NCBI GenBank assembly: GCA_035235625.1 | Contig: CP141143.1 | Coordinates: forward strand, 15,173,092 to 15,237,091 | DNA from: Saururus chinensis | Lineage: Eukaryota > Streptophyta > Magnoliopsida > Piperales > Saururaceae | Direction: 5' to 3' | DNA: 64,000 nt | Shown: one piece after another, positions 1 through 64,000 of the stretch | Position numbering within the stretch: position 1 is the stretch's first letter | Layout: every line of letters starts with the position of its first letter | Program-made: the position numbers and the translations under genes | Notes under the pieces: model-generated | The model's input: only the letters and a program-made list of their open reading frames with translations | What the model was told of the DNA's origin: nothing | Database searches by the model: none

Positions 1-992
1 GATATTTTAAGCAAAAAAATGTTCATTATCACATATTTATATGTAAACATTTCGATATATATGGAATATATTATTGTCTCGAAATTCAAATCGCAGGTTG
101 GCAACATGGGCACTTGTATAATTTTAAGAATTGCCTTCAGTTTTCTTTTTTTTTTTGGCACTAACTACCTAGAGTTGATTACTCTTGTACTGGTTCAAAC
201 ACTCTCTTTGTACTGCACTTCTGCTGAAATTATAGTAAACAATATTGCCACAATCATAACAAATGAAAATACCTATGATTCTTAAATAAATCCCGTGGTA
301 TTAACAGAGTGAGTCATCGACAGGGTTTTCCCAATATTTTAGGCAGCAAAATTGATATTATAAAAAAATTCAGTCAATATGGGTGATCCCAATAATGTTC
401 TGCTAGGTCAACTAGTTATTATTATTTTTTTAAAGATTTTCACCTTGTAGCGATATTTACAATGTACACTTTTTCCTATTATTTAGTCAATCTCCACTTA
501 GAAATGACAAAAAGAAAATCAGACATTTGACGTAGTGTGAAGTTCTTAATTTGGAGCATGTATTCACCATCTACTTCACAGGACTAATACATGTGGTGGG
601 TCCCTTATAGTTTACTACGTCATAATTGCACTAAGTCCCTTCCCTTAAATCATGATATTTCAGTATCTTATGGTTATAAGGTTCCTATATATAACATTTT
701 ACAACGCACAACTATGATTTCATATCTTTCTACAAAATAAAGTAGCGCTGCAACTCTGAAAAAAAATTAACAAGCAGTTGCCATGTTAAAAACATTTAAC
801 TCATATAGTATCTGAAGAAGGGCAGCAAGAATCCACGAAAATATAACACTAAATCTTCGCCAATCCGAACCAGCGATGCAATAATTATTTTTTGGGGTGA
901 ACAGCTTAAAAGGATCCATGGGCATGTCTCTTTCGCGATTTTAAGCATATCTTGTTGTCTGGTCTTTTTATCTGAACTTGGTACGAGGAGAG
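1..992. other. Upstream region of the SPEAR gene; no gene seen
   Basis: This stretch is AT-rich and carries no coding pattern. The short open frames in it use non-ATG starts and low-complexity sequence. It presumably contains the promoter and 5' leader of the gene that starts at 993. A TATA-like run lies at 686-694, about 300 bp before the start codon, which would imply a long leader. Confidence 0.5.
686..694 (+). promoter_or_regulatory. Candidate TATA box of the SPEAR gene
   Basis: A TATATATAA run sits about 300 bp upstream of the ATG at 993. It is the best TATA-like match in the preceding kilobase, but AT-rich plant intergenic DNA gives such matches by chance. It is only a candidate. Confidence 0.25.
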
Positions 993-2239
993 ATGGATGA
1001 CAGATACTTTGGTGAATCGAGTCTAGGTAAGGGAAGGTCCGGGTCTTCTAGGAAGGGGAAGAAGAGCAGTTCAGACAAGCCGAAGCAGCCACAAAGGGGT
1101 CTTGGGGTAGCTCAATTAGAGAAGATCAGATTAAGTAGCCAAACGGCTTGTTCTTACATTCCATCCTTCCACAATCCTTCTGCTACTAATGTCCAGGTAC
1201 TTGGAATTTCTGTTGGCCCGAATTTGATCATGCCATGTGCTTATCACTGATTTACTGTTTTGTTGCTTGCTGGTTATCATTTTCGTGTATCAAGGAAGGC
1301 GATCTGCGAACGGAAATGGGGTTTCCATCATCCCTGTCACCGGCTTCTTATATTACAAATTCTCCTTTTGGCTTTCGTCCCAACATTATGGTACGCCTGA
1401 TATTTATGTAGTCTGTTTCTCCTCCCTTTTTTGAGTTCAGAAAGTAGAAGATACAGCCAAATAACATCATTAAGATATCGTCGGTTCCCCCTTTCGTTTA
1501 TCTTCAACATATAATCATAGTGAACAAGAAAAAGAACAGATTGACGTGCACTTGTCTTCTTAAATATATTTGATGAAGCTAGTTTATTCCATTTGAGGGA
1601 ACTGTATTTTGACGACTGTCAGCTTGTACTTGCTTTATTTTTCTGTCTGCCGCATTTCCAAGACGAAAGTGTGATATATGTCATGATCACACTAAAAATT
1701 GTCACAAAAAGTGTTTGCTCTTTAATGAAAATAAGACATTGTTTCCTGGTTTTAGATGGGATTTGGAGATATGGATACAAGAGACATGCAACAAGAGGAC
1801 TCCCTATCTTTGGTGGCGACTAGGTAGAGCGTTTTGTCCAAAACTGTACTAGATACTTATTTCAAGTTGAGAACAACGTATTACTTCTGCTTCTTCAACT
1901 GGCAGAACCTTTCAGTTTCTGATTTATCTTAAATTTTCCTCGGGCAAGGTGGAGCAATAACATCATCTTACAGTCCCCACCCTCCATTCAGACTAATGTA
2001 ACACGATCCTTCTTGAGCCTGCCAACCGAGGTTGTTCTTGAACCTAGCTTCCTGTCTGTACCTGTTATAACCTTGTTTTGATTATTTAGCTAAAGTTTTA
2101 CCTAGGCGTTTTTTGTCATCAGGATTTAGCCCTGAAGAAGAGACGGCATGACAGGTGTGATTCAGCTGGATCAAGCAGCCAGACTTCTGAGGCAGGTGAA
2201 GCACAAGAAGTCGACTTGGATCTGAAGCTCTCTCTTTAA
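993..2239 (+). CDS. SPEAR family protein (SPOROCYTELESS-like EAR-containing protein), five exons
   Basis: Proposed coding join: 993-1196, 1295-1390, 1756-1823, 1949-2030 and 2123-2239. All introns are GT-AG and the reading frame is continuous, giving 188 residues. Residues 12-32 are a basic, Ser/Lys-rich stretch. Residues 35-47 are the family signature RGLGVAQLEKIRL. The last residues are LDLKLSL (182-188), an EAR repressor motif of the LxLxL type. SPEAR proteins (including TIE1 and SPL/NZZ relatives) are nuclear adaptors that bind TCP-type factors through the N-terminal region and recruit TOPLESS co-repressors through EAR. The ATG at 993 was chosen because it starts the conserved N-terminal region; the frame extends 15 bp upstream without another ATG. 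Exon 3 ends in phase 2 and is completed by the first base of exon 4, which supports that junction. The choice of splice sites is by eye. The exact SPEAR subgroup is not assigned. Confidence 0.9.
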
Positions 2240-3479
2240 AATGCAGTCAGGCCCGTGAAATGGGTTTCCATTATACTTACAGCTCTATGCTATCTTAATT
2301 TCATTCATTTCCATGCTCATTACAATTGAATTTATACTATTTTAAGTTCATCCGTCGATATGCGAAAGCTGAAATGATTGTAGTAATTTCATCTACAGGA
2401 TTCGATGTAACAGCTGTTGAATTTCTTATCTGTTATGCCTGGAAGTACTAGGAGTTCCTCCATTTGGAATTAGGATCAATTTGGTGTGTCAGAAATACAA
2501 ATAACAAAGCTTAAATAGAGAAAAAAGAGTGTGGAAGAATTCCCATTTTAACCAAGAAGAAGGGTCCATTTTGTTTGAGGTCAATCAAGAACTCTCACTT
2601 TATAGCTCTGAAGATCTGCCCCATTCTAGAACTGTATTTTTTTTATAGAAGTTTATCATCTGATCATATGATTGTAGGCAGGAGCATACGTCTTCATTTA
2701 AATTTATGTACATTTGCATGCACTGTTTTTTATAATCCAAGGAAATGCTAAATGTTTTTCATCATATGTGAGCACTAAATTTCTGTTTAATACTGCCTTT
2801 GATTATCAAAAACTGTCTGGGAAATAACGTTACCCTAGAGAAAGCCTAGGAAACGATTAATTTGATTATGTGGTTCATTAAAAATATTATAATAGTTGTT
2901 TGTTTTTGTTCTTTATAAAACCCAATAACATGTCAAAATAGTAACTAGCTGAATATATCTGATGAGTATGGTATGTTGCCACTTGTGACATATTATTACT
3001 TGTTTGGTACTGTTAAAAAAGTTGAAGAGCTTATTTTAAAATGTTCTAAAACTATAGACTTGAACTCCACACCAAATGTATTGAAATTAACTGAAATAGT
3101 TAAATTTTTAATAGAGCCAATTTGGGGTTTTATACCAAAAAATATAGATAATATAAATAATACTTCGTCTTATATTAATAGCTTTATTTCTATTTTTTAT
3201 CATTTTAATCACACCTCTCTTATGGGTCTAATAATAGTAAAATCTTACTCTATCCCAAGATGAAAAGTGGGGCTTATGGGTAATATTACACTCCCTGTAA
3301 CATCGTTGATATGTGGAGCCAAGATATTCGTGTTGATCGGATGGAGCATTAGCGAGCAATCATCAACGTTTGTTTATTGGACCCCAAAACGGCTGGTTCC
3401 GGTCCAAATTAATCCCCTCGCACCGCCACCAGCCCATCTCCTAGTCTTCACTCACTTCGCTCTCCTCGCCATTATCTAA
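2240..3479. other. 3' flank and intergenic DNA; nothing recognisable
   Basis: This region covers the 3' untranslated region of the SPEAR gene and AT-rich intergenic sequence. Open frames such as that at 2973-3263 have AT-driven composition and no family signature. Confidence 0.5.
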
Positions 3480-4110
3480 GGTTTTCAGCCATGGATTCTC
3501 TTCGTCCTCCTTCCGCCGCCCATGTTTAGGGTTCCCGACCATGGAAGCTCCTCCGCGCCCCCCCTCTTCCCGCCCGTCCTTCCGCTCCTTGTACTATCGG
3601 CTACTGCGAGTGTCTCTGCTGCTGCTACTGCTGTCGGGACATCAATTAGTTCTCGTTATCTTTGTTTGCCTTCAACCTTGTGGTTTTGTTTTTTTCTCTT
3701 TCGATCTCTACACGATCGGACCTCTCGCTGCGCCTCCACCCGAACGCCAACCCTCACACCTGCCCGGCCATTGCTGATGACTCCGTCTCCTTCCAAATCG
3801 ACTCAAGCTTCCGCCCTGACTCCCCCGACTTGGAGCCCCGCCACTCCCGCTCCATTTGCTTGAACCCTTGATGCTCGCGGGGTTGGCGGCTGTGGAGGGT
3901 CTGTTGCGGATGGAGCCAGCGACAGAGGGATCGAGGGGGTTGGAGGAGGGGGGAGGGGGAGGAGGGGAACAGCACTGAAGGACAACATGCTCTCGAAGGG
4001 CTTCGAGGAGGAGGATAAGTAGTTCATGAGGTGGGGGAGGAGGTGGTCGGGGTCGTCATGGCCGGCTAGTAGTAGAACGGTGTGTAGGGTCGCGGTGTTG
4101 GTGTAGACGA
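3480..4110. pseudogene. GC-rich island, possible gene fragment of unknown identity
   Basis: A sharply GC-rich, C/T-skewed block sits in AT-rich DNA. On the minus strand, from about 4135 down to 3980, a frame reads like real protein, with the string GTFVYTNTATLHTVLLLAGH followed by an Asp/His/Leu-rich stretch. It then runs into Pro/Leu-rich low complexity and stops near 3803. On the plus strand all three frames are open for 70-110 codons but look like Pro/Ser-rich low complexity, with Leu-rich starts. No complete gene model with a start, introns and a stop could be built. It may be a truncated first exon or a fragment captured by a transposon. I do not recognise the family. Confidence 0.3.
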
Positions 4111-4224
4111 ATGTGCCAAAAATGGAATTTTGGGGTTTGCTTTATTTTGTTTTGTGTGAGAAGTATCAAAGACCAATCTAAATACATAAAATAAGCTAAA
4201 GAGAGTAATTAATATAAAATATTT

Positions 4225-4263
4225 TTTTTATATATTAGAGCTATTAATATAAGACGGAGGGAG
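4225..4263 (-). mobile_element. Single Stowaway-like terminus (partial MITE)
   Basis: The plus strand ends in ATATAAGACGGAGGGAG. Its reverse complement is the classic Stowaway terminus beginning CTCCCTCCGTC. I could not find a matching opposite end within 150 bp, so this looks like a truncated copy. Confidence 0.45.
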
Positions 4264-4571
4264 AGAAACCATGGTTCATCAGTAATCAATCAATCAAAAC
4301 GTATCCACTATAATGTCCGGCTATTACGGAAATGAATCATATTTTTCGCAAATATTTGTCACCTGCCCCTAAAGATGAATGTGAAAATTTTTGGAAACAC
4401 GAGTCTCTCTTCTTTTTGGTACAAGGAAGTATGAGTTCTTGATATATAACATGTAGAATAATCTCTATCTACCACTTGAATAAGAAGCTGTAAATTTAAA
4501 AGTATGTTCAAGTTCCTTCTGCATATTATGCTTAGAAAAAAAATAACAGGAAATTCTGATTTAATAGTGTA

Positions 4572-4714
4572 CTTCCTCTGTCTTAAATTAATAGTTACAT
4601 ATTTTTTTAAAATGAACTAAGTGTTTTAAAATAAAATAAAATAAAATTTAAAATAAATTTTAATTAATTTATTTAAAAAAACTAAATATAATTATTAATA
4701 TAAGATGGAATGAG
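4572..4714. mobile_element. Stowaway-like MITE (143 bp) with TA target duplication
   Basis: The left end reads CTTCCTCTGTCTTAAATTAA. The reverse complement of the right end reads CTCATTCCATCTTATATTAA. TA dinucleotides flank both ends (4570-4571 and 4715-4716). The interior is AT-rich and non-coding. Size, TA target and ends resembling CTCCCTCCGTCTTATATTAA are typical of Tc1/mariner-derived Stowaway MITEs. Confidence 0.75.
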
Positions 4715-4718
4715 TATT

Positions 4719-5654
4719 ACTAATGAGAGATCAAACCTCTGTTGATCTTCGTTGATTTGATGCTCTTATTTCTCGCAACCTTGAAGAAGGTTGTGTCACA
4801 TTCTTGCTCTTAAATCTTTCTCCATTAAACTTTCATATTTTTCTCAGAAAAGAAGCAGAAGAATTTGTTATTGTAGCTCATACCATCTACAAGGAAAAAA
4901 GGCACTTGTGCTAATAGAAAAATGAAGAAATTTTTTCCTTAAAAAACAAAAATAATGAACTGGAAAGTGTTTCGATCAGCGGAAGCCAACCACTTAAACA
5001 ATACCTTCCCTGGTGAATTTGAAGACAGAATATAAAACTAGTTGACATATTGGAGAAGCCAAGCAAGCTAAGTAAAGTTAGAATATGACATAAAAAATTA
5101 ATATGTTAATTTTTTTTGAATTGGCGAGTCACACAAAGAGTTTGGCTTTGTTATATCTCTAGAATGTATATAGTGTATCGCTAGAATTCAATAATGTTTG
5201 TAGGCATATAAGGACTAAGGAGCCCACCTTTGCAAGGCATTAGCATCACATCTTGCATCCAACCAGTTCTTCTATATGCTCGAATGCATAATGCAATTCA
5301 ATGTTGTTACCAATAGGTATCCATGAGGAATATTTTTCTCCTTAAAATTTCAAATCTCATATGTCAATGAGTAGTTTTGCTGTTGCTCAAAATATTAGGC
5401 ATGTCTAAAAGTATACTTGGCTGACAAAATCCCCTAATGGTGGAAATTGTATAATAGTGAACAACCAAAGAAGAATGAAGGAATGTGAGAGAAGACATGG
5501 CGTTGTATAACAAAGTATATCAATGGCGACAACTCCTTACTAATGGAGGACGTAGATCTTGATGATGAAAAGGGATCATTAATGCAAAAGACGTCACAGC
5601 CGGTTCCACTCAATTGGTCATGAGATCAAGAAAACTAGTTTTTGCTAAATAGAC
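4719..5654. other. Intergenic DNA, nothing recognisable
   Basis: AT-rich sequence without a coding frame, RNA gene or clear repeat. Confidence 0.5.
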
Positions 5655-6037
5655 AACAGGAACCCTTTCAATTGGCATTTTGAGAGTTGATATGCATCAG
5701 AACATGAACAGATGAACCTGTAAAGAAGACCATAAAATGCTCTCCTTTGATCTTCTGATGTTTTGTATGTTGAATAAATAATATATCCTGAGATTTTGTG
5801 ATGAGAAGCAAGGACAAAGTTGATAGGCTTGACATAAGGCATCAAACAACATGAACCCTTTGAATTGGCGCATTTCGAGAGTTTGATATGTATTTAAACA
5901 TGAAGGGATGAACCTGCAATGAAGCCCATAAAATGCTCTCCTTCGTTAATCTTTTAATGTTTTATATGTTGAATAAATAATATATCCTGAGATTTTGTGA
6001 TGAGAAGCAAGGGCGAAGCTGATAAGCTTGACATATT
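5655..6037. repeat. Tandem duplication, two copies of about 193 bp
   Basis: Both units begin around GAACCCTTT-AATTGGC (5660 and 5853). They share long near-identical stretches including TTGAATAAATAATATATCCT and the following GATTTTGTGATGAGAAGCAA. The period is 193 bp and divergence is modest. It is non-coding. Confidence 0.8.
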
Positions 6038-6064
6038 TCTAAAAAAATTAAATATTACCACGAG

Positions 6065-6205
6065 TAATGCTATTGTAACTTGAAGTTTCACACATCAAAA
6101 TTTTACTTCATCATTTTTATACCATTGATGTGTGAGGCTTATTTTTATGGGCCCCACTCATCTAGAGTTTTGACATGTGAAACTTCACGTCACTCAAGCA
6201 TATTT
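6065..6205. mobile_element. Short foldback (MITE-like) element
   Basis: The left arm contains CTTGAAGTTTCACACATCAAAA. The right arm contains TTTTGACATGTGAAACTTCACG, which pairs with it. The intervening sequence is also partly self-complementary. No target duplication was fixed with confidence. Confidence 0.45.
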
Positions 6206-6229
6206 CTATTACCACCAGTCTATGACATG

Positions 6230-7760
6230 TTGGCATTGTGATTCTTGTCTAGTTGAAATTGTTACTTTTACCCTAGTTATGGTCCATTTTTGTGACATAT
6301 CATCTAAGGGCTATAGGGTTAGTGTGATATTAATATAAAAACTTCAAAATACAAACTCCAACCAAAGACAAAAGCCCAAAAAGATAATTCAAGCTTCAAG
6401 AAGGCCATGTGAAAAACAAGAGACAAAGGCTCAAGCCCAAAGAGGACAAGGAACAAGCTTCAAGACAAAAAGCCTAAGAATTGGTCAAGGTCTCTTAATT
6501 CTAGTCTATTGGCCCCAAAAGACAAGTTATTCAGCTCTTAGGTTGGTTAGAGAAAAGACTCATCCAACTCATGTAAGGAAAATACAACTATACCCAAACA
6601 TAAGCCTAAATTAAGACCCAAACATAGACCCAATGGAATCCCTTAACTATAAATACACTCTCTTGGGTGAAGTTGAAATCACTTCTCATTCCCTTGTGTC
6701 TTGACTTGGGTTATTAAATCATGAGGAGAGACTCATAAAAGTGTCCCGAGTTTTCTTTCCCTTATAAGATCGAAGTTTAGTAGACTTTCAATCAAGATCT
6801 TGGGAAAGAACTAGAGACCTCTTAGATTCGATTTTATATCCCCCATAATAAAATTATTTTGAAATTTTTGTATGTTTTGATTAGTCTTCTTCCCCTGAAA
6901 ATGGTCCACGAGATTTCTTTAAGGAATAAAATAGTCCATGAGATTTCTTTAAGGAATAATAATAATGGGTTAAGACTATTTGACAATAGTTTCTTAGGTC
7001 AAATAGGTACATCTTTTAGAAACCCATGTTTTTCTGTCCAAATAGCCTCAAGAATTTTGAAGCACTGATTTCAATCTAAGGATGGACAGTGGAAGACCGA
7101 AAGCTTGAAACATGTGTTCAAGAAAAGGTGTAGGATATTCAATTCTCACAAAAGAGTATAAGTGATCTAAATCTTTTTTTAATTTTGAGAGAATGGAGTA
7201 AATCAGGGGTTGAAACACGTAGTAAGAGAGATATGAGTTTGGGTATAACCTGTGGAGAGTTCAAGAGTAACTCTAGGTGAGTGTGAATTCACTCAAAGTT
7301 GTGTAACAGTTAACGTTGAGCCAATGAAAACCATACAGTTAACGATGAACCGAATAAAACTGTATGTTGTACATGGTTGAGGGTGGGCTTGAAACCCTCA
7401 CATAGTAGAAAGTTGAGGTGCCTTGCATTTGGTGCTTCGAGAGTGTGGATGTAGGTGTTGTCTGGTTCTCGATGCTCAAGCAACGCTATAAATCTCTTAT
7501 GTGCATTATGATTGCTCTTGATTGTTCATCTATCATATATAATCACCATTAGGCTATGTAGGTTAAAGTCACTCCCTCACCACATAATGAGTTTGTTAAC
7601 TTTAGATATATTGAACTTGTGTGTGCTTTAAAATGAACTATCATTGTGGATTGACTTTCACTTGCTTAATCACAAAATAGAAATTATTTAAGTAAGATTC
7701 AAAGTTTTAAGCAAAGTCCTATTTACCCCCCTCTAGGACATAGCGCTCCTTAGTGGATTT
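6230..7760 (+). mobile_element. Decayed LTR-like sequence with a TATA box
   Basis: This block is non-coding. It has a good TATA box (CTATAAATAC, 6648-6657) and a run of C's followed by CTCTAGGAC near its right end (about 7725-7740), a feature often seen near the end of copia-type 5' LTR/leader sequences. A possible TG start is TGTTGGCATTG at about 6229. I found no convincing target duplication or primer-binding site, so the limits are approximate. Confidence 0.35.
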
Positions 7761-8961
7761 TCAGAAATCACATAGTGACACGACTCTTTCTAGAAAAAAA
7801 GTATTGTTTGTATGCATTAGATGCACCAATGTTTTGTTTGTATGAGCTTCATGCATTGTTAGCATTGCATGTGACTATTACTCAAGGGGCAAGCGGGTTT
7901 AGAATTTGCAACCCACCCCTATTTACATGTGCGCCATTTAGATCTAATAGTGCATGATGTGCCCCACTCACTAATTTTTTTCAAGGTAACTCTATTACCA
8001 TATGAAGTTTAGGAGCCTCTCTATTTGGAGAAGAGGTAGATGTATTTTGATCAATTTCCTTCTTCATGTGCTAGGATTAAAGGCTAAGTAATAGTAAAAT
8101 CTTAATGATAGAGTTGACACTTCAATCAAGATTTTGGATCCCAATTGAAGATGGATTGGCTTTTGATATGGATATGTCTAATGTATCTATATGCACCCCC
8201 AAAAACCCCAAGTACCTTGTTTCTGTTTTATCCCTGGTAAAATTCAATAAAATTTATCCTCATACCCCAAAAAATATAAATATTTTGTTCCCCTTCCTGC
8301 ATTCTTCTTCTTAGGCGCCAAGCTCTAGCAGTGCTTGACAACATGAACTCTCTCCTCTTCTCAACCCTTGCATGTGCCAGTTAGGGCATTTCTAGCCACG
8401 CCAGACAGATTTGGTTGTCGCCAAGCCTACCTACCATAGTTGGACCTGGTCTAGCATGGCTTCTAGGCTTTTTCGCTAGCTGGCAATGACCAAACTTGTT
8501 ATGGAGGGCATGGCTAGGCCGGGGCCAAACATGGTTTGGCATGGCCTCTAGGCCACTACCCTAGTTAGCATAGGCCACTAGCTAGAGACTGGCCACAACC
8601 AGTCTAGACTAGTCTAGTTAGGTGGTGTCATGTGAGTACTGTAAAGTTTTATCGTTCACTGCTTACTATTTGCTTTCATTTTTTTGTTGTAATAGTTTTG
8701 TTTAATTACAATTTTTTTTGGTTTATTTTGAATTTAATTAAAAAAATATTAGTATCTAGCTTAATCCACCAAGTTACCATACTAATTATTGTTATTTTCT
8801 ATGTAAGTTCTTTTATTAAGGAAGTGGGCCCTACCATAGGACCCATGACCGTCTCGGGTGATGTGCCAACTTCTTGGGTCATTGATTCTCACTTAACATT
8901 TTAGATGGGCTTGGGCCTTGTCACATTAATTCTAGCTCATTTTCTTAGTGGGTTCACTTAT
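7761..8961. other. Intergenic DNA with short repeats
   Basis: No coding pattern. Around 8175-8215 is a stretch resembling one arm of the foldback element at 62647-62766 (shared TCTATATGCACCCC). 8380-8620 has many short imperfect repeats of CTAG/GGCC type. 8957-8961 (CTTAT) is one copy of the target duplication of the split solo LTR described next. Confidence 0.45.
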
Positions 8962-9415
8962 TGTCACGCCCGAGGTTTTTTCACATATTTACTTTTAAAA
9001 TTTTACTAAAATTTCTTTTTCAAAACACGAATGTAAATTAAATTAATTCAAAAAATTCAAAACATGTGAAAATAATTTTCGTAAATTAATTCATAATACG
9101 ACAAAACTAAAATTCTCAGGCGTGACCCGAATCGAAAACATATAAGGAAAACTTGTCATGGCCATGGTCTTTAAAAACAAATACATCTCAGGCCTTTCTG
9201 AGTACAAGTTCTTCAACAGTTTGTGTTTTGATTCATATATAGTAGGTACACAAGTCCAGAAAATAATAAAGTTTTCTTACCTTAACCAATACAAGAGATC
9301 GTGACACTAAAATATACATAGCCTCACTATGATTTCGCTGCACTCCAGGTCGAGGAAGGATAGTTCACCACAGGGAGAAGTCCAGTCCAAAAAGTTATCG
9401 ATCAACCTGCAAAAG
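8962..9415 (-). mobile_element. Split solo LTR ('LTR3'), 3'-terminal segment, antisense
   Basis: In minus-strand reading this is the 3' end of a large LTR, finishing GGGCGTGACA at 8962. It aligns by eye with the 3' ends of the copies ending at 14110, 20024 and 56251. Shared landmarks include GTGCCACGATCT-like, TTGTACTCAG and the GCGCCTGAGGATATTTG-like stretch. It is cut at 9415 by the later insertion of the solo LTR at 9416-14110. Outside its end, 8957-8961 is CTTAT, the complement of ATAAG at 34568-34572. Confidence 0.85.
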
Positions 9416-12400
9416 TGTAATGCCCTTGATTTTCCCTACGATTTTTTATGTTTTTCTTGTGATTTTTCTTGTCATTTTCAGCAGGAAAATGTGACGTGTT
9501 GGCATATTTGGCCTTAGTATTTGTATCCGTAGTCAGGTGTGGGGTTCAGTCATAGGCCATGGGCCTGGACGCACGTTTATGACGTGAAAAATTGAGAGAG
9601 AATGAAAGTGTCGAGCCCGAGCCCAATCCAGACCATTCTGGAAGAGAAACGCCCCCCCCCCCTCACCTCTTCGATAGCTCTATGTCCTAGCCACTGGTGG
9701 CCACCAGTGGGCCATAGGGCCGGTGCAGCCAGCTCCGCCCTAACCATGCAATGGCAGGGGGGCCTCCGCCTCGGCCACCACGATAGCTCCGGCCTCCGTG
9801 GATCCCCCCCCCCCCCCCCCCCAAATCAGCCCTTTCCCTCCCTATTTAGAGTTTGAGCCGCCGGCGTGGGCTGGCAAGGGCCGGCTTGGCGATGGCCAGG
9901 GATGGCCATACCCAGCCCAACCTCTCTTGGTTTGGTCTCCTGACTCCCTCCCCTTTTGCCCTTTTTTTCACTGCCTTATTGTTTTGATTAAAAGTGGCCT
10001 CCAGCGACGAGCCACCGTCGAGGACCTCCGTCCAGCCCCGGCTTGGTCTGGCGAAGTTAGTGGAACATCCCTCCCTTCCCAGTTCTGCCTCCACCCTTCC
10101 TCTTTCCTCCGGCAAGATGCTTGCATCCTCCCCTATTTATGTCTGTGACGGAATTTGAGGTTGCGCCAGTGAAAGCCAGCATCCAGCTCGCATTCGTCGG
10201 CTAGCCTATGGCTGGCGACAATAGGGCTATCCTCCCAACCAGCTCCGACACCCCCCACGGCCGCTCGACCCTAGCTGGTTTCCTCCAGTCGGTCCCTCTC
10301 CTCTGTTTTTGGTTTGATAGGAATTGTGGCCGCGTCAGCGGAAGCAAGCCTCTAGTGAGCTTATGGTCGACCAACCTTGGCCTGGAGGCACTGGTGTAGC
10401 CGCCTCCACCGAGCTCCACCCTGCTTTGCCACCTTCCCTCCCCGGCCCTATTTTCCCCTCTAGTCAGCCCCTATTTTCGGTATGTCTATTTTGGACGTTG
10501 TATCGTTTCCAGTTGGATGCCAAACCTAGCCAAGTGGACCTTCATTGGCTCCGCCCCGACCCAGCAGCGATGGTGGAGCACTGTACCCAGTTCCATTCCA
10601 CCGTACCTGGCTTGGTCCAGCTGCTTTCACTGGAATGAGTAGCTTTCCCCTTGGCCGGACCCCATTTTCCAATGTGTGTAGCATACACCGGTCAAAGAAG
10701 GATCGTTTTGCTGCAACCGTGGGCCATGTTTGGCCAACCTTGTCATAGTGATGGCCCCATCTGGGCCGGTTCGACCTCATCTGACCCCAGCTCCTCTTTG
10801 TGGCTTATAGCCCCAAACTAGTTCCACCTCACTGGCATGTCTACTATTGACCCCTCTTGCCCATTTTACGTCGTCGATACTGGATGGCCTCTGGCAAGAT
10901 TCTATATGACCTATCTTGACCGAACATGGATGAGTTCACTTACATAGGCCTTGGCTAGTGACGGCCTCATAGCTTTTGCTTGACCTTGAACCTTTTCCCC
11001 GTCCTCTATTGTGCAAGATGCACAGCTACCCACACCATTGGTTTTGGTTGTGGGTGGTGATCGGCAATGTCGCCGCTTTGATTGGCCATCACTAGGGCCT
11101 TAGCCGTGTTGGCCCTTTATGAGCCTTGGACCGCCTCTGTCTAGCCTCTCCCCCTCCCATTTGGCCATGTGTGCATATAGCCGCGCGTGTGGTTTAGGGA
11201 TTAGGTGCCGCTTTGGCTCCGCCTGACCATTGGATGGCTCCCCATCGTCTGGATTTGACCACCAGAGTTCACCACCTCTCCTCTGTCTTTTAGTGTCGCT
11301 CCACGTCCTCCGCCCTTATGTGGGCCCTTGTGAACGCAAAATTGATGCCGTTACGTGCTGTCCATGGCCGATTTCGATGTCTTATGACCAGTTGAGTATT
11401 GTTCAACCGCCAATTGAATTTTAGTGTGTACACCTGGACCTTCGGTTGCACGTGCCACTCGTTGGCACGATCTTTCTCCCAGACACCCATGGTGTGCCGC
11501 CATGGATCCTGGATTTTCCGCATTGACATTTTTCACCCTTGTTTGGCCACAAGTAGTTCCGGCGCTTCCTAAAACCTCGGGACAACAGCTCTCTCAACTT
11601 AACAAGGGTTTTGACTGCCAACTCGGCCATCGACGCCGCCACTGTTGTATGCTCACCATCAAACGTCATGATTACGAGGTAGGGGAGCTTTGAACTCGTA
11701 ATTTCATGATAACATGCTTTGAATGATAGTAGCATGCTAGGATTGTAAGATTCCATGTTTTGGATATTAAATCATGATCTATTTGTATGATGTAAGATAA
11801 TGAATTATGCTACATTGAGATATATATGATATGTATGAGATGTATGTATGTTTTATGGATGTGGAATAAGTATGTGCTAGTGATGGCTAGCGAATATGTT
11901 AGTATGCTACGTATGTGTATTATGGACATGCTAGTGATTGCTAGCGATTGTGAGTTAGTTATGTATATGGGTTGTGTATGGGCAGAAGTTTGGTGACGAA
12001 CGATAAGAGATGATAGAGGGTTGGTACAAAGTTGGATGTGTAAGCATGTGACGAAAGACGGCGGACATAAGTTTGACAGGCGAGGATTTGAGCGGATTGG
12101 TTTGGTTTGGAGTGACGTCAGGGGTTCGGTAAGTAAGAGGACTTAGGCTTGGAGTTTTATGGAGGTTTATTAGACAGTAAGAGCGTGCATAATTGTACAA
12201 GCATAACGTATAAATTATGAAGTGAAAAGTAAGCATAATAAGTGAGGTATTAAGTAAGAGGGTGATAACGGGAATCTACTGTGTGGAACTCAGTTGGATG
12301 ACGTATGTGTAAGATGTCTTGGCCATAAGGTGGATGGCGGAGACTGTATGATTATGTAAGTATTTGATGTACGGTGAGTTGATCATGATATGGACAGGTT

Positions 12401-22760: not shown

Positions 22761-24847
22761 CTATTGGATCCTGACCCACAATCCCTTGCTTGGCAAACCT
22801 CGGTTCACAACGTGAAGCAAATAGTACCCGGGCGGAGCAATGTTGGCCGTGGGCGGGGCCAAGCACTCGATGGCATACCCCATTGGCCCGATTTTCTCCA
22901 CATTGTTGATGTGCAACAGCAGAATCCTTTGGTTCATGGAGTACCCGTGGGTGGTGAACGGCGGCAGCAACATGGTCACCTTGGCCATCTTTTCATTGAA
23001 CCACGGCTCGAGCAGGAAAATGGAAACCTTGAACGTCGCACCATATCGCAGCTCCCTCTTCCCTCTCTCACCAATGATGATCGGCCTGTGTATGGCCAGT
23101 GCCGGGTCCAGATACGGCGGTGAGAACTTCTCCACCCGCAGCTCCGTTGGGAACTTGACGCCAGTGAGGTTGTACCCAGCATTGGTGTTGCTGCCCGCCA
23201 CCAAGATACGGCCGTCGGGCAGGACTACACTGGAGGAGTGGTACATGCGCGGGATTGTGGTGGGGTTCTGAACGACAAACCGGTCGTTCTTGACCTTCTT
23301 TGGCCTGTACACCCATGGCTCGAGAGCCGGCTCGTCTGCGTAGCCCCACCCAGCGCAGCCCTTCCTGGCGCCGTTGATCATCAGCACGTTGGCGTCCGGG
23401 AGGAGGAGCATGTCGGCCATGGTCCGCGGACTCGGCATGTCCTCCATGTGCCAGACGGCGTCCTTCTTGGTGATTACGAGACGGCCGCAGGTCCGGAGGG
23501 CGTTGACGAAGGTGCCCTTGGCGGCGAGCCTGGCGGAGAAGGGCCCAGAGCCGCCGCAGACGAGGACCTCGACGTCGACCTTCTTGTTGTCCACGTGGAG
23601 GCGGATGGGAAGGAGGGCGGAGGAGCCAGAGGAGGGGTAGTTTCGAGAGCCGCCGGGGAGGACGGGGAACTCGTGGACGACCTGGTGGGTGGTGGGGCTG
23701 AGGAGGATGGAGCGGTTGTTGGCGAAGATGAAGAGGTTGCCGTCCGGGACAAGGTAGACAAAGGGGTAGAGGTTGTTCATTATGCTCCTGAGGTCGTCGC
23801 ATGTCTCCCTCAGGAACGGCAGCTTGTAGTTGATCATTGTCGGGTTCGACTGGCCTGGTGGTGGCACGAACTCATAGCTGAACTGCCGCCTGCCGCCGAT
23901 GACGATCATGTTGCCGTCCGGGAGGATGTGCTGAGTCGAGTACCTGTTTGTATTCAAGGAGACACAGTGATTTCCTCGTAAGTACTCTTACGTAACATTT
24001 ATGGTCATCTCGATCCACTAAAGTGAAAAGGAATGCGTCTATTTACCCGGTCTTGTCTAGATCGATTTTCATTTAGATACGGCTAGATGACAATAATGGG
24101 AGGGTAAATAGACGCCTTCAGTGAGAAAGACAGATGATTACCATCTTTGGGCAGAGAGTGCAGTTGAGTACTCGACCCAGTCGCATTTCGGGCAGGAAAC
24201 CAAATACCTCACGCCCCTGCCTCCATCGTTCCACCCGCCCGTTTGCACAAGTTGCCCGTTCCGGTCGAGTGCACCGGATGAGCACCATGTATTGGTTGGG
24301 ATCTGTAATCCAAAATGAGTTTCATTATTTGCATGGCCACCCATGATTATGTGTATAGTTTAGTAGTCATTGATCATCTAGAAATACACACGATATCTAT
24401 CTGATCAAAACCCATAAATGGCACCTTGAGTGGGCGAATACGAGCTGTCTCTATGTCGTACTCGACGGCATGAGCCCAGCAGTCGTCCTTGCCCTTGTTG
24501 GGGTCACGGCGGCATTTGCCCTTGGGCAGGGGGGCCTTGGAGGGACCAAAGTTGGTGGCGTCGAACATGATGACCTTGTTGGTGGGCATCAGTTGGACGT
24601 GCATGGCCGACACGCCCGAGTTGGAGCTGACCAGCTCCCACTCCCCTTTGTACTCCGTCCGGTAGTCCTTCTTCACCACCCCGGCCTGGTTTGGATCTGC
24701 GGTACCGAACGGACCGTCAATGCCCCCTATGACCCCCGGGCCACCGCTGCCGCCGAAGAACGGAATGGTAAAGTCCAATAGTTGGGCCATGGCAATCCCG
24801 AACATGAGGGGTATAAGGACCATCGTCTCACGTCGAACAATCGCCAT
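22761..24847 (-). CDS. GLOX-type aldehyde/glyoxal oxidase (galactose oxidase-like), three exons
   Basis: Coding join on the minus strand: 24847-24425, 24302-24142 and 23943-22761, with GT-AG introns and one continuous frame, giving 588 residues (the family is usually 540-620). The N-terminus is hydrophobic (residues about 9-22) and looks like a secretion signal. The order is glyoxal oxidase N domain (about 45-470), then a C-terminal DUF1929-type domain (about 475-588). Residues matching the copper/radical site of galactose and glyoxal oxidases are visible: Cys148 in NTWCSSGAL, Tyr196 after an Arg-Trp pair, Tyr429-His430 in RMYHSSSVV and His527 in THGYSMNQR. The enzyme should oxidise aldehydes to acids with release of hydrogen peroxide in the apoplast or wall. 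GC3 is very high, producing long antisense shadow frames. The gene lies inside the segment proposed to be inverted. Intron 2 carries a small foldback. Confidence 0.93.
24025..24120. mobile_element. Small foldback/MITE in intron 2 of the GLOX gene
   Basis: GCGTCTATTTACCC at 24035-24048 is the exact reverse complement of 24102-24115. An inner pair around TCTAG/CTAGA is also present. The element fills most of the 198-bp intron (23944-24141), in whose centre it lies. It leaves both splice sites free. Confidence 0.6.
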
Positions 24848-25399
24848 GGTTGCAAAGGGGGCACAGCCGCCTGGACCTCCCCCGCTGTCTCTTACTCCTG
24901 TTCTCCCTCTTCTCCTTAACTGAGCTTCTTCATCTTCTCTTCCTCCCTAGCTCCCTCTTGTTTATCTTTTCTCGTTGTCATGATCACTGCTCTACCTCCC
25001 GTTCGTGGTTGGGAAGTTTGATTGGGTTGTCAAATTTGTTCCAAAAAATACGTCTGATTTCTCCTCACGGTCGCGTCTAAGCAGAGGCCGTCCTGCATTG
25101 TAGGAGTTGTAAACGCTGGTGAAGCTTCACCAGCCTCACACGTACTATTATCTCGCGCGGTCTCACTTGAGATTGCAAACGCCCAAGCCCCGTGGAAAGT
25201 TGGCAGATATGTGTTGTTAATTAGTGACACCTTTTATAAATTTGTACGTGTTTAAAGTTGAATAAGATGAGGCTTATAGACCTTCAGGCCGGTTCCATTC
25301 ACCGGCGCTCTCACGACCTAGTAGCCTTGGGGCAATTAAAATTTTTAATTCTAATAAAAGTTGAAAAAATTTTAATTAAAAATATAACCTCCCTTGGAA
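24848..25399. other. Upstream region of the GLOX gene
   Basis: Pyrimidine-rich leader-like sequence (24860-24960) precedes the GLOX start on the minus strand. A minus-strand TATAAAAG (complement of 25231-25238) lies about 390 bp upstream of the ATG and is the best promoter candidate. No other gene is seen. Confidence 0.35.
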
Positions 25400-28020
25400 C
25401 TAGGCCGTCTGTATTATACAGGAACTAGAAGCCTGGTAGGCCCATGACCTAGGGAGCATCAAAGCAAGGCGAAGATGTTGCGAAGTCATCAGTATTGATA
25501 TGGTGATAGAAGACTCATGCTTTGGACGTCCAACAATTTTACAGCATTGAATTGATTCTACTTTGAAAACCCTCAATAGAAAAGCACCCAGTTTCAATCC
25601 AATGCCTAAAAGGATGGAAAGAAGCCCGAGATTCAATTTGATTATATTCTGTTTTTGATTTGTCATTGTAAGAGCTTTCTTTTTTGCTTCCCTGATTAAA
25701 AATGTTGTAAGGTTGCTCACATATTCCTTTTTTTTTTTTTGGATAAAAAACATTTCCAGTTTTCCATGTTTTAGTATGAATAGCAAAAGCTAATAGCTCA
25801 TCTCCTATTGTTGGATTCTAATAGTATTGGGTTGATATTTCAGTAGTTGAATACGTTGTTATGTAGCTCACATGTCCTTTTTCTTGTATTTTGTTTGTGG
25901 AATTTTTTTTAAGTTTTTCATGTTTTAGAATGAACTTGTTCCCTCATTTTATTAATTTTCTTCGTTGAACCTCCTACTCTACAATTGTTTTACGGTTTTG
26001 TTCTAGTATGTAAACTGTTATTCGGATTGGGGTTTGGTGTTTTGGACTTTAGTATTATGGTGGTAAAATCGCGAAATTGACTGATTCTTTTTTGGATTAT
26101 ACGATTCAATATTTTGTTTTCTTCTTATTGGTAAAATTTGGGGGTTCCCCTTTCCATTAAGCGTTTGATTAAATATGCTTCATTCTTTTTCTTCTCGTTG
26201 CTTTTTATAAAACCGGTTGTGAATATATTTTTCCTATGAATCTTTGTTTGTTAGTGATTCGATGGAAGTTTTTTCCTGTTTATATATTATCATGACTCCC
26301 TTTAGTAGTCTTTTGGGCACATGTAGTTTAAGTAGTAAATTGGAAGAGGAGATCAAGTCTATAGAGGTTATCTCTTTAAGATATATTTGTCTCCCCTTGG
26401 GCTTTGGGACAGATGAATATCTATTTCTCGGGATGAAACGATTTGATGTTGATTATTGGAAGCACTCTAATAACAACCAACAACGAAAGAACTTTGTTTT
26501 TACTCTATGAGCTCATACTAAACTTATGCAAAAAATTCCACTTCGAGTGTACATATGTAAAAGGTCTACTAGATTGTAAAAGGACAAGATTTGTAAGGAC
26601 TCTTATCTTAAACAAGTCTATATTTAATTTTATTTATTAATTAACAGTTATCATGTGGTTTATGTATTTTCTGATTAAATTTGGTATTTTTCAAAAATAA
26701 ATGAGATTTTTAAATATTTTAATTAAAATTAACTTCACATTTATGAGTTTTAAGTGAAATTGGGTCAAATCTGAATTTTTGATAATTTTTTTAATTTTTT
26801 AAAAAATTAGGGTTTGAGAGAAAATTGGGATGATGATGTTATTTGAGGGAAAAAATAGAAAAAGAAAACTCGAGGATGGTAGAAATTTGAAGCATAGACC
26901 GGCCGCCATCTGTTCACATGGTAGACCAAAAATTTGGTGGTCTTCTGCTTTTAGGTACTAATGGTGGGAAAAGGGTCCTCCTTGAGGACCTCCATGAAGG
27001 GGAGCTATTGATTCTAGCACATGTGCATATGTAAGTGAAAGTGATGTGCTAAAGAAGAAAAATCCACGATCTTATCAAATTAGATATGGAGTCGTGCCGA
27101 GTTGTTAGGGATAAAATCTAGTCTTATAAAACTTGTTCAGATAAGATTTTATCATATCTTTGTTGATTTTATCATTATCTCCAAATGTGAAATACCGATC
27201 AGAAATATCTGAATGTGAAATACCGGTCAGAAATAACAGAGAAAATGATAAACCACAATATATCCTTACAAGTCAACAAAGCTAACTAAAAAAAAATTAT
27301 TTTTCAAATCCTTGTAAATCATGCTGAGGGAATAAGTCACTTCTTTCTAATTTTTTGAAGTAAGATTTGATAAGATTGAGATGAATCCTTTCATTTGACT
27401 AGTTAAATTACCAATGAATTTTGCGAGGTGTAAAGGAAATTTGTAAATTTGAACATGTTGGTGGGTTGAGCATCCAGCATATAATATGATAGAAGGATTG
27501 GAAGAGGCTAGGGCATGTGTGAATTTTGCAATAACAAAAAAAAGGAGAGAGAGAGAGAGAAAATTTTCTATATATATATATAACTTACTCTCATATGAGA
27601 AGATTACATTAAAAAAAAAGAATAATAATGATGAGAAGGATATCTATTAGTGTAGAATTGCCTCTCTAATTAACTCTTCCTTAACATCTTCAAGAAAAAC
27701 AATATGTCCACTGTCTAAATCTTCGGTGCAGAAGAGATATCTTGCTTGGAAGGGGTTCCTCCCTTAGATGAGCTTTAGACTTTAGTGACATCTTTGCGTG
27801 CTCTCATTATTATCTCCACATCTCTATCAATTATAACTTCAGAATTCCCATCAAAATTTAAACGGGTTCTGTACGATGGAATTTGATTTTGCTGGCAACC
27901 CAAGAGAAGAATTTAATAGTAAACCAGGAATTGCTCTCACAACCTTTTCCAATGGGTGACAGTTCCATTTATAAACTCATTCCACTGCCACCCCTTGGAG
28001 GGGTTATTTGTTGACAAAAA
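25400..28020. other. AT-rich intergenic DNA
   Basis: No coding frame with a family signature was found; the 128-codon minus-strand frame at 25400-25786 and the plus frame at 26244-26510 have no recognisable domain. Short GA and TA microsatellites lie at about 27544-27583. Confidence 0.45.
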
Positions 28021-28216
28021 ATTAATAGGTGAGGACCTAATGAGACCTCCTTACTCTCAAAATTAAATGGCTAAGAGAAACTTTATAAGCCTCACGTAGC
28101 CACATCAAAATAAAAAAAAAATCCAAATTGCAAAGGGTTGTGTGAGATCCCAAAAATCTCACACCAAAATAGCTATAAAACAAAAGGCTAAGTGACACTC
28201 GTAGATCCCACGATTA

Positions 28217-28254
<38 letters not shown>

Positions 28255-28455
28255 TTATCGTGGGATCCACGAGTGCCACTTAGCCTTTTGGTTTTATGGC
28301 TATTTTAGTTTGAAATTTTTGGGATCTCACACAACCCTTTGCAATTTGGATTTTTTTTAAAAATTTTTTGATGTGGCTACGTGAGGTTTACAAAGCCTCT
28401 CTTAGCCATTTAATTTTGAGTGTAATGAGGTCTCATTAGATCCTTACCTATTAAT
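28021..28455. mobile_element. 435-bp foldback element with arms of about 200 bp
   Basis: The left arm (28021-28218) begins ATTAATAGGT. The right arm (about 28250-28455) ends ACCTATTAAT and is its reverse complement with few mismatches. A (TA)n run of about 30 bp forms the loop. Landmarks such as GGGTTGTGTGAGATCCCAAA appear in both arms in opposite orientation. It is non-coding and would form a long hairpin in single strand or RNA. Confidence 0.85.
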
Positions 28456-28543
28456 TGCAAAGGGTTGTGTGAGATCCCAAAAATCTCACACCAAAATAGC
28501 TATAAAACAAAAGGCTAAGTGACACTCGTAGATCCCACGATTA

Positions 28544-28594
<51 letters not shown>
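28453..28594. repeat. Third, partial copy of the foldback's left arm plus expanded (TA)n
   Basis: 28453 onward repeats 28126 onward essentially base for base up to the TA tract (period 327 bp). It is followed by a longer TA tract (about 45 bp, 28549-28594). It abuts the right end of the foldback directly. Confidence 0.85.
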
Positions 28595-28596
<2 letters not shown>

Positions 28597-29749
28597 CCAT
28601 AAAAAACCAAAATGATTGAAAACACAAAAAGTTAAGTTTCAAATAACTCAAAGTTTGAAGAAAAAAATTTATGTGGAAAATCCCATGGGCCCCATGTGGA
28701 GAACGAGAAGACCAAGTTAAAAGTATGATACCCAAACTTCTCTCACACTCCCAACTAACTCACTCCCCATTAATCAATTCAGTTCTTACAAACCATCCCA
28801 CTAATCCATTCTCCATCTCCCACTAACCCACTTTCTTACATCCCACTAACCCACTCTCCACTTCCCATGAACTACCCTTCCAACTCACCCCGACTACTTG
28901 CTTAACCCTACAACCCCCATCATATAAATACCCATTTATTTTCATAAGGAGGGGGCTTTTGACTTTCAAGTCTTCGGAACATCCAAAAAGAAATCTAAAA
29001 GCCCATCACACACCAAAAGAAATCCAAATCCTAAAAAGATTTGACCTTTTGAAAGTTAAAGAAGTTTAAAGAATCAAAAGACAAATAAAACCATGAAGGA
29101 AGAAGAACTTGTGCAAGGGGAGCTCTCATCTTCAAGAAGAATTTTTCTTGTTTTTTTTTCTTTTCTTTTTTAAAATTTGAAAGTTGTAGCCACTTCTCCT
29201 AACAATTTTCTTTTCTTATTTTAATAAATTTTAAGTTATTTCTTTTATTTTTGCCATCTAATTGAAGAGTTTCAAAAATTAAATAATCATCACTACTAAC
29301 TATAAAGTGTAAAGAGTGGTCTTGATTATTCAAAAGAAGGTCGTCCGACATAAAAAAAAGTTCTTTTCTACCTTTTGTGCCAAAGGATCATCTGATCCAT
29401 TCTTAAAGATATACAACCATCCTCGAAATTCTGATCACAAGTAATTCTTTTAAATTATTCCGCATTTTATAGACTTTCACTTTAATAAGTGTAACCACAA
29501 AGGAGATAGTTATTAGTTTTTATAGGAAATACTTATTAGTGAACCTACTTTAAAAAACAAAAAATTTATAATGTTCTCTTATGTGAACCGTCAAATAGGG
29601 AGGTCATGGCAATGGCACGGGCAGTTCGTAATGTTGGGTTATGCCACATGTTCTTCTCACACAGAAAATCTACAAAAATGGAAGAAGTTAAAGAAATAAA
29701 ATATTATTGTGGAGTAAGATAATTTTTTGCAAATAAAAGGTAAAAAATA
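28595..29749. other. Intergenic DNA, possible old LTR
   Basis: No gene. A TATA-like ATATAAATACC lies near 28921-28931, followed by leader-like sequence, which could belong to a decayed LTR. No ends or target duplication were found. Confidence 0.3.
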
Positions 29750-30297
29750 ATACTTGAGACAACTCGTCTCAAGCCCTCCTCCCTAAGATCAATGATGCTA
29801 CATGACGTCCGGTATACTCATCTATTTGCATCTCAGCTCTTTGTGTTACTTCTAAGTACCATTTTAATACTAATTGTGCAAGAATAGTTGGAAGTGCCTT
29901 ACTTCCAATGTGTGCACTCTTTTACATAAAGAAAATATGTTAGAAAAAAAAGTAATTAATATTTTTTAATATATTACCAAAACTCTTGATCCTCGAGTTG
30001 CCCTTAGTCGTGGTGCGGATAACTTTATGGTTTGAAAAATAATTAAAAATGTTATCATTAAAATAGTAAGAACTCAAGTATTATTATGCTAGTTTTAAAT
30101 TCAACAGAATGAAGTGTACATGAGAGTAATGATCAAATTTTATTAAAGTTAAAGTATGCTGACCAAAAACTGTCAAAACTACCCCTAAGTGTTAAGAAGA
30201 ATGAGTCAATTACAAATAAAAATAAAAATAAGGAATACCTGCAATCTATATCCCTTTCCTTATATTATTAAAGATCCGCTATATGTATTAATGCCCT

Positions 30298-30504
30298 ATG
30301 TCTACGCAACTTGAAGTTGGTAGTTTAGGTGCCAAACATAGTGCAATGCCACTACTAAGAGTAACACCTCAGAAGATACAAGAAGTACACCTATCCTGCG
30401 CTACTCAACATGCTTATATATGTTTTCTCTATGATAAAGATAAGAGTGATGACCATCTTCATAAAAAATCAGTCATTAACTTCATTAAATATAACTCTTA
30501 CTAA
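30298..30504 (+). other. 68-codon open frame in direct repeat copy 1
   Basis: It begins MSTQLEVGSLGAKHSAM and is 68 residues long. The second copy at 31389-31595 has only three substitutions and no stop. No family is recognised. Conservation may simply reflect recent duplication rather than coding. Confidence 0.3.
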
Positions 30505-31388
30505 GCATAGCTAAAGTGTTTGTATCTTAACTCTTCGTTAAAGAACATTGTATAAGTTAATTGTTAAAACTAAGGCAAAACTAACCTTAATTACCTGCTA
30601 ATAATAAATATTTTGTTATTTAGTTTAGGTACATAAGATAAACTTAGTAAATGTAAAGACGTAGAGAGACTCCTAAAAAAAGTCTATGTCCCATGCGTCT
30701 TAATGTAAGAGAGAAATAGCAATATCGTTAGGGGCAATTAAATTTGTAAAGCAACCTTATTTCTAAACTTCATCGAGTTTTCTTCTTTTTTGTGGATTCT
30801 CATAAATTTCCTTTATCAAAATTTGTGGACGTTCATCATCATTGAAAAAATATTATAAAGTTAGCTTAAAGTGGAAATTGATAAGTTACATGACGTCCGG
30901 TATACTTATCTATTCGCATCTCAGCACTTTGTTATACTTCTAAGTACTATTTTAATACTAATTTTGCAAAAATAGTTGGAAGTGCCTTACTTCCAATATG
31001 TGCACTCTTTTACATAAAAAAAATATGTTAGAAAAAAAAAGTAATTAATATTTTTTAATATATTACCAAAACTCTTAATCCTCAAGTTGCCCTTAGTCGT
31101 GGTGCGGATAACTTTATGGTTTGAAAAATAATTAAAAATGTTATCATTAAAATAGTAAGAACTTAAGTATTATTATGCTAGTTTTAAATTCAATAGAATG
31201 AAGTGTACATGAGAGTAATGATCAAATTTTATTAAAATTAAAGTATGCTAACTAAAAGCTGTCAAAACTACCCCTAAATGTTAAGAAGAATGAGTTAATT
31301 ACAAAAATAAAATAAAATATAAGGAATACCTTTAATCTATATCCCTTTCCTTATATTATTAAAGATCCGCTATATGTATTAATGCCCT

Positions 31389-31595
31389 ATGTTTACGCAA
31401 CTTGAAGTTGGTAGTTTAGGTGCCAAACATAGTGCAATGCTACTACTAAGAGTAACACCTCAAAAGATACAAGAAGTACACCTATCCTGCGCTACTCAAC
31501 ATGCTTATATATGTTTTCTCTATGATAAAGATAAGAGTGATGACCATCTTTATAAAAAATCAGTCATTAACTTTATTAAATATAACTCTTACTAA
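31389..31595 (+). other. 68-codon open frame in direct repeat copy 2
   Basis: Partner of the frame at 30298. Differences are S2F, P19L and H56Y by reading of the two translations. See that entry. Confidence 0.3.
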
Positions 31596-33280
31596 GCATA
31601 GCTAAAGTGTTTGTATCTTAACTCTTCGTTAAAGAACATTGTATAAGTTAATTGTTAAAACTAAGGCAAAACTAACCTTAATTACCTGCTAATAATAAAT
31701 ATTTTGTTATTTAGTTTAGGTACATAAGATAAACTTAGTAAATGTAAAGACGTAGAGAGACTCCTAAATGAAGTCTATGTCCCATGCGTCTTAATGTAAG
31801 AGAGAAATAGCAATATCGTTAGGGGCAATTAAATTTGTAAAGCAACCTTATTTCTAAACTTTATCGAGTTTTTATTTTTTGTAGATGTTAAAAAAAGACG
31901 TTCTAAAGTGATAATTTACATAATGTCTTTTTTCTTAACTCTTCGTTAAAAAACATTTTATAAGTTAATTCTTAAAACTAAGGCAAAACTAACCTTAATT
32001 ACCTCATAATAAAAAATATTTTGTTATTTAGTTTAGGTATATAAGATAAACCTACAAAATGTAAATACGTAGAAAGACTCCTAACTAAAGCCTATGTCCT
32101 ATGCATCTTAATGTAAGAGAGGAATAACAATATTGTTAAGGTTAATTAGATCTGTAAAGCAACTCCATTTACAAACTTTATTTAGTTTTATTTTTTTTTG
32201 TAGATAATTATAAATTTTCTTTATCAAAATTTGTGGACGTTCATCATCACTGAAAAAATATTATAAAGTTAGATTAAAGTCGAAAATGATAAGTTACTAT
32301 AGTGGCGGATGTAAGATTTTTTGTTAAGGGGGTTAAAAAAATAATGTAGTTTCGAATAGTTTTTTAACTAATATAAACTAAAAAAAATTATAATTAAGAT
32401 CTAATTTAACAAAAAGCGATCTAAAATGTTAAAAAAAAGACATTCTCAAATGTTAATTTACATAATGTGTTTATATCTTAACTCTTCGTTAAAGAACATT
32501 GTATAAGTTCATTTTTGAAACTAAGGCAAAACTAACCTTAATTACCTCCTAATAATAAATATTATGTTATCTAAATTAGGTATATAAGATAAACTTAATA
32601 AATTAAAAGGCGTAGAGAGACTCTTAACTAAAGTATATAAGATATCTTACTTTACAACAATATTTTATTTATTTAACATTTTCTTATTTTTATAGAAGAT
32701 GTTAATTTTAATATACATATTCTACCAAACTTTGATAAACTTCTAATAAAATTTGATTAGTACTTTTATGAACACTTCATTATGTAAAATTTAAAACTCT
32801 TAACAAAATGATACTTTCATTCTTGCTCTTTTAATAATAACATTTAATTTTTTTTAGATTACTACTAAGTTGTCTCCACAAAGAAAAGGGACAATGCGAG
32901 GACGAAGAGTTTTAGTAATTAATTAAAAAATATTCACGACTTATCTGATTTATTTATTTTTGTTTTAACATAATTTTATAATGTAAAGTAGCAACAAAAT
33001 GGAAGTAAGGCATTTCAAACTATTTATGCACGTTAGTACTTAGATGGTACATAAAAGTAAAAAAAAGTGTTATATAAGATGTTAATAAATAAGTACGGAG
33101 GAATGTCATGTAGTTGTTGATCTTAAATAGGAAGGAGACTTAAGACAAACTGTCATAAGTACATAGATGGGATTTAAAGTATAAGAAAGTGTTGTCTAAG
33201 TCGCTAATAGATAAGTACACTATAATGTCGTGTAGTCATTAATCTTATAGAGGTGGGGACTTAAGACGAGTTTTTATTAT

Positions 33281-34572
33281 AATTACAACTTTTTTATAAA
33301 AAAAATCTTACTATACGAAAATATTTAATTTTTTTAACATTTTGTTATTTTTGTTGAATACCTTAATTTTAATAAATGTCTTTACAAAATTCTAATAAAA
33401 TTCGATTTGTACTTTGATGAATACTTTATTTTGTAAAATTTAAAACTCTTAACAAAATGACGTCTACATTCTTTCTCTTTTAATAATAACATTTCTTAAA
33501 AAATATCATACTATATGACAATATTTAATTTCTTTACATTTTTGTAGATTTTTTATATAAGAGGAACACGAAGTAAAACTAAACATTACGAATTAGTTAT
33601 GCCATTGTAATGCTCTCCTTAGATATTTGATGGTTTACATAAGACAACTTTCTTATATTTTTGTTTTTTTAAGCATGTTAACTATTAAGTATTTTTTATA
33701 AAAGACTATGAATGAGAATTCTGTCACCCTTTGTTTTACCTAAACAACCCTACATATGTAAAGTAGATATCTACTTATTGTGTTAATATGGGTGGGGTGG
33801 TAAAAATAAGGGGCGGGAGACTTCTTATCTAAAGACTAATAAATATTAAAGTAAAGGTATATTAAATTCGAAACAATTTATAAGAATTAGTTGCAATCAA
33901 AGTTTTGAGGATCACCGTATATCCTTAATACCATCTTTGCTTTAAACATGATAGATACAACACAAGACATCATCAAAACGTATATTCAAAAAGATTTAGT
34001 CTCACACATCTACATACTTCAAGAACATGAATCCACCCACAAACATGGCCGGTCTTAATGCAAGTAAAACCTCATCAAATAAAAACCCCTTACCTCAAAT
34101 AAGATTGTAGACCCGTCAATCTCTTCCTAAGCTCAATGAATATTTACCCAACAAATTAGGTCACATTAGCCCTAAACAAAATTCCACTTTTTCACCAAAT
34201 AGAGATTCAAAATCACTACTAGAAAATAGATTTATCATCCTCTTGTGTCGAAAATGAAAATCATAAAAGTAGAAGCAAGAATCTGAATTTAGGTTTCAAA
34301 ATATGGGTAAAAGAATGGAATTGAGAAGAAGGAAAACATAGAATCTCATTCAAGAGGAGATGAGCATGGGATTGAAGGTAAAAATCAAAAGAAAACATAG
34401 AGAGATTTGAGTGATTTACCTTAGATTAAGCTTTCTATTTTTCAAAGGGGGTAGAGCTCTCCAAAGCCTTTAAAAAATCTTAGCCCACCCCAAATGGGAG
34501 GAATGACCAATGTTAGTATTTACACCTAGATTAAGTAAGTGGGTTTTAGAATAGGCTCAACAAAGGAATAAG
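33281..34572. other. AT-rich intergenic DNA
   Basis: No gene or RNA seen. 34568-34572 (ATAAG) is the target duplication at the 5' end of the split LTR; its partner is the complement of 8957-8961. Confidence 0.45.
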
Positions 34573-36446
34573 TGTAACTTCCCCGATTTTTTTGTAATTT
34601 TTTTTGCATATTTTTGCAATTTTCTGCAATGAATTAAAATTATTTAAAAAGGATTGGATCGCGCCGTGAACAGTGAAGGAGAGCTCCCTTCACTCTCTTT
34701 GGCCAGAAGCAGCACTGACACCGGCCACTGGCTTCCGCTCGGCCGGCCTTGGGCCCGCAACGCCGTTGCAGCCTCCCTGGCCTAGCCCCGTCGACCACCA
34801 CCACCTCTTCATCTCTCTCTCCAATTTCAGCCCGTAACCCCATTTTTTTTTAATTTCCACCCAATCTATAGCCATCTCCGCCTGCATGGCCTCCAGCTTG
34901 CTGCCACAGCTTCACCCCAACCATGACTACCTCTGGACACCTCCGTCCCAGCCTCCCCGCTGCCTACCGCCGCTCTTTTCCTTCCTCCCCATTTTGGTTC
35001 GTGAACTGCTATTTTTACCCAATCTGCCACCGTCGTCGTTGCATGGGTTCCAAATTGCCGCCACAGCTCCTCCCCAGCCAATGTGACCTCTAGCCACCGC
35101 CGTCCCATCCTCCTGCCCTAGTGCACCACTGTGAGGTAACACTCCGCCGCCCATTTTTTGTTGTTGTTTTCTTTTGTTTCTTTGGATTGCGGCCGCTGAT
35201 TGTGCCACTGGTGGCCAGCCACTGCGACCGGCCATTGGCCATCCCCCAGCCTGGCGACGACAAGACTGCCGCCCTGGCCGCCTCTCACTTAGCCCCCTCA
35301 GCCCTATTTCGAATGGGATAAAAATCCCCCCTTTTTCCTGTTCCAGTGTATTGTGAACCACTGTGCTGCTAATCTTCTGCCATTGGCCTTCTCCTGGACC
35401 GGCGACAGCAAGGCCGTCGCCTTGGACTGAACCGCTGCCTCCCCCTGCCCATCACCCCTCCTTCTGCTATTTTTTGATTCTGGACAGACTTTTGCTTTGG
35501 TTTTGTTTTTCTTCTTCTCCGGTAGCATCCATTCTCCATTGACTGACAATGTATGACATCGGGTCGATGTCTATTTGAATTGTTGTGGTCCAGTGATTGC
35601 TGAATTGCTACTGTCTTCCAGGTTTGTCCTTGGCCCCGTTCAACCATTTGTGGCCAATGATAGCGTGTCCACCGCTCTAGCCCGGTACTTTGTTGCCCCC
35701 GACTAAACTGAATCCCTTCGTTCTTTCTACCGTCAATTTTGCTGCCACTGTCGTCGACCATCAAACAGCTGCGATGACAGCTTGACCCAATAATGATAAG
35801 GGGACGCTGCTCTGGTCTCCTCTACACATCTTCTGCACACACCAGATGCCCCTAAACTTTGGGGTACATCTCTAATTGCCGCTGATGGTCCCCGCTCCAA
35901 CCCAACCCAACGTGTCTAGCTCGATATTGCGTGGACATGGCCACATGTCCGACATACAGGAGCTCTGCGTCAGCATAGTGATAGCAAGGGCTAGTACTTC
36001 AGCCCCGATTCTAGCTTTGCACCCCCACTTCCTATTATGCACGACCTAGAATTTGCAAGGAAAGGGTCCCTAAATTCATATCCTTCCAAGGGGAAGTAAC
36101 ATTGTTAGCTATTAGACTCTATCCATCGAAGGCTCGACCGATGTCGTGCCCATAACCTCCACCGTAAGTCGTGCTTGATGCATGATCATCCATACGACGA
36201 TGTGATTGTGGGTAAGCGTTTAGAAATAACACCACCTTTGTTGGCCACTTTCTACAGCCCTTAGTGCCCTCAACTTTTGTTTGGGCGACCGCCACTGGCG
36301 AACCCCACCTCTTCCGAGTTTGACCACTGATAGCCTATCCTCCCCTAGGGTTCCCTTTTTACCGCTCACGCTTGTGTTGTGTGTGCAGTCTATGTTAAAG
36401 ACACTGCCTTGGCGGGGTATGATGAGTGAATGATTCCACCACTAGG
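34573..36446 (+). mobile_element. Split solo LTR ('LTR3'), 5' segment, sense orientation
   Basis: It begins TGTAACTTCC and resembles the C/T-rich, gene-poor first 2 kb of LTR1, LTR2 and LTR5. Landmarks include the GTTGGCCACT-CAGCCCTTAGTG region and GAGTTTGACCACTG near 36316. It stops at 36446 against the 802-bp block. The five bases before it (34568-34572, ATAAG) equal the complement of those outside the antisense LTR end at 8962. Its length (1874 bp) plus that of the antisense segments (454 + 982 + 1393 bp) gives about 4.7 kb, the size of the other solo LTRs. It is CpG-poor, like LTR3. Confidence 0.82.
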
Positions 36447-37248
36447 ATGTTAACCTTTTCACATCAAAATTCTACTTTACCATTTTAAAACCATTAATAA
36501 TTAGTAAAAATTAACTTCAATCAAACATTTTTTTTTAAAAAGAGGGGATTTGAACCAAGAGGAGAAATTATCTACTTAATTTTAAGGCAAACTTGGGTAC
36601 AAGATTGCCACAACATTTGCTTTGTGGGAAACGTGACTAACATGAAAAAATTCGATGAGTCTTGTGATTTGGCGGACCAAATCGCAGATACGCCAAGGGA
36701 TGGAGTTGATATCAATTATTTGCCAATTCACACTTCATATTATATACATAAGTGGATAACAATTTTTGCTTTACAAATGTGCGCCTGTTCTGTTGGAGTC
36801 AGAAGCCTGCGACCTAATTAACTTAGTTTTCGGTAGAATATATATGACTTTTTGTTCCTAGCTTCATGCCTAGTCACTAGTGGTTCACAAGTATGAGGTT
36901 TTCCTTTCCCTTATACGATTTTTCTCTTTAAATATTCAAATAAAAACTTAGCCCTTTAGTACCGTACATATATTGATAAGCCCGTGATTTGTTTTGGGAA
37001 GCATTTATAGGCTCAATGGGGTCACTAAGCCTAGTAAAAGAAACATATGGGTGTCTTTGAAAACCATTGAATCCCCTATATATAAGGGTACTGTGTTGTC
37101 TAAGAGTATGGCTCCTCGGTTAGAGGAAGATCGACTCCGGATGGAGTCAGTGCCATATGCACAGACTATTGGCAATTTGATGTATGCCATGACCTGTACT
37201 CGACCTAATTTGAGTTTTGTGGTAAGCTTGTTAAGTCGTTACCAAGCA
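36447..37248 (+). repeat. 802-bp inverted repeat, copy B
   Basis: Near-identical inverted partner of 21423-22224. It starts ATGTTAACC at 36447 and the match ends at ACCAAGCA (37241-37248). Beyond that, copia reverse transcriptase coding continues uninterrupted, so copy B keeps the native right-hand context. The left 540 bp is non-coding and not recognised. Confidence 0.92.
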
Positions 37249-37812
37249 AACCCTGGTCTTCAACACTGGCAAGCAGTGAAGAGGGTATTTCAGTACCTTT
37301 TAGGGTCTAAGAGTTTAAAACTCACCTATCAGGCAGAAAGTTTGTCATTAGCTGGATATAGTGATTCAGACTATGCGGGGGATCCAGATGACAGGAAATC
37401 CACTGCTGGATATGTCTTCATGTTTGGAGGCGGTGTTATATCGTGGGCTAGTAAGAAACAAAAGAGTGTTTCTAAGTCTACGATGGAAGCTGAGTTTTAT
37501 GCATGCAGTATTGCAGCTTCCCAGGCAGTTTGGATTAAGGAGTTTCTAGCAAAGTTGGGGCTAGAAAACTGAACTGATGCTCCTGTCCAGATGTATTGTG
37601 ATAATCTGGCTACAGTGTCGACACTTAAGAATGGGGAGATCAGTGTCAGGGGTAAGCACATTGAGGTGCATTACTATTACATCTTCGACATGCTACAGAG
37701 AGGAATAGTGACTGTGAGTCATCTTCCTACTTCTGAGATGTTGGCAGATCCATTTACTAAGGCCTTAACAACGGATCTATTTTCAAAGCACGCTCATAGC
37801 ATTGGTCTTTGA
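36994..37812 (+). pseudogene. Ty1/copia polyprotein remnant: end of reverse transcriptase plus RNase H
   Basis: From about 37080 the frame matches copia pol: MESVPYAQTIGNLMYA and CTRPNLSFVVSLLSRYQ (RT C-terminal), then HWQAVKRVFQYL, then RNase H with SDSDYAGDPDDRKSTAGYVF and SKSTMEAEFYA. A TGA at 37570-37572 breaks the frame. Downstream the same frame continues with QMYCDNLATV, KHIEVHYYYIFDML and EMLADPFTKAL to a normal stop at 37812. The sequence before 37080 is unrelated to pol, so the element is truncated at its 5' side. It is non-functional. Confidence 0.9.
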
Positions 37813-37859
37813 CAGGACTAGCGCTGGTCGCTGTTAGACCATATGAGCCCTTCACCCAT

Positions 37860-38750
37860 AGTGGGGGATGTTGGACCATAGTATGGGCTCGGGCCCGGTT
37901 TGGTCCAACGGTGTCGCGGTCCGGGTAAGCCGGTACGGGTCATGGGGTCCATGGGTGGTGGGGGAGGTCGCGCCGAACCCACTGGTACCTTCGTTACACA
38001 TAATTCGTATGGGACCCACATATGTCACACACGTACACTAGACATACCTCTAGGTGTGCATATACACATTGTGGGGCCCAGACGCGTAAATTATGTGTTG
38101 AGGGTGGGACCCTCGTTATTAGCGAGAGGTCGACCCTATCGCGGGCTTGGCCGTGTGCAGGGGGTCCAGGCCTCCGCGGGCTCTGTGTGACAGAGCCCGC
38201 TCCCGTTGTGATCGAGCCTCTATAAGAAGCCCGTTAGAATTTATGCACTCAGCCCATGTAAGCTCAGCCCATTTGATTCAAACCCGCCTTTTATGGAAGG
38301 TAAGGAGAGAGGGAATATTGGAGAGAATAAAGAGAATATTCTCTCACTCTTGAATGGGGCGTCCCCCTCTTTTGTGGATCTGATTTGGTGAATCAGATCT
38401 CACTTCTCCTTCTTCTTCCTTCCCCCTCCTATCTCTCTACATTGCTCTCTCTTCCAAAACCAGTCCGCCCCTCTCTTTTGTGTGATTGTGTGCGGCCTGC
38501 GTGAAATTTGATCAAGGTGATTCTCTCCTTCTTTGCTGAGAAAAGGAGGTTGTAGAATAGTTAAAGATAAGGGGATGTTGTGCTGAGAATTTCTTCACTC
38601 CAAACAAGGGTTTGAGAGGAATCGTCACAAAAAGGTATTGTCTTAATCCCTTTCTTTTTGATCTTGCTTTTGGTGCGAGAAGGCTGATTTGGAGGGCGTG
38701 CTAAGGCTGGATCAAGCTCAAGGTTAGTACGTATTAATTCCATGTTAATT
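37860..38750 (+). mobile_element. Polypurine tract and 3' LTR of the copia remnant (right end not fixed)
   Basis: About 50 bp after the pol stop, a purine tract AGTGGGGGA (37860-37868) is followed by TGTTGGACC (37869), the expected start of a 3' LTR. A TATAAGAAG promoter-like motif lies near 38220. No CA end or target duplication could be assigned, so the right limit is a guess. Confidence 0.6.
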
Positions 38751-39250
38751 ATATCTTTATTTGATTAAATAATATATACATATTTATTACTAATTATAAT
38801 TAAAATTGCATGTATGTGTAGATCTTGTTTAAATATTCAATTTTTTGTATGCACTAACCTTTCCCACTACTGCTTCTGCTACTGATCCACCACTCTACAA
38901 TTGATACCTATCAACTATGTTGATAAGATGAGGCGGCTGAAAGAGGTGGTGAGAGAGTTCTTATGTTTTTTTATGTTTAAATAGAATAAGACCACTATTT
39001 GACTGTTTGTTATGAGGAATGGGGTGGCAACCCTGGGAAAATCATCCGGTGATGGACTCGTAAATAGTTTTAGCCACCTTCTAACCTATCTTAAGACGTT
39101 ACACATGTTAAAAAGTGACTTTTTTATCCACTGGCAACACTGATTCTGACTTTGTTGATTAGATTAGATCGTACCTTAGCCAAAAAAGAGACACATTACC
39201 TTGTGGGGCTTGTGAAACTAGCTACGGTTTATTATACGCATGAAGTCAAG
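38751..39250. other. Intergenic DNA upstream of the LEA14-like gene
   Basis: AT-rich, no gene recognised. Confidence 0.4.
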
Positions 39251-39260
39251 CTCATTGGGC

Positions 39261-39380
39261 GTCGCCCACGTATTAGCTTAACGTGTATGGCACACAAAGC
39301 AGAGAGCACACGTGTCCAAGATGACGAGCAAAATAAAGCTGCAATCCTCGTCTGCCTTCTTCTTCTACAGATCTTATAAG
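39261..39380 (+). promoter_or_regulatory. ABRE/G-box elements and TATA-like motif of the LEA14-like gene
   Basis: ACACGTGTCC contains a G-box CACGTG (39309-39314) and the ABRE core ACGTGTC (39310-39316). Further ACGT cores lie at CCCACGTATT (about 39267) and AACGTGTATG (about 39280). CTTATAAG at 39373-39380 is a possible TATA box about 110 bp before the ATG. Clustered ACGT cores are typical of ABA- and drought-induced LEA promoters. Confidence 0.55.
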
Positions 39381-39485
39381 TTCTAATCGCCCCTTTCTGA
39401 TCACTCCGTCTGTACTCTTGCTTGATCTTGTGTGTCTTTCTCAGCATCACACAGTACCTCCCACTGCTACGCTCATCAGGCATCC

Positions 39486-39941
39486 ATGGCCCATCTGGTG
39501 GACAAGGCGAAGGAATTCGTGGCCGAGAAGGTGGCGCACATCAAGAAGCCGGAGGCCGACGTAACGGACGTCTCCATGAAGCACGTGAGCCGGGACTCGG
39601 CCACCGTCAACAGCCAGATCTCTGTGAGCAATCCCTATGGGCACGATCTCCCCATAGGGGAGGTGTCCTACACGCTCAAGAGCGGAGGCCGGGTGATCGC
39701 CTCCGGCACCATACTGGACCCGGGCTCCATTACCGCCCACCAGACCACCGTGCTGAACATCCCCGTCAAGGTGCCCTACAACATCCTCGTTAGCCTGGCC
39801 AGGGACATCGGCAAGGACTGGGACATTGACTATGTGCTGGAGCTGGGCCTCACCATGCACCTCCCCGTCATCGGCAAGTTCACCCTCCCGCTGTCCAAGA
39901 AGGGGGAGCTGAAGCTTCCAACTCTCTCTGATATTTTCTGA
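39486..39941 (+). CDS. LEA14-like (LEA_2 family) desiccation-related protein
   Basis: Single-exon gene of 151 residues. It starts MAHLVDKAKEFVAEKVAHIK, followed by a conserved LEA14 core: PEADVTDVSM, RDSATVNSQISVSNPYGHDL, a Gly-rich turn at RVIASGTILDPGSI and KVPYNILVSLARDIGKDWDI. It ends GELKLPTLSDIF, as full-length family members do. LEA_2 proteins are small, folded (fibronectin-like beta sandwich), non-secreted proteins that accumulate under desiccation or salt and in late embryogenesis. The ATG at 39486 is preferred over upstream in-frame codons because it has a good context (ATCCATGGC) and matches the family N-terminus. There is no signal peptide. GC3 is very high, unlike its surroundings. 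ABRE motifs lie upstream. Confidence 0.95.
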   Translation: MAHLVDKAKEFVAEKVAHIKKPEADVTDVSMKHVSRDSATVNSQISVSNPYGHDLPIGEVSYTLKSGGRVIASGTILDPGSITAHQTTVLNIPVKVPYNILVSLARDIGKDWDIDYVLELGLTMHLPVIGKFTLPLSKKGELKLPTLSDIF

Positions 39942-40214
39942 GAAATGGGGTCATCTGACACGTCTTGCCGCCCTTAAGGAATAAGGGAGAACTGCATCTA
40001 TGTGTTCCTTGTCACAATTAATTTACACCCACTTGTTCAACTTTTAGTTTGGAGATAATAATTAAATGACAAAAAAATATGTTTGTACATTTTTGTCTTG
40101 TAACTGAAAGATGTTCATGGGATCCCGAATCTAGGATGCAAGGCCTTTGGTCGTTTATGAATTGCGGTGGTTGTCGACTTAAGTGACAAAATACACGGTA
40201 ATAATGCAAAAAAA
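39942..40214. other. 3' flank of the LEA14-like gene
   Basis: 3' untranslated and intergenic sequence, nothing else recognised. Confidence 0.4.
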
Positions 40215-41010
40215 TAATAAATAATTATAATAATATATAACTTAAAATAAAAAATATAAGAAAAAAATAAAGGTAAAAAAGAAAATTATTTAAATAATAT
40301 TAAAAAATTATTTATCAAAATTATGTATTTTAGAAAATATTTGACGCTGCTTTTAATCCATGTTGGCGTTTATATAATTTTTTATTTAATTTTATCATTT
40401 GTAGGGATAAAATTACGTTTAAGTTAGATTCATGTTTATAAAGGACAAACTTTTACGTTATTTTAAATGAGCGGCGTATGAGCTTAAGGCATATGAGCTT
40501 AAATAGAAAATCTTAACATTTAGACACTATTTTAAATGAGTGGCATATTTGATTTTGTCTTTTAGATTGAAAAAATTAACTTAAATTAATTTTATTTTTT
40601 AAAAAATAAAATTTTAATATTTTACTTTAAGTTAATTTTTTTATTTAAAATAACAAAATTAACTTAAGTTTATTTTGCCATTTCAAAAGACGAAACCCGT
40701 ACTACTTACCACGCCGCTCTGCATCTAGTTTGTCTTTTATTTTATTTCTTTATTCATGTGTGTCTTGCTCCACCTATCCGCTGAACTTAAATATAATTTT
40801 ATCCTTTTAAATAAAAAAATTAAAAAAATTAAAAAATAAATCACGCTCAACACTTAGTTGGCACCTAACTAAAAGTAATTACTTTAAAAAATATTTTCTA
40901 AAGTATATAATTTTGGTAAATAATTTTTTAATATTATTTAAATTATTTTTTCAAGGTAAAAATAATTTATATAATGTAACTTTAAAAAAAATTAATATAT
41001 ATATATATAT
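40215..41010. mobile_element. AT-rich foldback element, arms of about 200 bp or less
   Basis: The left arm near 40262-40350 (containing TTTAAATAATATTAAAAAAT) is the reverse complement of the right arm near 40875-40965. Matching continues inward more loosely (GGATAAAATTACGTTTAAGTT against the complement of AACTTAAATATAATTTTATCC at about 40786). The interior contains further AT-rich repeats of AATTAACTTAA type. The limits are approximate. Confidence 0.5.
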
Positions 41011-42038
41011 ATATAATGTAATCTAAAAGATTTTGTAACTCAAAATACTAAAAATAAGATATTTTTTAATAGTATATTAAATAATAATAATTTTATTAAC
41101 ATAAATTTAACGAAGATTAGTGGTTAATAAATATTATTAAAATATTTATTAATTAATTATAGTTATAAAATTATAAAAATAAAGAAAAACTATTAAATTA
41201 TAAAATTGAAAGAAAAGCCCTTGACAAAGTATGAGTATATATATATAAAATACAATGTTGTGTTGGTAGGATGAGAAAAATGCGAAGTATCGATTGAGAC
41301 GGGCGAATTTGATAGATATACCACTAAAATTAGAGAAAATTATAGAAATGAATGAGTTTTAAACAAGATTGAAGCGAGGAAATAATTCAATGAGTTTTAA
41401 ACAGGACTGAATCTTGGACAAGCTGTCTGTCATTTTAACTCAACGAGGACGTGGGGAGCTGAGTAGCTGAGACCAAATTCAGCATTTGTTTGCATGGAGG
41501 AATCGAAGTCTGAATTGGATGTGGGCCATGCAGTTGTCACCACGTCTTTTGTCTGAGTAGCTGGCTCCTTCATCTTGGGCACGTCCTCTTCTCCTGAAGC
41601 GCGTACTGCCGCTCTCACCGCTTGAATCTATTGATGATGGACAACAGGGGAGCCTGCCCCAGTTTCTTAGATTTAGGCTTGGACTTGCACAAATGACAAA
41701 CCGTGTACATTAGAAGCTTCACTAATTTACTTCCTAGACACATATTAAAAACGTTAAAATGCTAATTATCGAGGGCAAACATCATTCAAGAGCTAATTTG
41801 GAGCTAATACCATGTTATTGGGCTCAAAATGGCTGACAGGCCAATTCCTCACCTGATTGACAATTTTGAGCGACTCAACTCGCTAGATATGGCATTTATA
41901 TTCTTCTTCAACTGATTTATTAAAAAGAAAAGAAAAGAAAAATAGCAAGTCAAATGCTCCATGGCGGTGAAGTTCTAAGAAAATGGCAGTGCAGGAGATG
42001 GAGGACAGGCAGGAAGTTCTTGGATGGTCTTCGGCGCT
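41011..42038. other. Intergenic DNA upstream of the XTH gene
   Basis: AT-rich sequence to about 41400, then more balanced sequence that presumably contains the XTH promoter. No gene recognised. Confidence 0.4.
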
Positions 42039-42047
42039 TATATAAAG
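42039..42047 (+). promoter_or_regulatory. TATA box of the XTH gene
   Basis: TATATAAAG lies 101 bp upstream of the ATG at 42140, a normal distance for a plant gene with a leader of about 70 nt. Confidence 0.65.
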
Positions 42048-42139
42048 GAATCCAACAATGGCCACTTCGAAAAGCGAAGCGTGGCACACCGGAGTTTTGC
42101 AGCAGACTTTGAACCATTTCGTTCGGAGGTGTCGCTGAG

Positions 42140-43646
42140 ATGAGGATTTCCCTTGCTTTGTTCATAGGTCTTATCGCAGTTTTTTCTATCAACCAAGATG
42201 TGGTTGATGCCAACTTTGTCAAGAGCACAGTGTTCAACTGGGGTGCTGGTCACTCTTTTATTTCCAGTAACGGCAATGATCTTCAGCTCCAACTTGACAG
42301 GACATCAGGTAAGAGCCATCCACCAAGCTTAATAACGCAATCACTTGTTTCAAATTAGATCAAAGGATGTAGTCATTTACATCTTATGGGGTAGTCTCGA
42401 GAGTGCGGCGATTTAAGCCGGCAAGGGACATAACAAACTTACTTGTAAGTTGATAAATTACGTGAATGGCTGACAGACCATGAACTATATGAATGAGAAA
42501 AGCGAGAAGTGACAATGAGAGTGATGCTCATTTCTCTTATTTACAAAGTATTAGCAAAAGTTTAGATATTGACATAATTAAGGGATCAAACTTGAAAAAA
42601 GAATTTTCCCAGCTAAGTATTCTTACCAAAGTTGATCTGCCTTCTTTTCATCTTCCTTGCAGGCTCAGGGATTCAAACAAAGAAACAATTCCTGTTCGGA
42701 AGCATCGAAATGCTAATCAAATTGGTCCCTGGCAATTCTGCAGGCACTGTTACTGCCTATTATGTAAGTAGAAACCTAGACATAATGCCTTATTTCAGGC
42801 AACTCAAATGTCCTTGTTTGTTTGTTCTTACAGCAACTTAGGGCAAGCAGATGTTGTAAATGACAAAATTCAAAATAATTGCGGGAAAAAAAAATCTGCC
42901 ATTTAAATGCTGACATTCAGTAATGAGTAACTAGCAAAATGGTTGTTCATAATTAATGCAGTTATCTTCCAAAGGAAACCAGCACGACGAGATCGATTTT
43001 GAGTTCTTAGGAAATGTATCAGGTCAACCTTATATTGTCCACACAAATATTTACACTCGAGGCAATGGAAGCAGAGAGCAACAATTCTATCTCTGGTTTG
43101 ATCCCACCGCAGATTTCCACAACTACACCATACACTGGAATCCTAGCCAGATAGTGTAAGTTCTAGATCATCAGCAACAACCCTCAAATTCCCCATCATC
43201 GAAGCTACGCATTTAAACAAAATTGTTCTTATTCCAGGTGGTTTATTGATGGCCTCCCAATCCGGGTCTTTCGCAATTACGAGAACATGGGCATTGCTTA
43301 CCCCAACAGCCAGGGCATGAGAGCCTACTCGAGCATCTGGAATGCTGATAACTGGGCGACCAGAGGAGGGCTTGTGAAGATTGACTGGAACAGTGCACCT
43401 TTCATAGCTAGACTCCAGCGGTTCAGGGCCAGGGCTTGCAAGTGGAATGGCCCCATCAGCATCGCCCAGTGTGCCTCAAATTCGGCGGGCAACTGGTGGA
43501 GCTCTCCTGTATATAGCCAGCTGAGCTATGGACAGAAAGGTCAGATGAAATGGGTCCGGGACAACTATATGATCTACGACTATTGCAAGGACACTCGCCG
43601 GTTCAACGGGCAAATGCCCCTGGAGTGTTCCATGCAGGACTCCTAA
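42140..43646 (+). CDS. Xyloglucan endotransglucosylase/hydrolase (XTH, GH16), four exons
   Basis: Coding join: 42140-42308, 42663-42763, 42962-43155 and 43238-43646, all GT-AG, one frame, 290 residues (normal for XTH). Residues 1-24 form a signal peptide ending near VVDA. Exon 3 carries the GH16 catalytic motif [10 protein letters not shown] (98-107), with nucleophile Glu100 and acid/base Glu104. The N-glycosylation site NVS that is conserved in XTHs follows at once (Asn108). The C-terminal XET domain has the expected cysteines in [13 protein letters not shown] and [17 protein letters not shown]. The enzyme cuts and re-joins xyloglucan in the wall during growth. The extended SLSYG-type loop of hydrolase-class III enzymes is not evident, so transferase activity is more likely (inference). 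The gene converges with the TMEM234-like gene, with 264 bp between the stops. Confidence 0.95.
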
Positions 43647-43910
43647 TCTTCCAGAGGATTGCTGATTGGGCTCTGCCATTTCATTCTTTTGGATTTTGAG
43701 CAAAGATTTGATTTTATATGTTGCTGATTGTTTTTTCAATTCATGCATGGTTGAATTACCAAATAAAAAGAGAAAAACCAGTTATAAGTGGTGTATTTGG
43801 TTTTGAATTTGTTATGATTTCAATTCTGGTTTGCAGTATGAACACATCAGATTCCTTAATTAGATGTTCCACTGCCAAAGGAAAAAAAAATTATATAAAA
43901 ATGGTGCATT

Positions 43911-44321
43911 CTATGAGACACAGATCCAAACGCCTAGCACAATGAGAAGCGTACCCAGCAGGGCAGAGCCAAATCGCATATCCTCGCCGAGGAGCATGGC
44001 GGTGACGGCAGTGGCCGCGAAGGTGGTGGCGTTGGTGACGGGGACGGCGAGCGAGATGGGAGCGTGGCCGAGGATGGCGAAGAAGGTGGCGGAGGCCGAG
44101 AGGTTGATGAGGAAGGGGACGGAGTACTGCCAAATGGACAGGAGGCGGACCCACTTCCGGGCGTGGCCGAGGACGCGGTGGTTGAGGCGGCCACCGTGGT
44201 GAGGCTCCGGGAGGAGGGATCGGAGCTCCCTGTCCCAGAGGAGGGCGCCACGGCGCATGAGGGCGTTGGTGGCGCCCCAGACGAGGCCGACGGCGACCAT
44301 CTTGTCCACGTCGCCGCCCAT
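43911..44321 (-). CDS. TMEM234-like small membrane protein
   Basis: Intronless frame of 136 residues starting MGGDVDKMVAVGLVWGATNA and ending LIVLGVWICVS. Four hydrophobic segments are visible (about 8-24, 66-84, 89-110 and 116-134). The first carries the WGATNALMRRG signature of TMEM234 proteins (EamA/DMT-like fold, half-size). NATTFAATAVTAMLLGE near residues 95-112 matches the conserved third/fourth helix region. The molecular function of the family is poorly known; it is a putative small drug/metabolite-transporter-like membrane protein. The gene is GC3-rich, which produces a long antisense shadow frame. It is convergent with XTH. Confidence 0.88.
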   Translation of the reverse strand: MGGDVDKMVAVGLVWGATNALMRRGALLWDRELRSLLPEPHHGGRLNHRVLGHARKWVRLLSIWQYSVPFLINLSASATFFAILGHAPISLAVPVTNATTFAATAVTAMLLGEDMRFGSALLGTLLIVLGVWICVS

Positions 44322-45704
44322 ATCCTCAGGCCAACAGCCAACGAGTGCGACTACTGCCCGCAGTGGTGCGGTCTACTTCCACTTCCAGGTTCCAACTCGC
44401 CGAGCCCCGAGCCTTTGCTCATCCGAATAAGCCCAGCCGAAGGATTAATCGATCAAATGGACTCTTTGTTCTAGGCCCATTTGGTTTGTCCTTGTGGACT
44501 TGGCTAGAGAGGAGCGGAGAACGGTCTTGGGAAGCGTTGGGCCTATAAAGAGTTGTCTGGGTTGGACCTTGAGGTCCATCAGTTATGGACCTTTCCATCA
44601 ATAACGTATCGGTGGCCTACAACATCGATCTAACAAATACGTAATCATAGTGTCATCTTTAAAAATAGATGACAACGCATGAATTTTGGGTATAATTTCA
44701 TGCTTTTAATAAATTTATTTTTAAGTTTTTAATTATTTTAAATTATTTAAAAATATTTATTCAATGGGTTTTCTTAAGGACGTGATAGAACTCTTAAAAA
44801 CGAGTGTAAAGAGACTTAATTGCGCAAATCAAACACCGAGGTCAAAAATTATAGTCTCAAGAAGTATGTTGCATAGGTGAGACCCACTTAAAAAGTACGA
44901 GATAATGAAGACGCCCAAGACCAATGGGAAACCCTTAAAACAAATTGAAGTTCACTCCAGAAAACCAACTTCGAATTACAAAGAATTCTAAACAAGCCTG
45001 ATAGAATTTGAAATCCAATTCCATAAATTTGGGGATTATAGTGAAACCTAAGCAACTTTCATAGAAATTGAAATCTAATCCATAAAATTTAACTAATGAT
45101 TACAATGAAAAAAACTCACAGTTAGTTGCAATGAGAAAAAATCAAAATAAGAAAGACAACTGCTCAAATCTATGAGCTACCCTAGTGAGACTTTGAGAAG
45201 TAGAACACTCTTTTGAAATTTGGGATATCATGTTCTATCTTTTCTTTCTTTTCCCCATTTTTATACTACAATACTCTTAGGATCCTTTCGAATAGAATTG
45301 CTGGTGTAACTGTTCTTACGCAAGTAGTAGGTTGCTCCGGAGGTGGAGGTGCTTTGGAGGAAAATGACACACAATTGATTCCTTATTTTGTTTTCATACT
45401 GAAATACTAAAACAAATAAAATACATAAACTACTCATTCATTAATTTGATTAATTGCTTCACTCCACTTAACCACTAGACTGCATCAAACCATCTGACCT
45501 AGAAAAAGCTCGACCACAAGCTTAGAAATTGGAATGCTTTAGTAAGGCATCCTCCCCCTCATAAAAAAGAAATAATTAAATTTGCCACATTGAAAGCTTT
45601 AGATATGTTAAGTGCTAAGGTAAATCAACGACATACGCATTATTATTGATTAGTTGGAGAATGCGATAGGGCCCAAGTTTCTACTGTGACAACTTCGAGT
45701 ATTG
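44322..45704. other. Intergenic DNA
   Basis: The first 300 bp presumably contain the TMEM234-like promoter. The rest is AT-rich with nothing recognised. Confidence 0.4.
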
Positions 45705-46905
45705 TCATGAGGGAAGCCGATCTTTGTGCAAATATACCATAATTTGATCGCCTTCATTAAACACTTTTGCTTTGCATTTTTTATCAGCTATCTCTTTGTA
45801 GGCAACATTACTGGCTTGGAGTTTCTCTTTGACATCCTGATGTATATCAACAATTTTGGAGATAGTGGATATAGCAGTAGAGTTCTCAACTTGCTGCTTA
45901 GGAAGGGTAATCAAATCCAAAGTATGAGAAGGAAGATACGCATACACAATTTCGAATGGAGTGCAACCAATAGATTCATTAACCGATGAGTTAAAAGTAA
46001 ACTTTGCTTGCAGCAGATTGAGGTTCCACTATTTAGGAGTTGTCCCAAAGAGGTAGCACAAGATATTTCTAAGGACCGATTAGTTACCTCTACTTGGCCA
46101 TCTGTCTGCAAATGACAGGTGCTGCTAAACTGCAAGGTGGTATGCAATCTCTTCCACATAGTACGCCAAAAATGGCTGAGGAAACATGTGTCTCTATTAG
46201 AGGTAATGGACTTAGGAATTTCATGCAAACAGACCACCTCCTTGAAGAAAATCAAAGCTACATGTGTGGCATTAGTAATTTTTTTACATAGGTAGAAGTG
46301 GGTCATTTTTTAGTACTTGTCAACAACCACAAAGATAGAGTCCACCCCTTGGGTTCTCGACAATCTGAGGATGAAACCATTGATATGTCCTCCCAAGGTT
46401 GAACAGGAACCGATTAAGGCATGCACAATCCAAGGTTTTGACCCTTAGCTTGCTAGCATGTGAAATAGTGTTTAACAAACTTTCCAACATCTTTTTTAAT
46501 GAGGCCAATAATACCATTCTTTAACCAGAGCTTCAATCTTGTCTCTTCTGAAATGCAACTGCCAATTCACTGCCATGTAGTTCATGAATCAATTGTTGGC
46601 ACAAGGAGCTTGTTGGAATGAAAAGATGATTTCCTTTATATAAGTATCCTTCTACCAAATGGAAGTCGTTGATGCGTGTTGACTATTTCTGGCATTCTTC
46701 CCACGGTTTTTGAAATTTCAGGTCTTCATCATATAGTTATGGGAAACACTCAAAGCCAAAAACTTTTGTTTTCAACATCGTGAGGAGTATGGTTCGCCTA
46801 CTCAATGCATCTACAACCTTGTTGAGCTTTCTAGACCTATGACGAATGACAAATGTGCAGTCTTGAAGTATGGCCACCCACTGGGCATGCTGCAAAGAGA
46901 GAAAT
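45705..46905 (-). pseudogene. Ty3/gypsy pol remnant (RNase H end, integrase), frameshifted
   Basis: Read on the minus strand from 46905: QHAQWVAILQDCTFVIRH-R-RKLNKVVDALSRR (RNase H/linker), then the HELHGSELAV-like zinc-binding region, then a frame at 46517-46320 with NLGRTYQWFHPQIVE-like sequence. The integrase core at 46306-45911 carries MTHFYLCKKITNATHVA, ITSNRDTCFLSHFWRTMWKR and HLQTDGQVEVTNRSLE. A further frame ends with VKEKLQASNVAYKEIADKKC near 45850. Stops and frameshifts separate the pieces. This is a plant chromovirus-type gypsy element, dead. Confidence 0.85.
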
Positions 46906-47767
46906 GTCTCAAGGGCAAAGGGAAGTTATGTTCACTGTATTCGGCTGTAAAGAGATAAATATTTCAAAGTAAGAGGAGGTTATGTCTGCCGCCTTTGGGC
47001 CGCAATGAGATAAGCATCCTATGGTAAGAAGAGACTTTACTCGCCGTCAAAGAGAGAACATCCTTATGAAATGGGAGGCTCCGACCGCCACTACCTCCAA
47101 AAACCTTAGGGAAGTAAGCGTTTGTAGATTTATAATTTCAATGCATGCTTATTTAAATAAATGCATACACTTCTTAAGTAGTTGACATAAGTGGTTTCAA
47201 AATTATGTACGAATGCATATTATGAATGTTTTAGTAAGATGTTGAATTACTTATGATTATTTGATGAGTCCATCGGTTTTGGGTATTCGACCTTTCTATA
47301 TTTTGAATGATTGGTTTGAATGGTAGTTATTTGGTATAAAATCCAAAAGTTATCATTAGATTTGAAGGGTAGTTATGATATAAAGCCAAAAGTTATCATA
47401 GTTATGATTCCTAAATACTGCCTATTAAGGCATATGACTCGCCCATGAATTGGGATATCATGGGAAGATCTCTTTCATTTTGATCTCATTGCCTCATGAG
47501 CATAGTTGTTTGTCATTTCAGTATCGATGTCATGTAGTTATTTGGTATAAAGCCCAAAAACTATCGAATATTGACACCTGCCTATTAAGGCATACAAAGC
47601 ACCCATAAATGGGATATCATTAGAAGATCTCTTTCATTTTGATCTATTGCCCCATGAGCACATGTCTATCTCGCTTCAACATTAGCATCATTCTATGAAT
47701 GATGATTTATCTAATTTTTTGACTGATTTATCGGTTTCTATTTCCAAATGATTTATTAAGGCATATG
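46906..47767 (+). mobile_element. LTR of another family ('C1'), left part, 5'-truncated
   Basis: The left part (46906-47100) has repeats of an AAAGGGAAGTTATGTTC-like unit that resemble, in complement, the repeats at 63640-64000. 47330-47690 contains two diverged units including GGGATATCAT and AAGATCTCTTTCATTTTGAT (period about 165 bp); a third copy resumes at 56265. It is interrupted at 47767 by LTR5 (target duplication ATATG/ATACG). Confidence 0.6.
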
Positions 47768-48864
47768 TGTAAGGTCCCTAATTTTTCTACGATTTTCTGG
47801 GATTTTCCTGCTATTTTTCTGGTCATTTTCGGCAGGAAAATGTGACGTTTCAGCGTATGTGTATTTGTGTATTTTCCCTATATTTATACCCGTAGAGTCG
47901 GGTGTGGGGCTTAGTCGCGAGCCATGGGCCTTGCTGCCCGCTTACGGCGCGAATTTTGGAGGTTCGACGCGTAACCAATGGGTTAACGCGTATTGGGGAC
48001 GTAAGTGGAAAAAAAAAGAATAACAGATAAAAGGATCGGGCTCGGCCCGATCCCAGAAATTGTGAACAGTGTGCCCCCGCCCCCTTCCGCCTATTCCCTG
48101 TGCCCAGCCGCCGGCACAGGCTCCACCCCGGCGGTGTGACGCCGAGGGGCCACTGCCCCGGCCGCCCACGGCCGCGCCACCTCCTCCCCCGGTGAGCCCC
48201 CTTTCCGTCTGTTTGATTTGCACTGCCGCCGCCGTGGGCCGGCGAGGGCCAGCCGGCCACCCACGGCTCCGCCATGGGCCGGCGACGGCGGGAAGCCACT
48301 CCTCCCGGCCCGGTGAGCCTCTGCTCCGCCACCTTGCCCTCTTTCCCCTTCTCCTCACTGTTTCGCCAACGCACTGTTTTGGGCAAACAGTGGCCGCCGG
48401 CGGTGATTCGTGGCCGATTCGGCCTTCCCCCAGCCTCGCCTTGCTCCGGTGAAGGCAGTGGACTACACCTCCATGCTCGGTTCCATCCCCTCTGCCGTCC
48501 TCTACTCCGCCCAGTCCGATTTGCTCCATACTGTGGTGGGATTCTCCTGTGAGTTGGCACCGCCATCGTTGGCGGGTGAGTGTGACTTGACCACCGTGGG
48601 CTCCGCCCCGGCCTGGCGATGGCCCAGGGACGGCCCCACCCACCTGGACCGGTTCAGTCGCCGCCCCCATGGCCGCTCCGCCCTTATGGGTTTTCCTCGG
48701 TCGTCCCCTATTTTTGCCCTACGCCTGTTTTGGACGTTGTGACTGACGTTATCAGTCAGACGCCGGATTTGAGTTGGTGGACCTTAGTTCGGCTCCGCCC
48801 TAGCCCAGTGATGCCAATGGGCCACCCCTCTGGGCCTTGTTCAGCCTTACAGCCCGTAGCTGCT
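47768..48864 (+). mobile_element. Large-family solo LTR ('LTR5'), 5' segment
   Basis: It starts TGTAAGGTCC and closely follows LTR2: TTTTTCTACGATTTTCTG, GGCAGGAAAATGTGACG and a GC-rich first kilobase. It is interrupted at 48864 by LTR6, whose target duplication is GCTGC. Long open frames here are GC-driven and on both strands. Confidence 0.87.
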
Positions 48865-51800
48865 GTAATATCCCTAATTTTCCTGGGTTTCGAAATTTAA
48901 ATACGTGGAAATTATGGTGTTTGACCCATTGATATTTTTATTAGAATAACTTTCTCCCTAGATAGAATTTGGGGCTGAAACTAATTCTATTGGAAAGTAC
49001 ATGGAAAGAGCTTCGAAACGCCACCAAGAACGCTCGAATCGGAGTCCAGATGAGGGAGAAATGACCGTCTAAAGTTGAATATATCGTGCAGGGCCCGTTT
49101 ACCCGAATTAAACGTGCAATTGGGCCGTTTAAGTCGTTTTGAGGGCCCGATTATTTAGCATTCCGAAATTGGGTTTTTGGGACTCAATTTCTCTTGGGAT
49201 TAGGGCTCCTAATCTCATGCCTATAAATAGGATTAATTAGGGCTTTTTGGGGGTCTTTTTGGTCCGATTTGGAGAGCTTTTGGGGGGACGGTGAAGGAGA
49301 CGAGGGAATTCTCCGGCGAAACTCCGGAAAAGCGTTTGCAGCAGTGGATCGACGACAACTTGGCTATTGAGGTTGGATTTCGAGTCGAAATTTGCATAGA
49401 TTTGTAAATTAGAAGATAAACCATATTCGTCATTTATATGAACAGTAATATCTGCAATTACTGTTCATACAGTTTTTTTATAGTATCTATTTACTGTTCA
49501 TCTGCCGGCCAGTCACCGGCCGGCCACCGGCCGCCCGCTGGCGGCTGGACCCATGGCTGAAACGGAGTGTCGGTGCTGGCCTTTGCCGCGGCGGCCGGGG
49601 ATGTTGGGCGGCGGCTTCTGCCGCTGCCGCACAGAAAAAAAAAAACAATTCATTGACGAGAACTGGCGGCGGCGCGACGCAACCGGCGGCCGGTGGATGG
49701 ACCAGGGCTGCCGGAATCGCCGAACGATGGCGATCCGGTCAAGCCCGGCCCATCGGCCAGCCGTGGCGGCCTGCCGTCGCGACGCCACCGTCTGTTTCAA
49801 AAAAAAAAAAACGAAAAAGGGGCCAGCTTTTTGGCCGCCGGCCGGACACCGGACGGCAGCGGGACCGACCTTGTCGGTTCCGCCGTGCTCCGGCGATCCG
49901 GGGTCTGTGTGCCGTCCATACCTCCGCCGCGGGGGTGGCGGCGCCGCCAGAGGCCGAAACGCCTCTGGCCGGACGCGGGGAAGACGACCCGCGCTGCGGG
50001 TCGTCGACCCAAACCGACCCGGTCCGGGTCGAGTTTTTTTTTAAAAAAAAGAAAAGAAGAGAGAAGGGAGTGAACCGGGTCCGGTTCAAGGGGTTAAAAG
50101 TGTCAAATAAATTCTATAAAAATATTCATGTATCTGGAGAGGTTTGGGATTATTCTGACCGAGTTTCAGCTTGGGGAAAAATCCCAGAGATTGTGAAATG
50201 ACCTTTTTACCCCTGGTAGTTAAGTTATCGTGTGAAAATCACTTACCTGTTTTAGAGGCTCCGGTTCAAAGGCCTATGAGTTGATCTAAAAAGTATAAAA
50301 ATTCTCAGTGATAGTTTAATATGTAAAATAATTATGGGCTAAACCACTTATTGAGAAAAAATCCCAGTGAGTGGATAATTGACCCTTTTGTCCTTAGGGT
50401 TTATAGTAAACCATTAAGCAAACCTGGGTCGGTTCAAGGGGTTTATGACACCATCACATGCCAAGAAAATTACACAGAGTCCATGAAGGCCAGTAGTACC
50501 CTTGAGTTGAATTTTAGACCCATTGGATATCATTAAGGCCTTAAACCAAATAACAAAACTACCCCTATGCAAACTGGCCCGCATTCGCGTGGATGTTGTT
50601 AATGGGCCAATATGATACTGAAATCTTTTGTGAGGTTAAAGGATTACCCAAGTGCAGAGAGGACTGTATCCAATGTTGGATAATTACTCTAATGCCCTTG
50701 GGTGTATTACGATAAGTTTAATAAAGATTTAATAAGATAACCCATGGAGGGTTAGGGCACGAGAGCTCGAGTAATTATAATATCATTGTTGATTTTGATT
50801 ATTGATATTATGATCTGTTTGAACCTTTGTGGTTTTAACTGTTTATGTTGTTCTTTGTTTTGATTTTTGATATTGATGTTGTGATAGTAATTTATCACTA
50901 GTTGAGAATTATTGAAAGAATAAGTGTTTGGGGTTTGATAGCTTTGGATTGGGCAAGAACACCTAATCAAGATAAAGACTAAAATACCTCAGAGGGGTCT
51001 GGGACTAGTTCATACAGTGAATAAAGCCTTTGACCTGACGATTTGCCTTGGTTGATGAACCGATGGCATGTCTCGAGTTGTAAACCTTAGTCTAGAAGGG
51101 ACTAATAGGGTTTGGGATAGTCATTCGGAATCCTGGCTTATAGATGAGCAAGATAGGGTTCAGAATGCTTTCCTGAGTTCTAGCTCTATTGAGGAGCCGC
51201 TGATTTGACCGTGAAGTTACACCTCCCCATTGGAGGGAGTTCTTTGTGAGCCGGGCTCACCGTAGATCTATTGAGGATCTTTTAGTGTACACGCAATTAG
51301 GGTCGCTGACATCCTGCTTGGTTGGCGTCTCTGACCACTTCTGTTCAGGTGCAGTTGTGGGCCATGCCCTTCCACTCCGGTCAGGTCCTTATGGGCTAGG
51401 TTGGGAGATGGCAATTCCTGGTGGATTCCAGGGTGTTTCTTATCATTTGTCACTTAGGTTGACATCTGATGTGTCTGTCTGTCTTTGGGGATTAGACGGG
51501 AATATTAATTATCGAACAATGGTTCGAGAAATAATTAATAACATTGATTGATATTGCTTGTTTAATTAGAACAAGTGGAACGATTAAAGGACTTGCATAA
51601 AATGTAGGTTGCTTGAAAATACTTAAGCATTGCATGGGTGATGCTATGCTTCTTAGTATAGTATAGTTTTTAGGCAGAACTACGTTTGGATCCGATCTTG
51701 TTGGAAACATTGGAGATGTTGTCTGATGAGTACGTAGGCAACTAACATCGGGTGATGTTGGCCCGATCCGAATAATACTAATAAAACCTTTTGTCCATTG

Positions 51801-52204
51801 GAAGCTCTTCTCCTGAAGGTGGAGATGCTCCATTGTGGTTGTGGTTGTTGTTTGGTTTGCTTTATTGCAGATTCTTCAGGCGACGACAAGTCAGACCAAG
51901 GCAGGCAAGCTCAAGAGGTTTCCGCATTTTTGAAACTCCGATACGTAAGTGTACCTTAAGCGTGAGAGTCAACTTGTTATTTATTTTCAGACGGGTGACA
52001 GACTTGTACTTAGATGGATGAGCTGGTCTTTATAAATTTTCAGATGTTAAATAATATCATATGATTTGATATTCGTATTTGTGAACCCCAGTTATCATGA
52101 CCTGGATATTTAATCGAAGGATTTGTTTTGTATTTAAAGAAAAAAAAATTTTACCTACCGTTCGTGCTATTTAAAAATGCTTTAAAAAAATCCGGGTCAT
52201 GACA
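48865..52204 (+). mobile_element. Solo LTR ('LTR6') of a different family, 3340 bp, inside LTR5
   Basis: It begins TGTAATATCCC and ends GGGTCATGACA. A perfect 5-bp target duplication GCTGC flanks it (48860-48864 and 52205-52209). A TATA box CTATAAATAG lies at 49221-49230. A GC-rich tract with repeated CCGGCC (49500-50030) and AT-rich leader-like sequence follow. Near its 3' end (51600-51770) is a module shared with LTR families C1 and C2. No pol or gag domain. Confidence 0.85.
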
Positions 52205-53260
52205 GCTGCAGCTAGTTCCGCCTTACCGGCATATGTGCCGTTGACCCCTCTTGCCCATTTTACACCGTCGGTACCGGATGGCCTCGGGCAAGAATTTGTA
52301 TGACTTACTGTGACCGAAGGTGGATGAGTTCACCTACACAGGCCTTGGCTAGTGACAACCTCATGGCCTTTGCGCGACCCTGAACCCTCCCCTTGCCCTA
52401 TACCGTGCGAGATGCACAACTACCCGTACCATTAGTTTTGGTTGTGGGTAGCGATCAGCGATGTCGTCGCTTAGATTGGCCACAGCTAAGGGCCTTAGCC
52501 CTGTTGGCTTTTATGGGCCTTGAGTCGCCTCATGTCAGCCCTCTCCCCCGCCCCTTTTGGGCTGCGTGCGCATGTAGCCACGCGTGTACTTCTGGGTTTA
52601 GGCGCCGCATTCATGCCGCCTAACCATCGGTTGGCTTTGCCAACGAGTGGAGTTGATCACTAGAGCTGTCCTCCACCTCTCCTTTGGTTCTCGAGCATTG
52701 CCCCACGCTCTCCGCCCGTATGTGGGCCTTTGTTGACCGAAATCGTTGCCGTTGGGTGTTGTCCACGGCCGATTTCGATGTCTTGTGGTCGGTTGTGCAC
52801 GTCTTAGCCACCGGCCGATCGTTAGTGTACACCCTCGACATTTGATCGTACCGCCACTTATGTTGGCACGATATTTCTCCCGGCCGCCCTAGTGTGCCGC
52901 CGTGGATCGCGGGTTTTACCGCATTGAGTTCTGACACTCTGTTTGGCCGTGATAGTTCCGGCGCATCCTAAAATCCTCGGGACAACAGCTCTCTCATCCA
53001 GGCAACGGTTTCGAGTGCCAACTCCGCCGCCGACGCTGCCACCGTCGTGTGCTCGCCATCAAACGTCATGATTACGAGGTAGGGGAGCTTTGAACTCGTA
53101 AATTCATGAAGCATGCTTTGAATGAGTAGCAGCATGCTAGGATTGTATGATTCTATGCTTGGATGTTAAGTAACGATCCGATTGCATGATGTGCGTGTAA
53201 GTATGATTGTATGGTATGATTGATATGCATGAGATGTATGCACGTTTTATGGATGTGGAT

Positions 53261-53715
53261 TATGCGCTAGCGATGGCTAGCAAATATGTTAGTATGCTAC
53301 GTATGTGTTATGCATGTGCTAGTGATGGCTAGCGTGCATGTTTGGAGTAGGTATGAATTATGCTTGTGCTAGTGATGACTAGCGTGTATGTTTAATGTAT
53401 GCATGTGCTAGTGATGGCTAGCGTGCATGTTTGACGTGTGTATGCATGTGCTAGTGATGGCTAGCGTGCATGTTTGACGTGTGTATGAATGTGTGTGCAT
53501 GTACTAGTGATGACTAACATGTACGTTTGATGTATGCATGTGCTAGTGATGGCTAGCGTGCATGTTTGATGTATGTATAAATGTATGCATATGCTAGTGA
53601 TGGCTAGCGTGCATGTTTGATGTATGTGTGAATGTATGCATATGCTAGTGATGGCTAGCGTGCATGTTTGACGTGTGTATGCATGTGCTAGTGATGGCTA
53701 GCATGCATGTTTGTA
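53261..53715 (+). repeat. Tandem array of CTAGTGATGGCTAGCG units in LTR5
   Basis: About ten copies of CTAGTGATGGCTAGCGTGCA followed by a TGTTTGA-GT-TATGCATGTG spacer, with unit length about 38-52 bp. LTR1 and LTR2 have only about two units at the same position (11876-11950 and 17740-17810). The array has expanded in this copy. Confidence 0.88.
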
Positions 53716-54462
53716 AGTTATGTATGTATGACCGTATGTGTATGTTATATGTATGTATGAGACATACGTGTGTATGATGGCATTTTGCCTATGATTTGGA
53801 TGTGTGTAAGTGTATGTGGGCAGAGGTATGGGCGATGGACAATAAGAGGTGGCAGAGACTGTCTGAATTTGGATACGGTTGTGTAAGCGTATGACAGAGG
53901 ATATGAGTATGATGGGCAAGGATTAGAATGGATCAGTTTGGGGTGGATTGTATGTTGGGCGATTGTCAGACAGTAAGAGCGTGCATAATTATACAAGCAT
54001 AATGTACAGATTATGAAGTAAAAAGTAAGTATAATAAGTGAGATATAAGTAAGAGGGCAACAACTAGGTTGGCTCTGAGGAGCGTTATTTGAGGATGTCA
54101 GTGTAAGAGGATTTGGCCATAAGATGGATGGCGAAGTGTGTAAGACTGTAAGGGTTTGTTGTACGAGTTTTGTCCATGATGTGGATGGGTAAGTGAAGTC
54201 TGCTGCCCTGACGAACTTGGGTTTCGGATCGGGCTCAGCTTCAGTTTGACCAGTCGAGGACTGTGAGTTTGTGTGGCATAATTGTACCGCATAATATACT
54301 TAATTCAAACTTGAATTATAAGCACAACTAATAGTAGCGTTGTGAGTTTGAGACCTGAGGGTTCGACGGATTAAGTTCCGTGTTTGAGCTGGCCGCTAAT
54401 GAGTCGGCCGAGCATTTCTCATGTCTGGCCATGGTGTTTATCCTGCGGGATATTGTCTGTGT

Positions 54463-54702
54463 GTTGTATAGGGCACCGGACGTCTGATGCTCTGCTGAGA
54501 GCGACGTTGTTTTGATTTGGTCTGCATGCTGTATAAGCCCAGATGTTTGATGCTCTGTTGAGAGCGATGTACGTTTCTGACTTTGTCTGTGTGCTGTATG
54601 AAGCCCAGACGTCTGATGCTCTGCTGAGAGCGACGTATGTTTCTGATTTGGTCTGTGTGCTGTGTAAGCCCAGACATTTGATGCTCTGTTGAGAGCGTTG
54701 TA
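54463..54702 (+). repeat. Palindromic-module tandem array in LTR5
   Basis: Four units of GAC-GTCTGATGCTCTGCTGAGAGCG type with a period of about 60 bp, homologous to 18535-18712 in LTR2. Confidence 0.8.
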
Positions 54703-55529
54703 TAATTCTGCCCAAGAGTGGCACTGTATGTTTCTGCCCAAGAGTGGCACTGTATGTTTCTGCCTAAGAGTGGCAATGGCACTATAAGACCCATTATGGT
54801 GGACAATTCTCTGGCACTATAAGACCCATTATGGTGGGCAACTGTATGACCCCTTATGTGTGGGTGTTTATGTTTGCGCACTCAGGTAAGTAGTATCATG
54901 GATCTACTCTTACCTGTTTGATCCAGTGCCCCATGAGCATTGGTGTGCCTTACCTTCGGAAAAGTCCATGGCGTCTAGTCACTCCCCGGAGGTTAAGGTG
55001 TTGCCCCAGTGGCATTCTTTTCCATTTCGACGCTGGAGTTTATTAGTTGTAATGAGCTTCAGTGGTCGTTGATATGTGTACGATTATGAGTACAATTGTA
55101 AGCGTATGAGTATGTGTATAATTATGTGTATGAGTACGACTGTATGTGTATGAGCAGGACTGTAAGTGTATGAGTATGAGTAAGACTGTAAGAGTGTGTA
55201 TGAGCAGGACTGTAAGAGTGTGTATGAGCAGGACTGTAAGCGTATGAGTATGAGCACGACTGTAAGAGTATGAGTACGATTGTGAGAATATGTTTCTGAG
55301 TAAGACCGTAAGTATGATTTTGTGCGGTGCATCGTACGAGTGAGGTCGTACGAGTCTGATTGTACGAGTAAGGTCGTACATGTATGTGTAAGCTGTATGA
55401 GTGAGCATACGATTGTACGAGTAAGGTCGTACAAGTATGCGTATGTTGTATGAGTATGCGTACGGTGGTACGAGTAAGTTGTATGACCCTAGATAAGGGT
55501 GTTTGTGTAAGTTGATTGGATAGTATGAC

Positions 55530-55640
55530 TTTGGCACGTTGGTGCCTTGGTATGATTTTGGCACGATGGTGCCTTCGGTATGTCTTTGGCACGATGGTGC
55601 CTTCGGTATGTCTTTGGCACGATGGTGCCTTTGGTATGTT
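55530..55640 (+). repeat. Tandem array of TTGGCACGATGGTGCCTTCG (period about 28-30 bp)
   Basis: Four units; each contains GGCAC-N4-GTGCC, a short hairpin. The array is absent from LTR1 and LTR2 at the matching place. Confidence 0.85.
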
Positions 55641-56251
55641 TGTATGAGTTTGAGCATGATATTGATATGCTTCTGCTTCATGTTTGAGTTGCATGACGCA
55701 TGTGTTTATCAACTTATGGAGTTCACCGTTTGGGTTTTCCCCTACTGGGTATTTTCTTACTGAGTATGAAAATACTCACCCTACTTCTTTTTAGCCCCGT
55801 TGTACGGGAGGTTTTGCAGGTTGTGCGGAGAGCTCCTGGAGATGGACGCTCGTTTCAGCGGTGGATTGATTCCTGTTGACTTAGGTATCTGCTTGACTCA
55901 TTGCGAGTTTGTTTGTGCCACGATCTCCTGTATTGGGTGAGACGAGAAGTTAGATGTTTATTCTGGACTTTCATTTGGATGAGTCTGTGGACTGTTATGG
56001 GACTTGTACTCAGGGATGTCTGGGAGTGTTTTGTATTTAAAAGTCTATGATCATAGAAAATTTATTCGTACGTGTGTTTTCGGGTAGCGCCTGAGGATAT
56101 TTGATTTGGCAGTACGATGATTAACCGTATGATGTTTTAAAATTATAAACTGTTTATACAGGTTTTGATTTTATCGTTTTGACTCCGATTTATGGAAAAA
56201 AAAATTTCTATGAGTTTTAAGAAAAATGGATGAAAAATCTCGGGCGTTACA

Positions 56252-56769
56252 ATACGATGTACCCATAAAATGGGATATCATGGGAAGATCTCTTTCATTT
56301 TGATCTGTTGCCCTACAAGCATCATTCTGTGAATGATGATTTATCTGATTTTTTGAATGATTTATTAGATTTTATAAAATAATAATTTATTTTATTTATT
56401 AACACTTTTATATTCTATGTCGATTTTGATATATGTATATATGTTAAAAATATTTAAGCATTGTATGCATGATGTTATGCTTGTTAATTGGTCATAGTTA
56501 TTAGGCAGAATCACGTCTTGATCTTATCTCGTTAGAATAACATTGGAGATGATATCTAATAAATATATAGACAACTAACATATGATGTTGGCCTGATTCA
56601 AAAATAATAATAATTAATATTTATTTTCTTTTCAAAACTAGTGCCTGGTGATTGCTATAGCTCTTGCATGCATATGAAGATCCTAGTAATCAACAAAAGA
56701 ATTTATATTTCAGACCTAGATCAGGCTTCGCCCTCGAATTTCAGGCACGACGGACCTGAGGTGTTAACA
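56252..56769 (+). mobile_element. LTR of family 'C1', right part
   Basis: It resumes the sequence broken at 47767 (GGGATATCATGGGAAGATCT at about 56271). It carries the conserved module at 56440-56600 and ends near GAGGTGTTAACA at about 56769, which resembles the GGGTGTTACA end of C2. Confidence 0.6.
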
Positions 56770-59216
56770 ACATATGAGTGTAAGTTGCTGCCAATCGGCA
56801 AAAAACATGGGAATAGAAAGAAATGGCATTCTTGGCATAAATTTTATAAATCCTTTTGTCATTACACAAAGAGCAATCCAAAAAAGATTATGAAATGGAA
56901 AGGGTGCAACAAATAAAATAACAGAGATTATGAAAGTTAAACTTTGTTTGCTCGATTTTTCATTCATGAAAAGCATTAGTTATTATAGATAACACATGCT
57001 GGTCATTTGAGAAACAAGCAAATGAACCAGTAGAAATGACACTCTCCTTAGTTTGTAGGATTTGAGAATATAAACTATTTTTTGAAATTGTCATAATGTT
57101 CAGTTCCCCCTTTCACAAATTCACTATCAAATACTATGTAAACGCAATAGTTGCAAATCAAAATAACATTTATAGTTGTTTATTTGCATGTAGTATTTTT
57201 TTTTGTGCATAAAGCATTTAAATGAGGCTTCAGTGCCAATTCAAGGGAGTTCTAAACTTTCTTCACAATAAGGGGTGAAGACAATTCATTTTCCACGCAG
57301 CAATACAACATGAACAAGCATAACCAAATGGGTGCGGTAAATTACTATGTCGACAATGTACTATCGGTAGCCTTTTTTGTTAGAAGTGGGCATTATATTA
57401 AATGGGTTAAACCCATATCATTAAAGTGATATATTATTTATATGGGCTAAGCCTATAATATTTATGTAGGTCAAGTTTATATAGTAGAAAGTTCAAGCTT
57501 ATTTTGTGTTGAATGAGAATCACACATGTGAATTGGTTGAATGAGTGAATAGTCTCACATCGCCTAAAAGAAGGTGATGGTGTTGATATATAAGGCATTA
57601 GTTCGGTTTTTCAAATTAGGCCCTTAGGTCAACCTATTTTTGTGGAGGAAAGAAATATTGGACTAATGCACCTAGGTGGGCTAACCCACATAAGTGCACT
57701 GCTACCGTCCGTCCGTCTCATAGGCTAAGGGTCAACAAGATAATATTTTTAAGACAAATTTATTTAGTTTAATTTTTTATTTATTTAATTTAATTTTCTA
57801 GTGACTTATTTGATTTGATCATAATTATTCTAGTAAGATTTTCTGATAACAAATATTACAAAAGTATGAAAATAATATTTTTTACCTTGTATTCTTAACC
57901 TATTATATCAATAACAAAAATTATGAAAAATAATTATTATACAAAAGAATTTACACAAAATAAGGCATAACAGAAGTAAAATCCCCAATAATAGAAGCGG
58001 AAGCTAGCCCACATAACAATAGCCATTCCGGTGAACAAGGCTTACATTAGTCCGAAGTAGCATGCAATTTCCAGCACCGGTCAGTCCCTGAGTAGTGGAG
58101 AACAGGTAAACGTCAAAAGCAGAGGTATATATGAGCAGATGGAATTAAGATCCCCTTAACATGAAAAGATAAAAGAGAAATGGTAACATTCATCGCAATA
58201 TTTGCAAAGGTACAAAAATGGCAAACATAACTTGGATAAGTTAACGTAATCATCCAGGCATACTGATTAGAGGACAGGGATCATTGTTTCCATGAGCATT
58301 ACGTGGCCGTTCGCCATCTTCGACGTCATTCTGGCAATTCACCGGTCAAAAAACTCAGCAGAATATGGAATCAATATGCGTTGAGACAAGCAGTCTCCAT
58401 CCAACTGCCTCAGAAAGCCTCTTGTAATTCAGTCTTGATCAGCATGAAGTTTCTCCATTAGTTCCTAGACTACATATATATTTACAAGACAGCCGCCTAG
58501 CAATTTGGACACTCTAAATGATTGTAGCTGCGCTCCTTTGATGATGAATGACGATTCCTAGTTTGAAATTGGACCACATCTTTCGTCCTTTGTAAATGCG
58601 GATCATCATTGCTTTGATTTGCGATCTCCTTTTTTTTCCATTTTCTGACAAATCTACTGTTTACGCCTTTGAATGAGAGACGTGGAATGGAGTTTCACCT
58701 TACGTCAATTACTGCGGATGTGGACGGTGTTTTTCGTCAAAACACGACAGTTAAGAAATATTATGATTTTCTGACCACTTACGTTCACGGAAGTGTTTTC
58801 TATATGCATTTGTGTAGGCACTATTGATCTTAAATATTAAAAACTAAAATATTTTTGAGCTCATAAAAAAAATATAAACCATAGAAAATACTTCTCATGA
58901 TCATAACGACTATAATGCATAATTAGTAAACATATAGAAAGGAGATCCCAAGAACCTGCTGAATATGTTCTTAAATTTTTCTCTCGCCATTTTTTTTATT
59001 AATATAATAATATCTAATTATTAGTCACCCAAGTTTTTACAAGGAAAATTAAACAAAGTAGACAAATCTGTGAGCTAATACTAATGGGTGCTCCATCTAT
59101 CAAAGGTGATGCAATGAGGATGAAACTTCACCCACGACTACACTCGTTCACTAGCTGATTACGTCTTTAGGCAAATGATATGTTGAAGAGTAATACTATC
59201 ATAACGTTGGAAAACG

Positions 59217-59276
59217 TACGTTAATATCTTATTTTATTTTAAAAAAAATAAAATATAAAGTAAGATATTAACGTAT
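59217..59276. repeat. Short inverted repeat
   Basis: CGTTAATATCTTA (59219-59231) and TAAGATATTAACG (59261-59273) are exact complements, with further AT pairing inside. Possibly a tiny MITE. Confidence 0.6.
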
Positions 59277-60181
59277 CTTTTTTATCGTCACATAAACATT
59301 TTCCTATGTTGAATTCTTTACCTGTGATTACTAGTATGGAGTAGGTCAAATTATCTAAGTCAAATGGTCCTACCAAGTTGCTGTGGATACGTTTATTCCT
59401 TCTCTGACGCATAGACTAAGAGTCAACATCAACAATTAATCTCGTTCAAACATGTAGAAAATATTAAAACATGACTAAACAGTAATTGGCCTATATACTA
59501 CATGACGTGCAATGATTTCACTAGATAATTTCTCCCGTAAGCAGCAGATCGGACAGACCTGGTCTGTATCTTTCTCTTGCTAAGCTGACAAACACATGTG
59601 GATAGTGAAGAACATAGGGAGATATCTTGGTGAAATTCCTTTCCTCTTTTGAGATCTTTCTTTCAAATCCACTTGCTACCACCTACGAGGATCTCCTGTG
59701 GTCCTCGCAAATACGGAGTTCACCAAATGTTTCCTTCTCTTTTTTATGCATCAAAAAATAGTATTAACAGATATTTTACTTTATTAATTGGATGAATACA
59801 TTTGTGTAGACGACGTAAGGCTTACTTGCCTTGCCTTATGTTGGCGATCGTGCATCTTTTTAATTTTTTACTTTTACCTTTATTTCTTTTCTTTTTACCA
59901 TTGCCATATTTTAACAAAGTGGTAGCTCAAACAAGTTTGAGCTAAGTTTCAACAATAGTTACAAGGTGACCACATTACTTGGAGCATCAGGAGACTCTGG
60001 TCCTTGCCTAAGGCCCCACAAAAAAGACAAGGCCACGTAATATACATAATCAAGCTATGTGATTATATTAAAATTTTATATATTTAAAAAAGAGCTAAAG
60101 AGTTATTAAGATTGTTTATGTCACTATAATTATTCTACGTACAACTATTATAGGGCCTTATTAGACTATATTAAAAATATA

Positions 60182-60239
60182 CAAGATGACATAAAAAATA
60201 TTATTTTTAAGATGTCATAATATTTTTTATGACATCTTG
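60182..60239. repeat. Short inverted repeat
   Basis: CAAGATGACATAAAAAATAT at 60182 pairs with the stretch at 60218-60239 with one mismatch over 22 bp. A third, partial arm (AAGATGTCATAATATTTTTT, 60209-60228) overlaps the right arm. Confidence 0.6.
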
Positions 60240-60699
60240 CATATATTCTTGTTTACTTAATATTTTAAAATTTTCTTTATGCTATTCTTATTTTCTTAGC
60301 ATAGTTTCAATTATGATGATCTTCGAATGTTTTTAAATAATTTTATAATTTGAAAGAAACTTTTCAATAAAAAAAAGTACTATGTGCCCGACACATCTAG
60401 CTGAGCGGCATGCAAATAATTCAAATATGTCTGCTCTTTGAATAACACAAATCATTGGATTGAAATTTAAATATACATTATATGTTTGGTTCAAGCTTAG
60501 CTAAATGCATTTATATACTAATAAAACTTATTCAAATATTATCTCTTAAAAATGATAAATTAGCAAAGGGACATCAAGCCCATGCTGCAATGGCAATAAG
60601 GTTAATTTATTGTAGCCCTAACTATAAACTAATAGCAAGCAGTGCTACTTGTGTATGAAACTAAGCCTCTAACCTTAATTTGGTAGCCACGAAGGCTAC

Positions 60700-61600
60700 T
60701 GTTAGCCCCCTAACTTGATGGATGCGAAAAGGGAGCGGCTACTCCCATACTTGGCAGCGGACAGCCAAGTTTTTCTAGGCAGCAGATAGCCTAGGCAGCC
60801 CTTGGGCACGGACGGATGCTGGGACAGCGTGGGAGATGTTCCGGATGAACTACTCTCGCCTTGCGGAGCAGGCTGGGTAGGAGTCCTTGCGCGGGTGGGA
60901 CTCTAGTGGCGAAGCTGGGCGCTGGTTGGACTTAGGGGAGGACTCCTAAGGCGGATAAGATTCAGCGTATGCTGGCTGGTTGCACTCCTAGTTGGAGTAG
61001 GAGACCGGGCAACAGACTCCTAGGACGGACAAGACTCGTACAAGTAGGCTGGCTACACTCCTAGGACGGGTGGGAGTTGGTTGGCTGGTTCCCTTGGATG
61101 GCATGACTCTTGGTGGCAGTATGGCGAAGGACATCTAGTGGAAGACGGACTCGCAAAGGTTTCCTATTCTATGCTAATCCCGGATTGGCTTTGGGCTGAG
61201 AGTTGGACATGGTGAGGACACTTGTATTGGGTGGGTTTTGTACTTCTAGTTGCTCTAGGACGGCCAGCCTATAGCTGGGTCTATATAAAGGGATGAGAGG
61301 GGTGGCCAAGGCATGAGAATGCTCTGATTTTCCTACACAGCGAACCAGGGAGGAAGACAAGAGAGAGATCTCAGCCTGGTTGTTCAGCCCTGCCCTCTCC
61401 CTACTTGTGTATTTCGACGGACAGATTTACATAGCTTGGGCAGAGACCCTTGCACCAGGTCGGACTGTGTTGCTTTGTGGTGGTTTTGCTTGTTTTCCCT
61501 TGTGCATACGAGTGGGAAGGGAAGAGAGTGGCTGCTGGTTGCGTGGTGTAGTCAGGCTATCACGAGTGCAAACACTAGGCAAAGCTTCGCGCCCGTGACA
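60700..61600 (+). mobile_element. Solo LTR of 901 bp with target duplication GCTAC
   Basis: It starts TGTTAGCCCC and ends CGCCCGTGACA. The flanks are GCTAC on both sides (60695-60699 and 61601-61605). A TATA box TATATAAAG lies at about 61283-61291. The interior is GC-richer than its surroundings and non-coding. It is probably a copia-type LTR (inference from size and TGTTAG start). Confidence 0.8.
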
Positions 61601-61605
61601 GCTAC

Positions 61606-62646
61606 TAATGTGAGGGACTAAGCCCTAACTATATTCTAACTATGGGATATGATGCACTAGCCCACCAGCTAAATATCTCTTATTACTAAAATCTGTGTAA
61701 TAACTTAATTAATAATTTTGAATCTTAAAGTATTAAAAGAATTTATTTTAAATAATTTGATTTAATTAATATATTAATATTTTATTAAATATAAAAATAA
61801 GACACTTAAAATGTCACCTTAGGCCTCCATTTGTCTCAAGCCGGCCCTGCATGTTACATTCATGCTAGGCTTTTATGTACTATGTTAAGCATGAGCCATA
61901 GTCACAATCACACTCAAGCTAGGCATCTCTGAGATGAAAAACAAGCACCTAATCACCTATCAAATCAGACATTTAATATCAAAAGAAAAGCATTGGAGGG
62001 AAACTTTTAGGCTCTTCTACATGCAAGACATGTGGGATTTTAGAAGATAGCTTCTACCAAGGAGGGCCTTAGAGGTTTATCAAGGGCCTTTTGGATATTA
62101 AATTAGAATAAAAATAGAATGTATATTCATTAGAATTAATTTTAGTAAGAATTTGAATTTTATTTAGTAGTAGAATTCCGTAGGATAAAATAGAATTTCA
62201 AATGGCTACTTCCTAGTGCAGATTAAAATCAATGATAGCAGAATGTGGAAGTGGAATCAATAGAATTTTCTAATGTCCTAAAGAAAGCATTTGGTGATTC
62301 CACTTAATCGAAGGTGAAAGTTGAAGGAAATTAAAATTTTTAATTTTGTGGCAATTTGCTGCCCTAACACAAAACTCACAAAATCGGGTGGAAACAAGGT
62401 AGAATTGAAGCTAATTTGATATCCAAATAGCCCTATATGCTTATATATTTAGAATTATCAACTTTGATGGCATGGTAATATAAACTCCCTTTTCAAATGG
62501 TATCTCACTATACATCTTGATTTTCTTGAGTTACTTGTGCATTTATGCCTCATTAAAATATTGTATTGCTTGAATCTCATGGTACATTGGAAAGTTATCA
62601 TCTAATAATATCATCCATGTTGTTTAAGATTATGATATCCAATTAG
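61606..62646. other. Intergenic DNA
   Basis: AT-rich; no gene, RNA or clear repeat recognised. Confidence 0.45.
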
Positions 62647-62766
62647 AATGCATCTATATGCACCCCAATAAGCTCCTTAGTACCCCATTTTAGTAAAAAA
62701 ATTAATAATCTTTTATTTACTCAATGGGGGTACTAAGGGGATTATTGGGGTGCATATAGATGCATT
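62647..62766. mobile_element. 120-bp foldback MITE
   Basis: The left arm starts AATGCATCTATATGCACCCC and the right arm is its exact complement at the outer 25 bp, continuing through CTTAGTACCCC/GGGGTACTAAG. A 30-bp AT-rich loop separates them. A related half-copy lies near 8175-8215. Confidence 0.8.
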
Positions 62767-62913
62767 ATTTTTTGGTATCAACTTCCTTAGGAATATAGGG
62801 GGCACTCCCAAACAAGTGAATTGGCTAGCATCCGTAAGAACAAGAGCATATGAATGAAAAGAACCACATTTGCTCTCAAATGTTGTAGGCAAATGATTTG
62901 AGCCCTCATAAGT
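62767..62913. other. Short spacer
   Basis: Nothing recognised. Confidence 0.4.
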
Positions 62914-64000
62914 TGTAACACCCTAGCTTGAGAACCAACACAGACCGATGGTTCATAACATAAAATTAAAGCACATAAAATTTACAAACAAACCAGAAGC
63001 GGCGACATCTGTGTGTGAAAGCCGTGACATTCCACTACGCACTATGGAGCTTAAGCACTTTGATGTGCATAGGCCATAACATAACTATATTTTATTCTTA
63101 TTTTGGATCAAGCCAACATTGTCTTAATGTTGGTTGCCTACTTGCTTATAGGATAACATCTCCGATGTTATTTTGATAAGATCAAATTTAAACGTAATTT
63201 TGCTTAACGACTAATACATGTATCAGGCAGTACAAAATTATATACGTTAAAATAAGTATATATGAATATTTAATCAAAGTCAGACAAAAATCATCAAAAT
63301 CAAACAAAAGCCAACAAATTAGCAAAAATAGACATCTCGCTCTATCGCAGAGCAAGGCAAGACACATCAAAGCAAATTAGATCATCTCAAATCACATCAT
63401 ATCATATTAGATCTCATCCAACCATATCAGATCATATCAGATAAGATCAAAGCATATTAGATCAAAATAGAGCATTTAGAGCAAATTGAATCATAACAAA
63501 ATATATTAGAAGACATTGGATCAAAACAGAGCATATATCTTAATTAGCACATGCATTCATATAACTATTTATAAATTAGAAGGTTAGAAACGCTTACTCC
63601 TCTTAAGTTTCTGAAAGTAGCGGCGTTCGGAGTTGCTCTTTCCTTTAAGGCGTTCTCCTCTTCTTACTTAGAGATGGTGGGTGGAGCCTCTTCTTACTCC
63701 AGAATATTTTTGTCATTGTGCTCCAAGGTGATAGACAAACGCTCCCTTTTCCCATGACTTTTCTCACTCTTTTACACCAGAAGGTGACAGACAAAACCTC
63801 CCTTTTACCTAAGACGCATTACTCTTTGCATGCTCGAAAGCTATGGACAGAACCTCCCTTTACCCGGAGACGCTTCTCACTTTATGCGCTCAGAGGAGGC
63901 AAACAAAACCTCCCTTTGCCTAGGGACGCTACTCTCATTGTGTGGCCCGTCGGTGAAGGATGGAGTCTCCCCTTAGTCCGGGCTACTTCTCTCGAAGTGG
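62914..64000 (-). mobile_element. LTR of family 'C' (copy C2), antisense, runs off the window
   Basis: On the minus strand the end at 62914 reads GGGTGTTACA, an LTR 3' end. The complement of 63120-63240 carries the same module as 51600-51770 and 56440-56600 (ACATCGGAGATGTTATC, GTAGGCAACCAACATT). Tandem repeats of about 60 bp with the core ACAAAACCTCCCTTT-CC fill 63640-64000 and resemble the complement of 46906-47100. Confidence 0.65.
63640..64000. repeat. Tandem repeats in LTR C2 (about 60-bp units)
   Basis: Five or six diverged units, each with GACAGA/CAAAC followed by ACCTCCCTTT-CC and a GACGC-TTCTCTC-like tail. The array continues past the window edge. Confidence 0.7.

Follow-up and report, generated by a model that had tools for sequence, protein, structure and literature searches.

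A solo LTR very probably split by a 14.2-kb inversion with an 802-bp inverted repeat at its ends in Saururus chinensis

Genes and repeats of the window

The window analyzed here is a 64-kb stretch (64,000 nucleotides) of contig CP141143.1 of Saururus chinensis, and all positions given below are counted from its first base. Its gene content is that of plant-like nuclear DNA. The genes are listed below; the first two lie within the segment that we discuss as inverted, and the last three were found by domain search.

22442-22512, minus strand: tRNA-Gly(GCC)
22761-24946, minus strand: glyoxal-oxidase-like gene with PF07250 and PF09118
39426-39941: late-embryogenesis-abundant protein
43167-43646: part of a xyloglucan endotransglycosylase
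43911-44372: TMEM234-type frame

The glyoxal-oxidase-like gene has stop-to-stop open stretches at 22761-23987 and 24374-24946, with another open stretch in between. Two repeat-rich regions were also observed. At 28020-28577, short inverted repeats whose arms measure 59-91 nt, with complementarity of 91-95%, form a cluster that includes a 125-bp perfect direct repeat (28126-28250/28453-28577). The AT-rich region 29403-33928 has diverged inverted arms (e.g., 29403-29487 and 33844-33928) that enclose a 1-kb tandem duplication (29799-30797/30887-31886, 96%); this region may represent a transposon that has long inverted ends.

One family of long terminal repeats (LTRs) is represented in the window by three copies in sense orientation. 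Two of them are nested in an older LTR, E1, which is described in the next section.

9416-14110, plus strand: LTR1, solo LTR nested in E1, with target duplication AAAAG/AAAAG
15098-20024, plus strand: LTR2, solo LTR nested in E1, with target duplication GATTA/GATTA
47768-56251, plus strand: LTR4, with imperfect flanking 5-mers ATATG/ATACG

The ends of this LTR family are near-inverted copies of each other, starting with a sequence like TGTAACGCCC and finishing with one like GGGCGTTACA. Both termini and a target duplication, with no internal region between them, identify LTR1, LTR2, and E1 as solo LTRs. LTR4 contains a nested stretch at about 48810-52208, and some 140-170 bp of similar sequence lie beside it at both 47592-47757 and 56252-56391.

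A solo LTR in two parts of opposite orientation

E1 is an old solo LTR broken up by two younger solo LTRs nested in it. Its antisense portion extends from 8962 to 21422, where it ends at one copy (copy A) of an 802-bp inverted repeat. The pieces of E1 were searched for with a hidden Markov model (HMM) built from LTR1 and LTR2, with the three sense LTRs masked. The antisense pieces are listed here together with the other features that bear on the proposed inversion.

8957-8961, no strand: CTTAT, left target-site duplication of E1
8962-9415, minus strand: E1d, 3' end of E1 (HMM positions 4616-5100, E 1.7e-21, reaching the LTR end)
14116-15097, minus strand: E1c (HMM positions 3640-4620 at 15075-14111, E 2.4e-128)
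20030-21422, minus strand: E1b, ending at the left breakpoint (HMM positions 2089-3471 at 21422-20026, E 2.2e-71)
21423-22224, minus strand: copy A of the 802-bp inverted repeat, adjoining E1b at the left breakpoint
22225-36446, no strand: putative inverted segment of 14,222 bp, as delimited by both breakpoints
34568-34572, no strand: ATAAG, the other target-site duplication of E1, presumably moved by the inversion
34573-36446, plus strand: E1a, putative 5' part of E1 (1,874 bp), ending at the right breakpoint, at copy B
36447-37248, plus strand: copy B of the 802-bp inverted repeat, adjoining E1a and still joined to the right flank

The three antisense pieces follow one another in order and span model positions 2089 to 5100, with LTR1 and LTR2 filling both gaps. 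The HMM match of E1b begins on base 21422, which is the last base before copy A, and a second HMM also recognized this piece (model positions 457-920, E 8.8e-31). The part of the model without an antisense match, positions 1-2088, is the expected content of 34573-36446. At its other end, the last 166 bp of E1 (8962-9127) are bounded by an inner motif that resembles the terminal motif; a similar inner motif, with 5-6 differences, occurs in LTR1, LTR2, and LTR4.

E1a begins with an LTR-like end adjoining ATAAG, and its length of 1,874 bp fits the missing part. Over its first 63 bases, E1a aligns with the start of LTR2, beginning at base 1 (45/60). The best local scores of E1a against LTR1, LTR2, and LTR4 were 171, 218, and 175, respectively, whereas the highest scores reached by any of 12 other window segments were 121, 131, and 137, and the reverse complement of E1a gave 99, 103, and 138. 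Of the 737 bases aligned between E1a and LTR2, 446 are identical (about 60%). For each of four targets, E1a outscored the full set of 40 shuffles in loose-gap alignments; since the margin for LTR4 was only 1274 versus 1267, we relied on alignments with stiffer gaps. Two HMMs, which modeled the 5' part of the LTR and the stretch around the break, matched E1a on the plus strand, one at 36150-36316 (E 1.4e-5) and the other at 36156-36315 (E 1.3e-4) and 35203-35459 (E 5.8e-4); on reversed sequence, they gave two matches (E 7.1 and 8.7) and none. The third model, an HMM confined to the initial part of the LTR, gave an E-value of 0.021 for E1a, and the two-sequence HMM of LTR1 and LTR2 gave 0.12-0.13, with a noisy reversed control (7 matches, the best at 1.2e-11). 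Within the first 1.5 kb of E1a, the alignment register varies with the reference LTR, probably because of internal repeats in that part, so that single coverage there is only presumed at the level of individual bases. By these alignments, E1a is well placed at its ends but not in its middle. The homology of 34573-36446, at about 60% identity, is the weakest link in the reading of E1 as a split LTR.

At the outer ends, CTTAT (8957-8961) is the exact complement of ATAAG (34568-34572), which bears out an earlier sequence-only reading that had seen one target duplication in both places. The probability of a random 5-bp match is about 0.0012 to 0.0015.

At the inner ends, the head of E1b falls at position 1836 of LTR1, 4882 of LTR4, and 2023 of LTR2. 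The tail of E1a falls at LTR1 1864 and LTR4 4897 when 250 and 350 bp are fitted and at LTR1 1833 with 150 bp; tail fits of 80 bp and all those to LTR2 were scattered and uninformative (LTR2 z 0.2 to 3.0), and fits of the E1a head gave z from -0.4 to 3.3. E1a and E1b abut in the multiple alignment. Together, the separate fits and the multiple alignment place the overlap of the inner edges between about -3 and +29 bp, in place of the up to about 130 bp estimated previously, so that the edges meet within about 30 bp. The control junctions behaved as expected: E1c and E1d meet across the nested LTR1 at LTR2 4508/4509, and E1b and E1c meet at LTR2 3381/3382 when 80 bp are fitted, longer E1c heads falling at 3468-3514, in a repeated stretch.

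The two parts of E1 are therefore collinear, opposite in orientation, and abutting at the breakpoints, with the first 1.5 kb weakly aligned. The four pieces sum to 4,703 bp, in agreement with the LTR of about 4.7 kb that the sequence-only reading had obtained on restoring the order. That reading had named extensive double coverage of the same LTR region by both parts as the observation that would speak against it; the multiple alignment, the edge fits, and the HMMs revealed none. Given the collinear pieces, the abutting edges, and the HMM matches, E1 was very probably split by an inversion of 22225-36446, whose 14,222 bp correspond to the 14-15 kb first suggested. Because the uninverted order gives one antisense E1 between CTTAT and CTTAT, the inversion would have come after the insertion of E1, and the present order would be the derived one.

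We also considered, and rejected, the possibility that a repeat shared by the sequences outside E1 imitates an inversion edge. When 5000-8961 was compared with the complement of 30000-34567, the result was 19 short matches (the best of 57 bp, 75%, E 8e-6), none of them at the edges of E1.

The 802-bp repeat and the proposed origin of the inversion

The inverted repeat comprises exactly 21423-22224 versus 37248-36447. Its two copies are 98.75% identical over 802 bp and differ by 10 substitutions (8 transitions and 2 transversions) with no indels. The edges of the repeat coincide with the inner edges of both E1 parts, and an inverted duplication is present at both ends of the inverted segment, as is characteristic of inversions by staggered breaks. 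At the cut, the two LTR edges have a single base in common, with no overlap of at least 2 bp, and edge comparisons found no microhomology at the two new junctions. We also considered the 802-bp block as a transposon insertion into the LTR and rejected it, since no target-site duplication surrounds the block there beyond the one shared base.

Which of the copies is probably the original is suggested by an open frame that crosses the right edge of copy B at 37248.

36988-37572, plus strand: open frame of 194 codons

This frame runs more than 100 codons past 37248 and is continuous with the right flank. Its counterpart in copy A is interrupted by an in-frame stop and passes on into LTR sequence. 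This difference suggests that copy B is at home and that copy A is the duplicate. The frame carries motifs that we take to be those of a copia-type reverse transcriptase/RNase H. No Pfam family matched it, even at E 10, and searches of the PDB returned nothing meaningful; none of 11 and none of 75 pattern matches was confirmed in searches that covered viral and genome collections, and a literature search with short motifs of the frame found no paper. Its structure model has a mean pLDDT of 32.7. Farther downstream, from 37869 onward, a purine-rich stretch is followed by TGTTGGACC, as at the start of a 3' LTR of the copia-like remnant; no end of such an LTR was found.

On this sequence evidence, we favor, with modest confidence, a single inversion in which a staggered break or repair synthesis made the 802-bp inverted duplication in one step. 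In the ancestral state, E1 would have been a minus-strand LTR flanked on either side by CTTAT and whole save for any nested insertions. The segment carrying tRNA-Gly and the glyoxal-oxidase-like gene would have come next on the right, its base 22225 joined to an 802-bp stretch that was present once and led into the copia-like remnant. Two breaks would then have occurred, one clean inside E1 and the other staggered across 802 bp (or with an end extended by repair synthesis). End joining would have put the 14.2-kb piece back in reverse, and once the stagger was filled in, each end would have carried an 802-bp copy, the two being inverted relative to each other. Models for staggered-break inversions are described in passages of PMC7584159, and a passage of PMC3355041 explains by staggered breaks the inverted duplications, about 1 kb and 4.3 kb long, that flank inversions there. 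A single inversion that duplicates one break site also needs fewer events than insertion followed by recombination. Several points count against this explanation: the single-copy ancestral state is proposed from one genome and not from an uninverted relative, recombination between repeats also leaves identical repeats at the ends of an inversion, repair alone can produce such inverted duplications according to PMC7584159, the homology of E1a is weak in its first 1.5 kb, and the copia label is based on motifs that the database searches did not confirm.

Recombination between pre-existing inverted repeats was the mechanism proposed in the sequence-only reading; the split solo LTR, the inversion, and the shared duplication are retained from that proposal, and the mechanism itself is not established. 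It would require that the 802-bp block was first inserted, inverted, into E1, for example as templated filler, and that the two copies then recombined and flipped the segment between them. We regard this sequence of events as unlikely, though worth serious consideration. At 98.75% identity, 802 bp is long enough to recombine, and the edges of the flip would then be the edges of the repeat. Breaks in plant DNA are known to receive copied filler (PMC2686159), and the templated filler at double-strand breaks described in passages of that source would resemble the block in that nearby sequence is copied into a break without homology. Nevertheless, two events are needed, and a block that is not an element would have entered E1 without target duplication or loss. 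Furthermore, the maize fillers quoted in PMC2686159 measure 1 to 131 bp, far below 802 bp, and are described there without an accompanying inversion.

Another explanation is that the assembly flipped the segment between the inverted repeats and that the LTR parts are in reality neighbors in the plant, on either side of the 802-bp block. An inverted repeat of 802 bp is a classic spot for short-read misorientation, but a flip of this kind would still leave the presence of the block inside E1 unexplained, and the 10 differences between the copies would let long reads distinguish them; we consider it improbable. Least credible of all is the absence of any inversion, with 34573-36446 as an unrelated LTR fragment: the low homology of E1a (446/737 versus LTR2, about 60%) and its two-sequence HMM E-values of 0.12-0.13 agree with it, but it requires by chance a duplication match (about 0.001), a fit to the missing LTR part and its orientation, inner edges that abut, and a repeat whose edges fall on the two LTR edges.

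Relation to known inversions, age, and significance

The single inversion with a staggered break that we favor has counterparts in Drosophila. For inversions 2h and 2q of D. mojavensis (passages of PMC3355041; models in PMC7584159), a formerly single-copy stretch is present as an inverted repeat at both ends, as proposed here. The duplications in the Drosophila cases given in these sources measure about 1 to 7 kb, compared with 802 bp here. Inversions 2h and 2q are also far larger and were shown against uninverted relatives, whereas the order of events here is deduced from a split LTR within a single plant sequence. Inversion 2s of the same species, ascribed in PMC3355041 to recombination between repeats or transposons, has near-identical inverted repeats at its ends, as does the segment described here. 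For this type of inversion, exchanged target duplications serve as proof in the passages concerned, and an exchanged duplication is found here too. In contrast to 2s, however, the 802-bp copies are not complete elements, and the duplication that was exchanged is that of the split LTR rather than of the repeats. A limited literature search on breakpoints with inverted duplications or split LTRs found no plant inversion of the staggered type, although one may be in print.

The Jukes-Cantor distance between copies A and B is 0.0126 (10 differences in 802 bp). Plant substitution rates are 1.3e-8 to 6.5e-9 per site and year, and at these rates the copies would have diverged roughly 0.5 to 1 million years ago; gene conversion between them would make this estimate too young.

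Polarizing the breakpoints of a small inversion is usually difficult in plants. At slightly better than even confidence, we propose that this locus holds a one-step plant inversion that duplicated 802 bp and whose event order and both break sites can be read to about a base from one genome; they would be readable because one break fell in a solo LTR. The split LTR would thus reveal the derived order, the positions of both breaks, and a loss of at most a few tens of bases at one of them, and the two 802-bp copies serve as a clock. These features make relatives of the plant easy to test by PCR or long reads. The apparent micro-inversion clearly exemplifies a rearrangement of a known type.
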